From: Promethearchaeota archaeon
GTDB lineage: Archaea > Asgardarchaeota > Lokiarchaeia > Sigyniarchaeales > SOKP01
Assembly: GCA_016840085.1 (NCBI GenBank)
Contig: JAEOTA010000012.1
Span: 62,001 to 126,000 of the forward strand
DNA: 64,000 bases
Reading direction: 5' to 3'
Program-made: the position numbers and the translations under genes
The notes under the pieces: model-generated
Told to the model about the DNA's origin: nothing
Database searches by the model: none
Seen by the model: the letters and a program-made list of their open reading frames with translations, nothing else
Part shown: positions 1 through 64,000 of the stretch, in pieces
How the letters are laid out: the number at the start of each line of letters is the position of its first letter
Position numbering within the stretch: the first letter of the stretch is position 1

Positions 1-365
1 CACATTAATCTACCAATTTCTATGTGTGCAATACAGTGATTAATTCCAACAATCGGGATATTTAAGAGTTGGCTTAGCATCCGAGCTATTAATGCGCCTA
101 TTTTTAAAATAGGTCCCAAACCAGGACTTTGACTAAAAGCTATTAGACTAATATCTTTTATTGAGATATTTGCCTCTAATAGAGCTTTATTTATAATCTC
201 CTTAAAATTCGCCATGTGTTGTTCTCTTACTAAGGCAGGATGTAAGCCCCCCTTTTCAGGAATAAAAGTATCGTTTATGAGACTATATACATTTCCTTCA
301 AAATCAATTATTCCTACTCCCCATGTATGAGCTGTACTCTCTATACCCAAACACAATTCTTTCAT
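1..365 (-). CDS. kae1: Kae1/TsaD, KEOPS tRNA threonylcarbamoyl transferase, 3'-truncated by window edge
   Basis: Catalytic ATP-binding subunit of the KEOPS complex, which transfers threonylcarbamoyl to A37 of ANN-decoding tRNAs (t6A) in the cytoplasm. Only about 121 N-terminal codons lie inside the window; the rest runs off the left edge. Read from the ATG at 363-365, the protein opens MKELCLGIESTAHTWG, the first phosphate-binding loop of the ASKHA fold. It then shows HPALVREQH (residues 42-50) and NHCIAHIEIG (109-118), whose two histidines are the family's metal ligands. It is last in a minus-strand cluster with rps27ae, rps24e and spt4, an arrangement common in archaea. Whether Bud32 is fused at the C-terminus cannot be seen. 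Identity is secure from the motifs. Confidence 0.95.
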   Translation of the reverse strand, partial: MKELCLGIESTAHTWGVGIIDFEGNVYSLINDTFIPEKGGLHPALVREQHMANFKEIINKALLEANISIKDISLIAFSQSPGLGPILKIGALIARMLSQLLNIPIVGINHCIAHIEIGRLM

Positions 366-481
366 TTATTTTGCCATAAAATTCTTTTATTGACTTAATA
401 TCTTTTAATAAGAAAAAATTATGTAGAGAAAGAATAGTAGTAGCTATCGAATTTGCCTTTCTTTATCGAATAAGATTTTTT

Positions 482-697
482 TTAGGTTTCCCTTGATTTT
501 GTGCGCTTTCGAGGGGCCCTTCTAGCTGTTTTTCCTTTTGCAGCTCCTTTTCGTTTAAACACTGTATAGCCACATTTTCCACAACTCCACCGATCATAAT
601 GATTTGCAAGGAAAAAACTCGGCCCACACTTAGGACAAGATCGATGAGTCCTTATTAATTTATCTCCTTCCAATTTATAATAATCTGATGCTCCCAT
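482..697 (-). CDS. rps27ae: Small ribosomal subunit protein S27ae (zinc ribbon)
   Basis: Archaeal/eukaryotic-type ribosomal protein of the 30S subunit, 71 residues, here without the ubiquitin fusion seen in eukaryotes. Two CxxC knuckles, CPKCG (residues 21-25) and CGKCG (39-43), form the zinc ribbon. The C-terminal third is strongly basic (Lys/Arg-rich), as expected for an rRNA-contacting tail. The start 23 bases after the stop of rps24e, and the order rps24e-rps27ae-kae1, match the usual archaeal operon. Length and motifs agree with the family. Confidence 0.93.
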   Translation of the reverse strand: MGASDYYKLEGDKLIRTHRSCPKCGPSFFLANHYDRWSCGKCGYTVFKRKGAAKGKTARRAPRKRTKSRET

Positions 698-720
698 GTT
701 TATATTTACTATATTTAATT

Positions 721-1074
721 TTAATATTCAAAAAGATGTTTATAAGGTTCTTTTCTCTTTTTTAATTGATATATTTCAGTTCTCTTATCTTTCTCAAGAT
801 TACGTACTTGAATATGGAATGGTTCAAAATATTTTAAATCTTTTGAGTTTTCATATATAAAGGCTTTTCCAGCAGTATAGAATGCACCAAAATGAGTATC
901 AAGTTTTCGTATTATAGTTAATTTTTCTTCCACACCCTGCATGGCTGCAATCTTTTTTTTTACTTCTAATCTATTTGGAGTACTTTCTCCAAAATGATCG
1001 ATTCTAAATTTTAATTCTACTCTATCTATTAAGGGATTTTTCTTTTCCTCAATAACCTCAATATTAATTGACAT
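721..1074 (-). CDS. rps24e: Small ribosomal subunit protein S24e
   Basis: Archaeal/eukaryotic-specific 30S ribosomal protein, 117 residues, a normal length for the archaeal family. The N-terminal half carries the typical S24e pattern: an early NPL tract, then an acidic-to-basic strand, then TPNRLEVKKKIAAM, then a YxxGKAFIYE-like strand at about residues 67-75. A basic linker KKRKEPYKHLFEY ends the protein. It lies directly upstream of rps27ae and about 150 bases downstream of the dephospho-CoA kinase gene on the same strand, so it is probably co-transcribed with rps27ae. Confidence 0.92.
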   Translation of the reverse strand: MSINIEVIEEKKNPLIDRVELKFRIDHFGESTPNRLEVKKKIAAMQGVEEKLTIIRKLDTHFGAFYTAGKAFIYENSKDLKYFEPFHIQVRNLEKDKRTEIYQLKKRKEPYKHLFEY

Positions 1075-1227
1075 TTTGAACCTTTTAATTTTTATTTGCT
1101 TGATAATTTGAGCTATTCTGTAGATAATTTCTGAACTATAAATTTCAAAAGAATAGATAAAAAATAAAATTTTGCTTTTTACTGAAGGTTAGAATTAGAT
1201 CATTGAGAATAAAATATATCAAAATAT

Positions 1228-1824
1228 TCAATACTTCTCCATTATATCAATGACTTCATGTACTTTTTGCTTAATTTTATCATCAACGTTAACAATTACA
1301 ATTCCTTCTGGAATCATAAAATGTGAGTCAGTAATCGGGGGTTGACCATAAAAAACGAAATGCTTAGTTTGTTCTTCTATAGGAATTTCTAAGACAAGAG
1401 GAAGGACTAATAAATCTTCTTCTCCTTCAATTATTTTAATTAAGGTTTTCTTACCAGATTTAATAACATTTCTAAATAACTTCCAAGAATCTTTATCGAT
1501 AGTACCCTCAGGATTTTTAAATTCAATGATTTTTTCAAAAAATTCTTCAAAAGTAATTTTAATTTGATTTCTTTGGGTCTTCTCATCGATAATACAGATC
1601 TTTACATAATTCTTTAAAAATTGATTAGAGAAGAAATCTTTCGCAACAATATCCCCAACAATATAAAATTCTATTTTTACCCCAGATTTAAGATAATCTC
1701 TAAACATATTTTCTACTTGGGTTATTGTTTCTTCTCGATTTCCAGCGAGTAGTATATCTAAAGGATCTGTAAAATAATGTCTTTGATTATGGGGAATCCG
1801 TAAATTATACTCCATGTAATTCAA
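1228..1824 (-). CDS. GTP-dependent dephospho-CoA kinase (DUF359 family)
   Basis: Archaeal GTP-dependent kinase for the last step of coenzyme A synthesis, dephospho-CoA to CoA; this family (DUF359) is unrelated to bacterial CoaE. The protein has 198 residues. It shows the family's central segment EGEEDLLVLPLVLEIP (residues about 133-148), followed by FYGQPP and a C-terminal IVIVNVDDKIKQKV strand-helix. Position next to spt4, rpoE1 and rps24e is a recurrent archaeal context for this family, which supports the call. Two ATG codons (residues 1 and 4) are possible starts; neither has an obvious ribosome-binding site. Confidence 0.85.
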   Translation of the reverse strand: MNYMEYNLRIPHNQRHYFTDPLDILLAGNREETITQVENMFRDYLKSGVKIEFYIVGDIVAKDFFSNQFLKNYVKICIIDEKTQRNQIKITFEEFFEKIIEFKNPEGTIDKDSWKLFRNVIKSGKKTLIKIIEGEEDLLVLPLVLEIPIEEQTKHFVFYGQPPITDSHFMIPEGIVIVNVDDKIKQKVHEVIDIMEKY

Positions 1825-1972
1825 GGTATTAAAGCAAACAAAACTTAAAAATAATTACCCTCAACTTGATTAATTTAAAGAATTATAGCAAAATGGAGAA
1901 AAAAATTAAAATAAAATATCTTTTCTTTATCTATTTAGAATTAGACAAGATATTAAATTTATTATAGATTAA

Positions 1973-2074
1973 TTTGCGCTCTCTTCTTACATCACGCAAA
2001 TGATCCTTGCAAAAATTATTGGCAAGGAGGTTCACGGATTATGACTAAAGAGTCGATGAGATCAGCGAACTCTT
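1973..2074. other. Spacer with three short hairpins between spt4 and the DPCK gene
   Basis: Three perfect 6-bp inverted repeats lie within about 100 bases: TTTGCG (1973-1978)/CGCAAA (1995-2000), CCTTGC (2005-2010)/GCAAGG (2022-2027), and AAGAGT (2048-2053)/ACTCTT (2069-2074). The loop of the last reads CGATGAGATCAGCGA on the plus strand, which resembles a kink-loop, the type of element bound by L7Ae. The third hairpin overlaps the last codons of spt4. This could be a processed leader, an sRNA or chance. Strand and function are not determined. Confidence 0.3.
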
Positions 2075-2250
2075 AAAGCGTACTTTCCTGGGAAATGAAT
2101 CTTTAAATATTGAGCAAATAATGACTGCTCTGGATCTATGATTATAACAGCACCCGTAAAATCCTCACTAAGAGTGTGAGTTTTACATTTAGGGCAGATT
2201 GTTTCATTTTTAGTTAATAGATGACAATTTTTGCAAGCTTTTTCCTTCAT
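2062..2250 (-). CDS. spt4: Transcription elongation factor Spt4 (RpoE2)
   Basis: Small zinc-binding partner of Spt5 (NusG family) that binds the clamp of archaeal RNA polymerase and supports elongation. The 62 residues contain two zinc knuckles, CKNCHLL (6-12) and CPKCKT (19-24), followed by the typical C-terminal sheet with AVIIIDPEQSLFAQYL. A short GKYALRVR tail ends the protein. Length is normal for archaeal Spt4. The gene begins 28 bases after rpoE1 on the same strand, the classic archaeal rpoE1-spt4 pair. Confidence 0.93.
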   Translation of the reverse strand: MKEKACKNCHLLTKNETICPKCKTHTLSEDFTGAVIIIDPEQSLFAQYLKIHFPGKYALRVR

Positions 2251-2278
2251 AGTAATTTCAAATCTCTAATTTATTATT

Positions 2279-2884
2279 TTATTCTAGTTTTTCTTCACTA
2301 ACTTTTGATTTTTGTGCTTCTTTTTCTTCAATTAATTGTGCTATATCACTTTCTATCCAATCTTCTTTCCCTAGGTATTTTTGTCGCATTGATAAACCGA
2401 GTTTACCACTTCTTCCCGTCCCTAAAGATACAGCGATTATTTTTGCTCGTACTTGATCGTTAACTTCAAGAATTCTTCCAGTCTCTTTACCAATAAATCT
2501 ATTACTTACTTGTTCATAAGAAATATAATCATCACAAATTTGGGATACATGAACTAAACCGTCGAGTGGACCTAGTCGAATAAAACTTCCAAAATCAACA
2601 ACTTCTACAACAGTTCCTTCTACTACTTCTGATAAAGTCGGTTTAAAGGTAAGAATTGTAAAATTTACTTCGTGAAACGTATTTGCATTACCAGGAATGA
2701 TCGTACCTTGCCCAACATTAAGCACATCGACAACTGCAATTATAAATCCAAAATCTCTTGTAATTATTCCTTCATAATCCTCTGAAAGTATAATTCTAGC
2801 ACTTACTTCTTTCTCTTGGCCGAATAAGAATGGTGGGATCTCGATCTTTCCTTCAATTGTAAAAAGTTTAAATATATTGAGCAC
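2279..2884 (-). CDS. rpoE1: DNA-directed RNA polymerase subunit Rpo7 (RpoE1)
   Basis: Homologue of eukaryotic Rpb7. With Rpo4 it forms the stalk of archaeal RNA polymerase, which binds nascent RNA and helps open-complex formation. The N-terminal RNP-like domain occupies roughly residues 1-80. An S1 RNA-binding domain follows, with EGTVVEVVDFGSFIRLGPLD and GLVHVSQI visible at about residues 88-115. The 201-residue length is slightly longer than usual because of a charged Lys/Glu-rich tail after about residue 180. First gene of the minus-strand information-processing cluster; the ATG lies just after a T-rich spacer. Confidence 0.94.
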   Translation of the reverse strand: MLNIFKLFTIEGKIEIPPFLFGQEKEVSARIILSEDYEGIITRDFGFIIAVVDVLNVGQGTIIPGNANTFHEVNFTILTFKPTLSEVVEGTVVEVVDFGSFIRLGPLDGLVHVSQICDDYISYEQVSNRFIGKETGRILEVNDQVRAKIIAVSLGTGRSGKLGLSMRQKYLGKEDWIESDIAQLIEEKEAQKSKVSEEKLE

Positions 2885-3189
2885 CTGTCAAAAAAATCAA
2901 TTGTTATTTATAATATCGTTAGTGATATAAAACTGTTTAATTACTCCACTAATTAAACCAATTTTAATGTTTTATTAAATGAATTACAAAATTAATAGTT
3001 TGTGGTTTTATACTAGTATATTATCGAAATTCGGATGATTTTCAATTGCTTATACTTTTCTTTCTTATTGGGTAAAATTATCAATGAAAAGAAAGAATTA
3101 AATATTCCCGATTAAATTTCATTTAATAACAAATTGGTATTATAAAGTAGTAAGATCAATTATTTATATTTTGAGATGAGGAATTAATA
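2885..3189. other. Divergent intergenic region between rpoE1 and the E1 dehydrogenase genes
   Basis: About 305 bases without a credible gene, very AT-rich, separating two divergent operons. It must contain both promoters. A TTTATATT stretch at about 3160-3168 could be the TATA element of the plus-strand E1 operon, with a purine-rich GAGATGAGG just before its ATG serving as ribosome-binding site. No repeat or RNA gene was recognised. Confidence 0.4.
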
Positions 3190-4191
3190 ATGAGTAGTGA
3201 TGAATTGCCTAAGGAATTGAGTTCCGAAGAATTAATTAATTTTTATAAAAAGATGTTGTTGATTCGTGAATTTGAACTTAGAATTACAAAAGATTCTGGT
3301 AAAATCAAATCACCTTTAGTGCACCCTTATACAGGTGAAGAAGCTATAGCTATTGGAGCTTGTGCTGCAATTGATGAGGATGATTATATTACCTCTACAC
3401 ACAGAGGTCACGGTCATTTTATCGCCAAGGGAGGTGATATTAACTCACTAATGGCAGAAATTTATGGAAAAGAAGGGGGAATATGCAAAGGTCGTGGTGG
3501 ATCAATGCATGTTGCTGATTTTTCTAAAAATATGCTTGGTGCAAATGGAATTGTAGGAGCAGGCCCTCCTTTAGCCCTTGGAGTTGCCTTAGCTTCAAAG
3601 ATGAGAAATGAAGGTAAGGTTGTTCTTACTTTTTTTGGTGATGGAGCAGCAAACCAAGGAATGCTACATGAATCAATGAATCTTGCTGTTATATGGAAAC
3701 TTCCTATAATTTTTGTTTTAGAGAATAACATGTATGGATGGAGCACCTCTGTTAAATATGCTACTGCTATTAAAGATCTTTCACTTCGTGCTCAAGGGTA
3801 TGGGATGAGAGGCATTACGATTGATGGTAATGATGTAATTAAGGTATATAAGACCACTAAAGAAGCAATCGATCTCGCAAGAAAGGGAGGTGGTCCCACG
3901 TTAATTGAATGCAAGACTTATAGATGGCAAGGTCAAACTACAATGGATGCTGATAAATACCGCTCAACTGAAGAAAAAGAAGAATGGAAAAAAAAATGCC
4001 CAATTGAAGCCTATAAAATAAAACTTATCAAGAGTGAAGTTATCGATCGAACTATTATTCAAAAAATTGAGGAAGATACTTTAGCACAAGTAGAGCTAAG
4101 CGTTAAATTAGCTAAAAAAAGTCCAAAACCAAATGCTACTACAGTCTTAGATGATATTTACAAAAATCCTATAGATTTAGGAGGAAATTAA
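3190..4191 (+). CDS. Thiamine-diphosphate dehydrogenase E1 component, alpha subunit
   Basis: Alpha subunit of a pyruvate, acetoin or branched-chain 2-oxoacid dehydrogenase E1. It decarboxylates the 2-oxoacid (or cleaves acetoin) with thiamine diphosphate. At 333 residues the length is normal. Visible are HRGHGHFIAKGG (71-82), GRGGSMHV (101-108) and the ThDP/Mg motif starting GDGAANQG (150-157) and ending ENN (178-180). The beta gene starts one base after this stop, so the two are translationally coupled. No E2, E3 or lipoyl genes follow in the window, so the substrate and acceptor cannot be told; family similarity also fits acetoin dehydrogenase. A purine-rich GAGATGAGG upstream supports the ATG. 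Confidence 0.9.
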   Translation: MSSDELPKELSSEELINFYKKMLLIREFELRITKDSGKIKSPLVHPYTGEEAIAIGACAAIDEDDYITSTHRGHGHFIAKGGDINSLMAEIYGKEGGICKGRGGSMHVADFSKNMLGANGIVGAGPPLALGVALASKMRNEGKVVLTFFGDGAANQGMLHESMNLAVIWKLPIIFVLENNMYGWSTSVKYATAIKDLSLRAQGYGMRGITIDGNDVIKVYKTTKEAIDLARKGGGPTLIECKTYRWQGQTTMDADKYRSTEEKEEWKKKCPIEAYKIKLIKSEVIDRTIIQKIEEDTLAQVELSVKLAKKSPKPNATTVLDDIYKNPIDLGGN

Positions 4192-4192
4192 A

Positions 4193-5179
4193 ATGGTTGA
4201 AGAAACTAAAACTATGAGAGGTTTGGATGCTATACGATTAGCTATTGATGAAGAAATGGAACGTGATAAATCTGTTTTCTTAATAGGAGAGGATATCGGG
4301 AAGTTTGGAGGTTGTTTTTTTGTAACAGAGGGATTATTAGAAAAATTTGGTCCTGAGAGAATTCGTGATACACCAATTAGTGAAAATGCGATTTTGGGTT
4401 GTGCTGTTGGAGCCGCTATGGCTGGCATGCGCCCTATAGCAGAAATTATGTTTGCAGACTTCTTGCCTGTGTGTATGGAGATGATTGTAAATCAAGCTGC
4501 AAAAGCAAGATATATGTATGGAGGTCAAATTTCTGTTCCTGTCACGATTAGAGTTCCATTTGGAACTGGCATAATGGGGGCGGCACAACACTCCCAATCT
4601 TTTGAATCATGGTTTATGCATGTACCAGGTTTGAAAGTTGTCTTACCATCGGATGCACGTGATTTTAAAGGATTACTGAAGACCGCTATACGAGATAATG
4701 ATCCAGTCATTTTTTTTGAAAATAAGAGGGCATATTACCTCACTAGTGAAGTTCCGCTAGATAAAGAATTCACAATACCATTTGGACAAGCAAGGATATT
4801 CACTGAAGGGGATGATGTTACTATTGTTGCTACAGGAGCTATGGTCTCAGAAAGTATTAGAGCTGCTACAAAATTAGACGCAGAAAATATTCATTGTGAA
4901 ATAATTGATCCAAGGACTTTAGTTCCATTGGATAAATCAACTATCCTAAATTCTGTGGAAAAAACAGGAAGATTGCTTATTGTAGATGAAGGCTGTAAAA
5001 CTTGTTCTGTGAGTGCTGAAATCGCCGCATTTGTCGCAGAAGAAGGTTTTCAATATTTAAAGAAGAATATAATAAGACTTAATACTCCAGATGTTCCAAT
5101 TCCTTTTGCAGATAAATTAGAAAAAGCAATTATTCCGAATGCGAAATCAGTTCAAGAAAATGTTAAGAAATTACTTTAA
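4193..5179 (+). CDS. Thiamine-diphosphate dehydrogenase E1 component, beta subunit
   Basis: Beta subunit that pairs with the product of the preceding gene to form an alpha2beta2 E1. The 328-residue protein has the pyrimidine-binding transketolase domain with FLIGEDIGKFGG and RIRDTPISENAILGCAVG in the first 75 residues, and a C-terminal transketolase domain with IIDPRTLVPLDKSTI (about 237-251). It overlaps nothing but follows the alpha stop by a single base, with GGAGG inside the end of the alpha gene (4181-4185) as ribosome-binding site. Downstream is a spacer holding a small membrane-protein gene rather than E2 or E3. Confidence 0.9.
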   Translation: MVEETKTMRGLDAIRLAIDEEMERDKSVFLIGEDIGKFGGCFFVTEGLLEKFGPERIRDTPISENAILGCAVGAAMAGMRPIAEIMFADFLPVCMEMIVNQAAKARYMYGGQISVPVTIRVPFGTGIMGAAQHSQSFESWFMHVPGLKVVLPSDARDFKGLLKTAIRDNDPVIFFENKRAYYLTSEVPLDKEFTIPFGQARIFTEGDDVTIVATGAMVSESIRAATKLDAENIHCEIIDPRTLVPLDKSTILNSVEKTGRLLIVDEGCKTCSVSAEIAAFVAEEGFQYLKKNIIRLNTPDVPIPFADKLEKAIIPNAKSVQENVKKLL

Positions 5180-5302
5180 ACAAATAAAACTAAACTTATT
5201 TTTTTATTATTACAGATTTCTTAGGATAATATATATTAATATATATTGAACTAATCAAAATGAAATAATTATACAAAAAAAAGGATCTTACAGCGTATAA
5301 TC

Positions 5303-5320
5303 GGAACCTTTATATATATA
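5303..5320 (+). promoter_or_regulatory. Candidate archaeal promoter (TATA element) for the small membrane-protein gene
   Basis: A run of alternating T/A (TTTATATATATA) at about 5309-5320, preceded by CGGAACC, stands about 60 bases upstream of the ATG at 5381. Position relative to a strong ribosome-binding site downstream makes a promoter plausible, but in such AT-rich DNA the match is weak evidence by itself. Confidence 0.35.
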
Positions 5321-5380
5321 CTTTTATATATTTCTATGAGGATTAGGATTTATTTAATTAAGGGGTGATAATACCGAAAT

Positions 5381-5485
5381 ATGACCGTGAAAGAAATATA
5401 TGAAATTGTTATAGCTATTATAGGACTTTCAAGCTTAGTAGCCCTTGGTATTGTTATATTGCTACTTATCGGTCTATTTGCTTAG
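5381..5485 (+). CDS. 34-residue single-pass membrane protein
   Basis: A very short gene: starts MTVKEIYEIVIAIIGLSS, continues with a solid hydrophobic helix rich in Val/Leu/Ile/Gly, and stops after LLIGLFA. It is supported by an unusually good Shine-Dalgarno match, GGGGTGAT at 5362-5369 (complementary to the archaeal 16S 3' end), though 11 bases separate it from the ATG. The 3' end overlaps the convergent cupin gene by about 20 bases. I do not recognise the family. Such proteins are often small subunits of membrane complexes or regulators. The hydrophobic composition could arise by chance in AT-rich DNA, but the ribosome-binding site argues against that. Confidence 0.55.
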   Translation: MTVKEIYEIVIAIIGLSSLVALGIVILLLIGLFA

Positions 5486-5870
5486 TTTTATTCTTTAACT
5501 TCTTTAAAAAATCTTTTCTTAATGGAAAAAAGATATCGAGCATTATAAATGGTTCATTTCCAATACATGTATCACTATGAGGAGTATTAGCAGGAATACA
5601 ATAAATATCTCCTTTTTTAACAATCCGCTCCTCCTCTCCAATTCGTAATTTTGCTTCGCCTCCATACACCATGCCTATTTGCTCATGTTTATGCGAATGT
5701 GTAGGAACTGTATGTCCCGGCAATGTGGCATTGAATGCCATCATCATCTTCTCCCCATGTAATCCCGTGAGAATTGTTGTTTCCAATCCGTCCATCTGTA
5801 TAAATTTAGGTGCATCTTTAATATCTATAAAATATAAACTCTTTTTATTTTGGATATTTATCATCTCCAA
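5466..5870 (-). CDS. Cupin-domain protein
   Basis: A 134-residue single-domain cupin. Motif 1 is visible as PTHSHKHEQIGMVYGGEAKL (about residues 55-74), supplying His, His and Glu ligands. Motif 2 is IPANTPHSD at about residues 92-100, with the fourth ligand His. Such small cupins are metal-binding enzymes or sensors with many functions (isomerases, dioxygenases, regulators), and the substrate cannot be predicted. It stands alone between a small plus-strand gene and an aldolase gene on the plus strand. An ATG (residue 3 is also Met) lies at the AT-rich edge. Confidence 0.8.
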   Translation of the reverse strand: MEMINIQNKKSLYFIDIKDAPKFIQMDGLETTILTGLHGEKMMMAFNATLPGHTVPTHSHKHEQIGMVYGGEAKLRIGEEERIVKKGDIYCIPANTPHSDTCIGNEPFIMLDIFFPLRKDFLKKLKNKTKQIDR

Positions 5871-6118
5871 ATTGAATTAAATTTTAAAGAAATTCCTTAT
5901 ATAATTTTCGTCAAGCCTTATTATAAATTTTTAATATAGATAATAACTGAATCTCTACATCAATTTCAGATTTTTAAATATATTCTAACAGAAGATAAAG
6001 ATTTTGTGAAGATATATTTTAAAAGATAGAGTTATTAAAACTATCAGCATTTTTTTTGTATAATCATTTTAAATTGAATGATTTTAAAAATATATTAAAA
6101 TATGAGGAAATTTTAAAA

Positions 6119-6922
6119 TTGTCTGGATATATTGGGAAGAAAATTAGATTGGAAAGAATAATAAATAGAGAAACAAAAAGGACTATTATAGTCCCAATGG
6201 ATCATGGATTAACTGTCGGACCTATTAAAGGAATCGAAAAAAAAATAGGAGAAATGGTCAATAAGATAGCTCTAGGTGGTGCGAACGCTGTTTTAGGGCA
6301 TGTTGGAATCCCTTTATACGCTCATAGAGGATATGGCCCCGATATAGGATTAATTTTACATTTATCAGGATCAACTTCATTAAGTCCTGATTCAAATTAT
6401 AAAATATTAGTAAATACAGTTTTAGAAGCTGTAAAATTCGGGGCAGATGGGGTTTCAATTCATATCAATATTGGTACAAAATCAGATCCAGAAATGTTAG
6501 AAACTTTAGGAAAAGTTTCAAGAGAATGTCGAGATCTTGGAATGCCACTTCTCGCTATGATGTATCCAAGGGGAGAAAATATAGATGATGAATATGACGT
6601 CGAAGTGGTTAAGATAGCGGCTCGGGTTGCTGCTGAATTAGGAGCTGACATTGTTAAGACAAATTGGACAGGAGATCCTGATTCTTTTAAAGAAGTTGTT
6701 GACGGTTGTATGGCTCCAGTAATAATTGCAGGAGGGGAAAAGGCAGGATTAAGAGATATTTTAGAAATAACTAAACAATCAATTGATGTAGGCGGCGCAG
6801 GTGTAGCTTACGGAAGAAATGTTTTCCAAGCTGATGATCCTACTAAATTTATAAAAGCACTATATCTTATTGTTCATAAAAATTACGATGTCCATGAAGC
6901 AATAAAAGAATTAAGTCTTTAA
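6119..6922 (+). CDS. 2-amino-3,7-dideoxy-D-threo-hept-6-ulosonate synthase (DeoC/LacD aldolase family)
   Basis: Aldolase of the archaeal alternative route to 3-dehydroquinate, the entry to aromatic amino acid synthesis. It closely follows the pattern of Methanocaldococcus MJ0400: [20 protein letters not shown] near the N-terminus, [44 protein letters not shown], and the Schiff-base lysine in [11 protein letters not shown] place the start at TTG 6119, because GAGG at 6104-6107 lies at a suitable distance and the length (267 residues) then fits the family; a longer frame opens at TTG 6056. An archaeal class I fructose-bisphosphate aldolase is the main alternative, being a close relative. No other aromatic-pathway gene is adjacent. 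Confidence 0.85.
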
Positions 6923-7253
6923 TTCTATGAATATCGAATTTGAAAATGAAAAGTGAGAAAATTAGAGGAGATAAGATAGTTCTAGTTTTACGATTTTTAA
7001 TCAAAAAAATGCTAATACAGTCTAAGTTTAATTAACTAGATTAATTTAGCTATTTTTTCGCACGTTCACTTACAATCTAAAAATATTAATCCCAATCTTA
7101 CATCTTTCGTTGTAGAAACAGTTAATACTGCATTGTCTCCCAATTAATATAATTATAGAAAAAAAAAAAATCAACTGACTATAGTTTTATTAATTGCTTT
7201 AGTACTATACTAAATATTATAAAATTATTAAAAGAATAAAAAGTGAGAAATCA
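6923..7253. other. Intergenic stretch holding a decayed Roadblock fragment
   Basis: About 330 bases between the aldolase and the RibD-type gene. Apart from the pseudogene fragment at 7036-7141 nothing coding is seen. The last 100 bases are AT-rich with an A-run and lead into the next gene, so its promoter is probably here. Confidence 0.5.
7036..7141 (-). pseudogene. 3' fragment of a Roadblock/LC7 gene (duplicate of the gene at 8010-8387)
   Basis: On the minus strand this stretch reads GDNAVLTVSTTKDVRLGLIF, then LDCK, then a TGA stop, then TCEKIAKLI and a TAG stop. It matches the last ~34 codons of the intact Roadblock gene 0.9 kb away almost base for base. An Arg codon (CGG) has become TGA, and the upstream two thirds of the gene are missing. 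It is clearly a decayed partial duplication. The bases outside 7036-7141 show no obvious similarity. Confidence 0.85.
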
Positions 7254-7967
7254 ATGGGTAAGAATCGACCTGAAACAACTCTTTTTCTAATGCAATCATT
7301 GGATGGAAAAATTTCTACGGGGAATGTCGATGAACGAGATCAAGAAATTGATTTTCCTAAAATCAAAGGTATTAAAGAAGGCAATTATCAATACTATGAT
7401 CTTTTACTTAAAACTGATAGACATGCTTTAATCAGTGGAAAAGTATTAGCTAAAATTGGTGTTAATTCACGTGATAGAGTTGATAATTATAAGGATGTCA
7501 ATCTAATTATAATTGATCGCAAACCACATCTCACAAAAAATGGAATGAATTATTTAATAAATTCATTTAAATCTATCTATGTTGTAACAAACGACAAAAA
7601 CCATCCAGCTTTTAATATTTCAAATGAAAAAGAACTTAGTATTATTTATTATCCGAATGAAATTAATTTTGAAGAATTATTTGGAAAACTAAAGCAAGAT
7701 TATAAAATTGAAAAGATATCAATTCAATCAGGGGGAACATTGAACTCATTATTTCTTAAACATAAAATTATTGATCATATTTCTATTATAATCGCTCCCA
7801 GTCTAGTTGGTGGAAAAGATACACCTACATCAATAGATGGAGTAGCTCCTCAGACTAATGATGATTTATTTAATATAAAGGCTCTAGAACTTAAAAAATG
7901 TGAAATATTGAAACATTCCTATATCTATCTTTATTACGATGTAATAAATGAAACAATAATAGAATAA
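7254..7967 (+). CDS. RibD C-terminal domain reductase (riboflavin/deazaflavin-type pyrimidine reductase)
   Basis: A 237-residue protein of the dihydrofolate-reductase-like RibD_C family, which in archaea reduces 2,5-diamino-6-ribosylamino-pyrimidinone phosphate with NAD(P)H in riboflavin and F420 biosynthesis. Signs are the N-terminal TLFLMQSLDGKIST, a central ALISGKVLAKIGVN in the position of the family's 'DALL.GR.T' segment, SIQSGGTLNSLFLKHKIID at about residues 160-178, and IIIAPSLVGGKDTPTSI near 182-198. A short plus-strand ATG after an A-rich leader is used. Lone RibD_C proteins also act in other reductions, so the exact substrate is inferred. Confidence 0.75.
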   Translation: MGKNRPETTLFLMQSLDGKISTGNVDERDQEIDFPKIKGIKEGNYQYYDLLLKTDRHALISGKVLAKIGVNSRDRVDNYKDVNLIIIDRKPHLTKNGMNYLINSFKSIYVVTNDKNHPAFNISNEKELSIIYYPNEINFEELFGKLKQDYKIEKISIQSGGTLNSLFLKHKIIDHISIIIAPSLVGGKDTPTSIDGVAPQTNDDLFNIKALELKKCEILKHSYIYLYYDVINETIIE

Positions 7968-8009
7968 ACAAATTACAAAAATCTTTAAAGCCTAAAAGAC
8001 AGAATAAAA

Positions 8010-8387
8010 CTAAATCAATTTAGCAATTTTTTCACAGGTCCGCTTACAATCCAAAAATATTAGCCCCAATCTCACATCTTTCGTTGTAGACACAGTTAAT
8101 ACTGCATTGGGACCAGCTTGTAAGACTAAAAGATAACCATCACTCCCCTTCACATAGAGCTGATCGAACTCTCCCTTTTCCATCTCAATAACTGACCTTT
8201 CGGCTAAGGAGAGAAGCGCAGCAGTCATTGCGGCTATTCTAGTTTCATCCACTCCCTGCGGTAGAGCGGACGCGATAGGTAACCCCTCAGCGGATACAAT
8301 TGCGGCGGCTTTAACCTCTGGAATAGCAGCCAATAGTTTTTTTAGAATGTCATCTAATGAGTCAGTTGTGGGCTCCATGGAAGTCAT
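8010..8387 (-). CDS. Roadblock/LC7-domain protein
   Basis: A 125-residue Roadblock/LC7 protein. The family forms dimers that regulate small GTPases (MglB-like in bacteria, Ragulator and dynein light chains in eukaryotes) and is expanded in Asgard archaea. Visible landmarks are ILKKLLAAIPEVKAAAIVSA (about 15-34) followed by EGLPIASALPQG, a central helix MTAALLSLAERSVIEM, the strand YVKGSDGYLLVLQAGPNAVL and a final helix. The gene is noticeably richer in G and C than its neighbours, and a decayed copy of its 3' end lies at 7036-7141, so it has been duplicated locally. Met4 is an alternative start. Confidence 0.9.
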   Translation of the reverse strand: MTSMEPTTDSLDDILKKLLAAIPEVKAAAIVSAEGLPIASALPQGVDETRIAAMTAALLSLAERSVIEMEKGEFDQLYVKGSDGYLLVLQAGPNAVLTVSTTKDVRLGLIFLDCKRTCEKIAKLI

Positions 8388-8804
8388 TTCTTTTTGTTAT
8401 TTTTAATTAGGATCTATTTTTTTGGGATAGAGAATAACAATAACAAATATACTAATATAAATATAATTTACTTATTTTAATTTTATTTAATTTTTTGTAT
8501 TACTTACTTTTTAATAAAATATATTATTACTGCTTTATTAATTTAGTTTTGAAAAATATGTAATTTAATGATAGAGAGATCGTGAGAATTCTAAAAATTT
8601 GAATTTTTAGTTTTTAGAGAAAATTCATATTTATATTTCTTTGTAGTTTCTATTATTATTTTTATATTTTGGGAATTATTTTCGTAATATTTTCAAAAAT
8701 ACTTTTAGAAATTCTTTTGTACGGGAAAGCATTAACAAATCAAAGATTAATTATTTGATTATTAATTATTAAATTAATTAATATAATTCTTTAGCTGAGA
8801 AGAA
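8388..8804. other. Divergent intergenic region with a perfect 9-bp inverted repeat
   Basis: About 417 AT-rich bases between divergent genes. A perfect hairpin CTAAAAATT (8591-8599)/AATTTTTAG (8602-8610) with a 2-base loop is the only structure noted; it could be an operator or terminator-like element. No gene is supported. Confidence 0.4.
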
Positions 8805-9950
8805 ATGGATTATTGGACCGTTGTTGATCAAATTTATAATTTAACCTTATCACTTTCGTTTTTTCTTTTAATGATTTTAATGTTTCAGGTCGGGAGAAAG
8901 GGATATAAAGCGGGAAATAGGTATGGGGGTGTCTCCACTATTATTTGTGGTGTTTGTTTTTTAATATTTGGATATTATAATTCAGTTGTAAGATTTTTTC
9001 CTTATCCTTATAATGGGTTTATGGTGTGGTGGATTGGTATTAATTTGCTTATTAATTTGGGTTTTTTTTCCCTCATTAAAAAAGAAGTAAAAAAAATGAG
9101 AAGTGAAAATGAGGAACACAGTTTTAAGGGGGAAAAAAAGTCGGTATTGAGAAGATATGTAGAAAGAATGACTAAAGAAAACCCATACGGAGAAGATATA
9201 TCATTTAGGATGGAGTTGATTAGAAAAAGTTTTCATTTAACAGGATTTTTGCTTCTAATAGCATATTTTGGATTTTTTATTCTACTCCCAGTGACTCTAA
9301 TAATAAGTGATAGTGTGATAGTGTTAATAAATAATATAAGTCCCTCCTACGAATTTTTATGGGGTGATATAGCCTTATTTCCATACAGTCCAGGGGAATT
9401 TCAAGCTATAATTGATTTAACTATGATGGCGTTAATTGGCGCTTTAATGTTTGCAATAATTTCTGATTTGATAAGGATTATTTGGGGTCCAGAATACTCA
9501 GTTTTCAATTTTTTAACAAAATCAATGTTAAGAAATAAGGAGAAAAACGCAATGGGGCCACAAATTTATATAATCACAGGATTTATTTTTTCCTATATGC
9601 TGTATATGGCAGGATTAATCGGCATTTTAGTATTTTTTTCAGGAGTATTGATTGCATGTCTTTCAGATGCTGCTGCTGCTTTAATTGGGAAAAACTATGG
9701 GAAACATAAAGTAAAAGTAATAAGTAAAGAAACCAAATCTATTGAAGGTTTTCTTGCGGGTGTAATAGTTGCCTATTTAATAGGTCTAATTCTCGTGGGC
9801 CCAATATATGCAATAATTGGAGCAGTTATATTCTTTATAACAGATTATTTCCCAACGGTTATAGCTGATAATATTTTAAATCCCATCTTTATACCTATAG
9901 GCATACAGCTGTTTATTTTATTATTAGGTTTGCCCGTTGGTTGGTTTTAA
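8805..9950 (+). CDS. Polytopic membrane protein of the dolichol kinase/CTP-dependent lipid kinase family
   Basis: A 381-residue integral membrane protein with about nine hydrophobic segments. Two family marks are clear: RKSFHLTG at about residues 140-147, like the RKxxH start of the SEC59/DGK1/phosphatidate cytidylyltransferase-like core, and SDAAAALIGKNYGKHK (about 286-301) followed by KSIEGFLAG, the CTP-binding/catalytic signature. Members phosphorylate dolichol or other polyprenols, diacylglycerol or phytol using CTP. A polyprenol role in N-glycosylation is plausible in an archaeon but inferred. It is followed 39 bases later by a HAD phosphatase gene on the same strand. Confidence 0.75.
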   Translation: MDYWTVVDQIYNLTLSLSFFLLMILMFQVGRKGYKAGNRYGGVSTIICGVCFLIFGYYNSVVRFFPYPYNGFMVWWIGINLLINLGFFSLIKKEVKKMRSENEEHSFKGEKKSVLRRYVERMTKENPYGEDISFRMELIRKSFHLTGFLLLIAYFGFFILLPVTLIISDSVIVLINNISPSYEFLWGDIALFPYSPGEFQAIIDLTMMALIGALMFAIISDLIRIIWGPEYSVFNFLTKSMLRNKEKNAMGPQIYIITGFIFSYMLYMAGLIGILVFFSGVLIACLSDAAAALIGKNYGKHKVKVISKETKSIEGFLAGVIVAYLIGLILVGPIYAIIGAVIFFITDYFPTVIADNILNPIFIPIGIQLFILLLGLPVGWF

Positions 9951-9989
9951 TAATTCATTACAAAATATTTATTATATATAGAAATAACC

Positions 9990-10835
9990 ATGCCTGAACT
10001 AATCGAAGATTTTAAACATATCAAATTGGCAATTTTTGACTTAGATGGTGTTGTTTACCGTGGTCAAAAATTAATTCCAAATGTGGACAAGATTATACAA
10101 GAGTTAAAAGATCTATCATTAAGAGTAATCTATAATTCTAATAATTCTACAGCAACCAGGCAGATGTATGTTGAGAAGTTAAGGAATTTTGGTATACAAA
10201 GTGAAATAAATGATTTCTATACAAGTGCTTCTATAACTGCTACAGAAATAACTAATATAAAGAAAAATTCAAATATTTTTGTTATTGGAGAAAAGGGACT
10301 CAGAGATGAATTAAAAGTATTGGGTCATAAAATTATCATCAATCCTAAGAGTTTTAATGATATTGACTTTGTTATCGTAGGATTAGATAGAGAATTTTCG
10401 TATCAAAAACTAGCAATTGCTCAAAAATGTATCTTAGAAGGACAGGCACAATTTTATGCAACAAATACAGATTCTACGTTACCCGCTGCTAGTGGTTTGT
10501 TACCGGGAGCAGGAACAATGGTAAATGCATTAAAAACGTGTACAAGTAAGCAACCAATTAAAATTTTTGGAAAACCTGAACCATTTGGTATTAATTTGAT
10601 TTTAAAAGATATGAATATTCCAGCAAAAAATACATGTATTTTTGGAGATCGTTTGAGTACTGATATAGCTGCTGGTAATCGAGCAGGAATTATGACTATT
10701 GCTGTTTTAACAGGTGTCACCTCAGAAGATATGATTACTGATTTAAAATATAAATTAAAAGAATCAGATTTAATCGATAAAAATTTAGTGCCAGATTTAG
10801 TAATACAATCTTTAAGTGAGATTTTTAGGAAGTAA
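9990..10835 (+). CDS. HAD-superfamily phosphatase, NagD/p-nitrophenylphosphatase type (subclass IIA)
   Basis: A 281-residue HAD hydrolase. The nucleophile motif is FDLDGVVYRG (about 17-26), motif 2 is YNSNNSTATR, the motif 3 lysine lies in FGKPEPFG, and motif 4 is IFGDRLSTDIAAGNRAGI. The cap inserted between motifs 2 and 3 places it in subclass IIA, which includes NagD, phosphoglycolate phosphatase and glycerol-phosphatase-type enzymes. The substrate is not predictable. It lies 39 bases after the lipid kinase-like gene, probably co-transcribed. Confidence 0.88.
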   Translation: MPELIEDFKHIKLAIFDLDGVVYRGQKLIPNVDKIIQELKDLSLRVIYNSNNSTATRQMYVEKLRNFGIQSEINDFYTSASITATEITNIKKNSNIFVIGEKGLRDELKVLGHKIIINPKSFNDIDFVIVGLDREFSYQKLAIAQKCILEGQAQFYATNTDSTLPAASGLLPGAGTMVNALKTCTSKQPIKIFGKPEPFGINLILKDMNIPAKNTCIFGDRLSTDIAAGNRAGIMTIAVLTGVTSEDMITDLKYKLKESDLIDKNLVPDLVIQSLSEIFRK

Positions 10836-10873
10836 CTTTAGCTTAAAGTATTTTTTTTGAAAATAAGTTTAAC

Positions 10874-11428
10874 TTATAACAATCCTGCTTTTTTTAACAT
10901 CAATCGACCAATTTCAGAAAAAACATCTTCTACATTTTGACCATTTTTGGCAGAACATTCTATATATCCATAAAGACTATTTTTTCTGGCTATGTCATAT
11001 GCCTCATTTCTAGAGACTGCTCTTTTATATTCTAGATCAATTTTACTCCCTACCATTAACACAGGGATTTGGTTGTCTGTGCCAGAATAACCTCTTTTAA
11101 AAATTTCAATCCAATCATTAAAATTTTTGAGTGATGAATATCGTGTGATGTCAAACATAAAGATTCCTCCTGAAGCTCCGATAACATAACTAGGCATGAG
11201 GAATCTAAATCTGTCTTCACCAGCAAAATCCCAGATTTGTAAACCAACTCGTTTTCCATCAATTTCAAGTTTTTTTACATGAAAATCGACCCCAATTGTG
11301 ATCTCAGAATGACTCTTAAAAACTCCCGTGAGATAACGTTTTATTAAAGTGGTCTTCCCAACACCACCATCGCCAAAAAATACCACCTTAAATAACGCGT
11401 CACTTAATGGAATACTCTCTCTCACCAT
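10874..11428 (-). CDS. Rab/Ras-like small GTPase with a Glu at the catalytic Gln position
   Basis: A 184-residue small GTPase of the Asgard Rab-like class. G1 is GDGGVGKTT (19-27); switch I is TIGVDF (44-49) with the conserved Thr; G3 is WDFAGEDRF (66-74); G4 is SKID (128-131); G5 is CSAK (158-161). The core therefore looks able to bind GTP. The catalytic Gln of Rab WDTAGQERF is Glu71 here, which may lower intrinsic hydrolysis or make it depend on a partner. No C-terminal prenylation cysteine is present. It lies convergent to the HAD gene and divergent from the DUF362-ferredoxin gene; Roadblock proteins elsewhere in the window are possible partners. Confidence 0.93.
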   Translation of the reverse strand: MVRESIPLSDALFKVVFFGDGGVGKTTLIKRYLTGVFKSHSEITIGVDFHVKKLEIDGKRVGLQIWDFAGEDRFRFLMPSYVIGASGGIFMFDITRYSSLKNFNDWIEIFKRGYSGTDNQIPVLMVGSKIDLEYKRAVSRNEAYDIARKNSLYGYIECSAKNGQNVEDVFSEIGRLMLKKAGLL

Positions 11429-11652
11429 ACTGGTTGGTTGAAAATCTTTTTATAAAATCTTATTGTCCTTAATATGCGTCTATTTTAGTTCTAATTAATC
11501 TGAATGTTTATTTTTTTTTATAATTATAATATATTCAATTTTTAAAAATAATTGTTTTTAATTAATGAAACTATAAATTACTATAATTTTTAATCTTAAA
11601 AATTGAAGAGATATATTTTAATTCCTTACTAAATTTCCAAATTTGAAAAATA

Positions 11653-12813
11653 ATGTCAACTAAAGTAGCTATTATAAATGTAAAAGACTATGAAAATACT
11701 CCAGATGCTGTTGTTGCTGGAATTAAATTAATTGAAGACGATTTAAAATTTGATTTCTTAAAAGCAAAAAAGATATTAATAAAGCCAAATTTACTTTCTG
11801 CTAATAAAAAAGCTTGTACTCAACCTAGCATTGTTGAGGGTGTTATTAATTATCTTAAACAATTTGGGGTATCAATGGATCATGTGATAGTTGGAGATTC
11901 TCCAGGACAACTTAAAATATCAGCATCTAAAGTTGCAAAAGAGATTGGACTGTTTGAGATATGTGAAAAAGAAGGTGTAAAAATCGTAAATTTTGAAGAT
12001 GGAACTCCTATAAATGGTGAAATTAAAGGTGCAATAAGAATGAATGAATTCTATGTAGCCAAAGCGGTGTATGATTGTGATATTCTCATAAACATACCAA
12101 AACTAAAAACTCATGCAGAAACAACCATTACAGGGGCAATCAAGAATTATTGGGGCATAATTCCAGGAGGTCAAAAAGCTAAATTACATCTTTTAGGTAA
12201 ATCTGCGGAGAAATTTGGTGAAGTTCTAGCTGATAATTTCTCTTGGATAGTAAATAACAAGCCCAGAAGATTAATTGTGTATGATCTTCAAAAAATAATG
12301 CAGGGTCCTAAAGGACCTGGAGCTGGAAAGATGGTAGATTGGAATTTGATTTTAGCGGGGACAGATGAGCTAGCTGTTGATGTGGTGGCTCTAGAAATTG
12401 GAAAATATAATGCAAAATTTGTCCCTCATTTGAAGAATGCAAAAGAGAGAGAATTAGGTATTGGGAATCTAGAAGATATAGAAATCGTTGGAATGACTTT
12501 AGAGGATGCGAAAAAGCAAGTGCCTAAATTTAAAGTACCTGGTAAATTTATTACGCGAATGGCCAGTTTTTTTTCAGGGAGAACCTTCTATAAGGTAGCG
12601 AAAAAGATTCCTAAATTAAATGAAAAAGATTGTGAAAAGTGTGGACAATGTGCTGAAATTTGCCCTGCTGATGCTATCAATTTCGAAGCTAAGCATTATC
12701 CTCGATTTATTAGAAAGAAATGCATTGCTTGTTTATGTTGTATGGAAATGTGCCCTCAACACGCCATAGAGGTGAAAAGTAGAGGAATAGGAGGATTATT
12801 TCACTCGTACTAA
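11653..12813 (+). CDS. DUF362 protein fused to a 2[4Fe-4S] ferredoxin domain
   Basis: A 386-residue protein. Residues 1 to about 310 form a DUF362 domain with KKILIKPNLLSANKKA, GDSPGQ, and NIPKLKTHAETTITGAIKN (about 150-168). The C-terminus has two ferredoxin motifs, CEKCGQCAEICP and CIACLCCMEMCP, enough for two [4Fe-4S] clusters. Such fusions are common in anaerobes and are thought to be redox or corrinoid-reactivating-type proteins, but no reaction is established for this form. Located alone on the plus strand, convergent with the M20 homologue 8 bases downstream. Confidence 0.85.
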   Translation: MSTKVAIINVKDYENTPDAVVAGIKLIEDDLKFDFLKAKKILIKPNLLSANKKACTQPSIVEGVINYLKQFGVSMDHVIVGDSPGQLKISASKVAKEIGLFEICEKEGVKIVNFEDGTPINGEIKGAIRMNEFYVAKAVYDCDILINIPKLKTHAETTITGAIKNYWGIIPGGQKAKLHLLGKSAEKFGEVLADNFSWIVNNKPRRLIVYDLQKIMQGPKGPGAGKMVDWNLILAGTDELAVDVVALEIGKYNAKFVPHLKNAKERELGIGNLEDIEIVGMTLEDAKKQVPKFKVPGKFITRMASFFSGRTFYKVAKKIPKLNEKDCEKCGQCAEICPADAINFEAKHYPRFIRKKCIACLCCMEMCPQHAIEVKSRGIGGLFHSY

Positions 12814-12821
12814 ATCTCTTA

Positions 12822-14222
12822 TCATAGTTCCTTCAAATATAAGTCAGAATAGGTCTTCAAGAAATAACTAAATCCTAGTCTTGTATTTAGGATTGAATTT
12901 ACTTGTATGAATTCATTAGGAGAATGCGCAAACCCACCTATACCTAAACCACCAGTTATGAAATTTAAACCAAGTTCTTTTTGTATTTTACTTAAAGGAG
13001 CAGCAGCAGCACTTATTGGCCATATTTCAGTAGGGATTTCTAACATTTTGGCACTTTTTATGAGACTTTTAACTAAAATAGAGTCTTTTTCAACTCTAGA
13101 ACCTTCATAACCAATGTTTTTTATTAGCTCAAAATGGGATGTTGAGTTTTTTGTATAGCTATCTATTTTTGCTTTAATCTCTTTGAAGATGTCATCAATC
13201 GAACAATTATGGGCGAATCTAATGTCAATATTGCAAATCGCTTCATTTGCAACCATGTTCTTTATACCTTCATCTAAGAATCCTGATTTTAAAGTTGAAA
13301 TATTAAATGTGGGATTAAATAAATAGCTAACAAAAATTTTTCTAGGATCTTCTTCCTTAGTTTCTATAATTCCCGCTTTTCTCTTTATTTTTTCAATATC
13401 AATTTTTTCTAGCAAACCATCTATTAAAGAACTCTCTTCTTCTGTAAGAGCATATGTAGTTTTCATACTATCTATTTGAAATTGGGTATTAGAATATATT
13501 GTGTTTAGAAGTGATACCAAGTCTGTTGCGGGGTTAGGTATCATACTGCTAAACCCAGAATGAGGTTCTTTATTCTTTGAATAAACTTTAATTGTGAATG
13601 ATAAAATACCTTTATATCCTAATTTTAACACAGCAGTTCCATCAAGATCTTGTTTAGTTGCCGGATAAAAGGCGTCAATGCAATTTTTAAAAGTCTCTTT
13701 CTTATTTTCTAAAAATTTTAGCAACGTAGGTGAGCCCATTTCTTCCTCTCCATCAAATAACAAGAGCAATGAGATAGGCAATTCATCTATTTCTTTTAAT
13801 CTTTTAACTGTATTTAAGAAACATATTAATGGCGTTTTTGAGTTATAAGCACCTCTCGCTATAATACATTCACCTAATTCCTTTAAAGGAGGAGGTAACA
13901 TTTTTTTTTCCGCTCCAAATGGAGTACTTATCCATTCTTCTTCATTATTTATAGGTTGAGTGTCATACATCATATAAATTAAAATAGATTCCTTTATCTT
14001 ACCTTTGACTCTAGCTAAGATTAAAGGATTAATAATTCCTTTAATTTCCTCGATTTTTTCGCTAAATTTTGAAATATAAGAAGTTAAGAAATTTTTAGCT
14101 TTTAAGATGCCTTTTTTATTAAGTGTATTGCTTGGAATTCTTAAAAAGGGTTGTAAATCTTTTTCGATAAATTCTTTATTACTTTCTCTTATTAAAGATT
14201 CTATACCATCGAATGATTTCAT
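12822..14222 (-). CDS. M20-family metallopeptidase-like protein with substituted metal ligands
   Basis: A 466-residue member of the M20 fold (dipeptidase, desuccinylase, deacetylase relatives). Recognisable are the catalytic Glu pair in LLLFDGEEEMGSPTLLKF (about 152-169), the dimerisation domain with AICNIDIRFAH, and GGFAHSPNE near the end carrying the last ligand His. Two normally invariant ligands are changed: the 'HYDVQP' segment reads MMYDTQP, so His is Met, and the 'GATDDKG' segment reads GAYNSKT, so the bridging Asp is Asn. The enzyme may be a divergent subfamily with altered metal use, or inactive. It faces the DUF362-ferredoxin gene. Confidence 0.8.
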   Translation of the reverse strand: MKSFDGIESLIRESNKEFIEKDLQPFLRIPSNTLNKKGILKAKNFLTSYISKFSEKIEEIKGIINPLILARVKGKIKESILIYMMYDTQPINNEEEWISTPFGAEKKMLPPPLKELGECIIARGAYNSKTPLICFLNTVKRLKEIDELPISLLLLFDGEEEMGSPTLLKFLENKKETFKNCIDAFYPATKQDLDGTAVLKLGYKGILSFTIKVYSKNKEPHSGFSSMIPNPATDLVSLLNTIYSNTQFQIDSMKTTYALTEEESSLIDGLLEKIDIEKIKRKAGIIETKEEDPRKIFVSYLFNPTFNISTLKSGFLDEGIKNMVANEAICNIDIRFAHNCSIDDIFKEIKAKIDSYTKNSTSHFELIKNIGYEGSRVEKDSILVKSLIKSAKMLEIPTEIWPISAAAAPLSKIQKELGLNFITGGLGIGGFAHSPNEFIQVNSILNTRLGFSYFLKTYSDLYLKEL

Positions 14223-14280
14223 ATATATTCAATAGTTAAATTAAGTAATTAATTAATTTAATTATCAACAATTAAGTGGG

Positions 14281-14676
14281 TTGTTTACATTGAAGAGTAA
14301 TATTCCAGAACATGAACCTAACAATATAGCATTAAGACAAATTTTTAATGAAATAAAAGAAAAAGGTAAATTATTAGGAGTTTTATTAGCTTATCGAAAT
14401 GGAGAACTTATTTTTCAAAATATTGGTGATAATTTTGATAGTATAAAATTTGCATCGATGTGTGCTTCGGTATTAGAGGGAGCAGCAGAGTTAGGTCAAA
14501 CGATTGGAAATAAAAAAATTAATAAAATTATTGCCGAATTAGAAGCAAAAACGATAATAATTGTTGAATGTAATGTTAAATCCTTTTTTATATTAATTTT
14601 AAACAAGGAATCTCAAGTAGACTTAATATTAAATCAGTTGCCCGAATATATACAAATAATTAGTGGTATATATTAA
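14281..14676 (+). CDS. Divergent Roadblock/LC7-domain protein
   Basis: A 131-residue protein with the Roadblock/LC7 pattern: an N-terminal helix LRQIFNEIKEKGKLLGVLLA, the strand YRNGELIFQNIG, a central helix MCASVLEGAAELGQTIG, the strand pair TIIIVECNVKSFFILILN and a C-terminal helix. It is less typical than the copy at 8010-8387. No ATG fits; TTG at 14281 or 14290 must be the start, with no clear ribosome-binding site. The neighbour downstream (convergent) is a HEAT-repeat protein; both families are Asgard GTPase/trafficking-type modules, though interaction is only a guess. Confidence 0.75.
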   Translation: MFTLKSNIPEHEPNNIALRQIFNEIKEKGKLLGVLLAYRNGELIFQNIGDNFDSIKFASMCASVLEGAAELGQTIGNKKINKIIAELEAKTIIIVECNVKSFFILILNKESQVDLILNQLPEYIQIISGIY

Positions 14677-14709
14677 ATTCAACTTTTCTTGTAAAACAGA
14701 ATCATTTTT

Positions 14710-16380
14710 CTATAAATAATTCATCCATTTCGGGTCAATCCGATTTAAAGCAATTTCAATTTCTTTTCTCACATCCCAATTATCATCCCCTAAAGCTTCA
14801 ATGAGAGACTTAATTGCTTCCTTGTTACCAATTTCACCTAAGGCTCTGGCAGCAGATATACGAATTTTATCATCACTATCTTTTAAAAAAAGAATAATGG
14901 GTTCAATTGAGTCAATTTCCTTAAAGTTTCCTAAAGCCATGGCGGCCCAACTCTTAATATAAACATCTTCATCATTTAAACATGATATAAGAGTATTAAT
15001 AGATTCATTACTGCCTGTTCTTATTAATAATCTAACTATAGTTCTTCTAGTCTTCCAGTTTGAAGTTATTAATGCATCCTTTGCTAAATTAACTACTTTT
15101 TCATTGTTAAAACTAATTAAAGCATCAATAGCTGCGTTTCTTACACTTCCATTCTCATCACTTATTAGATTGAAAACATTATTTATGGTGCTGGAATCAC
15201 CAATTTCTCCTAATATCTTGGCACAATACATTCTAACTTGGGAAGATTTATCATTTAGAGCATCTATAATCATATCATTAATTTTATTATCTAAAATTTT
15301 TAAAAGTGCTCTATAAGCTGATCTTCTTATACTAGCAACTTTACTCTCAAAGGTTTTTATCAATAAAACAATAGCATTTGTATCTTTCAGTATACCTAAT
15401 AATTTAATTGCTTCTTTCCTAGCATTGAGATTTCTTTCTTTAGCAACGTCATATAATATTTCATGTGATTTTGTTTTAAGGAAAATTTTATAAAGTGAAT
15501 TTTTAGCAAGATTTCTAAGTTTAACGTCCTTTTCTTTCAGGATCTCTAACAATGGGTTAATAGCTCTTTTACTTTTTACATTCCCTAATACTCGAATTGC
15601 TTCTTTTCTAACTTGTATATTTTGATCATTAAGAGTTTCTAAAAGGTATTTAACATTTCTTAATTCTATTATTCTTTCTAAAGCCTTTATTGCATTTTTC
15701 CTTATTAAAGGATTGTTATCTTTTAGGAAATTTATCAATATTTCTTCGCTTTCTTTTTTTCCTATTTTGCCAAGAATTATAGGTATTTCTTTTTTAATAT
15801 TTGGATCTTCTGTATTAATATATTCATTAATTATCTGTAAATTACCTTTTTTGCCGATTTTTACAATTGAATCAATTAAATCATTATATATTTCTATATT
15901 TCTAAAGTGCAACAACTCAATTAGAGGTTTTAAAGCTTCTTCCTGGCCTGCTTTTCCTAAAAAGGTAACTGTTGCCTTTTTGACTTCAAAATTAAGATCA
16001 TTTAATGTCTCGATTAAGAAAGGAATTGATCCATTTAAATCATCTTTTCCAACCATTTCAATAAGACTTTTTCTAACAGATCCATCATTGCAGTTCTTGT
16101 ATTGTTCTTTTAAGAACAAGACACCTTTATTACTATAACATGTAGCTAATAAGTCTATTAATTTCAGCCTTAGTTTTGGATGCATATCACTCATAAAAAC
16201 GTTTTTTACATCTTGAAAACGTGAATTTTCATCATCATTGAATCGAATTAAATGATCTACCGCTTTTACTTTATTTTCTAACATTTCAGATTCTTTTAAA
16301 ATCGAAAGAAGTGATTCTGTAGCCTCAGTTTCGCTCAACAAATCAATTCTTTCAAATATTAAGTTATTCCTCTCACTCAA
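14710..16380 (-). CDS. HEAT-repeat protein (PBS-lyase HEAT-like)
   Basis: A 556-residue protein built almost wholly of about 16-17 HEAT-like repeats of ~31 residues, with recurring pattern DxxxxVRxxAxxALGxIG...A...L...L. Clear units are DDKIRISAARALGEIGNKEA and DENGSVRNAAIDALISFNNE. It should fold as an extended alpha solenoid for protein-protein interaction. No catalytic domain, signal peptide or membrane segment is seen. The C-terminus ends in a partial repeat with WDVRKEIEIALNRIDP. The repeats are more uniform in the C-terminal half. Partner unknown; the neighbouring Roadblock gene on the other strand is a candidate. Confidence 0.9.
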   Translation of the reverse strand: MSERNNLIFERIDLLSETEATESLLSILKESEMLENKVKAVDHLIRFNDDENSRFQDVKNVFMSDMHPKLRLKLIDLLATCYSNKGVLFLKEQYKNCNDGSVRKSLIEMVGKDDLNGSIPFLIETLNDLNFEVKKATVTFLGKAGQEEALKPLIELLHFRNIEIYNDLIDSIVKIGKKGNLQIINEYINTEDPNIKKEIPIILGKIGKKESEEILINFLKDNNPLIRKNAIKALERIIELRNVKYLLETLNDQNIQVRKEAIRVLGNVKSKRAINPLLEILKEKDVKLRNLAKNSLYKIFLKTKSHEILYDVAKERNLNARKEAIKLLGILKDTNAIVLLIKTFESKVASIRRSAYRALLKILDNKINDMIIDALNDKSSQVRMYCAKILGEIGDSSTINNVFNLISDENGSVRNAAIDALISFNNEKVVNLAKDALITSNWKTRRTIVRLLIRTGSNESINTLISCLNDEDVYIKSWAAMALGNFKEIDSIEPIILFLKDSDDKIRISAARALGEIGNKEAIKSLIEALGDDNWDVRKEIEIALNRIDPKWMNYL

Positions 16381-16530
16381 CCTAAAAACCTTAAAAAATT
16401 CAAATTAAATTAAAACTAAAGAAAATACAAAAACCTTTGAATTATTACAAAAAAATAGAATTATTTATTTTTATTGATTTAAAAAAAGCTGAGTGATATC
16501 ACTCAAGATTTATTTTGAATTTTTGAATAT

Positions 16531-17895
<1,365 letters not shown>

Positions 17896-18059
17896 TTAAT
17901 AAACCCGTTTTCAATTTACAATTTAATTGATATTACTTATTAAAAATATATTATAAAGTTAATTTAATTTCCATAAATCGAAATAGGATTTAACTCTTTT
18001 AGTACTCAATATGAAATGATTTTAAGACTATGAATTTGGGTACTAAGAATAAGTAAAAG

Positions 18060-18413
18060 TTAAATATACATTCCCTCTGGAGGAGGTCTATAATATATAT
18101 TTCTTTGATTTCCTCCAAAAATTTCTCTAAATATCTCCCTTATATGAATATAATCATATCTTCTAAAAATTTCACTGAAATCAATCTTTCTGGGGTCGTA
18201 TCCTGCGTCATCATAAATTCTACGTTCAGTAGGATCAATTAATGTATCGTAAGCTTCCTTTAATTCTATGAATTTGTCTTTAGATTTTGGATCTTTCCTA
18301 TTAAGATCTGGATGATATTTTTTTGCTAATTTCCGATATGCTAATTTGATTTCTTCTTCAGATGCATCCTTGTTAATTCCAAGTATTTCATAATAATCAC
18401 GGTTTTCTTTCAT
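18060..18413 (-). CDS. Stand-alone J-domain (DnaJ-like) protein
   Basis: A 117-residue protein that is essentially one J domain, beginning [20 protein letters not shown], with the signature HPD (residues 34-36) in [11 protein letters not shown]. It would stimulate the ATPase of a DnaK/Hsp70 partner. The Gly/Phe, zinc-finger and C-terminal client domains of full DnaJ are absent; the last 35 residues are Tyr/Arg-rich with [20 protein letters not shown]. No DnaK or GrpE gene is in the window. AAGGATAAAATG provides a ribosome-binding site for the ATG. Confidence 0.92.
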
Positions 18414-18605
18414 TTTATCCTTATTATTCGCTTTCTTTTGAAATTAAAAGAAAATATTTGAATAAAAAGTTATACCTTAAATATAATAAAAACCTAACTT
18501 CACTATTTTTATAAGATAAGGTAATATCAAGTAAACCTTATAATTAGAAAATTTAAAATATTCTGAAATAATGAATTTTAGAAAAATAAAAATTAATAAA
18601 AAAAT

Positions 18606-20585
18606 TTAACCTATTTCAACATCCATTTTCTTGCGTTCTTCTAATAGGGCCTCTACAACAGAGGGATCTGCTAGTGTAGTTACATTACCAATATCGGTTT
18701 TACTAGCAATTGCTTTAAGAATTCTTCGCATGATCTTCCCACTTCGAGTTTTTGGAAGAGCATCAGCAAATTGAATAACGTCTGGTTGAAATACTGGCCC
18801 AATTTCTTGTCTAACATGCATTCTTATCTCCTTAGATAGTTTAGCTGATTTTTCAATCCCTTGCATTAATGTAATGAATGCCCATATTGCCTGACCTTTA
18901 ATTTTATGTGGAAATGGGGCAACTGCTGCTTCAGCTACTTTTGGATGACTTACAAGAGCAGATTCTACTTCCATAGTTCCTATTCTATGGCCTGATACTT
19001 TGATAACATCATCAAGTCTACCTAAAATCCAATAATAGCCATCTTCATCTCGTCGTGCTCCATCGCCAGTATAATAGTATCCTGGATACTTTTCGAGATA
19101 GGTTGATTTAAATCTCTCTGTATCACCCCAAACATCTCTTAACATTCCCGGCCATGGTGTTTGAATTGCAAAATATCCACCTTCATCTGGTTCAGTTACC
19201 TCATCACCTTCTAAGTCGAATATAACTGGTTTTATACCAAAAAATGGCATACAACAAGAGCCAGGCTTGGTGGGGGTAGCAGTAGAAATAGGAGTCATAA
19301 TAAATCCACCAGTTTCAGTCTGCCAGTAAGTATCAACAATAGGACACCGACTTTTTCCTACAACTCTATGATACCAAGTCCAGGCTTCTGGGTTTATTGG
19401 TTCACCAACTGTTCCAAGAACCTTCAAAGAACTTAAGTCATGTTTTTTAACTGGTTCATCACCGTACCTCATTAAAGCGCGTATTGCCGTAGGTGCCGTA
19501 TAAAAATGGGTTACTTTGTGGCGTTCAACAATATCCCAAAAGCGATCTACATCGGGATATGTTGGTACTCCTTCAAACATTAAGGAGGTTGCGCCATTTG
19601 CTAATGGTCCATATACAATATAAGAATGGCCTGTAATCCATCCAATATCAGCAGTGCAATACCATATATCTCCCTCATGATAATTGAATACAACTCTATG
19701 AGTGAATGAAGTATAAAGTATGTATCCTGCAGTAGTATGATTTACTCCTTTAGGTTTTCCAGTTGTTCCGCTTGTATATAAAATAAACAGTGTATCCTCA
19801 GAATCCATTATTTCAGGCTCACATTCTTCACTCATCTCATTAATGAAGTCATGATACCATATATCCTTATTTGTATGAGGTATATCTCTTCCAGAACGTT
19901 GAACAACGATAACATGTTCTATGGTTGGGACATCGTCAATTATTTGAACAACATCCGCCATTTTTGGATAGAATTTTCCGGCTCTTACTGTTTCATCGCT
20001 AGTGAAAAGAATACGCGAATCAGAATCTTTAATCCTATCTTTAACAGCTTCTTTTGAGAATCCTCCGAAAACTATTGAATGAATTACACCAATTCGGGCG
20101 CATGCTAACATAATTATCGCTAGTTCAGGTACCATAGGTAGCCATATTGTAACTCTATCACCTTTTTTTAATCCTAATTTCTTCATTCCATTGGCTACTT
20201 TGCTTACTTCTTTTAAGAGTTCACTGTAAGTAAATCTTCTTACATGTCCTGGTTCGTCTGCTTCCCATATCAGAGCAATTTTATCCCCTTTTCCCGCTTT
20301 GACATGTCTATCTAAGGCATTATAGCTTACGTTAAGTTTTCCACCAATAAACCATTTGCCAGGAAATAAATCAGTTTTTTCCCAAACTTTACTATATGGT
20401 TTGAACCAATCTAAAGATTTTGCTTGTTCATCCCAGAAACCTTCCATATCTTCTATTGATTGTTTGTAAAGTTTTTGATATTCTTCAATTGAAATCCCAG
20501 TTTTTGCATAATCTGGATTAAGATCAACTGGATTAAAAATACGGTTTTCAGTGAGAATACTTTCCATCCTTTCTTCTTTTGACAT
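18606..20585 (-). CDS. acs: AMP-forming acetyl-CoA synthetase
   Basis: A 659-residue ANL-superfamily enzyme that makes acetyl-CoA from acetate, ATP and CoA through acetyl-AMP. The ATP loop YTSGTTGKPKGVNHTT is at about residues 268-283, the adenylate-binding motif YWQTETGG at about 412-419, the hinge YYTGDGARRDEDGYYW at about 495, and the C-terminal catalytic lysine lies in PKTRSGKIMRR. Full length with no gaps, including the N-terminal acetyl-CoA synthetase extension. It is divergent from a CoA-transferase/GNAT fusion gene across a 241-base spacer, so the two probably share regulation in acetate or acyl-CoA metabolism. Confidence 0.96.
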   Translation of the reverse strand: MSKEERMESILTENRIFNPVDLNPDYAKTGISIEEYQKLYKQSIEDMEGFWDEQAKSLDWFKPYSKVWEKTDLFPGKWFIGGKLNVSYNALDRHVKAGKGDKIALIWEADEPGHVRRFTYSELLKEVSKVANGMKKLGLKKGDRVTIWLPMVPELAIIMLACARIGVIHSIVFGGFSKEAVKDRIKDSDSRILFTSDETVRAGKFYPKMADVVQIIDDVPTIEHVIVVQRSGRDIPHTNKDIWYHDFINEMSEECEPEIMDSEDTLFILYTSGTTGKPKGVNHTTAGYILYTSFTHRVVFNYHEGDIWYCTADIGWITGHSYIVYGPLANGATSLMFEGVPTYPDVDRFWDIVERHKVTHFYTAPTAIRALMRYGDEPVKKHDLSSLKVLGTVGEPINPEAWTWYHRVVGKSRCPIVDTYWQTETGGFIMTPISTATPTKPGSCCMPFFGIKPVIFDLEGDEVTEPDEGGYFAIQTPWPGMLRDVWGDTERFKSTYLEKYPGYYYTGDGARRDEDGYYWILGRLDDVIKVSGHRIGTMEVESALVSHPKVAEAAVAPFPHKIKGQAIWAFITLMQGIEKSAKLSKEIRMHVRQEIGPVFQPDVIQFADALPKTRSGKIMRRILKAIASKTDIGNVTTLADPSVVEALLEERKKMDVEIG

Positions 20586-20826
20586 TATATTTCACAATTT
20601 TGAATTTCTTTGATTTTTATGTTGCTTAAACTAATTTAATTTTTTTTTTAAAAAATAAATTTTTTATTTTTTAAATGGAAACTTCTAAATCAAAAAAGAA
20701 TTGAATGAAATTTAAACATTTTATTTATATTTTCAAAATTAATATATGATAGAGAATAGAAATAATAATTTTATTTGATATAGATATTATTAATAATAAT
20801 TTTAGATAATTGTTTAAGAATATTTA

Positions 20827-22737
20827 ATGGAGTATAGTAAATCAATGGATTTTGAATGGAGAGTAAAGTGGAAGGATAAAGAAATTACTGCTAAAGAAGC
20901 AATACAAAAAATAATTCCGAGTAACAGAGTCTTTATAGATTCAGGGTGCTCGGAACCGCAATTATTAACTTTAGAATTAATTAAGCAATCAGATAAATTA
21001 ATAGATACAGAGATCCTTCATTTTTTAACCATAGGTCCTGGAAAATATTTCAAAGATAAAGCAGAAGATCTTTTTAGACATAATGCTTTTTTTATTGGAA
21101 AGACTCTTCGAGAGGAAATTAATAAAGGTCAAGCTGATTATACTCCAATATATGCGAGTGAAATTCCTTCATTATTTTTAACAGGTCGAAAGCATATAGA
21201 TGTTGCCCTTATACAAGTGTCTCCTCCAGATCCGTATGGTTTTTGTTCTTTAGGAATTAATGTAGATATAGCAAAACCAATAGCACAATCATCTTACCTT
21301 ACTATTGTTGAAATCAACCCTCAAATGCCACGTACTTTAGGAAATAGTTTTATTCACATGAAAGAAATAGATTATTTCGTATATAATGATACTCCATTGT
21401 TAGAATTTCATTTTGAGGAACCAGATGATATAGGTGAAAGAATTGGGCATAATCTAGAAAACCTAGTGGAGAATAAATCAACTATACATGTCGGGTTTGG
21501 AGATCTACCAAATGCTATGCTCAAATTTTTGGTAGATAAAAAAGATCTCGGGATGCACTCCCACTATTTAACAGATAATATTATTCCCCTAATTGAAGAG
21601 GGAGTTTTAACTTGTAGGAAAAAAAATTTCCACCCTGAAAAAATTATTACCAGTTTTGCTTTAGGAACTAAAAAATTATATAAATTTGTGGATAACAATC
21701 CTTATATTGAATTTTATCCTTCTGATTATGTATGTAATCCTAGGTATATTGGAATGAATAAGAATATGGTTTCAATTAATTCCGCTCGACAAATCGATCT
21801 AACTGGTCAAGTAAATGCTGCAACAGAAGGCTATAGATTCTATTCTGGTTTTGGTGAGACCATTGATTTTATGAGAGGTTCTGCATTTTCTAAAGGTGGC
21901 AAACCGATCATAATTATACCCTCAACCTCTAGAGATGGTGAAAAGTCACGAATTGTACCTCATTTAGATGAAGGAGCGGGAGTAATGTTATCGCGAGGGG
22001 ATGTATATTATGTTGTTACAGAATGGGGTGTAGCATATCTCCATGGTAAGTCAATTAGAGAAAGAATACTTGAATTGATCTGCATAGCACATCCAAAATT
22101 CCAACAGTCTCTATTAGAGGAGGCAAAAAAATTGAATTATATTTATTCTGATCAGATGCTTCCATGTGATGATAAAGGGCGGATTTGTATTTATCCATCT
22201 GAATATGAGACTATTTATAAAACACTCGATAAAGAAAGAATAATAATTCGCCCTGTGAAAACAACTGATGAGCCATTATTGAGAGATTTATATTATTCAT
22301 TAAGTGAGAGGGACAAATATTTAAGATTCTTTGAATTAAAAAAGGAATTTACTCACTCTAAAACTCAGTTTGAGGTAAATATTGATTATAATAATGTTTT
22401 TTCTATTGGGGCATTTATCGGTGAAATTGGAAATGAAGAGATGATAGGAAATGCAACTTATTATCTAAATCCTAAATTGAATATGGGAGAATATTCCTTT
22501 TTAGTTAGAGAGGATTACCGTGGTAAGGGGATTGGAGCTTTTCTTTATCAACAAATAATTATTATTGCAAAAGAAAAAGGATTAAAAGGACTTTATGGAA
22601 ATATCCACATCCAAAATAAAAGTGCTGTTAGAATAATTCAAACTGGTGGATATACTAAAATAACTCCTCCTAAATTTCCAAGCGAAAAAGAGTTATTTTA
22701 TGAGGTTTTTTTCAGTAAGGAAAATTCACTTGAATAA
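20827..22737 (+). CDS. Acetyl-CoA hydrolase/CoA-transferase fused to a GNAT acetyltransferase
   Basis: A 636-residue two-domain protein. Residues 1 to about 470 form a class I acetyl-CoA hydrolase/4-hydroxybutyrate CoA-transferase, with INSARQIDLTGQVNAATEGY, RGSAFSKGGKPIIIIPST and VTEWGVAYLHGKSIRER. Residues ~475-636 are a GNAT domain with IIRPVKTTDEPLLRDLY at its start and the acetyl-CoA loop REDYRGKGIGAFLYQ. The fusion is known in bacteria; the GNAT part may acetylate proteins, perhaps acyl-CoA synthetases. Divergence from acs strengthens that idea but it is inference: both genes handle acetyl-CoA, and Acs is classically controlled by lysine acetylation. Confidence 0.9.
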   Translation: MEYSKSMDFEWRVKWKDKEITAKEAIQKIIPSNRVFIDSGCSEPQLLTLELIKQSDKLIDTEILHFLTIGPGKYFKDKAEDLFRHNAFFIGKTLREEINKGQADYTPIYASEIPSLFLTGRKHIDVALIQVSPPDPYGFCSLGINVDIAKPIAQSSYLTIVEINPQMPRTLGNSFIHMKEIDYFVYNDTPLLEFHFEEPDDIGERIGHNLENLVENKSTIHVGFGDLPNAMLKFLVDKKDLGMHSHYLTDNIIPLIEEGVLTCRKKNFHPEKIITSFALGTKKLYKFVDNNPYIEFYPSDYVCNPRYIGMNKNMVSINSARQIDLTGQVNAATEGYRFYSGFGETIDFMRGSAFSKGGKPIIIIPSTSRDGEKSRIVPHLDEGAGVMLSRGDVYYVVTEWGVAYLHGKSIRERILELICIAHPKFQQSLLEEAKKLNYIYSDQMLPCDDKGRICIYPSEYETIYKTLDKERIIIRPVKTTDEPLLRDLYYSLSERDKYLRFFELKKEFTHSKTQFEVNIDYNNVFSIGAFIGEIGNEEMIGNATYYLNPKLNMGEYSFLVREDYRGKGIGAFLYQQIIIIAKEKGLKGLYGNIHIQNKSAVRIIQTGGYTKITPPKFPSEKELFYEVFFSKENSLE

Positions 22738-22785
22738 TTAGTCACTATTTTTATTTTTCTTCCATAATTATAACTTTGTAAGCTT

Positions 22786-23580
22786 ATGAAATTTAAATAC
22801 ACAGATTATCACATTCATTCTTCGGATTGGAGTGTAGATGTTCCAAATAAAAATTTAAAATTCAAAGATTATGCAGAAATTGCTGAGTTAAGCAGAATAA
22901 ATATTTGTTTTCTTGAGCATTTTGAGCTTTATTATGTTGAAAACGATAAATTAAATCCTTTTTACGGCGAAAAAGTTCAAGATTACTTAGAGAAAATCGA
23001 TGAAATAAAGGAGACTTATGATTTTGTATTGGGTGGCTTAGAAGTTGAATATTATAAGGATAAAGAGATTGAGTTATTAGAATTTATGGATGATTATGAA
23101 AGAGAGTTAGATTTTATTTCTGGTTCTGTCCATGAATGGATTATTGGTTATCCAGTTACCACAAGAGAAAAGCTTTTAAATTTCTTGGATAAAAAATCAA
23201 TGAGAGATGTCATTAATGAATATTTTGAAACATATGAAATGATGGTCAACTCAAAAATTTTTAAAAATGTATGCCATATCGATACAATCTTTCGTTACAT
23301 CAATGATAATGATTTGAAACCTGAAGAAAATTGTGATATTTCAGAAGATCGCGTGCTAGAACTCGGTAAACTTTGTATAAAAAATAAGATTAAAATAGAA
23401 TATAATTTATCTGGATTAAGATTCCCTATTAAGCGTCCATTTCCTTCAAAAAAGGTGGTATCTCTTTTAAAAAAAAATGGCGCTAAATTTTTTGTAGGAT
23501 CTGATTCACATTCTCTTGCCCAATTTAAGTGTTTTTTCCCTAAGGTAAAAGAAGCATATAATTTTTTAGATTATATTTAA
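22786..23580 (+). CDS. PHP-domain phosphatase, histidinol-phosphatase type
   Basis: A 264-residue PHP-family metal-dependent phosphoesterase. Metal-binding motifs are DYHIHSSDWSVD near the N-terminus, LEHFE (about 44-48), GGLEVEYYKD (about 84-93), SGSVHEW (about 111-117), CHIDTIFRY and the final VGSDSHSL. Length fits HisK-type histidinol-phosphate phosphatase, but PHP proteins of this size also act on other sugar or nucleotide phosphates. No other his gene is near. It begins 48 bases after the CoA-transferase fusion and is followed closely by a PAP2 gene, probably as one transcript. Confidence 0.82.
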   Translation: MKFKYTDYHIHSSDWSVDVPNKNLKFKDYAEIAELSRINICFLEHFELYYVENDKLNPFYGEKVQDYLEKIDEIKETYDFVLGGLEVEYYKDKEIELLEFMDDYERELDFISGSVHEWIIGYPVTTREKLLNFLDKKSMRDVINEYFETYEMMVNSKIFKNVCHIDTIFRYINDNDLKPEENCDISEDRVLELGKLCIKNKIKIEYNLSGLRFPIKRPFPSKKVVSLLKKNGAKFFVGSDSHSLAQFKCFFPKVKEAYNFLDYI

Positions 23581-23603
23581 AATAAGATTGAAGTTTGATA
23601 TTA

Positions 23604-24326
23604 ATGGAGTTCAGAGATTTTTCACACAAGATAGACAGATGGGATAAAAGAGTTATTCTAAGATATAATGGGATAGGTGGTAAACCTATACTATATATTT
23701 TGAAATTTGTATCTTTCTTCGGAAGAGAAACTTTATGGCTTTTTCTAATCGCTTTTTATTTATTCATTTGGTATGATCCGTTTTTACTTTCTTATATATC
23801 TTCCACGTTTTTAATTGGGTTATTAATAATATTAGCAATTAAACAAATTGTTAATAGGGCGAGACCCTTTGAAGAGTTTAATCAAGAAGAACTTAAAGTA
23901 CTTGAAAGAAAACCCACTTCAAAGAGCTTTCCTTCATGGCATTCATACAATATAGTATCTCATGGTCTTTTATTTGGATTGTTTTTTCTGAGATCTCCAT
24001 TGATAACAATTTTAATTATATTATTTTCTATTATAGTTTCTTTTTCTAGAATCCAATTAGGCGTTCATTATCCGAGCGACGTGATTGCTGGGTTTTTTAT
24101 TGGAATAATTGGATTTCTGTTGTCAATTTATATCATTTCTCCAATATTTTTAATAGTTATTTCAAATTTGGAGCAATCTATGACGTATGAAATTCAATAC
24201 CATAAGGTAAATTCAATGTTATATGAAAATATTTGGTATCTACTCTTATCTATCCTTATTTTTTGTATAATACTCATTAGTGCCGTATATAAAAAAATGA
24301 AGGAATATATCAAAAACAAGTTTTAG
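23604..24326 (+). CDS. PAP2-family membrane phosphatase
   Basis: A 240-residue integral membrane lipid phosphatase with five or six hydrophobic helices. The three catalytic motifs are visible: KQIVNRARP (motif 1), PSWHSYN (motif 2, with Trp in place of the usual Gly) and SRIQLGVHYPSD (motif 3). Members dephosphorylate phosphatidate, polyprenyl diphosphate or similar lipids at the membrane. The frame is open from TTG 23595, but ATG 23604 is the better start. Regulation and substrate are unknown; a polyprenyl-phosphate recycling role is possible. Confidence 0.88.
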   Translation: MEFRDFSHKIDRWDKRVILRYNGIGGKPILYILKFVSFFGRETLWLFLIAFYLFIWYDPFLLSYISSTFLIGLLIILAIKQIVNRARPFEEFNQEELKVLERKPTSKSFPSWHSYNIVSHGLLFGLFFLRSPLITILIILFSIIVSFSRIQLGVHYPSDVIAGFFIGIIGFLLSIYIISPIFLIVISNLEQSMTYEIQYHKVNSMLYENIWYLLLSILIFCIILISAVYKKMKEYIKNKF

Positions 24327-24331
24327 AATAA

Positions 24332-25573
24332 TTAAAGTTTTAAACTTCTCCTTTTGCTAAATAAATCTTTTAACTCGTTAAGAACTTGTAATCTAGTATT
24401 TTGTTGACCTCTTACAGGACTTTGGGAGGGATTGGAAATTACGAGGGGTTGCCCACTTTGAGCTGCTTGAAATGCTCCTGCCTCTATAGCTTGCAAGCGA
24501 CTATCAAGATCATTGAGTTGCGTAGATATACTCTCTGATAGACGAATTACTGCGTTCATTACTTGTTCAAGTATTTTTCCAAGACCTTCTACCTTCCTTA
24601 CAGTTGGATCGGTTAGTGAATAATGCGTACTCATCATATTTTTAATATATTTAGCAAATTGAGGTTCGCGCGAAATTAAAGAATATATGGATGTAAGATA
24701 GATTTCAACATCGAAATCATAATTCTTACTTTTAAATAGTTCATTTATATTATCTTTTAAAAGTTCGATGTTCAATAGGATTTCTGTGTCGTCTAAAATA
24801 TCTGGATCTACTTTATGGATGAATAGAAGTATATAAGGTTTTTCTTCTAACATAATAATTGAGTCTAAAATCTTATCTAAATACTCTAGAGCCTCATCAA
24901 ATCTATCAGGATCTTGTATATCAATCACGTAAAGAAGTAAATCTAGTTGAATAAAATATTGCTCTGGAGTACTTAAATACCTCTCTCTATACTCTTCTTG
25001 GCCTCCAAGGTCCCAGATGAACAGAGACAAATTAGAACTTCCAAATTTCATCCGAACTACTCCTTTAGTTGGATGGGTTGCAATAGTTTCACTAATTCCT
25101 AAGCGTCCTCCAAATTTTGACAAAGTAGCACTTTTCCCTGCGTTGTCCAATCCTGCGCATAGTATTTTCTGTTTACCAATCTCGATGCCTTCTTTCTCTT
25201 CTTTAACGCTAGCTATAAGTGAGCTTATTGTAATTGTCTTTTTTAATTTGTTTTCAAGATCTGGGTACTTATTTTTGAGTTCTTCGATTTTATCCTTTAA
25301 GCTTTCAGTTAATTCTAATGATTCATCTGATTCTTCGATTTGAGTTAAACTTTCAAAGGGATCCTCTTTATTTAAATTAGACGCGTCCGCTATGGTAGAA
25401 ACTTCTAGTAGTTGTTTTAATATTGTTGATTCTTCTTTGTCTATAAATTTATAATCGTGAATTGGTAATTTCAAAACATCATCTATTGTTTTCAATTTAT
25501 CAATTTTAGTAGATTTAAGGTCTAAAAACTTAGAAACCACTTTAATAAAATTAGAAATTTCTTCTGAGGACAT
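24332..25573 (-). CDS. Arf-like GTPase with long N- and C-terminal extensions
   Basis: A 413-residue protein whose central part is an Arf/Gtr-like GTPase. G1 is GLDNAGKSA (141-149), the Arf-type P loop; switch I Thr lies in THPTKGVV; G3 is WDLGGQEEYRERY with the catalytic Gln; G4 is HKVDPD. The first ~135 residues are helical, with a charged coiled-coil-like stretch EELKNKYPDLENKLKKT. After the GTPase (about residue 315) there is a helical stretch and a low-complexity tail. No N-myristoylation glycine is present. Such extended GTPases are typical of Asgard archaea. Convergent with the PAP2 gene five bases away. Confidence 0.9.
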   Translation of the reverse strand: MSSEEISNFIKVVSKFLDLKSTKIDKLKTIDDVLKLPIHDYKFIDKEESTILKQLLEVSTIADASNLNKEDPFESLTQIEESDESLELTESLKDKIEELKNKYPDLENKLKKTITISSLIASVKEEKEGIEIGKQKILCAGLDNAGKSATLSKFGGRLGISETIATHPTKGVVRMKFGSSNLSLFIWDLGGQEEYRERYLSTPEQYFIQLDLLLYVIDIQDPDRFDEALEYLDKILDSIIMLEEKPYILLFIHKVDPDILDDTEILLNIELLKDNINELFKSKNYDFDVEIYLTSIYSLISREPQFAKYIKNMMSTHYSLTDPTVRKVEGLGKILEQVMNAVIRLSESISTQLNDLDSRLQAIEAGAFQAAQSGQPLVISNPSQSPVRGQQNTRLQVLNELKDLFSKRRSLKL

Positions 25574-25776
25574 AGTAATTATCGATTTTTCTTTATTATT
25601 AATAGGTATATAATAATTTTTATTATTATTTATTAAACTTTTAAGATCTTAATTAAAAAGATTAAGATTTAAATTTTCACAAGTGAATGTTATATAAACT
25701 TAAATATGCATGATTTTATGTATTTCTTACAAAAAATTAAAAATTCCAAATTCTTTTCTTCACAATCTTTATAATT

Positions 25777-26700
25777 ATGCCAGCACAGTTCGAAAATGAT
25801 GATTTTTTTGATGATAACGGAGAGGAAAGCTCTCCTTGTTGTGATAGTCCAAAGATTAGTGAAGAAGATGGATTTTATGTGTGTTTAAATTGCGGGTTTG
25901 TACATTCTAGAATACTTGATGATAGTCCTCGCAGAGCTTTCACTCAAGAAGAAATACAAAAAAGAAAGAGTAGTGAAAGAGTATATAGTCCTATTGGTCC
26001 TAGAACAATTATAAGAGGATCTAGAGATGCTCGAGGCACTTTATTAAGTCCGAAATATAAATCAAAATTTAATCGTTTAGCCAAAATACATAGATCTTTA
26101 ACTACTAGTTATGAAAGAAATCTATGGATTGCGTTACCAAACTTGCAACGTTTACAAAAGAGATTAAGTATCCCTGATGCTGTAGCAGAAGATGCACTTC
26201 GTATTTATACTCAAACTGTTAAAAAAAAGTTAACTATGGGAAGAAGCATTGATACATTATTATCCGCGTCCATTTTTGCTGCTTTAAGGGTTCATGGAAT
26301 TCCTAGAACTGCTGAAGAAATAACAAAAGTTGCACAAATTCCTAAAAAGAAGGTTATTAAGAGTTATCGGTTAATCTTAATGGAAGTATTACCAAAATTG
26401 GGTATGAAGGTACAACATTTCACAGCTGATCGCTATGTTGATAAGTTTAACGAAGAATTAAGGCTTTCAATGAAATGCCGAAATATAGCGGTTAAATTAA
26501 TTGAAAAAGCGAGAGAAAGTGGATTTAATTCAGCTGGTAAGGACCCAAAAGGTATCGCTGCTGCTGCTATTTATATTGGTTCAAAAATATGTAATGAAAG
26601 TCGAACTCAAAAGGAAATTAGCAAACTTGCTCAAGTTACTGAAGTTACACTTCGTATGAGGGTAAAAGATTTGCAAAAATACGCCAATGTTGTTGAATAA
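25777..26700 (+). CDS. tfb: Transcription initiation factor TFB
   Basis: Archaeal TFIIB homologue, 307 residues, which bridges TBP-bound promoter DNA and RNA polymerase. The N-terminal zinc ribbon has CC (21-22) and CLNC (36-39); the first knuckle is therefore two adjacent cysteines rather than the usual CxxC. The B-reader segment SERVYSPIGPRTII follows. Two cyclin folds come next: the first with SIDTLLSASIFAALRVHGIP, the second with AAAAIYIGSKI and TQKEISKLAQVTEVTLRMRV, the BRE-reading helix-turn-helix. A TTATATAAA element lies about 87 bases upstream. It is the only complete TFB in the window; two TFB-like remnants occur at 37.4 and 43.6-44.5 kb. Confidence 0.95.
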   Translation: MPAQFENDDFFDDNGEESSPCCDSPKISEEDGFYVCLNCGFVHSRILDDSPRRAFTQEEIQKRKSSERVYSPIGPRTIIRGSRDARGTLLSPKYKSKFNRLAKIHRSLTTSYERNLWIALPNLQRLQKRLSIPDAVAEDALRIYTQTVKKKLTMGRSIDTLLSASIFAALRVHGIPRTAEEITKVAQIPKKKVIKSYRLILMEVLPKLGMKVQHFTADRYVDKFNEELRLSMKCRNIAVKLIEKARESGFNSAGKDPKGIAAAAIYIGSKICNESRTQKEISKLAQVTEVTLRMRVKDLQKYANVVE

Positions 26701-26768
26701 TAAAACAATTTGAAAATTATATTATAATCAGAATAAAATAAATGTTAAGATAAAATTTTAGATATAAT

Positions 26769-29700
26769 TTAATCTACAATTTCAATTAATTCTTTTTCTT
26801 CTTCAAATAATGGTAAAATTTCTAACATTCCCCGAATTTTTGATAAATATATTTCTAATTTATAAGAATATACATCGATCAAGAATAAAATTAACATAAT
26901 ATAAAAAGTATCTTTAACCAATTCTTTGTTTACACCCAAAGTATTGAGAAAATTATCAATATTTTGTTTGATTTGTTTAAAAGACTCCCCTGCTTTCAAT
27001 AATGATAACCCATACAAAAGTATAAGGAGAGAACTTGTTTTTAAATCTTTCCTTTTAGATAGTGTCTCGGCTAATCCAAGATACTGTAAACCAGCTTCTT
27101 TGAATTTTTGTGAATTCAAAAGATCTAACATATTTTTGTAATATCTCTTTTTCATTGCTTTTCGCTTTTTAAAGAATTCATCTTTTTCTTGTCTAATATC
27201 CCCCATTTTAGATTGGATTTTTCCAAAAATTTGATCCATTTCGATTTGAAGTGTTGAAAATTCAGCTATTTCTTTTCGGGATAACTGTTCTTTTTCTTTT
27301 TCCTCCTCAAGTACTTCTTCGCCTAAAATAGATTTTAATAATATAATTTCGGGATCGAATAATACTAATTTCTCGATTAAAGTATCTATTACTAAATTTT
27401 TTAAAAATAATTTATCGTTTTTTATTGCAGAAAATAAATGTTTCATAATTTGAATTTCTGGGAGAGATCTAAGATCGGTTTCGCTTTTCTTAAGATAATT
27501 TTCAAATGTCTCTTCAGCTATTTCAACATTCTTTTCATTAATAAGGATTATTGAACCTAGAATTAAAGAAATAGCTGCTTGTTTGAAAAAATTTTTTTCT
27601 TCTAGTTTTGTAATTGTATCAAGATAGGATAGAGAAGCATTAATCAATTTCTTATTGGAAATATCCTCTAATCCAAGTTTCCAATATTGATTCTTCATTA
27701 ATTTTCTTTTAGCAATATCTCCTTTTTCTTTTTGAATTGAATCTGCTATTTTTTTAATTTCACGTTTAATATTTTCAATCTCAGCTATTGTTTCAATGGT
27801 TTTTTCAGGCTTTAATCCACCTTTATAGTCCTTACCTAAAACGTCATAGAGTACTTTTAATTCTTCTTCAAATAACGGGAGATTTTCAAAATATGAGAGA
27901 GCCTCAATAAATTTGGATTCATCCTGATATTCTTTCACATCAATAATATATTCAACTAAAGTGACTGGATATGTTTCAACAAACAATTTTCTTAGACTAG
28001 ATAATTCCTTTTTAGTCTCATTTAAATATACTTTAATATCTTTAAATCTTTTTTCCTTTATGAGTAATAAACTGGCTATTGCTAAACATTCACTTGCTAA
28101 TTTGTATTTTTTAATTTTGTTTAATTGTAAAAGAAGTTTCTTATAAATCTCAATTGCTTTTTCATATTCTTTATTTTTAATAAGAGATAAAGCTTCTTCA
28201 AAATACGCTCTTCTTAATGCTTTTCTTTCCTTCAATTCATTTTCTTTATCTGACCGTGCTTCGCGTCCTAAATTTTTAATAATTGAAAGTTTCTCTTTTA
28301 ATAGTTCTCCTTTACGAGATTCTTTTACTTTCTTTAATCTAATAGCACTTTTTTCTGCTTCAAGGTTAGCAATTTTATTATGAATTTCAGTTTTATATTC
28401 CTTTTTTTCTATCTTATCATTATAAGAATGAGCAGAAGCCAAATCATCTATTTCAATATATATTTCAGCAATTTTTTTATAAATTCTATTAAAAGTAACT
28501 ATTATTTTCTCTTCTTTTTCTAAATATGAGCTTGAGATTTCTAGTACTTTTTTCACTAAATCTGTAGCTTTATTAATACCTGAAATATTTTCTTCGTTCT
28601 CTAATATGTTTAATGCTTCTTGTTTGATAACTTTAATAAAAATTTGATTAATCTCTCTTGATTCATCATACAACATTAAGTTCCTGAAAATCTTATTTGA
28701 ATTTTTATATATTTTTTCGTTTCTTTCATATTTTTCTGATTCTTTAATCTCCTTTAAACTTTCTAAATAGATTGGAAAAATTCTAATTAAGTAGTTTTTT
28801 TTCATAGATATTGATAATTCCTCAAAATAAGTAAAAAATTCTTCAAAATTCTTACCTTCTAGCAATAGATCCAAAGATCTTGTCAAAATCTGATCCCTTA
28901 TCTCATCTTTCCCTATCTTTTCAAGGTAATCTGCTTGATGTTTTAAGTGTTTTGCGGCTTCGATATAGCCTTTTTGTTTTATAAGTTCACTAGTTTCTTG
29001 GATTTTTTTAGTATTCATTTCAGCAATAATATCTCTTTCAGAATTAGCATAATCTCTTAGAATACTAATACCTTTATTTATAATTTCCTCAGTTTCTTTC
29101 TTGAGTTGTTTTTTATATTGATCTTCGAACTTAGCACTTAATTTCGTTAAATCTTGTTTTAGTTTCAATGAATTCAGTTTATTTATGAAAATTGTAGCCA
29201 TACCAAAATTGTTTTCCTCTAAAAAAGTATTAATTAGGGTCTTTAAAGTAGAGTCTAAATTTTTTTTTTCTACTTTATATGATTCCCACATGTTTTCAAG
29301 TTCATTATAAGTATTTTTTGCGGCATAGGTTTCTTTTTGGTTCACTTGATTTTTAAAAAATTCAATCAAAATTTTTGTTAAGCTAAATGTTAATTTTTTT
29401 AATTCCTCAAAAAGATCTTCTTGCTGATATCTATTTATAGCTCGATATAATTGTTCTTTCGCTAATTGGTAATTATTGGTACTGAATAAATAATCTGCCT
29501 CAGCTACGATTTTATCTACAATCTCCCCTAGAATCATGATAATTCCTTTATGTGGCAAGCTTTCGAGAATTCTAAATGTATCTTCAACTTTACATGCAGA
29601 AATCCACGAGTTAACTGATAATCTAAATGCTTCATGAATAAGAGATCTATCAAGTGATTCAATACTAGACCATTGCGCTGCTTGTTCATATAATCTAGCC

Positions 29701-30503
29701 GCTTCTTCGTATTTAGTGTTATTAAATAGTCGGTTTCCATCAGTAATCATAGCTTCGGCATATAGCTTCTTGTAATTATATGATTTCCTCTTATCCACAT
29801 TTTCTAAGATCTTACTAGCTTCTAAATACAGGTTAATTTTAGAATAAAGGAATGCTGTTTGTTCAGTAATGATATAGAATTCTTCCTTTTTATAGATTTC
29901 AGCAATTAAAGCTGCTTTCCTTATAGCTAGAGCGGCATAATAATAGTTTTTATTTTCAAAATAAATATTTGCCATTTGTATAAAAATAGGGAATCTCATC
30001 CACGCATTTTCTAAATTTAAAGGTGTATCACCATTAATTATTGCTAAACCTAGAGCTTGAATTGCTTGATGAAATTCATTAGGAGAAAGATTTACAAAAG
30101 CCTCTAAACTAGGATAATTAACCCAAAAATTTTCCAATAATTCATTCACAGAGAAAGGCAGGATACCATTCTGATCATAGAAAATGACAATTGTGGGGAT
30201 GTCACGTTTAACTGAAAAAATATCTGGAAGAATCATTTCAAAAAACTCGGATTCCTCTTTTATTGATGGATTTAGAAAATAGATAATTCCATCTACTTGT
30301 TCAATTATCTCATCTAAATCGGCAGAAAAACTTGTAACTACATCTATTTCCAAATCACAGACATTATCTACGATTTTTACCTGGCGTAACCATGAAAAAT
30401 AAGATTCTTTATCCTCTCCAGATTCTTCAAAAGCTCTTGAAACATAAAAATGAATAGTTTCAGGATCACCAAGAATTAAAATGTGAAAGTAAAATAATGA
30501 CAT
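26769..30503 (-). CDS. Giant helical (TPR-like/coiled-coil) protein with a degenerate GTPase-like head
   Basis: A 1244-residue protein. The first ~165 residues resemble a Ras-like fold without a working nucleotide site: FHILILGDPETIHFYVSRAF sits where the P loop should be but lacks GKS/T. DQVDGIIYFLNP-like (actual QVDGIIYFLNP) and IPTIVIFYDQNG fit later strands, and the NKxD motif is missing. Residues ~170-450 are TPR-like helical pairs (for example NYYYAALAIRKAALIAEIYK). The rest is long charged helix with repeated KRKAMKKRYYKNMLDLL-type units at about 750, 900 and 1110, each followed by a paired helical repeat. It is probably a large cytoplasmic scaffold. No homologue with known function is recognised. 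Confidence 0.7.
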   Translation of the reverse strand: MSLFYFHILILGDPETIHFYVSRAFEESGEDKESYFSWLRQVKIVDNVCDLEIDVVTSFSADLDEIIEQVDGIIYFLNPSIKEESEFFEMILPDIFSVKRDIPTIVIFYDQNGILPFSVNELLENFWVNYPSLEAFVNLSPNEFHQAIQALGLAIINGDTPLNLENAWMRFPIFIQMANIYFENKNYYYAALAIRKAALIAEIYKKEEFYIITEQTAFLYSKINLYLEASKILENVDKRKSYNYKKLYAEAMITDGNRLFNNTKYEEAARLYEQAAQWSSIESLDRSLIHEAFRLSVNSWISACKVEDTFRILESLPHKGIIMILGEIVDKIVAEADYLFSTNNYQLAKEQLYRAINRYQQEDLFEELKKLTFSLTKILIEFFKNQVNQKETYAAKNTYNELENMWESYKVEKKNLDSTLKTLINTFLEENNFGMATIFINKLNSLKLKQDLTKLSAKFEDQYKKQLKKETEEIINKGISILRDYANSERDIIAEMNTKKIQETSELIKQKGYIEAAKHLKHQADYLEKIGKDEIRDQILTRSLDLLLEGKNFEEFFTYFEELSISMKKNYLIRIFPIYLESLKEIKESEKYERNEKIYKNSNKIFRNLMLYDESREINQIFIKVIKQEALNILENEENISGINKATDLVKKVLEISSSYLEKEEKIIVTFNRIYKKIAEIYIEIDDLASAHSYNDKIEKKEYKTEIHNKIANLEAEKSAIRLKKVKESRKGELLKEKLSIIKNLGREARSDKENELKERKALRRAYFEEALSLIKNKEYEKAIEIYKKLLLQLNKIKKYKLASECLAIASLLLIKEKRFKDIKVYLNETKKELSSLRKLFVETYPVTLVEYIIDVKEYQDESKFIEALSYFENLPLFEEELKVLYDVLGKDYKGGLKPEKTIETIAEIENIKREIKKIADSIQKEKGDIAKRKLMKNQYWKLGLEDISNKKLINASLSYLDTITKLEEKNFFKQAAISLILGSIILINEKNVEIAEETFENYLKKSETDLRSLPEIQIMKHLFSAIKNDKLFLKNLVIDTLIEKLVLFDPEIILLKSILGEEVLEEEKEKEQLSRKEIAEFSTLQIEMDQIFGKIQSKMGDIRQEKDEFFKKRKAMKKRYYKNMLDLLNSQKFKEAGLQYLGLAETLSKRKDLKTSSLLILLYGLSLLKAGESFKQIKQNIDNFLNTLGVNKELVKDTFYIMLILFLIDVYSYKLEIYLSKIRGMLEILPLFEEEKELIEIVD

Positions 30504-30542
30504 TTTTAATTATTTATTTCAACTTCTATTAATTTTATTTTG

Positions 30543-30576
30543 TCAAACTTATGAAATTATCAAACTTATGAAATTA
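30543..30576. repeat. Tandem 17-bp duplication
   Basis: TCAAACTTATGAAATTA occurs twice head to tail (30543-30559 and 30560-30576) in the spacer between the giant helical protein gene and the divergent 216-residue gene. It could be a replication slip or a paired binding site for a regulator of the divergent genes. Confidence 0.9.
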
Positions 30577-30649
30577 TTTTAAAAGTAAAAAATTCTTTTA
30601 AGTATAATTAATTGAGATTGAGAATTTATATTTTTGTTTTGATTGACCA

Positions 30650-31300
30650 TTGAATAACATTGAACGGAATTATCGCATTATACAAAAGCGAATGATTGAA
30701 CAAATGGAAAATTCCATTACATTAGGAAGAAAGATAATTGATACTGAATTAGATACAGGGTTCTTAAACTTCATTATTAAACCAGTTATTAAAACTTTTT
30801 ACGATTGGTGGGCTCAAAATGAAGCTCGAGTAGGGACCTTAGAACAAATTAAAGTTACATTAGATTCTGGAAAAGTACTCTTACTTAATGGTGAATCAGA
30901 TCAAATTGTTGATGACAATTTTCAAAAATATCTTGCTGGAGATCAGACTTCACGACAATGTTCTCATTCCCACAAGAATTATGAAAGGTTAAAACAAGTA
31001 GTAAAAGAAACGTTTATAAATTATTTAAAGCAAGTAGTCAAACTTCTAGAAGTAAATGATGATCTAGATGATTATGGTGACTTATGTAGAGCAGCATTTA
31101 AAACAAAAGAATTAGCTGAAGAAAACTTAATGAAGCAACTAAGTTTTACAGAAAAAGCGATTAAAATAATCGAAAAAGATCCTTCTATACTTAAAATTCC
31201 CATAGGAAAGAAAATCTTAATCAAAGCATTGAGAAAAGGGTTTGAACAAACTAAAATTGAATTTAAAAATGCGCTTGAAGATACATATAATCAAAAATAA
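30650..31300 (+). CDS. Uncharacterised helical protein, paralogue 1 of an adjacent pair
   Basis: A 216-residue protein I do not recognise. It is about 40-45% similar by eye to the next gene. Shared features are an ERNYxIxxKxM start, ELDTGxLNxxxKPxIKxFYxxWA (about 28-51), VTLDSxK, the cysteine/histidine segment DQTSRQCSHSHKNYERL (about 94-110) and a C-terminal GKKILIKALRKGFEQTK. All-helical, soluble, without signal peptide. The Cys-x2-4-His arrangement kept in both copies may bind metal. The start is TTG (30650), matched to the start of paralogue 2. Confidence 0.75.
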   Translation: MNNIERNYRIIQKRMIEQMENSITLGRKIIDTELDTGFLNFIIKPVIKTFYDWWAQNEARVGTLEQIKVTLDSGKVLLLNGESDQIVDDNFQKYLAGDQTSRQCSHSHKNYERLKQVVKETFINYLKQVVKLLEVNDDLDDYGDLCRAAFKTKELAEENLMKQLSFTEKAIKIIEKDPSILKIPIGKKILIKALRKGFEQTKIEFKNALEDTYNQK

Positions 31301-31403
31301 TTAATCTAATAAAAAATTTCAATATGTAAACTTACTCACTGAAATTAGATAAAGTGAATATATCAAAAATATCTTAGGGAGAATTAAATAAGGAGATTTA
31401 ATC

Positions 31404-32063
31404 ATGGAATTTTTAGAGAGAAACTATAAAATCTTGGAAAAAAAAATGAAAGACCAAATGGAATTATCCCTTGATTATGGAAAATCTTTGATAGATTCTG
31501 AATTAGATACAGGGGTTTTAAATGTTTTAGTGAAACCTATCATAAAATCTTTTTATAAATACTGGGCTGATAAAGATGCTCGTACAGGAACTATAAAACA
31601 AATTCGAGTAACCTTGGATTCCGCTAAAGAATTTTTAATAAATGGAGATGGTTCAAAAGAACAATTTGATAGGATCATCAATAGACATTTCTCCATATAC
31701 CTAAAAAATGATCAAACAGATAGACAATGTAAAAAAGATCATCATAACTACAATAAATTAAGGGAAGTAACTAAAAAATGCTTTATCACGCAGGTAGAAG
31801 AAAGTGTCTTATTTTTGAATGTTAATAATAATATTAAAGATTATAGTGAATTATCAAGAGCAACATTTAAAACAAAGGAAAAAGCTTTTCAAGCTTTGAA
31901 ACGTCAGTTAGATTATAATGAGGAGGGAATATCAATTGTAGAGCGAGATGATTCAATATTAAAGGTTCCTGCTGGAAAAAAAATTATCTTAAAAGTGCTT
32001 AGGAAGGGTTTTGAGTTAACTAAACAGAAATTGCTTGAAGAACTCGACGAAATTTTTGCTTAG
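31404..32063 (+). CDS. Uncharacterised helical protein, paralogue 2 of an adjacent pair
   Basis: A 219-residue tandem duplicate of the preceding gene. It keeps the same motifs: LDTGVLNVLVKPIIKSFYKY, VTLDSAKEFLINGDG, DQTDRQCKKDHHNYNKL and AGKKIILKVLRKGFELTK. It has a strong ribosome-binding site, AAGGAGATT just upstream of the ATG, and lies 103 bases after paralogue 1. The two proteins probably act together, perhaps as a heterodimer, but function is unknown. The next gene begins 49 bases later on the same strand. Confidence 0.8.
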   Translation: MEFLERNYKILEKKMKDQMELSLDYGKSLIDSELDTGVLNVLVKPIIKSFYKYWADKDARTGTIKQIRVTLDSAKEFLINGDGSKEQFDRIINRHFSIYLKNDQTDRQCKKDHHNYNKLREVTKKCFITQVEESVLFLNVNNNIKDYSELSRATFKTKEKAFQALKRQLDYNEEGISIVERDDSILKVPAGKKIILKVLRKGFELTKQKLLEELDEIFA

Positions 32064-32112
32064 TAATTATTAGTAGAATTTTAAATACACATAAAGAGAG
32101 TCTGGAATTACT

Positions 32113-33177
32113 TTGAAAGATTCTATTCAAAATAATGAGCCAAAAAATTATTTAAGAGCCATTTTTTTGAACTTATTTATTAGTGCTTTTATAATAATCA
32201 CTTATGTTTATGTTTCTGAAGCATTTGGCTCAATTTCTACAATTTTTATAAAAAATCAGGACTTTTCTATTCATTTTAGTATCACTTTATTATTATTCAC
32301 TTTTTTCTCGGTTTTAGCAGGATCTTTCCATGGTTTATTCGATGGTTTTATAAGTGAACTTCTTTTTCAATTAGCAGTTTATCATTCAATATACTATGAA
32401 TGGTGTATACTTGTGGCTATTCTTGGATTACTTGTTGGAATATATAAGTATAAACCTTTAAAATATCATGAAGCGATGAAAGTATATTATTCATTTTTAG
32501 CATTAATTATCATATCTTTTGCCCTTATGGGAATTATCATTTTATTTCAAAATGTTTTTTATCCTGGACAGTTTTCTCTTGAAACATTAATAATTAACTA
32601 CGGATTTAGATTCTTAGTTCAGGCACTTTTGTCAATAGTTTTTTTAGTCCCAATATTGTTATTTTTATATGATAGAATTTTCGCTACAGAGGAAAAACAT
32701 TTATATTATATGCTTTTAACCCATCATCCAATTTCGGCATTTGATCACACTTTTTTTCTTACATTTGGTAGAACTAAGGTTTATCTCTGTTCAAGATGTT
32801 CTGGTGTAATTACTGGGGGTGTTATAGCATTATTTTTAACTCATTTACTGGAAAAAATTTACAATACCGAATTTAGCGGAGAAATTGCTTTATTGCTATG
32901 TGTTATTTTTCCTATTCCGGGGTTGATTGATTGGGGCACTCAAAGACTCTTATTAAGAAAAAGCACAACGGAATCCAGATTATTAACAGGATTTATTATT
33001 GGAAATGCGTTGCATTTTATGTCATTTACCTATAAATACTATTTATTCACATTTTTACTACTTTTCACATATTTTACTGTGTTTGGTTTATTAGTATATT
33101 TTGGACATAAAAAAGAAATGAAATTATTAAGATCAGAACTGAATGGATTATCTTCTAAAGAAGAAAATGGTAGATAA
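32113..33177 (+). CDS. Polytopic membrane protein with a DUF2085-type C-terminal region
   Basis: A 354-residue membrane protein with about nine hydrophobic segments. The N-terminal half (residues ~15-195) has five or six helices of no clear family. From about residue 200 it resembles DUF2085: LTHHPISAFDHTFF followed by YLCSRCSGVITGG, where the CSRCxG motif is the hallmark of that family and may bind metal or be redox-active. The end is charged and cytoplasmic. The frame starts at TTG 32113, with a weak GGA upstream. It overlaps the following hydrolase gene by 11 bases. Confidence 0.7.
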   Translation: MKDSIQNNEPKNYLRAIFLNLFISAFIIITYVYVSEAFGSISTIFIKNQDFSIHFSITLLLFTFFSVLAGSFHGLFDGFISELLFQLAVYHSIYYEWCILVAILGLLVGIYKYKPLKYHEAMKVYYSFLALIIISFALMGIIILFQNVFYPGQFSLETLIINYGFRFLVQALLSIVFLVPILLFLYDRIFATEEKHLYYMLLTHHPISAFDHTFFLTFGRTKVYLCSRCSGVITGGVIALFLTHLLEKIYNTEFSGEIALLLCVIFPIPGLIDWGTQRLLLRKSTTESRLLTGFIIGNALHFMSFTYKYYLFTFLLLFTYFTVFGLLVYFGHKKEMKLLRSELNGLSSKEENGR

Positions 33178-33682
33178 AAAGAATATAATTTTTATTCATG
33201 GATTAGAGAGTTCAGGTAAAGGATTCAAAGCTCAGTTATTAAAGAAAGTTTTCCCTCAATGCTTAACTCCTGATTTTGAAGCATATTCTCCTCACATATC
33301 AATCAACTTATTATTAGAGAAAAGAATGAATCAGTTATCTACGATTTTGGATGAAAAAAATTCATGGATAATTATTGGTTCAAGCTTTGGAGGTCTAATG
33401 GGAGCGCTATATACGTGCTTACATCCTCAAAAAGTCATAAAATTAATCTTATTAGCACCATATTTATCAAGTCCTCTATTAAATCCGAAAGATTTTTCTC
33501 CTTTAGACATCCCTGTTATTATTTATCATGGAAGTCATGATACTATTGTCTCAATGAAAAACTCCCGCATATATGGACAAAAACTCTTTACTAATCTTAC
33601 TTATAATATTGTTGATGATGATCATAAGCTTCAAAAAACCACAAAAAATATTGATTGGAAAAAATTAATTCTAAATTCATAA
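33167..33682 (+). CDS. Small alpha/beta-hydrolase, YqiA/UPF0227-like esterase
   Basis: A 171-residue compact serine hydrolase. It begins MVDKKNIIFIHGLESSGKG, with the HG oxyanion motif. The nucleophile elbow is GSSFGGLMG, the acid is in IIYHGSHDTIV and the catalytic His is in VDDDHKLQK. This fits the short YqiA/UPF0227 group of esterases. The frame is open from ATG 33143, but ATG 33167 begins right before the first strand and is preferred; it overlaps the upstream membrane-protein gene by 11 bases, implying coupling. Substrate unknown. Confidence 0.8.
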   Translation: MVDKKNIIFIHGLESSGKGFKAQLLKKVFPQCLTPDFEAYSPHISINLLLEKRMNQLSTILDEKNSWIIIGSSFGGLMGALYTCLHPQKVIKLILLAPYLSSPLLNPKDFSPLDIPVIIYHGSHDTIVSMKNSRIYGQKLFTNLTYNIVDDDHKLQKTTKNIDWKKLILNS

Positions 33683-33814
33683 AATTGCAGTAAAAAACTG
33701 CTTTATTCTGTTTTCATATAGTTAATGTTATAAAAATTGGACTCCAATTTTTTTATTATTGATTATAAACATCCATAAATTAGTATTAAAAAAAGAAAAA
33801 GGTTTGATATAAAA

Positions 33815-34291
33815 ATGGATTGGAGCAATATTTTTGAAAATATGTATTTATGGTATAATGAATTTGCTGAGTGGTATTTGATTCAACCAGTTTATGTTCA
33901 AATACTCTCAATCATTGGAATAATCACGCTTCTAAGTTTAACAATCATTTTAGTCTATTATTTAATAAAAGGCATTGCGTATTTGATATATTACATACTT
34001 AAAGGTGTTTATTATCTTCTTAAAGGTATTGGTTATGGGATATTCAAGTTATGTGAAGGATTTTATAATTTAATTTCAGGAAGTTCTAATTCCAAAAAAC
34101 AAACCGAAAATAAAATTATACCAGTTGAAGATGCAAATAGAAGAAATATAATATATTGTACTGAATGTGGCAATACTTTCTCAGAAAAAATGATCTTGAA
34201 ATTGAATAATGACGGAGTTGTCTTTTGTGTCAATTGTGGGAAAAATTTTCAATTAGTGGATACTCTTAGAGCTCCAATAATATCTAAATGA
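33815..34291 (+). CDS. Membrane protein with a C-terminal zinc ribbon
   Basis: A 158-residue protein. Residues ~25-85 form one long or two hydrophobic segments with the repeated pattern YYLxKGIxYLxYYxLKGVYYLL, and the C-terminal cytoplasmic part carries a zinc ribbon, YCTECGNTF (about 110-118) and FCVNCGKNF (about 136-144). It is followed by a larger protein with the same type of zinc ribbon at its N-terminus and then by a winged-helix regulator; the three genes form one plus-strand unit. No family name is recognised. Confidence 0.7.
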   Translation: MDWSNIFENMYLWYNEFAEWYLIQPVYVQILSIIGIITLLSLTIILVYYLIKGIAYLIYYILKGVYYLLKGIGYGIFKLCEGFYNLISGSSNSKKQTENKIIPVEDANRRNIIYCTECGNTFSEKMILKLNNDGVVFCVNCGKNFQLVDTLRAPIISK

Positions 34292-34369
34292 ATATTTATA
34301 AATAATATCTCAATTAAAAAAAATTAAATTAAAAAATTAATGATAATAATAAAGGAGTAGTACAAAAGA

Positions 34370-35932
34370 ATGTCAAAAAAAATGCTCTACTTTTGTAGAG
34401 AGTGTGGATATGAATTCCCTACGGAACTATCTAATTTAATTGACCAAAAAATTCAAGTGTATTGTGAAAGATGTGGTTCTCCTTTTGTTTTAGAGGGTGT
34501 GTACTTTAGACCAGCAACACCCTATGCTACCCAAAAGGTAAAACCATCTTATATATTATCTAAAAAGGAAACTTCTGGTTTAGATAGGTTTATACAATTT
34601 TTAAATAAAATTTCATTCATTCCTATTTTTATTTTTACAATTATTTCGTTTGGACTAATTGCTGAAATTGCAATTAACCCAGAAAATTGGTTTTTTGTTC
34701 TAACTAACCGATTTTTACAAGGATTAATAGGTTTAGTGCTTTTGATATATGATAGAGCATATATAGCTCCTAAGGTAAAAGAAAAAAAATATAATGAAAT
34801 ATTTTTGGATTCATTTTGCTGGGGTATATTAGGCTGCATTTTATACGGTACTGGAGTAATCATCTTAATAAGAGGAATTTTTATTATTTTCTATGTAATT
34901 AGCGCCTCTGAAAATAAAGATTTACGTTCCTATGATTATGGATTGCTGGCAAAAAACTCAATAAATTACTTTTCTGCTAAAGCAGGCTTTTTAATAATTT
35001 TATTTGCAATTTATAGAGCCATTTCAGATAGGATTTATATAGATATCGATTTTTATGGTTATTTTCCTTTTATCGGGTTTCCAGAGATAGTAATAGTTTT
35101 TATTGTTTTATTTTGGATTTCAGTGATAGCATTGCTTATTGATAACAAGGTAAAAGATAAGATTAAAGAGAAACGCGAATTTGAATTAAATGACTCAATT
35201 AAAATATTTTTCCTCGGAATCCTGGGCACATTGTTTTATGCTGCTGGAATCTTCGTGTTGTTAAAAGGAATTCTATTGTTTTTCCTAATTCACGGGAAGC
35301 CCTCAGAACCAATCCAAATTGAAATAGTAGAAGAAAAACCCACATATGTCCCTCCTGTATATGAACAACGTAGGGAAATGGCTCCTCAACCAGAAGAACT
35401 CGAAATGAAAGAAATCGATAAACCAATCATAAGTCAAGCACCAATAGAGGAAAGAACTAAACCAGAAATAGATAAAGTACCAATAAAAGAATTGAAAGGA
35501 AAAGAGAAAAGAGAAGTAATAGAAAAGAAAAGAGAAGATGAAAGAGAAGAAGTAGATTATAAATTAAAATTACATGAATCACTGTTACCTGTAAAAGATG
35601 AAAAGGATAAGAAATTAGTCAAACAATATTTTACTAAAATTTTTGCTCTCTTATCAAAAGATTTGAGGACACAAATTCTTGATCTTAAAATTCCTAAAAA
35701 AGAAAGAAAGGAACTGCTAGAAGAGCTTGCCTTTTTAACTAAAGAAGAGCAAACTAAGTATGTAGAAGCATTAGTAAATTTATATAGAGAAATCCCTAAG
35801 AAACTTATAGCAAGAATCCGGAAACTTTCAAATGTTAAACCAGAGCACTATTCTAAGATAATAGATCAACTGAAATATATGGATTATGAAGAACAAATCC
35901 AATTTGTACAATTTTTAGAGGAAAACGCCTAA
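34370..35932 (+). CDS. Zinc-ribbon membrane protein with charged cytoplasmic tail
   Basis: A 520-residue protein. It opens with a zinc ribbon, FCRECGYEFP and VYCERCGSPF (residues ~8-41). About six hydrophobic helices follow between residues ~75 and 310. A Pro/Glu/Lys-rich linker (~320-400) leads to a helical C-terminal domain (~400-520) with short repeats of the form KKERKELLEELAFLTKEEQTK and a final YEEQIQFVQFLEENA. AAGGAG upstream is a good ribbon-gene start. The downstream winged-helix gene begins three bases after this stop, so they are coupled. Possibly a membrane sensor working with that regulator (inference). Confidence 0.7.
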   Translation: MSKKMLYFCRECGYEFPTELSNLIDQKIQVYCERCGSPFVLEGVYFRPATPYATQKVKPSYILSKKETSGLDRFIQFLNKISFIPIFIFTIISFGLIAEIAINPENWFFVLTNRFLQGLIGLVLLIYDRAYIAPKVKEKKYNEIFLDSFCWGILGCILYGTGVIILIRGIFIIFYVISASENKDLRSYDYGLLAKNSINYFSAKAGFLIILFAIYRAISDRIYIDIDFYGYFPFIGFPEIVIVFIVLFWISVIALLIDNKVKDKIKEKREFELNDSIKIFFLGILGTLFYAAGIFVLLKGILLFFLIHGKPSEPIQIEIVEEKPTYVPPVYEQRREMAPQPEELEMKEIDKPIISQAPIEERTKPEIDKVPIKELKGKEKREVIEKKREDEREEVDYKLKLHESLLPVKDEKDKKLVKQYFTKIFALLSKDLRTQILDLKIPKKERKELLEELAFLTKEEQTKYVEALVNLYREIPKKLIARIRKLSNVKPEHYSKIIDQLKYMDYEEQIQFVQFLEENA

Positions 35933-35934
35933 AA

Positions 35935-36828
35935 ATGTCACTTGAAAGAAGAAGAGAAGTTAAAAAAACAAAAGAAAAAGAGATTTTAGAAGATAGTTCA
36001 TTTAGGCGTGAAGATTTTAGACCATTACAAGAATTTAAAGAAGTAGAAGAAAAAGAGATAAAAGAAGAAAAAGTAATCGAGGAATTAACCGAAATTGAAA
36101 AGGACGTTCTAGATGTTGCTAAAGATATTTTAAAATTAAAACGTTATGATGCTGAATTTGAGATTGAATCACAAAGTCAAATACAAAAATATCCAATAAT
36201 CGAAAAACTCTATGCTAAATGCAGAGCGAAACTTTCTTATAGAAAAGGATATAGTAAGGAAGAAATCTTTCTTGCGATTAGAACTTTAGAGGAAAAATCA
36301 TATATTGTCACGAATGAGAGGAGAACTAAATTAGAAATACTTTCTAATGAAAAACTTATGAAGATTTTAAATTTCATTAAAGAAAATCCTGGAATCCATG
36401 CAAGAGATGAAAAAATTACGACTGAATTAGAAATAACCAGAACCCCATTTTTAAAACATGTAATGACTCTAGAACGCTTTGATCTTATTAGATCTAAGAA
36501 AATTGGTAAATCTCTTCATTATTTTTTAAGTGAAGTACCAGAAGATTATGACAAATTTAAGGTCATTTTTCTAAATCCCTTGATTCCTCAAATCTTAGAA
36601 GAATTTTTTAAAGATAAATCAATAAAAATTTCAGAAATTGGAAATACTCTTGAAATTTATTCTGGGACAATTTTATATCATGTTAAGAAATTAAAAGAAC
36701 TAAATATAGTCAAATCCACTAAAAATCAATCAAATAAGAAAATTCATCTTGTGAATGTTGAGCTATTAAAAAAATATAATGATTATTTTAAAGAACCGGA
36801 TTTCTCTAAACTTCTAAAAGGTTTATAA
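35935..36828 (+). CDS. Protein with two winged-helix domains, likely DNA-binding
   Basis: A 297-residue soluble protein. After a charged N-terminal 50 residues come three predicted helical modules. Two look like winged helices: ILNFIKENPGIHARDEKI (about 143-160) and ISEIGNTLEIYSGTILYHVKKL (about 239-260), each followed by a recognition-helix-like stretch and a wing. The pattern resembles archaeal ArsR/MarR-like two-wing regulators. Coupled to the preceding zinc-ribbon membrane protein. A perfect hairpin GAAATAAT (36868-36875)/ATTATTTC (36881-36888) follows the stop and may end transcription. Confidence 0.7.
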   Translation: MSLERRREVKKTKEKEILEDSSFRREDFRPLQEFKEVEEKEIKEEKVIEELTEIEKDVLDVAKDILKLKRYDAEFEIESQSQIQKYPIIEKLYAKCRAKLSYRKGYSKEEIFLAIRTLEEKSYIVTNERRTKLEILSNEKLMKILNFIKENPGIHARDEKITTELEITRTPFLKHVMTLERFDLIRSKKIGKSLHYFLSEVPEDYDKFKVIFLNPLIPQILEEFFKDKSIKISEIGNTLEIYSGTILYHVKKLKELNIVKSTKNQSNKKIHLVNVELLKKYNDYFKEPDFSKLLKGL

Positions 36829-37390
36829 TCTAATGAAGATTTCTTAGGGTTGATATCTGGCTTAAGAGAAATAATAATCAATTATTTCTTGATTTAATAT
36901 ATTCATAGATAAATTTAATCAACAATAGTTTTTCCAAATAAAAACTAAAAACAAACTATATATCTTCTACAAAATAGATCCAGAAATCCTTACCTTTTTG
37001 CTTTTTCAGGATTAAAAAATTTATTTTCAATTAAAAAAGAGGAAATTGTTATACAGTAAGAACTGCCTGCACTTGCTGAAGATGCTTTAAACGGATAATA
37101 ATTTTTTTAATATTTTAAGAATTGTTACATCTCAGTTTTACTTTTAGCTAAAAGGTCGTGTTCTAGGCTATTTTCAACAATATAAATATCATATTCATTA
37201 TCATTGTCAATATATTTGTTTTTAAAAATTTAAGGAGGTACATTAATATAATTACCAGAGGTGCTATAGATTCATTTATGTCGATAAACTATCCATCTAT
37301 CCTTTAATTGCTTGGTCAATTTTAGAAATTAATTCTATTTCCTTATATCATCATTATTCATCCATGATTTTCTTCGAAATTTTTTATATT

Positions 37391-37443
37391 TTTTAATCTT
37401 CTAAATAACTTTTGCTCATTAGGACGTAAAAGTCTACCAGTCT
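37391..37443 (-). pseudogene. Fragment of a TFB-like gene, second remnant
   Basis: On the minus strand it reads GRLLRPNEQKLFRRLK, the same sequence found inside the larger TFB-like pseudogene at 44299-44346; nearly all bases agree over about 48. An 8-bp direct repeat TCTACCAG TCTACCAG (37433-37448) at its upstream edge shifts the frame. Sequence outside this block is no longer similar, so only the linker to the first cyclin fold survives. Confidence 0.75.
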
Positions 37444-37495
37444 ACCAGCTTTACTCACATTCCCTTTTATAGGTCTCACACCGACTGTAATTTCA

Positions 37496-37597
37496 ATGGC
37501 AGGTAAAATCCCAAATTATATTCATGAAATTTTGCGTAGTCTAGGAATAATTTCTGAACCATTATCTTTAGATACCAATGTTTACAAACCAATTTAA
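37496..37597 (+). other. Possible short gene or remnant (33 codons)
   Basis: Reads MAGKIPNYIHEILRSLGIIS followed by EPLSLDTNVYKPI. The composition is protein-like (amphipathic helix) rather than the usual AT-driven low complexity, but there is no ribosome-binding site and no known family. It could be the N-terminal stub of a lost gene. Confidence 0.25.
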
Positions 37598-37769
37598 ATA
37601 TTAAATCTCACTTTTTTTATGTTCAAATCTCTCACTACTGGATTTTGCATTTACCCTATTTTTTTTGTATAAATAGATCTACCATATTTATTGTCTAAAA
37701 ACATAATTTAAGGCATTTTTTAAATTTAGGTAATAAAATTTTTTGAGTCTAAACATAGACAAGATAGAT

Positions 37770-39149
37770 TCACACCTTCAATGTAGTGTTATCCCTTGCT
37801 AAACCTAAAAAATAATTCCGTACGCCTTCTTTCTTGGATTTTGACATACCGCATTTTCTCAATGATAAAGGGATTATCTGTTTTATAAACCGTTTGACCG
37901 TGTCGGGAGCGACTCCCAATACTTTTGTTGCTTTTTCTTGAGAATAGGAGTCAATTCCGATATATAAAATAAAAGATAGTACAACCTTCTCTCGACGGGT
38001 AACACAAAGTAGGGCCATTCTTTTACAAACCCCCTTGATCAATTCATGAAGGATATCAGTGTTCTCTTTAATTTCTTTTATATATATGAATCGCTTTAAT
38101 AACTGAGTTATAGGGTCATAGACCATTAATATACACGCCTTCTTGGTTGTTAATCCTTGGTCTGTCTGTTTAATTCTTTTAAGCTTTTCTTTTCTACCAG
38201 CTAAGATAGGATTACCATACTTCTTTTCTCCTTTTATTGATAAATTGATCCCAAAATAGATTCTTAATCCCTTACTTCTGCCTGATTGATTTGTCGTGAC
38301 GCCAAGTCTATGTAAGTAATTTGTTAATTTTGCTTTGGTGATAGCTTTAAATCCTTTTTCCTTAAGATATATGTTTACTGCCTGTAATAATCCTTTTTGA
38401 GTAATCATTTTCTCTTCGCTTAAAATACATAACCTTTCTATGAATTTTCTTATGTTCACATCAGTTTTATCTCTTTCAATGAAGACCTCTAAATATTGAG
38501 AATCTCTCCCCGTCCAAGTAAGGAAATTTTTAAGACGGTATAAATATGTTTGTCGTGTTAACATTTTTAGTTTTTTAAAGCTCTTAGAATCAATCCAAGA
38601 TAAGACTCTTGATTTATTAAAATCTAAATCCCATTTAGAAAATTCTCCATATGATATTAGTGGCCTGTGATAACCAAATTTCCCTTTAACTTTTGAATGT
38701 TCCTCAAAAACATTACGAACATTTTGGAAAAATTTTAAAAAAGACTCTGAATCTTCCACTTCTCTCTTTTTGCCCACGATATATTTAGGGATAGCTATAT
38801 TTTTTCCCAGCCATTTAGCAAAGCTGTAAATCCTGGTTCTATAACTCTTTTGTGTCTTCTCACTTAGATTTTGAAATTCTATTGAGCTAAATCCTTTAAT
38901 CATATCATTTTCTGAAAAATCTATTCTCCAGTTGATACATCTCCCAAATTTAATTAAGGCTGATTTCCAAGTTGATCTTGATCGGTTGGAAGTAGTGATA
39001 TTTTGATCTAAAAAGGTATTTGTTTTCTTAAGATATAAAATCTTTGCCTTTTTGGAGTCTTCCTTATTGGTTTTCTTATTGAGAATTGCTTCTTCTTCCT
39101 TAATGAATTTAATATTTGATCTTTTATGATTTATTTTATTAATTCCCAT
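37770..39149 (-). CDS. Protein with two integrase-type SAM-like repeats and a C-terminal HTH/cyclin-like domain
   Basis: A 459-residue protein of unknown function. Residues ~57-116 and ~159-216 are an internal duplication: WKSALIKFGRCINWRIDFSE aligns with HRPLISYGEFSKWDLDFNKS, and both copies continue to a KxSYRTRIYSFAKWLG/RQTYLYRLKNFLTWTG-type end. This is the pattern of the N-terminal SAM-like core-binding domain of tyrosine recombinases, but no catalytic domain (RHRY) is present. A winged-helix-like stretch follows (~240-307). The C-terminus has a helix-turn-helix, SYSQEKATKVLGVAPDTVKR, in a setting like the second TFB cyclin repeat. I use the second ATG (39149), since GGTGAT ends three bases before it. 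It sits between two TFB-like remnants. Confidence 0.6.
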   Translation of the reverse strand: MGINKINHKRSNIKFIKEEEAILNKKTNKEDSKKAKILYLKKTNTFLDQNITTSNRSRSTWKSALIKFGRCINWRIDFSENDMIKGFSSIEFQNLSEKTQKSYRTRIYSFAKWLGKNIAIPKYIVGKKREVEDSESFLKFFQNVRNVFEEHSKVKGKFGYHRPLISYGEFSKWDLDFNKSRVLSWIDSKSFKKLKMLTRQTYLYRLKNFLTWTGRDSQYLEVFIERDKTDVNIRKFIERLCILSEEKMITQKGLLQAVNIYLKEKGFKAITKAKLTNYLHRLGVTTNQSGRSKGLRIYFGINLSIKGEKKYGNPILAGRKEKLKRIKQTDQGLTTKKACILMVYDPITQLLKRFIYIKEIKENTDILHELIKGVCKRMALLCVTRREKVVLSFILYIGIDSYSQEKATKVLGVAPDTVKRFIKQIIPLSLRKCGMSKSKKEGVRNYFLGLARDNTTLKV

Positions 39150-39466
39150 TTTATCACCGTTCATTTATTTATTTTTAAATATAAATACCCCCAAATTTTT
39201 ATCTCAATTTCGGGAAACTAAAATCCTTGTAAAAATAATAAACTATACCTTCTAATGACATCTAGAACATAGGAGAAATAGAGGTGAGTGAAAGTATAAT
39301 TAGAAAATGGGAAGAATGAGATATACTAAATTGACTCAAAAAATTAAATCTTAAAGAGAGAGAAAATATAGGCAAGATTGTATTAAATAATTAACTTTTT
39401 TTTATGGACCCCAATAATATCTAGTTACTTTAGTTTTATAAAGCGTATCATTCCATTTCAAAATTC
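39150..39466. other. Spacer between the SAM-repeat protein and the radical SAM gene
   Basis: About 317 bases with the promoter side of the SAM-repeat gene and the 3' end of the radical SAM gene. Nothing coding or repetitive was recognised. The ribosome-binding site GGTGAT for the SAM-repeat gene lies at its left edge. Confidence 0.4.
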
Positions 39467-40939
39467 TTAACATAAAAATCCCTTAGACAATCCTTTCATT
39501 TTCTTATAACTTTTCATAATAAATATTATCCGTAATGGATTTAAAATAAATAGAAAACCTCTTTTTCTAATAATTCTCTTTAAAATCCCCCTAATTTTAT
39601 TTTTCAGCTTAATATTTTTGAAAGAATAAGTAATGAGATCATGTATTTGCTTCAAAGTTAATTGATAAGTTTTTGTGACGGGATGTAGAAAATCATAGTT
39701 AGACCAATCTTTAGATACAATTAATCCTTTCTCATCTAACTCATTATATATTTCTGTTCCTAGAAATGGTGAAAGTGAAAGCACATTTATAAGATCAATT
39801 TCAGTTTTATTAATAAATCTTATATCCTTCCGAATCATCTCTCCAGTTGCGTTTAAATCCAATCCAATTATTAGTGAACCAAATACAATTATGTCATTAG
39901 CATGTAATATCTTAACAGCTTCCATTATTTTATCGAAAGAAACTTTTTTATTAATATCTTTTAAAGTATCTTCATTTACACTTTCAATACCTATAAACAC
40001 AACCCAGAATCCCGCCTTACTCATCTTCTCAACCATTTTAGGAGATTTTACAATATCATCCGCTCTTAATTGTGTGAAGAATTTAAAATCTCTTATTTCA
40101 TTCTTCTTTTTACAATCAATTATTCTCTCACATAATTTCTCGATTCTTTCCGAATTTATTGCAAAATTATCATCGGTAATATAGATATCTGTAATTTTTC
40201 CATTATGAGAGATCCTTTTTAATTCATTTATTACATTATCTATCTTTCTGGCTCTCCATATTTTATTAAAAAAAGGTGATGTAGAACAAAAATTACAAGA
40301 AAAGGGGCATCCTCTTGAAGTTTCTATGGCATCTAATGATAATCCAAATAATTTATATTTATTTTTTCTAACGAGAGTTCTAGCAGGTAATCTAATATTA
40401 GCAAAATCTTCTTTTCTCATTAATGAGCGATCTGGATTATGAATAATTTCTCCATTTTTTCTATAAGAAATTCCATTTATATTTTCTGGTTTTCCCTTTA
40501 CAATTAATTCTCGGAATGTTAATTCACCCTCTCCTCTAATAATATAATCAATACAATTCAAATTTAATGTATCTTCCGCAACAAAGGTGGGATGCCTCCC
40601 ACCTAATACAACTTTGCAATCAGTATTAATTTCCTTCACCATTTTTGCAATATCTATACAACAATTAATTGCTGAAGACACAAAAACACTAATCCCAACA
40701 ATATTCGGATTAAATTTCTCTATTTTTCTTTTTAATCGAGAATAAGTTAAATTTTCAGCTCTCGCATCAAAAATCTTTAATTCAATACCAAGATCAATTA
40801 TATATGATGCTATATACATTAAATTTAAAGGCGGAAAGACGACTTTAAGATATACCCAACCATTTGATGTATAATTTGGATTGATTAATAAAACTCTATT
40901 CCATCTATATTTCTCTATTATCTTTTCATTAATCTGCAT
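39467..40939 (-). CDS. B12-binding-domain radical SAM protein
   Basis: A 490-residue radical S-adenosylmethionine enzyme of the BchE/class B methylase group. Residues ~15-150 form a cobalamin-binding Rossmann fold with VLLINPNYTS and VGISVFVSSAINCCID; the usual DxHxxG cobalamin ligand is not evident (FDARAENLTYSRL stands there), so B12 may bind base-off without His or not at all. The cluster motif is SRGCPFSCNFCST (about 206-218), CxxxCxxC. ITDDNFAI and FIGIESVNEDTL mark later barrel strands. The C-terminus is basic and helical. Substrate unknown; isolated in the accessory region, starting at ATG 40939. Confidence 0.88.
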   Translation of the reverse strand: MQINEKIIEKYRWNRVLLINPNYTSNGWVYLKVVFPPLNLMYIASYIIDLGIELKIFDARAENLTYSRLKRKIEKFNPNIVGISVFVSSAINCCIDIAKMVKEINTDCKVVLGGRHPTFVAEDTLNLNCIDYIIRGEGELTFRELIVKGKPENINGISYRKNGEIIHNPDRSLMRKEDFANIRLPARTLVRKNKYKLFGLSLDAIETSRGCPFSCNFCSTSPFFNKIWRARKIDNVINELKRISHNGKITDIYITDDNFAINSERIEKLCERIIDCKKKNEIRDFKFFTQLRADDIVKSPKMVEKMSKAGFWVVFIGIESVNEDTLKDINKKVSFDKIMEAVKILHANDIIVFGSLIIGLDLNATGEMIRKDIRFINKTEIDLINVLSLSPFLGTEIYNELDEKGLIVSKDWSNYDFLHPVTKTYQLTLKQIHDLITYSFKNIKLKNKIRGILKRIIRKRGFLFILNPLRIIFIMKSYKKMKGLSKGFLC

Positions 40940-41004
40940 TATCCTTAATAATAATTTTTATTATTTTGAGTTAGCAACACATACTTTATTCTAGTTTTAT
41001 CAAA

Positions 41005-41022
41005 ACAATCCTTACAATCCTT
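41005..41022. repeat. Short tandem 9-bp repeat
   Basis: ACAATCCTT occurs twice in tandem in the 279-base spacer between the radical SAM gene and the metallohydrolase gene. The rest of this spacer has no gene; it contains a short G-rich stretch around 41135-41165. Confidence 0.7.
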
Positions 41023-41218
41023 ACTGCAACCATCACACTCCTTCCTCTTAGGTAGCTAAATATAAAGTTTTATAGTATTGCTTTCATCATCATTATAGGT
41101 TATGAATTATTAATCTATGTTTCAATCTTATGTGCTCCGGGCATGGGTGACCAACGGTGGCTAGATAGGTAAAAATTTAAGATTCAAGGATAACAAGACT
41201 ATACAAATTCCGAATTAT

Positions 41219-42688
41219 CTAAAACCTTGATTGAAATGTTTCAATTTCCCAAGATTTAGATTTTTCATCTCGAGTAGCGCATAGAATTTTTTTACCGTCA
41301 GTACGAACATTTACTAATCCATATATTATTCCTCCTGCAATTTGGGTTCTATCAAAGCTCTTCTTTCTAAGTTTTCGCTTTAGTTTAAAATATATTTCTG
41401 GATTATCCTTTGATTTTAGGGTAATATCAATCTTATTTCCATCGACTTCATAATTTTTTTTCAAAATTTTATGCAACATACTTAGATTAATACTTCGCGA
41501 GATTTCTGTCGAATATAACAAGGGAGTAACGATTTTATCTCTCTTAATGATTTTATATCCAGATAAAGCGCTAGCAGAGAGAACACTGGGACGCGGGTGG
41601 CCATAGGATTCATTATCACCAGAAGATATCACTGTCATTCCAGCATTTATTCTTGAAAGAAATTCAAAAGAGTAGTCTTCACTTCCGTGATGACATGCTT
41701 TGGCTATATCACATGAAAATTCTTGTAATTGGTCTCTATAATGGTTCAAATACCGTTTTTGACTCCTTTTATTCAAGTCTCCTGTTAGCAAAATTCTAAC
41801 ACTGCCATAATCCAATCTAAGGAGAATACTATGACCATTGCTATCTTGACTTGTGGATCCAAATGAAAAAAAAGCAGGTGTACTATCTACTTTGGTTTCA
41901 ATTGGACCTAAAACTTTCAATGATGCTTTTCCATCACATGGTTCAAAATCTGGAATATATCCTGATTTATTGGTAAGACGTTTGATAGGATTGTTATTTA
42001 GTTTTTTAATAACATCATTCATGAATTCTGCCCATGGACCATATAATTTACTTTCATTAACTCCATTCAGAGCCTTTTCAATGCTTTCCTTATCATCCAA
42101 TAACTGTACTAAATAATTTAAATTTTGTTTCTTTACTTTTTTTCCAAGTGTTTTATCCCCCTGAGAAATTACCCATCGCCCTAATCCTGCATGATAAAAA
42201 GCTTTAATTTCAATATTGTCCCATAGAATATCTAATTCTTCTTGTTCCTCTTTATTTATTAAATCCCATAACCCTCCGTAATGATCTTCATCACAATGTG
42301 ATACAATCATTGCATCAATTACCATTTTTTCTAAACCATAATCTTTGTTAAATTTCCAATCTACGAAATCTGCCGTATTTTTTCCTGTAATCTGTTTACT
42401 TCTTCTGTTTCCTCCATCAATCATTACATGTCGACCATCAGGCATTCGTATTAATATTCCATCTCCTTGCCCGACATCTATAAAATATAGTTCAAGAAGC
42501 GGTGTATCCCCAAGAACTGTAGGATTTACATATCCTTCTTCCCCTCTGCCTTTAACTAAGGTTTTCTGTGAATCAGTAGCATCTACTACTTCCACTTCAT
42601 CTCCCCAAAGAAAATAAAGAATAGTTTTACCTTGTTCATCAACTAACTTGGTTGTATCTACATTAATATATTTTTTTGTCATTTTCAA
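41219..42688 (-). CDS. ComEC/Rec2-like metallo-beta-lactamase hydrolase with N-terminal SH3-like domain
   Basis: A 489-residue soluble protein. Residues ~1-60 look like an SH3-type barrel (WGDEVEVVDATDSQKTLVKG, then GEEGYVN). Then follows a metallohydrolase domain like the C-terminal part of ComEC: YFIDVGQGDGILI, MIDGG, the metal motif SHCDEDHYGG, ILLTGDLN, KACHHGSEDYS and SSGDNESYGHPRP. No transmembrane part is present, so it is not a DNA channel; stand-alone forms are found in bacteria and archaea and may be nucleases or phosphodiesterases. No signal peptide. A C-terminal region (~400-489) of beta-strand character is unassigned. Confidence 0.88.
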   Translation of the reverse strand: MKMTKKYINVDTTKLVDEQGKTILYFLWGDEVEVVDATDSQKTLVKGRGEEGYVNPTVLGDTPLLELYFIDVGQGDGILIRMPDGRHVMIDGGNRRSKQITGKNTADFVDWKFNKDYGLEKMVIDAMIVSHCDEDHYGGLWDLINKEEQEELDILWDNIEIKAFYHAGLGRWVISQGDKTLGKKVKKQNLNYLVQLLDDKESIEKALNGVNESKLYGPWAEFMNDVIKKLNNNPIKRLTNKSGYIPDFEPCDGKASLKVLGPIETKVDSTPAFFSFGSTSQDSNGHSILLRLDYGSVRILLTGDLNKRSQKRYLNHYRDQLQEFSCDIAKACHHGSEDYSFEFLSRINAGMTVISSGDNESYGHPRPSVLSASALSGYKIIKRDKIVTPLLYSTEISRSINLSMLHKILKKNYEVDGNKIDITLKSKDNPEIYFKLKRKLRKKSFDRTQIAGGIIYGLVNVRTDGKKILCATRDEKSKSWEIETFQSRF

Positions 42689-43592
42689 ACCCCAACTTAT
42701 TTAATAATTCAATATTGGATTTTTAGTAGCTGAGGTATGAGGATGAAAGGATCCAATATTTAGTTTTTGATCTTAGATCTTTAATAGAGTTTTAGACCAT
42801 TTTTAGACTTTAATGTAAAAAATATTACACAATGATATCCTTTTTGACGTGTTTTTGCGTTTTCCTGGCACAAGGCTATAATATAATTCCAACTTTAATA
42901 TTTATTTTTTTAAGAGTAGATTTCGGGATGATTATCCTTGTGAAAAACTTAATAATCCTGAAAAGCTATTTCAGAAAATTAAAGAAATAAATAATTGGTT
43001 TAACTAGCAAGATTAATCCATTAGACTTTTTAAGATACTATAAAATAATCTTTAATTGGTTTAGCGACAACAGACCTCCTAATAATAAGCTATCATACTA
43101 AATCATCTCAACTTATAATAGGGAATGGAATATTTAATGATAGTAAAGTACGTATACCTAAGTTAATTCTCAGAGATCGGTTATTCAATTGGGTCAAAAG
43201 AATCAGTTTTAAATTAAAAGAAGTGCTGGCTTCTTTATATTCAATAATATAGAAATCATCGTAGAATACCTTTTTAAAGAAAAGAATATAAAAAAAGTAG
43301 CAATAATAGAATGGGATTGACACCATGGCACCTTTATTTAAAAAATATGAAGGTTTTTTCCAATTAATTGAATTCTTATGAAATTTCTGTTGAGCAAAAA
43401 TTAGATAATCTTATCGATAACCTTAGAAAGGAAAAGAACTCTTCAAAAATGATAGAAGTTAATGAGAAAGCAACCACAATGATTATAAATATATTCCTGT
43501 CTCACATAATTTTTTATTTATAGATTCTATCATGGTGTTGTATACAACTTCACTTTCATGTAATAGTTCCTCATCTACGTTATTGATTGTAT
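42689..43592. other. Spacer with decayed coding fragments
   Basis: About 900 bases with no intact gene. Plus-strand frames give protein-like pieces that switch frame or hit stops: KSRFRDDYPCEKLNNPEKLF at about 42910-42970, INPLDFLRYYKIIFNWFSDN then RPPNNKLSY around 43014-43100, and IPKLILRDRLFNWVKRISFK around 43150-43210. They could be a broken transposase or other mobile gene but match nothing with certainty. Confidence 0.35.
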
Positions 43593-44504
43593 CTATCTTA
43601 TTGATTGTTTAAAAATAGGTTTTAAAACATTAACATAATGGTCTCTTATAGAATATTCAGCGATATTAGTAGCTTCAGAAATAATCCATTGAGCTAAGAC
43701 AGGCTTCTGAAAATATTTTTTAGCCAATAGTTTGTCTGCTAAATAAATTATCCCCCCTGTTAAAATAAAGGGATTTCTACCTCCACGCTGTTTCATAGGT
43801 AACTTTTTTAATATTTCACGACACTGTATAGTCAACTTATTTTGAAATTCTCCTTTTGACCAAAGTACATTTTTCTTTTTTAATCTCTCTTCCAAATCTT
43901 TATGATTTATGACTTGATTAATTAATCTCATGAGATAATCTTCACTTTTATGAGGGAAATTCTCATCTTTAATATGATGTTTATATTCTATTCCATCTCT
44001 TAAGATTAATCTCGGATTAACTCGATGACCATAGTTTTGAAAAGCCTCAGAGATCTCCTTTATTGTAATAGGTGCATTATGATATTCTTTCCTCGCAGCA
44101 TAAAATATACAAAACCCTATTAATGAGATATTATTTACAACCTTAACCTCATTTTTGATTATTTTCCTGTAATAATACGCTGCGTTGTTTCTAATATTTT
44201 TATTGAGATTTAGATATGACGAAATTTTATTTAAAATATTAAAAATTCTGTATTCTGTTTCATGATTTTTAAGCCTTAATAATAGGTCATAATTTTTTTT
44301 TAATCTTCTAAATAATTTTTGTTCATTCGGACGTAAAAGTCTACCGGTTTTATCTTTTAAAAACTTAGTATTTCCATAATCTATATATGAACCTAATCCT
44401 CCAATAAAATCAGTACGCTCCCCTAAAGCTATATATTGTTTGCTTAAATTTCTTTCATTATTCTTATTATTTTCAGTATAAACAAAAGATGATTCTTTAT
44501 AAAA
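43593..44504 (-). pseudogene. TFB-like cyclin-fold protein lacking zinc ribbon and start codon
   Basis: An open frame of 303 codons from a TAA at 44505-44507 down to TAG at 43593. It encodes a recognisable TFB core. FIGGLGSYIDYG and GRLLRPNEQKLFRRLK precede cyclin fold 1 (ILNKISSYLNLNKNIRNNAA, then ISLIGFCIFYAARKEYHNAP). Cyclin fold 2 has GRNPFILTGGIIYLADKLLA and a final NIAEYSIRDHYVNVLKPIF. The zinc ribbon and B-reader are missing, and no ATG, GTG or TTG occurs in frame before codon ~192, so the 5' end appears lost. It could still be expressed from an upstream fused start, but a 5'-truncated pseudogene is more likely. A small remnant of the same gene lies at 37391. Confidence 0.75.
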
Positions 44505-44600
44505 TTATATTGAACCTATTGATTTGAATCTCTGTATAACTTGTAGGAAAGAAAGAAAACAAGATATTATTAAAAAGTTTAAAAGCTTATTACCTTCGGA

Positions 44601-45203
44601 TTAAAACTTCGCTAATTCTTTGCTTACCTTAAATGAAAAAACGTCATTAACATGGTTTATTAATTCTCTCATAACTCTTTCAAATTCTTTCTTATTTATA
44701 ATTTCTTTATTCTCATCTAAAGATATTAATTTGCAAATTGGATCTAGTCCAATAAGGTATTTATCCAGAATATAGAGTTCTGAAGATCTATACGTTGCTT
44801 TACCCATATCAAGAGGGTGTACATCTTCTTCTTCCTTCTGATTGATCTCAATTCCAATTTTAATCAAAATCTCGGGAAATTTTTGAGATATAAAATGAAT
44901 AAAAGACATTGAACCTGAAAATCTATAATAACCTCTCTTTTTAGTATTCATAAGGTATTTTAGATAACCCTTTACTCTTTTAATAATTTGAATAACTATA
45001 TCTTTTTCATCCCTTTCTTTCTCTTTTCTTTCAATCCCTTTTATAATAAAAGGTAAAATAAGAGCTGTTATAATGCTGAATTGAGTTGTTAGGTTTTGAA
45101 ACAAGGATATAGGAAAAATTATAGATAATATAATTAATATTATTACTATAATAATTAGAGAAAAAACAACCTTATTCTTTAGTAATTCTTTATAGCTTAT
45201 CAT
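44601..45203 (-). CDS. Two-helix membrane protein with cytoplasmic helical domain
   Basis: A 200-residue protein. Two N-terminal hydrophobic segments (about residues 14-33 and 36-53) are followed by a charged KERDEKD junction and a ~145-residue soluble domain of helical character with SFIHFISQKFPEILIKIGI and VMRELINHVNDVFSF. No family recognised. The upstream zinc-ribbon gene overlaps its start by four bases (ATGA type), so the two are translationally coupled and probably act together. Located among orphan membrane proteins of the accessory region. Confidence 0.7.
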   Translation of the reverse strand: MISYKELLKNKVVFSLIIIVIILIILSIIFPISLFQNLTTQFSIITALILPFIIKGIERKEKERDEKDIVIQIIKRVKGYLKYLMNTKKRGYYRFSGSMSFIHFISQKFPEILIKIGIEINQKEEEDVHPLDMGKATYRSSELYILDKYLIGLDPICKLISLDENKEIINKKEFERVMRELINHVNDVFSFKVSKELAKF

Positions 45204-45442
45204 GTCTTAAATTCCTTATTAAAACTCTTATATGAAGTTTTTCCTCTATAATATCTGCGAACATTCATATGATAGAAAATATTATTACATTCAGAACATC
45301 CTAAGATTTGTATTCTATCACTTTCATCAAAAATTTCAGGTTGTATACCTTCAAAATTAATTTTTATTGCTATTACTTGTTTCTTACATACAGGACATCT
45401 AGCCATCATTCTATATTTATAAAAGCTTATTCTTGAATTCAA
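45200..45442 (-). CDS. Small zinc-ribbon protein
   Basis: An 80-residue protein with one zinc ribbon: CPVCKKQV (about 16-23) and CSECNNIFYHMN (about 49-60). The tail is basic with RRYYRGKTSYK. It overlaps the following membrane-protein gene by four bases. It may be a cytoplasmic partner of that protein or a DNA-binding factor; no family is recognised. Confidence 0.65.
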   Translation of the reverse strand: MNSRISFYKYRMMARCPVCKKQVIAIKINFEGIQPEIFDESDRIQILGCSECNNIFYHMNVRRYYRGKTSYKSFNKEFKT

Positions 45443-45513
45443 AATTAATACCTTAATACCTTAATTAATTATTAGATGGTAAAAGCTCTCTTCTTTTCCT
45501 ATATAAGCTTCTA

Positions 45514-45571
45514 GGGTAGCCGATTTTCTGATTCTTTACTTATCACCTGACGGGTTCAGTTCCCGCTACCT
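45514..45571. other. tRNA-like inverted structure, possibly a tRNA or attachment-site remnant
   Basis: GGGTAGC (45514-45520) can pair with GCTACCT (45565-45571), and between them lies GACGGGTTCAGTTCCCGC, which looks like a T-arm (stem GGG/CCC, loop starting TTCA). The whole is only 58 bases, too short for a tRNA, and position 58 of the loop is G where tRNAs have A. A degenerate tRNA 3' half of the sort left at integration sites is possible; a chance or regulatory hairpin is equally possible. Confidence 0.25.
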
Positions 45572-45686
45572 GATATTTATTGATTTTTTGATTTATTAAC
45601 AGTGAAATAAATAAATACTAAATATGCAAAGATAAATTATTTTTTAATAGACAAAAATAGAAAAAAAATAAATAAGTGAAAATAAA

Positions 45687-45836
45687 ATGGTTAGTGGGAT
45701 GGATGTAACAACAGGAAGACTCAATTTAGAAGATAAATTAATTAAATATATCGATAAATTAATTGATAAAAATATGGAAGAAAGTGCCCTTACTACCGAT
45801 GAGCTAGAATTAATAATTAAATATCTTAAAAGATAA
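45687..45836 (+). CDS. Possible small helical protein (49 residues)
   Basis: Starts MVSGMDVTTGRLNLEDKLIK and continues YIDKLIDKNMEESALTTDEL to a final helix ELIIKYLKR. Charge balance and amphipathic helices are protein-like, unlike the hydrophobic antisense frame over the same bases. No clear ribosome-binding site is seen upstream (AAGTGAAAATAAA). No family recognised; could be a small partner or antitoxin-like protein. Confidence 0.4.
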   Translation: MVSGMDVTTGRLNLEDKLIKYIDKLIDKNMEESALTTDELELIIKYLKR

Positions 45837-46046
45837 TAAACAGTTATTTGAAGGATTAATTTCCATATTCTTCGAAAGAATATGAAGGGAAAACTCGAAA
45901 ACATAAAATATGGAGTCCTGAAGCTATCAAAATATTAATAGAAAATATATAATGGAACGATGGGAAAATCAAGTAATAAAAAAATTTAAAGAAAAAGATA
46001 TTAAAACTTAATCTCTGTCTATTATTTATAGATTACTGGAAATCTA

Positions 46047-46712
46047 TTATATCATCATTTTCCAACTTCCTAACCAAGAAATGATTAAAATTATAATAAA
46101 AAAAATAATTAATGATAAAAATAATAAACCACCAACTAGAATTTGCAAAATAATAGAGGTAATAATTAATAGCATTAAATAGATAATTGAAACCATTCTA
46201 ACAGTTAAACAAGCAAGAATATTAACTCTTTTATGGTACTTTATCATAAAGTATGGATTTTTTACGAGTCTAATCCAAGTTGGATTCTTTAATTCTTCAA
46301 TTAATTCGTTTTCAAATTTTGATTTATTTTTTTTCTCATTACTCAGTTTTTTATATCTCCTGCCTATTTTTTTTTCTAATTTTTTTTTGCTACTATAGAT
46401 CCATAGATATCTCTTAACTTCACTGATATCAGTTATACTCTCTTGATTTCTTAAAAGATCTTCAATGAGGTTGCTTTGTACAATATTATATCGTTGGAAT
46501 TGTTTGAATAATCCATCCAAGATCCAAAATGTAATGATTAGAAAAAAAGGTACCAAATAAGCAAGCTCATCTTTTAATTGTACAAAAATGAAAATCATTA
46601 CTGCAGACCAGGCAGTAATAGCCCAGCCTTTTGTTGTCATTGAAAATTTATCCCATTTATTAATATTATCTTGAAGTATTTTATTTTTTTCTTTTAATTC
46701 TTCGTTATTCAT
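46047..46712 (-). CDS. Four-helix membrane protein of unknown family
   Basis: A 221-residue protein. An N-terminal helix with INKWDKFSMTTKGWAITAWS leads into two closely spaced membrane segments (about 31-45 and 51-68), the second ending FWILDGLFKQFQRYN. A charged helical stretch (70-150) precedes two more membrane segments at the C-terminus. The GW...FWxLDxxFxxxxR pattern recalls a widespread family of small bacterial membrane proteins with 'FWxLDAYYLRQER'; that is a resemblance by eye only. It stands alone in the accessory region. Confidence 0.6.
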   Translation of the reverse strand: MNNEELKEKNKILQDNINKWDKFSMTTKGWAITAWSAVMIFIFVQLKDELAYLVPFFLIITFWILDGLFKQFQRYNIVQSNLIEDLLRNQESITDISEVKRYLWIYSSKKKLEKKIGRRYKKLSNEKKNKSKFENELIEELKNPTWIRLVKNPYFMIKYHKRVNILACLTVRMVSIIYLMLLIITSIILQILVGGLLFLSLIIFFIIILIISWLGSWKMMI

Positions 46713-47151
46713 TGTTTAAACACGAAACTGATAATTATTTTTTCATCCTTATATACAATATAGCAACCTATTCATTTTAATTTCATTTTTTTTTAAGGAA
46801 TTAAAATTTTTATAATAGTCTTGGATTAAAAAAATTAGATTCTAAACTTTTGTGAATCATTGCTCCCACAGTAGCCATAGCCACCACCTTAACCCAGTAT
46901 AACCAATATATATAATTATTTTTCCAAATTTATAGCATATTTGAAACACTCAAATTGTTCTGATAAGCTTTTTTATTTTAGCCAAAATAATTTACTAATT
47001 CTAAAATCTTTACCAGTTCATACCAGCATAAACCAGCTCACATAAACTATTAATAGCTTTTGATGTCAATGTGAACTTTCATAGTAGAAAAGACTAGCAT
47101 ATAACCACAACTGCCCCAGTTTCATGCGTTCTCTCATCTCCTACACTTCTT
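46713..47151. other. Non-coding spacer with short ACCAG repeats
   Basis: About 440 bases without a supported gene. Around 47008-47042 there are three ACCAG units (ACCAGTTCAT, ACCAGCATAA, ACCAGCTCAC), an imperfect direct repeat that may be a binding site. Otherwise AT-rich and featureless. Confidence 0.35.
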
Positions 47152-47730
47152 TTACCTCTTAAATATATAAAAAAAATTATGGCCTTTAATTTCAATAATT
47201 TGGATTTCAGCTCCATGGAAGATGATGATCTCTTTCTCATCTAACCCGTAAGTAAATTCACAATTTTTTAATAAAGTTAGAGTCCAATTAACATCTCTCT
47301 TAAAAATTGTCCCAGCTATTAGATATTCATTATTTAAATTCATCTCATTATGTGAATGCAAAGCATCCTTACTCCATACCCACAATTCTGGAAAATTTCT
47401 TTGAAACATGAAATATTCATTTTCTCTTAAATCCCTGAGAAAGACTTTTACATTAGGTATATCCAAAAAACTATAAATCTTAAATGGCTCAGGAAAGTAA
47501 TGGTATCTGTCAATTAAAACATTTACTTGTTCTGTAATCTCATCTTCAAGCGTCTTCATAGCTTCAAATTTGGATATTTTTTTAGTATAAACAAGAGCTT
47601 CTACATGGGTCTTGATTTGATCTGGATAAAATTTCTTCCATTCTTTTAAAAATTGAGGTAGATAATCTTTTATCTCTTCTGGATTTTGCACAATTATATC
47701 TAATAATTTTGGATTTTTGTCTTTTACCAT
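47152..47730 (-). CDS. Uncharacterised soluble protein
   Basis: A 192-residue protein not recognised. The N-terminal two thirds are helical (QNPEEIKDYLPQFLKEWKKF, later KFEAMKTLEDEITEQVNVLI). The C-terminal part has beta character with EKEIIIFHGAEIQIIEIKGH and ends FFYIFKR; a segment WVWSKDALHSHNEMN might be functional (His, Asp). There is no signal or membrane segment. It lies upstream of two small DNA-binding-type genes on the same strand (they are 5' of it), so all may be one transcript. Confidence 0.6.
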   Translation of the reverse strand: MVKDKNPKLLDIIVQNPEEIKDYLPQFLKEWKKFYPDQIKTHVEALVYTKKISKFEAMKTLEDEITEQVNVLIDRYHYFPEPFKIYSFLDIPNVKVFLRDLRENEYFMFQRNFPELWVWSKDALHSHNEMNLNNEYLIAGTIFKRDVNWTLTLLKNCEFTYGLDEKEIIIFHGAEIQIIEIKGHNFFYIFKR

Positions 47731-47850
47731 GGTTCAGTTAACCTCTCTACAGTCTTCTTTTTTTATTTAGTATTTTACCTTTCTATACACTACTTCATCT
47801 TTTTTTTGAGAAATTGTGTTATTTTTATACATGTCCTCAATTTTTCCATA

Positions 47851-48045
47851 TTATAATTCTTCTAGTATCTTTCTCATATTTTTTTGAAGTAGTCCTTCTA
47901 AGTACTGTTTTACAGTCGTGTGGCCTAATTCGGGGTGAAGAGTTATATATCTTTCAATAAGCTTTACTGAGTCATTATCAAGTTCCACAGACACTATTTC
48001 AAACTCATTATCAATATTAGACATATCCAAATTATTTTCAACCAT
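47851..48045 (-). CDS. Small ribbon-helix-helix-like protein
   Basis: A 64-residue protein. After an acidic start comes a strand EFEIVSVELDNDSV and two helices, VKLIERYITLHPEL and TTVKQYLEGLLQKNMRKILE, the layout of a ribbon-helix-helix DNA-binding protein. It is similar to the protein encoded at 51280-51480 (EHKELGYSNVSQYLNELIRM aligns with LHPELGHTTVKQYLEGLLQK). The stop-to-start distance to the larger gene upstream is about 17 bases, so they are likely co-transcribed. A dimeric repressor of a local operon is the likely role. Confidence 0.65.
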   Translation of the reverse strand: MVENNLDMSNIDNEFEIVSVELDNDSVKLIERYITLHPELGHTTVKQYLEGLLQKNMRKILEEL

Positions 48046-48062
48046 ATATTTCTAACCTATAA

Positions 48063-48605
48063 TTAATCTTTATCTTCTTTTTTTTCAAATAGATCTTTCA
48101 GAAATTTCTTAATTTTTGAAATATTGCAAAAATCTTCAATAATATAATAATCTCCCGCTACAAGATCATCCCCTATTATATTCCACTGCCATTGAATGGC
48201 TTTTCTAATAAATACCTCTGGTGTATAATGAATTTCTTCTGAAATCTCTTTAATCACAGTATGATATTTGTGGCCTATTTTTACAGAGATGTTTTTTATC
48301 TTCATTTCAGCTTTATTTAAGGAATCACATGTATTATTCTCAGAATTATTAAAAATCTCATCAAAACAAAAATAATAATAAGGTAAGAGTTCATAGTCCT
48401 CACTCTCGACTTCAGATTTTAGATCATAAAAATGATAAGATAATAGCTTATTAATTAAAATATCGTAGGAAATTTGGAATCTTTCAATGAATTTGTTTAT
48501 TTTACCGACTAAATTCTCTGGAAATGATATTGTATATTCGATATTTTTATTATTCTCTGTTGAAAGAGAATCATTATAACCGTCAATTTCATTTGGATTT
48601 ATCAT
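48063..48605 (-). CDS. Protein with two ribbon-helix-helix-like segments
   Basis: A 180-residue acidic protein. Two segments follow the strand-helix-helix pattern: EYTISFPENLVGKINKFIER (about 23-42) continuing ISYDILINKLLSY, and NISVKIGHKYHTVIKEISEE (about 103-122) continuing TPEVFIRKAIQWQWN. It may be a fused dimer of RHH domains. It precedes the 64-residue RHH-like gene on the same strand. No known family is identified; DNA binding is inferred. Confidence 0.55.
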   Translation of the reverse strand: MINPNEIDGYNDSLSTENNKNIEYTISFPENLVGKINKFIERFQISYDILINKLLSYHFYDLKSEVESEDYELLPYYYFCFDEIFNNSENNTCDSLNKAEMKIKNISVKIGHKYHTVIKEISEEIHYTPEVFIRKAIQWQWNIIGDDLVAGDYYIIEDFCNISKIKKFLKDLFEKKEDKD

Positions 48606-48816
48606 TAATATTTTATTTTATTTGATATTATTATATATATTTTTTTTATGTATAAATTCATAATGAATTTCTATAATATTTAAGTATTATGATTCGAATT
48701 TTTTTCTTTATATAAAAAATAATTTGTAAAATGTTTTTTTTAGACTTTAATAAATATATAAAAATAATATGATTTAGAAGAAGTTAAAATAATATTAAAC
48801 AAATATAAATATAATT

Positions 48817-49140
48817 ATGGAAAAAGATTTTGATATAAAACTAAGATTTAAAGCATCCCCAGCTAAATCTGGAGACCAATATCATTTTAATATCCCAGCT
48901 TATTTAATAAGAAATAAAAAAATTAATCCCGATAAAGAATATTGGGTCGATTTTATTGAAAAGACAAAAGATATAAAAAAAGATAATACTCCTATTAGGC
49001 AAGTATTACCATATAAAGCTTCCCCTGCTAAAGGAGGAGGGCAGCAATATCGATTTACTATTCCAACATTCTTGATTAAGAATAATTATTTTGACCCAGA
49101 TAAGAATGTAGAATATTGGGTATACTATTCAGAAGTTTAA
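48817..49140 (+). CDS. Tandem AbrB-like (swapped-hairpin) protein
   Basis: A 107-residue protein made of two copies of a ~36-residue unit: FKASPAKSGDQYHFNIPAYL (about 11-30) with NKKINPDKEYWVDF, and YKASPAKGGGQQYRFTIPTF (about 66-85) with NNYFDPDKNVEYWVYY. The pattern 'xIPxxLIxxxxxxPDKxYWV' resembles the AbrB/SpoVT fold (xITIPKxLxxxLxLxxGDxVxV), usually a DNA-binding dimer; here two units are on one chain. No ribosome-binding site is visible, so the mRNA may be leaderless. It is divergent from the RHH genes. Confidence 0.6.
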   Translation: MEKDFDIKLRFKASPAKSGDQYHFNIPAYLIRNKKINPDKEYWVDFIEKTKDIKKDNTPIRQVLPYKASPAKGGGQQYRFTIPTFLIKNNYFDPDKNVEYWVYYSEV

Positions 49141-49207
49141 AAAAATAAAGTAAATCGATAATTCGAACTTATTCTGTCTTGATTTCCTTTATATTGCTAA
49201 TTTTTAA

Positions 49208-49342
49208 ATAACTCCTAAGATTATCGAACGTGATGGTAGTTTAGGAGTCACCCTCGAATTTTGGTTTACTGAAGATGTGAGAATTAAAGAACATGACAAC
49301 TACCAAGCTGAATTTAGAAAACTTAAATCTCCCCCCATATAA
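49208..49342 (+). pseudogene. Start-less protein-like fragment
   Basis: The frame reads TPKIIERDGSLGVTLEFWFT then EDVRIKEHDNYQAEFRKLKS and PPI before TAA. It opens directly after a TAA with no ATG, GTG or TTG before the middle, so it is probably the end of a gene that lost its 5' part. Composition is protein-like; family unknown. Confidence 0.3.
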
Positions 49343-49446
49343 TATTTTCTCTTTTCATAACTTCCCGTAAATTATATCCATGTAGTTCAAGAGAATTATA
49401 GAAATCAAAAAAAAAAAATTTTAATATTTAAATTACTTCAGTATCT

Positions 49447-50436
49447 TTAGTCTTTGTGATATTTCGGCATACAATGTTTACATCCATCGAATTTATACTT
49501 AATTGCTTTTTTTGCTATGTTCAGCTTTTCAATATACATTTTATTTTCTTCTTTAATTAAACGTAGATTGCATAATGGAGTTAAATTCTGCATATCATGT
49601 ATCTCATTAGTGTTTGAATTAACTAAGTATTTTAGTTCAATCGGTGGTGTATTGGGATATCCATTTTGATAAATTTGGTCGATCTCTTTTTTATCTGCCT
49701 TTGCTTCTGAACTTTTAAGTTCAAGTATAGTTTTCTGTTCTTCTTTTGAAATAGGTCTTTCAAAGTCTTTGATTTTTACCTCATTTAACACATTTTTCAT
49801 CCGTTCCTTAATAACTTCAGGATCAGAATCCTTAATATCTTCATATACTTGAAAAAGTGAGTTTGATGCCTCTTTGATAAAGTCTCGTGGAACCAATTTT
49901 AAAATTATTGATCTACTATTTTCTAACTGACGAAACTCTTCCCACTTATAAGCAAATTTATCACATACAGCTTTACACGTATATATAACAGGAACAAATA
50001 TTGGAATGAATCCCAAAAACCATCTGATATACCATCTATTAAAATCCAAAGCGTGATCATAGCCCCACATCGTTGCAAGTATATCTTCAAGAGAAAATTT
50101 CATCTTAAACCAAGGAAGATTACCAATCGCTTCCTGAAATACCTCCCAACCAGAACCTATAAAAAAAGCCACATCCCGTGATACAAGTGCCCTTCGCATT
50201 CTACATCCTACAAACCCGTGAGCCCATTTATCATGCCATTTTTCGTGTCTTGGTACATATAAATTCGTAGCAATAGCTGCTTCAGTTGCAATCAATAAGC
50301 CCCATCCAATTGAGAACGGATCTAATGTTCTATACTGAATAGGAACTGTTCTTACTGAGATATTAAGTCTTGTCTTTCCTATTTGACCATAAGTCAAATC
50401 TGATCTTAAATCCTCATCTTCTTCTAGAACTTGCAT
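49447..50436 (-). CDS. Uncharacterised protein with membrane-associated N-terminal half and C-terminal zinc-binding module
   Basis: A 329-residue protein. The N-terminal half has hydrophobic segments (SIGWGLLIATEAAIATNLYV and RWFLGFIPIFVPVIYTC) around HDKWAHGFVGCRMRRAL and GSGWEVFQEAIG, a His/Trp/Glu pattern recalling small VanZ/YfiM-like domains. Residues ~190-270 are a charged helical linker. The last ~50 residues, with EIHDMQNLTPLC and FDGCKHCMPKYH, look like an Ada/treble-clef zinc module (H..C..C..C). I place the start at the second ATG (50436), because GGGAGGT ends four bases before it; the frame also opens 12 bases earlier. Function unknown. Confidence 0.6.
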   Translation of the reverse strand: MQVLEEDEDLRSDLTYGQIGKTRLNISVRTVPIQYRTLDPFSIGWGLLIATEAAIATNLYVPRHEKWHDKWAHGFVGCRMRRALVSRDVAFFIGSGWEVFQEAIGNLPWFKMKFSLEDILATMWGYDHALDFNRWYIRWFLGFIPIFVPVIYTCKAVCDKFAYKWEEFRQLENSRSIILKLVPRDFIKEASNSLFQVYEDIKDSDPEVIKERMKNVLNEVKIKDFERPISKEEQKTILELKSSEAKADKKEIDQIYQNGYPNTPPIELKYLVNSNTNEIHDMQNLTPLCNLRLIKEENKMYIEKLNIAKKAIKYKFDGCKHCMPKYHKD

Positions 50437-50448
50437 AGAACCTCCCAT

Positions 50449-51270
50449 CTAAGTTGTTACTTAATTTTGCCTTTAAAGTAAAGATTGCACAAATTAAACA
50501 GATAACTTATTATTTAACATTTTTGTAAAATGATCACATAAAATGATACTCCATATATTAAAAAGTGATTCTTAAAAGTAGGTAAATTCTACAATATTAA
50601 GATGCCATAACTTTGCTTATTTTACTTTGCATTACTTTGCCTACTCACATATTCAACGTGATAAAATTTGCAGCATTACATCTGAAGGAAATTTTGTCCT
50701 AAGATTCTTCCTGTAAATTAGCCTAATAATTTCTTTTTTCTGGACATATATGAGAAAATTTATTTCTACAACGTGAATTTATATATGGCTAATTGTTAAT
50801 AATTATAATTATATTAACAAAATGGGAAGGAAGATTACAAGAAAACTTCACAACCTACAATAAAGTCAAACGTGTAGGTTTTGGAATTTCATAGAAATTT
50901 CTAATTCTTATAAATAATTTTAAGGTTCTGAGCGTCATATGGTTCTCTGATCAATATCATAAAAAGTACCCCGTATTTTAATTGTTGATATAGATAAAAA
51001 ACCAATACTTATCACATGCACGGCTTTCTAAATATAAGAAATTTAGCGGATTTTACAAATTAATCATACCTAAAAATAAAAAAAACAAGTAGCGAAAATT
51101 ATATAAAGGGTTTCATCCTAGTATTCTAAAATAAGAGAGTTTTATACTGTATTTTATAGATTATAATATGAAAAGTTAATATATGTCCTGTTAACATATT
51201 TAAATAAACAAATAGGTTATTTAATTTTTGAAAATACAAAATTAAGGATAAAAGAGAATAAAATTCTTCA
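50449..51270. other. Long non-coding region with iteron-like and inverted repeats
   Basis: About 820 bases with no credible gene on either strand. It holds ACTTTGC three times (50610-50616, 50624-50630, 50634-50640), a perfect inverted repeat AACCTACA (50852-50859)/TGTAGGTT (50873-50880), and several AT-only runs. Such a layout fits an origin of replication or transfer origin of a mobile element, or just promoters for the flanking genes. Confidence 0.45.
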
Positions 51271-51279
51271 TGGTGATAT

Positions 51280-51480
51280 ATAACGACTGCCAAGAAAGAG
51301 ACCCAAAAAAGGAAAAATAAGTATGATCTTAAAATACCTTATGAGATGTCTCTAGTCATACGAAAATATATTGAAGAGCATAAGGAATTAGGATATTCAA
51401 ATGTTAGTCAATATCTAAATGAATTAATCCGCATGGATGTGAAAAGGATATTAAAATTAGAAAAAGAGGAAGAAAAATAA
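51280..51480 (+). CDS. Ribbon-helix-helix protein with a non-standard or lost start codon
   Basis: About 66 codons giving a basic N-terminal arm (TTAKKETQKRKNKYD), a strand LKIPYEMSLVIRKYI and helix EHKELGYSNVSQYLNELIRM followed by DVKRILKLEKEEEK: a ribbon-helix-helix protein related to the one at 47851-48045. The frame starts after TGA with no ATG, GTG or TTG before ATG 51346. A good Shine-Dalgarno, GGTGAT (51272-51277), stands two bases before ATA at 51280 in this frame, so either ATA is used or the start ATG has mutated. A short ATG frame at 51270 in another register ends at TAA. Start at 51346 would remove the strand. Confidence 0.6.
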   Translation: MTTAKKETQKRKNKYDLKIPYEMSLVIRKYIEEHKELGYSNVSQYLNELIRMDVKRILKLEKEEEK

Positions 51481-51516
51481 TAACCTAATTTTTTATTTCT
51501 ACGTATCATAACACAC

Positions 51517-53697
51517 TCATTTTCTTGTTGCGCTCTCCCAATCATTCCAAAATCTTTCTAATTTTTGAAGCCCGAATTTACTAATAAAGGAGATTTCATC
51601 AAAAACCTCAACTAACGAGGCTTTTGAATATCTCTCTATCTTTGCCATCATCTCAAAAAATTGTTTATAAATGTTGAGATAGCGCCAAAAAGTTTGCTTG
51701 TCCAATTTTTCATGTTTAGTAAGTTTTTGTATAGCTTTACAATCATAAAGGTTTTCTCCTTTTAATGCGTCCCAATCATCCGTATCAGGATTATATTGAA
51801 AGAGAGTATCAATATCACCAGAGGAGTTGATTTCAGCTACTTGAATGACTTTTCTCTTGCTGGTGTTGGAATCTTTTTTCATCAAAACAATTAAGTCTAA
51901 ATCATTAAAGCATGAAGAATCAATCTTAAAATGGTGTAAAAAGCGATTAATCAGAGATTCGATATTATTACAGTGAATTGTTTGGAATCCTCTTAATCCT
52001 GCTGAAAGACAATGAAACATGGCTTTAGCTTCTTCTTCAGTTAAAATTTCTCCAAGATAAATTATATCAGGAGATCGATGTAATAATTTCTTTATTAGAT
52101 TACTTTTTGAATATTTTATATCTACATCATCGTCTAGTGAATCTACTTTATATTTTAATTGATGTTTGTCTAAATCGTCTTGGTTTGACGATTCGATAGC
52201 ATTTTCTATGTATATTTTTCTAAATTCTTTAGGCGCTATTAAATCCAATGCATTAATTAAAGTCGTTTTCCCAGTATCAGTCTCACCCGTCACAGTAATA
52301 TTATTTCTTTTTAAGATGTTAAAATAGAGAAAAGAGGCAATGAGGGGATTCAAAGTGTTATTCTGAACTAAATCTTGAATAGTAAAAATATTTTTATTAA
52401 GTTTTCTTATATCTAAAGAAAATCCCGATGCATGAATAGGAGCTATATCTACCGCGATTCTGCAAAAGAAAAGGTTATTCTTCATAACAAATTTAATGCT
52501 TGGATTAGAATAGTCTAACCGTTGCCCGCTATAAAAACGGCAAAAAGTTTTTAATCTTTCAATCTCGTTCTCATTAAATCTGATATCTGTACGACACCTA
52601 CCATGTATACGATGATTAATATAGACATATGATATATCAGAATCTAAAAAAATCTCTTCTATGAAGTCATCAATCAAGAAAGGAAATAATTTTGCAAGGT
52701 CTATAGCATCAAAAGTAGCTAATAAACTTATCCTCTCTTTCTCGTCATCAGAGACATGATACTTTCCGCTAATATAATCAATTCCTTCATTTTTATATTT
52801 TTGAATAAGTTCTTCAAAGGTTATTAAACCCTCAATCTTAAATGAATCGATAAGATGATTCTTGACGTCTTTTGCAATTTTTTTAAAGAACTGTTCTTCG
52901 CCTTTAGTCTGAAAAGTGAGATTAACTTCATATAACTTCTCAAATGCATGCGTATCATAAATTCGGATCTTAAATAATTGATGTTCCCCTATTAAATAAT
53001 TATCAATTAATCCAAATCTTTCTTTTGAATGAAGATCCTTTTTTGTCTTCTTTTGTGATTGACTAGAAATATTTTGAGTTGAAAATAACTCTCTATGAAA
53101 TCGTAAATAAGAAGGATATTGATTATGTTTTTTACAGAAGGTTATATATTCATTAATAATTCTTTGTTCTTTTAAGACTCTTAGAAAAGTCGTAAATTTA
53201 GCCTTTAATTCTTTTTGACATGTAAAACAAGCAGCATTATTTACTTCTTTACTCTTTATCAGTTTGTATCTCATTTGAATAAGCTCGAAGAGTCCAATTG
53301 GATCATGAAAATCGATCTTGGCAGGACGTACACCTGAATAAAAATCAGAAAACAGAACACATCCCATATCGTTTTTAATACATCCTTTACTGAAATCGAA
53401 ATCTATGAGCTCAAAAGAATCTTTAATCTGTTTAGTCTTTTTGAAATATTCCAAGAATAACTCAATACTATCTTTCGTTATTGTAAACTTCTCAGTTCCC
53501 AACGATAAAGATTCAAATTTTTTTCCTTTAATCTTATGTAATATCGCTAAGAAACATTGGATACATTTTGTATTTTTTAATATTACCCCTGTATATTTTG
53601 GACAATTCTTACAATCAACTATAACCAATCGTTCTTTTTTACCTTGAAAATTCTCTCTTTCTTGAAATATGACTAAATCTGATGTTTTAAGGGTCAT
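51517..53697 (-). CDS. Secretion ATPase of the GspE/VirB11/ArlI superfamily
   Basis: A 726-residue hexameric-type motor ATPase. The N-terminal part has a zinc-binding segment with Cys29, Cys32, Cys45 and Cys48 (DCKNCPKYTG and KNTKCIQCF). The core starts near residue 330. Walker A is TVTGETDTGKTTLINAL at about 468-484. The region after it shows IIYLGEILTEEEAKAMFHCL (Walker B-like, Asp box varied) and GFQTIHCNNIESLINRF (His box). A ~90-residue helical tail ends the protein. The size and zinc N-terminus match archaeal type IV filament/secretion ATPases. It is the last gene of the secretion locus, coupled to a zinc-ribbon gene 2 bases upstream. Confidence 0.9.
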   Translation of the reverse strand: MTLKTSDLVIFQERENFQGKKERLVIVDCKNCPKYTGVILKNTKCIQCFLAILHKIKGKKFESLSLGTEKFTITKDSIELFLEYFKKTKQIKDSFELIDFDFSKGCIKNDMGCVLFSDFYSGVRPAKIDFHDPIGLFELIQMRYKLIKSKEVNNAACFTCQKELKAKFTTFLRVLKEQRIINEYITFCKKHNQYPSYLRFHRELFSTQNISSQSQKKTKKDLHSKERFGLIDNYLIGEHQLFKIRIYDTHAFEKLYEVNLTFQTKGEEQFFKKIAKDVKNHLIDSFKIEGLITFEELIQKYKNEGIDYISGKYHVSDDEKERISLLATFDAIDLAKLFPFLIDDFIEEIFLDSDISYVYINHRIHGRCRTDIRFNENEIERLKTFCRFYSGQRLDYSNPSIKFVMKNNLFFCRIAVDIAPIHASGFSLDIRKLNKNIFTIQDLVQNNTLNPLIASFLYFNILKRNNITVTGETDTGKTTLINALDLIAPKEFRKIYIENAIESSNQDDLDKHQLKYKVDSLDDDVDIKYSKSNLIKKLLHRSPDIIYLGEILTEEEAKAMFHCLSAGLRGFQTIHCNNIESLINRFLHHFKIDSSCFNDLDLIVLMKKDSNTSKRKVIQVAEINSSGDIDTLFQYNPDTDDWDALKGENLYDCKAIQKLTKHEKLDKQTFWRYLNIYKQFFEMMAKIERYSKASLVEVFDEISFISKFGLQKLERFWNDWESATRK

Positions 53698-53699
53698 TG

Positions 53700-53963
53700 T
53701 TATCTATCTCCATACATATAATCATATTCTCTTTTTACGGTAGGATCTTTTTCTATAGCAGACTCCATTTTAATCCTCTGAAGCATTTTGGGAGCATCAG
53801 CTAGAGATTCTAAGATATAAGTCTGTTTTTCTATTTCTGAAAATTTCATCTTATAACCACATTTGATACATTTAATTTTTTCAATCCTTTTTAGAACATA
53901 GCGCCAAGTTTTACACTTTGGACATTGGAAAAAAAATGCAGGTGTTTTAAACATTATTTTCAC
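53700..53963 (-). CDS. Small zinc-ribbon protein of the secretion locus
   Basis: An 87-residue protein with a zinc ribbon: FQCPKCKTWRYVLK (about 12-25) and IKCIKCGYKMKF (about 31-42), followed by a helical tail. Its stop is two bases before the start of the secretion ATPase gene, so the two are translationally coupled. GGGGTG upstream provides a ribosome-binding site. Function unknown; a partner or regulator of the ATPase is likely from context. Confidence 0.7.
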   Translation of the reverse strand: MKIMFKTPAFFFQCPKCKTWRYVLKRIEKIKCIKCGYKMKFSEIEKQTYILESLADAPKMLQRIKMESAIEKDPTVKREYDYMYGDR

Positions 53964-53972
53964 ACCCCATAA

Positions 53973-55091
53973 CTAAAATAGATCTATTATATTTTGTTTT
54001 ATAAAATATTCATAATTAAAGATTCTAACATTTGGCAACTCCATCAATTTCTTTCTGTTTATTATTTTGGAATATTCTTTATCATTAATAACTAAAATTA
54101 CTATGTTATATTTCGGATAAAGTTGATCAAAGACTCTTGTAAGTAGTTTATAATCAACTGTGTCAAATATTAGAAACATAAACTTATCATTAATTAAAAA
54201 TGATCTATTACTTAATCTACGATAAGAAAGTCCATCTAAGATGAGCAATTTCTCAATTTCAGCATTTATTTTTGTAAAATCTCTTTTTTCTTTACTAAGA
54301 GGGTTTGAATAAAACATTTGCTCTATATCTGTATAGGTAAGATAATTATTGGAAATATCTAACCGCCATAAGATTTTATAACAATCATTAAGCGCTAAAG
54401 CAAACGAATCTACTAAGCCACATTCAAAAAAACTATTAATCTCATATTCAAGGTTATATTCATCCCTGATATTATTTTTTTGATCGACAAAATATCCCGA
54501 AATAACCATTTGAGAATCCTTTATCATACAATTAAAAATTAAAAAACCTTGGCGTTTAAACCGTTTAATCAAATTTGTAAACTCATAAAGAAAATTTACT
54601 TTTTTTTCTAATTCATATAGATCCAACGCATAAATATCCAATATATTTAAAAATCGCTCATTCTCTATGATAAATGAGTTTGTTGATTTTAACCTATGAA
54701 TTTTGGAATTAAGATTTGTAAAACCTATTTCAAGAAAATGAAGTTCTAATTTTTTCCCATCTAGGAATATGGCAGGAATTTGCGATTCCTCAACAAACTT
54801 GGTCTTTAGGACGTTGAGAACGGCTAAAATATTTTTTTTTTCGGCGTCCATAAAACATAGAACGATATATGATTCAATCTTATTGGTTATAGATATTTGA
54901 ACTGAGAAATAATGGAGCTTCTCTTTTTGTACTAAATGTTTCAGTATAGGAAGAGCTGTATGATAATTAAAGGCCTTTATGATTGAAAAGGCAATAATCT
55001 TATTAGATCTGTTAAGACTTGTATAACAAATTAAATTATCTTCAATTTCAAATGTTCCAAGTTTATAACATCCTTTTTTTATGTATGCCAC
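53973..55091 (-). CDS. Uncharacterised 372-residue protein of the secretion locus
   Basis: A soluble protein with GTG start (GTG-GCA-TAC). It is alpha/beta in character, with YSVQISITNKIESYIVLCFM-like strands (actual HYFSVQISITNKIESYIVLC) in the first third, a helical middle (ELEKKVNFLYEFTNLIKRF) and a final Rossmann-like part with MFLIFDTVDYKLLTRVFDQL and YNIVILVINDKEYSKIINRK that could be a nuclease-like or response-regulator-like fold. No catalytic motif is certain. It sits between membrane-protein genes and the zinc-ribbon/ATPase genes on the same strand. Confidence 0.65.
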   Translation of the reverse strand: MAYIKKGCYKLGTFEIEDNLICYTSLNRSNKIIAFSIIKAFNYHTALPILKHLVQKEKLHYFSVQISITNKIESYIVLCFMDAEKKNILAVLNVLKTKFVEESQIPAIFLDGKKLELHFLEIGFTNLNSKIHRLKSTNSFIIENERFLNILDIYALDLYELEKKVNFLYEFTNLIKRFKRQGFLIFNCMIKDSQMVISGYFVDQKNNIRDEYNLEYEINSFFECGLVDSFALALNDCYKILWRLDISNNYLTYTDIEQMFYSNPLSKEKRDFTKINAEIEKLLILDGLSYRRLSNRSFLINDKFMFLIFDTVDYKLLTRVFDQLYPKYNIVILVINDKEYSKIINRKKLMELPNVRIFNYEYFIKQNIIDLF

Positions 55092-55134
55092 AATTTAGAG
55101 TGTCTCATTTAATAATTTTAAACTCCATGGAAAT

Positions 55135-55428
55135 TTACGCATAAAAACACAAGATAAATAACATGATTGCCAAATATATACCTACAAAAATATAAATAAA
55201 TCTAGCAAAACCGAACAAAAGTTGAAAAAACAAGAGGTTTTCTATACCTAAGAAAAGTAATGATTTATATAACGTGTTCAATAAAACTAAGAGAGGAATT
55301 AGAACAATAAGATAAAGTCCGAAAGAAAAAAACATAATTAATTGATCTGTTGCGATTACATTATACGCAAAGAGAAGTATATAAAAACCAAGTATTATTA
55401 ATATTTCAAGTATTAATATTTCGAGCAA
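55135..55428 (-). CDS. Three-helix small membrane protein
   Basis: A 97-residue protein, almost all hydrophobic, with three membrane segments (about 2-22, 27-55 and 66-95) and no motif. Start is TTG 55428, which overlaps the end of the preceding gene (stop at 55406) by 23 bases, so coupling is likely. The position in a secretion locus suggests a small channel or platform subunit, comparable in size to CedA1/VirB3-like proteins, but there is no sequence evidence for that. Confidence 0.6.
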   Translation of the reverse strand: MLEILILEILIILGFYILLFAYNVIATDQLIMFFSFGLYLIVLIPLLVLLNTLYKSLLFLGIENLLFFQLLFGFARFIYIFVGIYLAIMLFILCFYA

Positions 55429-56167
55429 TTTTATCCAACTTATTCATAATTTTTGAGGTAATTTGAAAAATAGTTTGAGCAGATCTATTTTGTTCGGCAA
55501 ATCGATATTGTTGTGCTAGATAAGAAGAATACTGTATCGCTTCCTCATAGAAGGCAAATTCAAGTTCCCTTTCTTCTATTTCAAACAATAAATCGTTAAC
55601 ATCGAAATATTTGATCCCTAAAAACTCCGCTAATCGTAAGAAAAGATAATTGATAAGGGTATTACAGCCCTCTATTACGGCAGAAGAATATCCAATTCGA
55701 TAATGATTCTCTAATTCTTGGAAACGGTGTGTTAATTTATCCAATTCAAGATTCGGCTTTGTCGGAGTATATTCTAGACTTCTACTATTCGGTGTGCGCT
55801 TTTGATATCGTAAAGAATTAGACTGATAGCTAGAAGTAGATGGTAATTGCCTATTATTCTGGATGGGTGACATTTCTCTTCTCTGATGTCTACCCCCTAT
55901 ATTAAGATTTTCGACATTTTCGATATTTTTAATATTAATATTATAATTTTCAGGACGATATTGTTTTCTTTTTTGGCGTTTCGCCTTACGTTTGCGATAT
56001 GATTTTATTGCTTTTTTTATGCTTTTTTTGATATCTTTCTTTTTTCTTTTTACAATTGGTTTAAAAATGTGCTTATACCAAGGTGCAAACTTATATTCTT
56101 TCCAATCATTAAACTTTTCTTTTTTTTCTCGTAATTTCTCAGACATGCTTTTTTTTTCATATTCCAT
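55406..56167 (-). CDS. Basic protein with helical C-terminal domain
   Basis: A 253-residue soluble protein. The first ~70 residues are extremely Lys/Arg-rich (IKSYRKRKAKRQKRKQYRP), probably binding nucleic acid or acidic surfaces. A Ser/Arg/Asn-rich linker follows (~75-130), then a helical domain (~135-253) with HYRIGYSSAVIEGCNTLINY and LFLRLAEFLGIKYFDV, whose layout recalls HEPN-like bundles without a visible RxxxxH motif. The start is ATG 56167; AAGGTGA precedes it by five bases, and a GTG nine bases earlier lies in this Shine-Dalgarno. Overlaps the next gene downstream by 23 bases. Confidence 0.65.
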   Translation of the reverse strand: MEYEKKSMSEKLREKKEKFNDWKEYKFAPWYKHIFKPIVKRKKKDIKKSIKKAIKSYRKRKAKRQKRKQYRPENYNINIKNIENVENLNIGGRHQRREMSPIQNNRQLPSTSSYQSNSLRYQKRTPNSRSLEYTPTKPNLELDKLTHRFQELENHYRIGYSSAVIEGCNTLINYLFLRLAEFLGIKYFDVNDLLFEIEERELEFAFYEEAIQYSSYLAQQYRFAEQNRSAQTIFQITSKIMNKLDKIARNINT

Positions 56168-56177
56168 ACTATTCACC

Positions 56178-56552
56178 TTATAATATTACATCGAATTGGT
56201 CATTAAAGCGTTTAAAAAACAATTCTAAACCAAGTTTGGTATTTTCCAAATCTTTATCTCTTTTTCTGACTAAAACCGTCTCAATTAACGTCAAAATTAG
56301 GTCAAAATCCCTAAGAGTTAAAACAGAATTCGTGTAATTCATATCATTTCCCTCAGTTAAATTATATTGTTCATATAATTTATCTATTATTCTTAAAATA
56401 TCCTTGTTTAATCTCGTTTGCACTTTATCGTCAAATGTATACCAGAATTCGTGATAGAGCTTCTCCACAGAAATAATAAGATTTTCAATATTGGAAATTT
56501 TGAATATTGAAAATGAGGCTTTTTTTTTTGTATCTTTATCATATAATTTCAT
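56178..56552 (-). CDS. Uncharacterised 124-residue helical protein
   Basis: A soluble, mostly helical protein (ISVEKLYHEFWYTFDDKVQT, later SVLTLRDFDLILTLIETVLV). No known family. It lies between two similarly small genes on the same strand, with short spacers of 7 and 10 bases, clearly in one operon of the secretion locus. GAGAGGG stands upstream of its ATG. Confidence 0.6.
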   Translation of the reverse strand: MKLYDKDTKKKASFSIFKISNIENLIISVEKLYHEFWYTFDDKVQTRLNKDILRIIDKLYEQYNLTEGNDMNYTNSVLTLRDFDLILTLIETVLVRKRDKDLENTKLGLELFFKRFNDQFDVIL

Positions 56553-56559
56553 TTATTTA

Positions 56560-56967
56560 CTATTCCCTCTCATTAGTTTTGTGTGATTCAGGAAAACAAT
56601 CAGATATATATTTTAGGGCGGTGTGAGACTCATATTCTTTATTAAGGATATCTTTCATTATCTTCATACATTTTGACGTAAAACTCTTCTTAGAGATCGA
56701 ACGCTTTAGAGACTTTATTTTCTTTTTTATTTCTTTTAGCTCAGACACATACATAATACCTGTCTTAAAGGGATTAATCTTTGAATCAAATGGAATCTCG
56801 TATCTAAGAACATCTGATATTTTCTCTATTAAACTTGGTATCTTTTCACCTTGTTTTTCTCTAATCTTTTGGTTATTGCGATAAATCTCCATTAGAGTTT
56901 TCAAAAGATTCTGAAAAGGTTTTATTTCGAATATAACCCATTTAATTTCACATTTTCTCATCATCAT
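56560..56967 (-). CDS. Uncharacterised 135-residue basic helical protein
   Basis: A Lys-rich helical protein with MRKCEIKWVIFEIKPFQNLL at the start and LKEIKKKIKSLKRSISKKSF in the second half. The end carries KEYESHTALKYISDCFP, which resembles the end of the upstream 231-residue protein (LLNKKYGRHKNIEDIYY-type): both read N-K-E/K-Y-x-x-H/R near the C-terminus, so the two may share a short C-terminal module. Its start overlaps the stop of that gene by four bases (ATGA type). Function unknown. Confidence 0.6.
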   Translation of the reverse strand: MMMRKCEIKWVIFEIKPFQNLLKTLMEIYRNNQKIREKQGEKIPSLIEKISDVLRYEIPFDSKINPFKTGIMYVSELKEIKKKIKSLKRSISKKSFTSKCMKIMKDILNKEYESHTALKYISDCFPESHKTNERE

Positions 56968-57659
56968 CGCTCTTGTTGTCTATAATAAATATCTTCAATA
57001 TTTTTATGTCGCCCGTATTTTTTGTTGAGCATCTCTCTTACCAGTTCATCATCGCTCTTCATAAGTAATTCTTTATTTGTTATTTTCTTCTTTAATTGCT
57101 TAATCTCTTTTTTAATATCTTTTAAATCAGAGGATTTTGCAGACCTACCTCTTTTACCTCGCCTTCCTCTCTTTCCTCTTTTACCCCTTTTAGGTTTGTC
57201 CCTTTTTCTTTTATCTTTTTTTCGTTCTATATCTTTTTTATCATCTGTATCTTCCTTATCATCTCTTTTTTTTCCATCATCTTTATCTTCCCTTCGTTTT
57301 CTATCAAGCTCTTCGCCTTTAATATCTCTTTCTGAAGGAGTATCTTCTATTTGCTTATGCTCCTTTTCTCCCAAATATTCATTATAGTTCTTATCCTCTT
57401 GGATATTTTCTAAATCTGTATCAGATAATGATTCTCTTTCTTCCAAAGGCTCATATGTATTATCATTTTCGAAGAATTTCATAGATTCTTCCTCTGAAAG
57501 TGGTTCATACTTATCGGACTCTTTATCAGAATCATTATCAAATAGACTCTCGTCTGTTTCATCGAAATCCTTATCATCCTCATTATCGAAAAGATCTTCT
57601 GAATCTTCTTCAAAAAAGTCATCCGTATTATCATCATAATCTTCTTCAAAATCAGCCAT
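56964..57659 (-). CDS. Low-complexity charged protein, acidic N-terminal and basic C-terminal parts
   Basis: A 231-residue protein with strong charge segregation. Residues 1-110 are very Asp/Glu-rich (DFEEDYDDNTDDFFEEDSED), residues ~115-150 mixed Asp/Lys, and ~150-180 are Lys/Arg/Gly-rich (KRGKRGKRGRRGKRGRS). A helical tail (~180-231) with IKQLKKKITNKELLMKSDDE and a final KKYGRHKNIEDIYY resembles the end of the next gene's product. It is probably disordered and may bind nucleic acid or bridge proteins. It is the first gene after the large ATPase, which ends the 72-base gap upstream. Confidence 0.65.
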   Translation of the reverse strand: MADFEEDYDDNTDDFFEEDSEDLFDNEDDKDFDETDESLFDNDSDKESDKYEPLSEEESMKFFENDNTYEPLEERESLSDTDLENIQEDKNYNEYLGEKEHKQIEDTPSERDIKGEELDRKRREDKDDGKKRDDKEDTDDKKDIERKKDKRKRDKPKRGKRGKRGRRGKRGRSAKSSDLKDIKKEIKQLKKKITNKELLMKSDDELVREMLNKKYGRHKNIEDIYYRQQER

Positions 57660-57730
57660 TTTAATATACCCTTATAATTCTTTATCTACTTTTGTTGTTT
57701 TGAAATAATCTTAAATACACCTTGAAATTT

Positions 57731-60355
57731 TCAATCTGTTTTAGCAAAAAAATTATCATAAGATAATTCCTTTCTTTTTTTACGTTTGTAAACAAAATCT
57801 TCAGTTTTGAAAAGATACGAATATGAACCGTCTTTTGCCATACAAATCCGTTTATCTAAACGAGAAATTAATTCTTGTTCTTTTAAATCATTAGTGAAAT
57901 TCTGAGTGCTTGCAATAGACTGCTGAAATAAGAAGAACAAACAAGGAATATTGATTACAGATTCGTATAACCCCACGCTTGTTTGATCAGCTAATATATG
58001 CCCCACTCCTTTCGAGCGAAACTCACGAATTAACTGTGAAAAAATCTTCCTGAAAGAATCCATTGCAATATAATCATCATCTTCAGGATTAACATTTTTA
58101 GGCTCTTCTGTTAATTGATGTGCTTCATCTAATACTATAATTTGTTTTAGAGTGTCCTGTTCTTTATCTGGAATAAGGGCCCTAAACATTTGTAATATTA
58201 ATGTTGCTAACAATCGCTTTTCAGTAGGTTTGCATCCTGCTAAATTAATCATTACTTTTCTTCCGTTATATACAACGTCCTCAAACCATTTAGGTATTTT
58301 ATCTTCTGTTCTTAATGCATAGTTTATCAAAGGAGTTGAGAAAAGTTGAGTATATCTATGTTTTATTGCTTGCACTAATCTCATCTGAAGCCGTGTATCA
58401 TAAGGATTTTTATCTAAATACCGTAAAAGCTCACTAAAAAGATGTTTGATATGCTTTGGTACTTTGAAATAAGTGTTATAATATAATAACAGTGTATTGT
58501 ATATTGCATCAACAACAACATTCTTTAAACCAAGTGAATAAACAAGGCATTCTGATATTTCAAATAGACAACGGAGAAAATTATCGTTAAAAACAGCATA
58601 CGGAATGTGAAGTCTCTCGTCTCCCCAATCTAAGCAATAATCTGAAGGATATAATTCAGATTGTTTTCCTTTAGCAAGATTAATTATCAATATACCTACA
58701 TTTAGATTATATTTAATGAAATGATTCAATATAACACCTATTAAATATGTTTTTCCAGTATCAGGTTTACCGATCATTAGAACGGAACGTCTTAATGACT
58801 CAGTTGAGATTGTTGCTTTTTTCTCAGAAACGATTCCGTCCATGATATGGTTTCCAATGATAATTTCAGAAGGATCTCCTTTTGGTATTTTCTTAAGGTC
58901 AAAACTCTGAAGTTCATAAATAAACTTTTTAGGTATAGGTAATTCTTTAGCAAGATCAAAATCGAGTAAATAAGAAGTGATATACTGCCCAAAGTAAAAG
59001 TTTAATGTATAGATATCGATAAATACACCTTTTCTTACTCGCTTTAGTTTTGCGGGTCGTTTATCATTTCTTCCTGCAATTGCCAAACTTTCTAATATGC
59101 CTTCGATCATATTTTTTCGATTTTTTTCCAGGGGAACATTTTTGAAACTAACAAAAATTTTTACTTTTTGCAACTCATCTTGCCACATTCGTGAAAAATT
59201 CATACGTTCTTCCTTATCGCGATATTCAAGAAAGTTGGCTTTTTCTCTTATTCGGATAATCTTTTTCTTTCGTCCTTTTTTCCATAATATATATAGATTT
59301 ATATCTTCAGAAGTAGTTCTGAAGGCATTAATAAAACTCTGTATAATTTTAATCTTTTCTATATATGGTGGTCTCGGAAGCTTAATTTCATAAAAATAAT
59401 CATGATTTACTGAGAATAATTCGTTCCGAGTCATGGGAATTATATTTATTTCTGCATCCAATCCACGATATTTGACCTGTAATTCTGCTTTAAGGGTCTG
59501 TCCTCTTTTAATTGCTAATTTTTCTGAATGTGAATTAAAAAAAAATGAAAACTTGAAATCGTTATGGCATTTAACTTCAATCCCATACACACTGTTATTT
59601 CCCAATAAATCCTTTATCCAACTCTCATAATAATCATATTGATATTTTTTATTGTCTGATTCATGTTCTAAGGCTACTTGAGTAATTGTGATTTTGCTTT
59701 GCCAAAATAAGATCTTTTTAAGATGTGAGTTAGAACTTGCTCCTTTCAAGAAACACAATTGAATACTGTGAAAATACGAATATAATAATCTGTAAACTGG
59801 TTCATAAAAAAACAGAGTTAAAAAAGATTGAAGAATAATTGAATAAATAACAACTTCAATAAAGCCTTGAATAGTGGCAAAATAAAATAAAAACGACAGC
59901 GAAATAACACCACTTAGAAATTTGATGATAAATTCTATTTCTGGTGTAAATACTATTAGAAAAATAATAGTGAGTATTAAAATAGTAATAGAACTGTAAA
60001 AGAAATCCCCATTTATAGTTAAAACTATGATATGACAAAAAAAGGCGATAATTAAAGGATATACCCTTGCTAAATCGACTCTTTTATTACTATTATTTAA
60101 GAAATAAAGAGCTATACAAAATGTAAATATTAGAGCCCTTTCACATTCAAAGATCGTTATAAATGTTGGATCATCATAATTCATAATATGAATGCGTATT
60201 ATTGAAAACAGAATTACGAAAAGAAAGAGTATAAACAAAAGAAAAATGCGACTCCTCCCTTTTTCTACTAGAAATGAATGGATAAAACTAACGATTAGAA
60301 TAATTATAAGAAGGATAGCAATAGAATCAAATAAAGTAAATATCATATCATACAC
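57731..60355 (-). CDS. Polytopic HerA/VirD4-like coupling ATPase
   Basis: An 874-residue protein. The first ~200 residues hold six or seven membrane helices (for example IAILLIIILIVSFIHSFLVE). A beta-rich middle part (~205-480) follows. The ATPase has Walker A MIGKPDTGKTYLIGVIL at about 525-541 and Walker B QIIVLDEAHQLTEEP at about 738-752, with HILADQTSVGLYESVINIPC and a C-terminal arginine-rich end. This is the RecA-like motor of the FtsK/HerA/VirB4/VirD4 class; membrane anchoring suggests a coupling protein or Ced-like DNA pump. Starts are GTG 60355 or ATG 60346; no ribosome-binding site is evident. Confidence 0.85.
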   Translation of the reverse strand: MYDMIFTLFDSIAILLIIILIVSFIHSFLVEKGRSRIFLLFILFLFVILFSIIRIHIMNYDDPTFITIFECERALIFTFCIALYFLNNSNKRVDLARVYPLIIAFFCHIIVLTINGDFFYSSITILILTIIFLIVFTPEIEFIIKFLSGVISLSFLFYFATIQGFIEVVIYSIILQSFLTLFFYEPVYRLLYSYFHSIQLCFLKGASSNSHLKKILFWQSKITITQVALEHESDNKKYQYDYYESWIKDLLGNNSVYGIEVKCHNDFKFSFFFNSHSEKLAIKRGQTLKAELQVKYRGLDAEINIIPMTRNELFSVNHDYFYEIKLPRPPYIEKIKIIQSFINAFRTTSEDINLYILWKKGRKKKIIRIREKANFLEYRDKEERMNFSRMWQDELQKVKIFVSFKNVPLEKNRKNMIEGILESLAIAGRNDKRPAKLKRVRKGVFIDIYTLNFYFGQYITSYLLDFDLAKELPIPKKFIYELQSFDLKKIPKGDPSEIIIGNHIMDGIVSEKKATISTESLRRSVLMIGKPDTGKTYLIGVILNHFIKYNLNVGILIINLAKGKQSELYPSDYCLDWGDERLHIPYAVFNDNFLRCLFEISECLVYSLGLKNVVVDAIYNTLLLYYNTYFKVPKHIKHLFSELLRYLDKNPYDTRLQMRLVQAIKHRYTQLFSTPLINYALRTEDKIPKWFEDVVYNGRKVMINLAGCKPTEKRLLATLILQMFRALIPDKEQDTLKQIIVLDEAHQLTEEPKNVNPEDDDYIAMDSFRKIFSQLIREFRSKGVGHILADQTSVGLYESVINIPCLFFLFQQSIASTQNFTNDLKEQELISRLDKRICMAKDGSYSYLFKTEDFVYKRKKRKELSYDNFFAKTD

Positions 60356-60666
60356 TTATCAGGTCCTTATATACTTATTGTCGACATGTAATTATAAAAA
60401 CCAATTGAATTTAATAAAAACCTATAACCGAATATTAATCTCTTTTGATATGATTTCTATTGTTTGCTAATACATTTCATACAATTCACTGTAAGATTTT
60501 TTTTAGCTTTTAATAATTTTCCTTAACGCGAAGTGAATCAAGGAAAATGGGAGTGAAGAATTTGCGGATATACTACTCATCTAATAATCATATGTTTAGC
60601 ATACTGAGAGATAAATAATAATCAATTTAAATGGGAGTTTTTATAATTTTTTTTGGATATTAAGAT
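60356..60666. other. Divergent intergenic region with a 9-bp inverted repeat
   Basis: About 310 bases between the large ATPase gene and the plus-strand 142-residue gene. A perfect inverted repeat ATTTTCCTT (60516-60524)/AAGGAAAAT (60540-60548) with a 15-base spacer lies in the middle and could be an operator for both. No gene is supported. Confidence 0.5.
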
Positions 60667-61095
60667 ATGTCAAACATGTTTATAGGCACTGAATTAGCTT
60701 TTGTTGATATTCTCATTTTGCTTCTTATAACCGTTTTGGATTTTCTCTTTTATTATTATAAAAAGAGATCTAAAGAAGTGAAAATATTGAAATATTCAAT
60801 TCCTACAATTTTGATTGGATTGGTGATACTTTTAGCGGTTAAAGACACGGTTCAGGATTACTTTTTCCTTATATCAATTGGCATGCTTTCTATATTTTAT
60901 ATTTATGTTCTGCAAGCAAATTATAAGCCTTTTAAGAGAAAATCAAAGGGAATAAAATATAATATAACCTCTGAATCAGAACATGATTTTGATTTTAAAA
61001 CTGAGATTGAGCAAGAGGATATTGAAGTTTCTAAAAGCGACTCAGATGAGTTTGATCAATTAATTGAACGAATATACGATAGAGATACCAAATAG
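60667..61095 (+). CDS. Membrane protein with acidic cytoplasmic tail
   Basis: A 142-residue protein. Three hydrophobic segments (about 10-29, 42-58 and 66-80) are followed by a basic turn KPFKRKSKG and an acidic tail SESEHDFDFKTEIEQEDIEV. It is the only plus-strand gene inside the secretion locus, convergent with the 201-residue membrane-protein gene and divergent from the large ATPase gene. No family recognised. Confidence 0.65.
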   Translation: MSNMFIGTELAFVDILILLLITVLDFLFYYYKKRSKEVKILKYSIPTILIGLVILLAVKDTVQDYFFLISIGMLSIFYIYVLQANYKPFKRKSKGIKYNITSESEHDFDFKTEIEQEDIEVSKSDSDEFDQLIERIYDRDTK

Positions 61096-61116
61096 GAAAA
61101 ATAAACCTTTTTCTGC

Positions 61117-61722
61117 TTAAAGCATTTTAAATTTTAGACCATTCATAATTGTGAACGGTAGCGTAAATCCGCATATAATTGATCCTATCAGTCCTATGAT
61201 TATAAAATTGAAAGGCTTCCATTTTGTATGTAAAATCCTTTCATTATAAATAAGCAGAAAGACACCATATGCAAGAAGAAAAAAGCATAATAATGAAATA
61301 AATCCTAAAAAATAAAGAAAGAACTTATCAATTAATAAAACCTCTACCTCTCCCTCTTTAATTTGTGCGTAAAAAAGATCCAAATCCGAACTGAATATAT
61401 ACTTATATATAAATGGAGCAGGAAGAGATGTCGTGAGTGAATCTAGAAGCATAATTAAGATATTAGTTAGGAATAACACCCCAATAACCACACATCCGAT
61501 CATTCCCCCCCTCCCATACTTTTTCGAAGAAGATAAAGCATATGAATGGATCTTTTCATTATTTTCTTTCAGTTTTGAACCTTTATATAACGAATAAAAT
61601 AAAAAGAGAAACCATGCAAAAAAGATGTAATTTCCCAAGAAAAAGACAATTGAAAATAATTGATTAAAGAAATTAAAAACATCATCAAACCATTCGGACA
61701 TATTAGGAAGAACATCTGTCAT
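61117..61722 (-). CDS. Four-helix membrane protein of the secretion locus
   Basis: A 201-residue protein with four or five hydrophobic segments (about 20-45, 75-95, 130-160 and 170-195), separated by short loops. A charged cytoplasmic loop KGSKLKENNEKIHSYAL lies after the first. There is no recognised family; size and topology would suit a VirB6/CedA-like channel subunit, which is inference from context only. GTGATTTT upstream of the ATG may be the ribosome-binding site. Confidence 0.65.
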   Translation of the reverse strand: MTDVLPNMSEWFDDVFNFFNQLFSIVFFLGNYIFFAWFLFLFYSLYKGSKLKENNEKIHSYALSSSKKYGRGGMIGCVVIGVLFLTNILIMLLDSLTTSLPAPFIYKYIFSSDLDLFYAQIKEGEVEVLLIDKFFLYFLGFISLLCFFLLAYGVFLLIYNERILHTKWKPFNFIIIGLIGSIICGFTLPFTIMNGLKFKML

Positions 61723-61744
61723 TTTTTAAAATCACATCATCAAA

Positions 61745-61909
61745 TCAAAAAAACGGCAGTAAACACGCCCCTTCCCCTAAGAAAAATTCACTCAAATTGA
61801 ACATTTCACCAGTAAGAATATCAATTAAGTCTGTAACAATTTTAACTATCAAAAAGAAAACGAAAATCGCGAATGCTATTAACAATCCTTTTTCGATCAA
61901 ACTACCCAA
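61745..61909 (-). CDS. Small membrane protein (54 residues) with a pilin-like N-terminus
   Basis: TTG-started frame: (M)GSLIEKGLLIAFAIFVFF, then LIVKIVTDLIDILTGEMFNL and SEFFLGEGACLLPFF. One strong hydrophobic helix follows the charged EKG. The 'EKG-LLIAFAIF' junction resembles a class III prepilin cleavage site, though the rest is too short for a normal archaeal pilin. It opens right after an in-frame stop and has no strong ribosome-binding site. The position between two membrane-protein genes of the same strand supports it. Confidence 0.5.
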   Translation of the reverse strand: MGSLIEKGLLIAFAIFVFFLIVKIVTDLIDILTGEMFNLSEFFLGEGACLLPFF

Positions 61910-61975
61910 TTAAATCAACTTTTTTCCTATATTCATCATAATTGTGAACATAAAATAATTTAAACCAAACCAATT

Positions 61976-63502
61976 TCAAATCAATTCAATCCCAAGAACA
62001 CTAAAGAAGGAAAGAAAGAATGCTAACGCAAACACAATATCACTGAGAATAAGAATTATATAATATGACTTGTATTTTGTAATTTTGAGAAAATAAAAAC
62101 ATGTAATCGAATTGCATGCAAAAAATGTAAGAAACATAACGATTGCATTAATAATATTTGTCATAGAGCGATAGTCAGGAATAGTCATATTAGCAAAATT
62201 TCTTAGATTAAATGTGAATATTGCAAAAAAAGGCAACATTCCGCATATAGCCCCCGTTATCACGGGTAAGAGCAAGATGAAAGCAAGTACTTTGAACCTT
62301 TGAGATCGTATTTCCCCTTCAAACTTATCTTCTAACTTTCGATGTTTATCAATCAAACTTAAAATCTCAAAGATCTTTTCGGAAGATAAATACGCACTTT
62401 CTTCAACCATGATCTTTATCGTATCCAGGATTAAAATATATCTTAAATTCTTCAGGATAAATTTTAAGGAATCTATCATTTCATTGAACGAGCAAGTAAG
62501 TTTTCCCAACTGTATAGCATGATTACCAACAGTATGTTCTAATAGCTGAAATTGAGACTTTTTTTCAGAATAATAATTGATGAACGCTCTTTCAGGAGAG
62601 ATATTGTTGTTTAGCCGAATTGCAAATCCTTCTAAAAATTTTAAAAACTGTTCGAATGTTCTTTTTTCCATTTTTGTTCCTTCTAATATCCCTATAAAGA
62701 AAATATTAATCTTTACAAGTCTACGGCAGAGATATCTAAGTAAGAATAAAAAAATTGGTACAATTACAATTACAAGAAATAAGGGAATTTGCATCATTAA
62801 TACAAAAAAGATTACGCCAATAGGGAAAAATATACCCACAAAAAACACCACCGATAGTTTTCCCTCTAGCCCTTTCAGATAAGTTTTAAATTGCTTTTCT
62901 AATTCATAATCTCTTACACTTTCTTGAATACTAGATGTTTTAAAATGACTAGTAATTAATTTCTGCAAATATAAATTAAAATCGGATGAAGGGGTTAATA
63001 CTTTTTCCAATTCTTTTTCAGGACTTTTCCCCCGCTGCACCTTATCTAAAATTTCTTTGAATAATCCTGAGAACACCAAATCTAACCCACTCATCAACTT
63101 AATAAAGCTTAAACATAAATCCGATCTTGGAGTAAGGACTTTTTGCAAGAGTGAGAAATTAATTTTTATGAAATATATTGAAGCGTTAATCGACACCTCA
63201 TCTTTATTGATTCTTTTGTAAAGATATAGATTGAAATTATACGCCACTATTACTGCAATACAGAGAGAACAGACACTATTAATCAAAATATCATTTCCTA
63301 ACAATAGAAAAGAGATTAATATTGAACCGATAAGCGAGATTATGAAAATAATGGTTGTTGCTTTATCGATTGCCGATTTACTAACTCCATATTCTCGATA
63401 CAGTTTTCTATAAACATCATTGATATCTTTAAAACTAATTTTGGGAATCTGGTATCTCTCGAATCTATTACAAAATCTTACAAAATCTTGAATATCAGTC
63501 AA
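61976..63502 (-). CDS. ArlJ/TadC-type membrane platform protein (T2SS-F family)
   Basis: A 508-residue protein with two T2SSF-like halves. Membrane helices are at about 48-67, 70-90, 215-236, 241-260, then at about 400-425, 440-460 and 470-505; between lie cytoplasmic helical bundles (LQKVLTPRSDLCLSFIKLMS and VGNHAIQLGKLTCSFNEMID). The alternation of helical bundle and two-helix membrane hairpins is that of archaeal ArlJ/TadC/PilC platforms that pair with ArlI/GspE motors. TTG 63502 is the start; AGGAATTT is a weak ribosome-binding site. It should work with the ATPase at 51517-53697. Confidence 0.85.
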   Translation of the reverse strand: MTDIQDFVRFCNRFERYQIPKISFKDINDVYRKLYREYGVSKSAIDKATTIIFIISLIGSILISFLLLGNDILINSVCSLCIAVIVAYNFNLYLYKRINKDEVSINASIYFIKINFSLLQKVLTPRSDLCLSFIKLMSGLDLVFSGLFKEILDKVQRGKSPEKELEKVLTPSSDFNLYLQKLITSHFKTSSIQESVRDYELEKQFKTYLKGLEGKLSVVFFVGIFFPIGVIFFVLMMQIPLFLVIVIVPIFLFLLRYLCRRLVKINIFFIGILEGTKMEKRTFEQFLKFLEGFAIRLNNNISPERAFINYYSEKKSQFQLLEHTVGNHAIQLGKLTCSFNEMIDSLKFILKNLRYILILDTIKIMVEESAYLSSEKIFEILSLIDKHRKLEDKFEGEIRSQRFKVLAFILLLPVITGAICGMLPFFAIFTFNLRNFANMTIPDYRSMTNIINAIVMFLTFFACNSITCFYFLKITKYKSYYIILILSDIVFALAFFLSFFSVLGIELI

Positions 63503-63564
63503 ATAAATTCCTATTAATATTTTTATATACTTTCATAAAAATATGTTAAAAATTCCCCCATTTT

Positions 63565-63855
63565 TTATGATGTTTTAGCTTTGAAATCCTTTTTTAAACG
63601 CTCATATTGTTCAATTCCCGCTAGGGCACCTTGTAATAAATGATAGATTTCATTCATACGCATAAACTCAGTAAAATAGGGGCAGAAATTCTGACCTTGC
63701 AACCCCTTCTTCTCAAATTTAGTGGAAAACACCAGTTTATATAATCTTCTTTTATCATGTTTGTAGGGGTAAAGATTAAGCGAATTTCGAGGCAAATCTA
63801 ACATTTTTTCGATAAGGGAAATCTTATTTAAAAGCATTTGTTTAGTATATTTCAT
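63565..63855 (-). CDS. Uncharacterised 96-residue basic protein
   Basis: A soluble, basic protein: MKYTKQMLLNKISLIEKMLD, then YPYKHDKRRLYKLVFSTKFE, then a C-terminal helix RMNEIYHLLQGALAGIEQYE. No family is recognised. It precedes the platform gene on the same strand by 62 bases and is probably the first gene of the secretion operon inside the window, unless the operon continues beyond the right edge. Confidence 0.6.
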   Translation of the reverse strand: MKYTKQMLLNKISLIEKMLDLPRNSLNLYPYKHDKRRLYKLVFSTKFEKKGLQGQNFCPYFTEFMRMNEIYHLLQGALAGIEQYERLKKDFKAKTS

Positions 63856-63915
63856 TTTTTTTTATCTTCTTTTTATTTCATCTATCTTATCATCTTAAAA
63901 AAGACATAAAAATCC

Positions 63916-63944
63916 AACCTCTTTTTATCATTTTTAGAGAGGTT
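63916..63944. other. Hairpin near the right edge
   Basis: Perfect inverted repeat AACCTCT (63916-63922)/AGAGGTT (63938-63944), followed on the plus strand by TTTT. It could be a terminator for a gene outside the window or a regulatory site upstream of the secretion operon. A short open frame starts at ATG 63972 but is cut off by the window edge. Confidence 0.35.
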
Positions 63945-64000
63945 TTTAAGTTGAATGTAGAATGATAATATATGATAGAAGGCAAAAATTTACTTGAATT

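Follow-up and report, generated by a model that had tools for sequence, protein, structure and literature searches.

A type IV filament paired with a predicted VirB4-like membrane ATPase on an integrated element of a Lokiarchaeon: a candidate DNA-transfer module

Background

DNA exchange in Asgard archaea is largely an open question, and one that bears on the uptake of foreign genes by the lineage nearest to eukaryotes. A locus of Promethearchaeota archaeon (Lokiarchaeia; Sigyniarchaeales; SOKP01; assembly GCA_016840085.1, contig JAEOTA010000012.1) raises it in concrete form. At positions 51517..63855 of the window, by which we mean the whole stretch of 64,000 nucleotides analysed (contig positions 62,001-126,000, forward strand), genes for a type IV filament motor, a platform and a pilin-like protein adjoin the gene for a membrane ATPase on one island. 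Do these genes form one machine, and does it move DNA?

The gene set and its conservation

The gene set, as described in an earlier sequence-only reading, is confirmed as real, and its genes are open frames at the positions assigned to them there. Eleven of them have relatives on an independent contig of 61.5 kb (the AMOR contig), and across these eleven genes dN is 0.19-0.52 against a pS of 0.59-0.81, which is near or at saturation. As dN lies well under the near-saturated pS and the relatives stand on an independent contig, the set is more than a product of chance; judged by these substitution values, at least ten of its genes are maintained as proteins. The locus comprises:

51517..53697, minus strand: GspE/ArlI-class motor ATPase with a cysteine-rich N-terminal part (Pfam T2SSE, 5.1e-17)
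53700..53963, minus strand: 87-aa zinc-ribbon-like protein (zinc-ribbon matches below every Pfam and NCBIfam cut-off)
53973..55091, minus strand: 372-aa protein with a predicted ATPase-less VirB4 N-terminal domain (predicted fold)
55135..55428, minus strand: 97-aa membrane protein, part of the filament set (52% on AMOR; chromosomal copy 46%)
55406..56176, minus strand: 256-aa basic soluble protein (49% on AMOR, 26% in G092:C7)
56178..56552, minus strand: 124-aa soluble protein (36% on AMOR)
56560..56967, minus strand: 135-aa soluble protein (open frame; no AMOR relative found)
56964..57659, minus strand: 231-aa protein, highly charged, its tail basic (39% on AMOR)
57731..60355, minus strand: 874-aa membrane ATPase, predicted VirB4-like (predicted fold)
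60667..61095, plus strand: 142-aa membrane protein (48% on AMOR)
61117..61722, minus strand: 201-aa membrane protein, candidate channel part (59% on AMOR; relatives in G092 and G171)
61745..61909, minus strand: leaderless 54-aa pilin-like protein (TTG start downstream of an in-frame stop)
61976..63502, minus strand: ArlJ/TadC-like platform (39% to the chromosomal platform; 70% on AMOR)
63565..63855, minus strand: 96-aa soluble protein of unsure membership (open frame; no AMOR match)

Where at least four small membrane proteins had been counted, three are found at 55135-55428, 60667-61095 and 61117-61722, and to these is added the pilin-like protein at 61745-61909, which had gone unnamed. The proposed zinc ribbon stands as an open frame with ribbon-like matches, but all of these are sub-threshold and no relative was seen on the AMOR contig.

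The filament genes

The assignment of the motor to the GspE/ArlI class holds: besides T2SSE it matches PDB 2oap (9.2e-23) and FlaI (4.5e-21), and it is 46% identical to a chromosomal motor paralogue with which it shares the N-terminal cysteine pairs. An archaellum was nevertheless rejected: the motor reaches the NCBIfam archaellum FlaI model with an E-value of 5.1e-31, yet its 108 bits fall short of the 550 required, and the ten locus proteins scanned match no further archaellum model. Likewise, a Tad/Flp pilus was rejected on the TadA model TIGR03819, for which the motor scores 72.7 bits against an equivalog cut-off of 373. The platform matches Pfam T2SSF at an E-value of 0.09 only; despite this, its ArlJ/TadC identity is upheld by its 39% relative, which adjoins a motor elsewhere in the same genome. 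For a single origin of the element filaments, the trees with the four element copies differ: one change appears for the platform (77% of bootstrap trees) and two for the motor.

The 54-residue pilin-like protein is 73% identical to a 55-residue AMOR protein (start region read in both) and matches a Flp-like pilin family built in this analysis; the pilin-like proteins have a Flp-like look. The in-frame stop upstream suggested a truncated pilin, which was rejected as the AMOR copy is equally short after a stop. The absence of a leader would make a prepilin peptidase unneeded, in agreement with an element on which no such gene was found. Among the membrane proteins, that of 97 residues is present in 32 of the 37 chromosomal filament loci. 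The one of 201 residues is a candidate channel part: its relatives in G092 and G171 have four hydrophobic segments, those in G001 and G181 are related by profile (hhalign 95.8%), and the sole basis for a VirB2/VirB6 reading is a sub-threshold match of the AMOR copy (15.9 bits against 40).

The membrane ATPase and the 372-residue protein

Seven hydrophobic segments were found in the 874-residue ATPase; the database version has 817 residues, so its start and two of the segments are uncertain. Pfam DUF87/HerA falls below cut-off (20.8 of 23.2 bits), the VirB4 model TIGR00929 is unmatched, and NCBIfam gives no match up to an E-value of 1. A Foldseek search with the whole model, a weak one (pLDDT 67.4, pTM 0.44), retrieves 7o42_A at 6.2e-12, and the two-domain match to TrwK has an rmsd of 14.8-16. 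By fold alone, the protein is predicted to be an ATPase of the VirB4 type, in place of the VirD4-like coupling ATPase proposed earlier. When the island and the AMOR contig were scanned for Walker A motifs in open frames of 100 residues or more, no VirD4 candidate emerged, all hits being otherwise accounted for; some type IV secretion systems have VirB4 without VirD4. Identity with CedB or CedD was rejected with the NCBIfam models, CedD matching only a membrane-free relative of the ATPase (23.7 bits against 600). The long form is present in 8 of 65 family genomes; ATPase fragments at contig edges (such as G083:C163 and G064:C127) lie outside the judged set. Five weak bacterial matches (L202-L206) of one search were left out before counting.

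A VirB4 N-terminal domain is also predicted in the 372-residue protein, the control for this fold being the unrelated entries of the same match list only. As it has no Walker A motif and its model no ATPase fold, we do not class it as a VirB4 ATPase, and a sequence relationship to the membrane ATPase was rejected (hhalign 0.2%). It belongs to the filament set, with 31% identity to the copy in the chromosomal filament locus. The 256-residue basic protein was found only beside the ATPase and in 0 of the 37 chromosomal filament loci. The 231-residue charged protein resembles, by eye, the charged proteins that follow the ATPase in L097 and L093, and is a candidate DNA-binding partner of the ATPase.

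The island and its spread

The following features delimit and characterize the island to the left of the locus:

35935..36828, plus strand: host HTH gene, full length, at the left island edge (in 19 of 19 genus genomes)
37770..39164, minus strand: 464-aa protein bearing a SAM-like DNA-binding domain of the phage-integrase type (Pfam PF13495, 2.6e-8; 56% to an AMOR protein)
43593..43931, minus strand: TFIIB-like fragment of 112 aa from a broken gene (relatives among the TFIIB-like genes on other elements; below Pfam cut-off)

Host synteny ends at 36837, and the site is uninterrupted in all nine relatives fetched. At the far edge, contig C4 carries a headless copy of the 3' part of the host HTH gene (residues 122-297; 78% identical). 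The island is thus inserted into the host chromosome, and its site can be defined. On the far side a gap is left in the sequence from the end of C69 to the start of C4, and contamination of the bin is 7.6%. The two copies of the HTH gene end are now 75% identical, hence the exact attachment repeat is not definable. No catalytic tyrosine-recombinase part was recognised in the 464-residue protein. DNA similarity between the TFIIB-like fragment and the intact AMOR gene extends to 44441. An Orc1/Cdc6 gene lies 1.5 kb beyond the window's right edge, and in L005, the 18 kb that follow the window, this gene is accompanied by TFIIB-like genes, an AbrB/MazE-like gene and a regulator.

Further pilins, a prepilin peptidase and a relaxase had been looked for past the right edge. 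Apart from the 54-residue gene itself, none of the 135 island open frames is a relative of a pilin or prepilin peptidase, and no relaxase was recognised in the selection of genes scanned there. Together with the differing content of L005, this led us to reject a standard archaellum or pilus operon continuing rightward. Motor and platform do have a counterpart in a standard filament locus, as that objection in part anticipated, but on contig C81 and not continuous with the window. We take C81 as the host's own, and not as one that strayed in from another species, because the genome's sole ribosomal L3 gene is there. A provirus was also rejected: the ten proteins scanned matched no PHROG of known function, and a single scan of viral contigs for relatives of the ATPase gave none.

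The suspicion that the two halves never co-occur elsewhere proved unfounded, as filament and ATPase stand together at three further loci: the AMOR contig, which also carries Orc1/Cdc6 and TFIIB-like genes, G001:C16, and G181:C7, which is from another genus and has Orc1/Cdc6, a prepilin peptidase and a regulator near the set. Moreover, 6,485 bp of island DNA are 92.6% identical to the element of another species, far above the 73-77% of three host genes, which points to exchange of element DNA between species. Since the halves recur together elsewhere and on mobile DNA, the earlier suggestion of DNA mobilisation is a sound lead.

A model for the locus and its alternatives

We propose, with moderate confidence, that the locus encodes the transfer machinery of an ICE-like integrative element of Lokiarchaeota, combining a filament for contact with a predicted VirB4-like DNA pump. 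Contact between cells would be made or kept by the type IV filament that the element carries; the membrane ATPase would drive element DNA through the membrane. The 372-residue protein may act as an ATPase-less VirB4 subunit or as an adaptor linking the filament base to the ATPase, the 201-residue protein may contribute to the channel, the basic proteins could guide or hold DNA, and Orc1/Cdc6 would initiate replication of the element. Several results weigh against the proposal: the lack of a recognised VirD4, relaxase or catalytic integrase, the weak ATPase model with its rmsd to TrwK, the absent sequence link between the ATPase and the 372-residue protein, the two changes on the motor tree, the gap on the far side and the contamination of the bin, and the long-form ATPase loci (six of nine) that show neither motor nor platform in the stretches fetched. 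More tentatively, and rather less likely, Lokiarchaeota could own a system that is part type IV filament and part type IV secretion. The resident chromosomal filament would then have an ATPase-less subunit with a VirB4 domain, mobile elements would carry a copy of that filament and dock a membrane-embedded VirB4 pump on it, and the filament base would itself serve as DNA port.

The same genes could also represent two neighbours, an adhesion filament and a separate HerA-type ATPase for defence or for the replication or partition of the element. PADLOC mad8 (4.9e-10) and HerA models weakly match the ATPase, motor and platform are missing in six of nine long-form ATPase loci (in the stretches fetched), and membrane-free relatives adjoin other large proteins. 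We regard this as unlikely: the linked set recurs with conserved parts at four loci, in two genera and on the AMOR contig, the filament set includes the 372-residue protein with its VirB4 domain, and HerA defence ATPases are not known to have hydrophobic N-terminal segments such as those of this ATPase, nor the VirB4-like domain that its predicted fold shows at the N-terminus.

Two further explanations accept one machine. It seems quite improbable that a domesticated host system for DNA import or exchange lies in the island by chance: the host already has a chromosomal filament with the 372-residue protein, and Ced and Ups play such a role in Sulfolobales with proteins sharing parts of the VirB4 N-terminal domain (excerpts of PMC11868833), but the patchy spread of the long form, the high-identity DNA common to another species' element, and the Orc1/Cdc6 and TFIIB-like genes argue for mobility. 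We give equally little credence to a protein-secretion or surface-appendage system whose VirB4-like ATPase aids assembly with no role in DNA transfer. VirB4 does also act in pilus assembly of type IV secretion systems (PMC12857230, in part) and no relaxase was recognised; however, recognised relaxases are likewise missing from archaeal conjugative plasmids and thaumarchaeal ICEs in the excerpts of PMC12857230 and PMC6563490, and replication genes travel with the set.

If the transfer module is real, it names a concrete Lokiarchaeota transfer machine whose element's DNA occurs in more than one species. The VirB4-domain protein would then be a physical link from type IV filaments to type IV secretion, testable on single proteins, and a likely role would emerge for the 372-residue family of the chromosomal filament locus, which no Pfam or NCBIfam model matches.

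Comparison with known systems

The chromosomal Lokiarchaeota type IV filament (L006 and 37 named loci) resembles the set in motor (46%), platform (39%), 372-residue (31%) and 97-residue (46%) proteins, but has a prepilin peptidase in 28 of 37 loci, longer pilin-like proteins, and the VirB4-like ATPase in none of the 37. In its predicted fold the ATPase is like R388 TrwK/VirB4 (PDB 7o42, 7o43, 7o41), and so is the N-terminal domain predicted for the 372-residue protein, at a sequence identity of 7-12%; unlike TrwK, the ATPase adds N-terminal membrane segments and the 372-residue protein is without an ATPase domain.

The claim that no described system has this set was not supported, given the filament and VirB4/VirD4 combinations in the excerpted accounts of PAPI-1 and of thaumarchaeal ICEs. 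By description, PAPI-1 of Pseudomonas aeruginosa is likewise a mobile island; it pairs VirB4 with a type IV pilus of its own that is essential for transfer, but it is bacterial and has VirD4 (PMC12857230, in part). Ups and Ced of Sulfolobales similarly join a cell-contact type IV filament to VirB4-type ATPase(s) for DNA, with CedB and CedD each holding parts of the VirB4 N-terminal domain, a spread over two proteins that is also predicted here (excerpts of PMC11868833 and PMC9905601); these are chromosomal, with CedA1/VirB2-like pilins, whereas here both halves lie in one island locus. The thaumarchaeal ICEs, as far as covered by the excerpts of PMC6563490 (Krupovic et al. 2019), are alike in gene content: FlaI-type motor, TadC-type platform, pilins, VirB4, TFIIB, Orc1/Cdc6 in some, no detected relaxase, and a median size of 64 kb, near that of the AMOR contig. 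They have a prepilin peptidase and usually VirD4, plus VirB6 and VirB3 homologues, the last three of which were not recognised here; what sets the Lokiarchaeota element apart is that its ATPase has membrane segments at the N-terminus and that the filament set includes a protein with a predicted VirB4 domain.

A diverged copy of a resident filament system

The host genome encodes a second motor of the same kind on contig C81, at a chromosomal locus (L006) whose platform, 373-aa protein and 99-aa membrane protein are respectively 39%, 31% and 46% identical to the platform, 372-aa protein and 97-aa membrane protein of the window. It additionally encodes a pilin-like protein of 140 aa and a small protein in which a GxGD pattern typical of prepilin peptidases was spotted by eye; a homolog of this small protein in genome G181 matches Pfam Peptidase_A24 (1.5e-11). 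These filament genes adjoin an Orc1/Cdc6 gene and those for ribosomal proteins L3 (single-copy in the host genome), L4 and L23. A motor-alignment scan of the named genomes recovered 46 loci; removal of five weak bacterial rows left 41, namely 37 core loci, three with the ATPase and one distant Helarchaeal locus. With contig ends scored as misses, the 37 core loci contain the platform in 33 cases, the 97-aa family in 32, L3 and the 372-aa family in 30 each, and prepilin peptidase and Orc1 in 28 each; the ATPase occurs in none of them. The 372-aa family is found in 27 of 148 genomes of the phylum, all 27 among the 31 of these that belong to the host's own family; motor and platform homologs, many of them distant, occur in 130 and 75 of the 148. 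Based on the chromosomal counterpart, these counts and this distribution, we conclude that the motor, platform, 372-aa and 97-aa proteins form a resident filament system, of which the window carries a second, diverged version with an added component.

Between the peptidase and filament genes (L006:5025-5951 and the equivalent place elsewhere) lie two uncharacterized families of soluble proteins, of about 130 and 163 aa, one with ELNPEEWDPW as its last residues; of the 37 core loci, 31 and 32 respectively have them, and neither was seen in the elements described below.

An island and its relatives

The host gene at 35935-36828 is present in all 19 genomes of the genus, and in the nine of the 18 others in which its surroundings were fetched the same block always follows; in one such stretch, L141, we take it from the sequence to comprise nucleoside-phosphorylase-like and radical-SAM-like genes. 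Nucleotide similarity of contig C69, which carries the window as its bases 62001-126000, to these relatives ends at 36837; in the other 98 kb to the contig end the only similarity consists of short translated matches at 20-51% identity, to three of these nine genomes. The single phosphorylase-like gene of the genome lies on contig C4. This contig opens with 5.86 kb of other DNA; next come a headless piece of the host gene, comprising residues 122-297 and matching the C69 copy at 78% identity, and then the phosphorylase-like gene itself. This is the pattern of an insertion restoring the gene at one end, with the caveats that the sequence from the end of C69 to the start of C4 is not closed and that the bin (4.68 Mb, 89 contigs, 98.8% complete) is 7.6% contaminated.

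Relatives of the window in the named collection are almost exclusively from Lokiarchaeota. The island and an element in another genome (G001:C16) have 6,485 bp in common at 92.6% nucleotide identity; for three host genes (L3, L4 and GHMP-kinase-like) the same comparison gives 73-77%. The exchanged block, 92.6% identical (L113:9399-15134, window coordinates 91399-97134), encodes a 544-aa SF1-type helicase (Pfam AAA_12) and a 178-aa protein that weakly matches phosphoribosyltransferase, alongside two unknown proteins.

A further copy lies on the 61,481-bp contig JANBVM010000002.1, filed in MAG AMOR_Bin_1762 under the label Patescibacteria. This label is doubtful and the contig probably mis-binned, judging from its TFIIB-like and Orc1/Cdc6 genes.

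Identity of AMOR proteins to those of the window locus (mostly minus strand) and island
Motor, 51517-53697: 62%
372-aa protein, 53973-55091: 47%
ATPase, 57731-60355: 61%
Pilin-like protein, 61745-61909: 73%
Platform, 61976-63502: 70%
97-aa membrane protein: 52%
256-aa basic protein: 49%
124-aa protein: 36%
Charged protein (231 aa): 39%
201-aa membrane protein: 59%
142-aa membrane protein: 48%
Orc1/Cdc6 (island): 53%
TFIIB-like protein (island): 65%
SAM-domain protein (island): 56%

The zinc ribbon, 135-aa and 96-aa genes have no match on the AMOR contig. Across 11 genes compared between the two, dN is 0.19-0.52 against a pS of 0.59-0.81, near or at saturation: they are maintained as proteins. 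DNA similarity, in pieces, spans window coordinates 37739-101380, about the length of the AMOR contig, and the element proper is therefore probably about 61-64 kb. Between the two ends of that contig no overlap of at least 16 bases turned up that would show it to be circular.

In both motor and platform trees the window and AMOR copies pair at 99-100% support, as do those of G001:C16 and G181:C7; for the four element copies as a group the motor tree implies two changes, the platform tree a single one (in 77% of bootstrap trees).

Other genes of the island

Small-GTPase-like genes occur on both the island (L113:15455-19314, window coordinates 97455-101314) and the AMOR contig (L208:4222-7556), at 54-76% identity, adjoined by a Roadblock-like gene (87% over 219 aa), all named from sequence and with relatives in G181:C7. 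They are genes of eukaryote-signature type carried by a mobile element. The TFIIB-like gene at 43593-44441 is broken, leaving a 112-aa frame, and retains about 830 bases of DNA similarity to the intact 345-aa AMOR gene. Just inside the island (39467-42688) lie a radical-SAM-like gene, recognized by eye, and one for a metallo-beta-lactamase-fold protein (Pfam, 3.4e-8), probably cargo. The last C69 gene (L115:11430-12846, cut by the contig end) is 29% identical to a 1,337-aa protein of G181:C7 that lies near a membrane-free ATPase relative; on this resemblance the island may extend further, to include another ATPase module.

Linkage of the ATPase to the filament genes

The 874-aa ATPase of the window has seven N-terminal hydrophobic segments; a start 57 residues downstream, as in the 817-aa database version, would keep five. 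Relatives at E 1e-40 or better occur in 26 of 65 family genomes. Leaving aside fragments at contig ends, long frames (820 aa or more) were found at nine loci in eight genomes, all nine with at least three such segments. Motor and platform accompany the long form at three of these loci, namely the window, G001:C16 and, in another genus, G181:C7. At two more (G092:C7 and G171:C78) the ATPase has no adjoining motor but is accompanied by a protein related to the 201-aa membrane protein; in G092 the contig that bears the ATPase also holds the chromosomal filament locus, at a distance of about 26 kb. The remaining four have neither motor/platform nor 201-aa relative within the fetched stretches (5.8 kb or more per side). 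Among the 41 motor-scan loci the ATPase lies near the motor in three, two already counted here and one additional. The association proposed in the sequence-only reading thus recurs in G001:C16, G181:C7 and the AMOR contig.

ATPase relatives with and without membrane segments also adjoin very large proteins of 1,070-1,466 aa (L099, L100, L106 and L107), none of the three scanned having a Pfam match; these represent a separate system, perhaps of defense.

The prepilin peptidase that the same reading suggested looking for past the right edge did not appear: none was detected among 135 island open frames, nor on the AMOR contig. The 54-aa pilin-like protein of the window (TTG start) and its AMOR equivalent (ATG start) both begin Met-Gly-Ser-Leu-Ile-Glu immediately past an in-frame stop, and so are leaderless. 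With the initiator methionine removed, glutamate would be residue 5, where mature type IV pilins are expected to carry it. A peptidase relative is present in the G001 and G181 elements, and their pilin-like proteins show, by eye, lysine-rich leaders; this split, two elements against two, is only a hint.

Proposed mechanism and relation to known systems

The filament would most likely make or hold cell-cell contact. The 372-aa protein, with its predicted VirB4-domain fold, would link the base of the filament with the ATPase, or else take over the structural position that outer copies of VirB4 are described to have in R388 (PMC12857230). The ATPase, itself VirB4-like by predicted fold, would drive DNA through a channel including the 201-aa protein, the basic proteins would bind DNA and Orc1/Cdc6 would initiate replication. 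Of this picture, the gene content, its linkage, the island and the high-identity DNA in common with another element were observed directly; the folds are predictions, and the remaining roles are inferred.

The combination of filament and ATPase, initially thought to match no described system, is not new in kind, since thaumarchaeal ICEs, two of which are described in PMC5797428, are reported to combine VirB4, VirD4, VirB6, VirB3, TadC, FlaI, prepilin peptidase, pilins and TFIIB, some with Orc1/Cdc6 and with relaxase undetected (PMC6563490), and PAPI-1, which encodes VirB4 and VirD4, depends on a type IV pilus of its own (PMC12857230). The archaeal conjugative plasmids known so far likewise have VirB4 and VirD4 and lack a recognized relaxase (PMC12857230), TFIIB homologs have been noted in archaeal pilus loci (PMC4858521), and Ced and Ted are T4SS-derived (PMC9905601). 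Titles and opening lines of abstracts in the open-licence literature yielded no description of such an element in Asgard archaea. We propose that the locus belongs to a Lokiarchaeotal ICE-like element whose membrane-embedded ATPase is predicted to be VirB4-like. The element has no recognized VirD4, and its 372-aa protein, with a predicted VirB4 domain, is of a kind that the chromosomal filament locus also regularly encodes.
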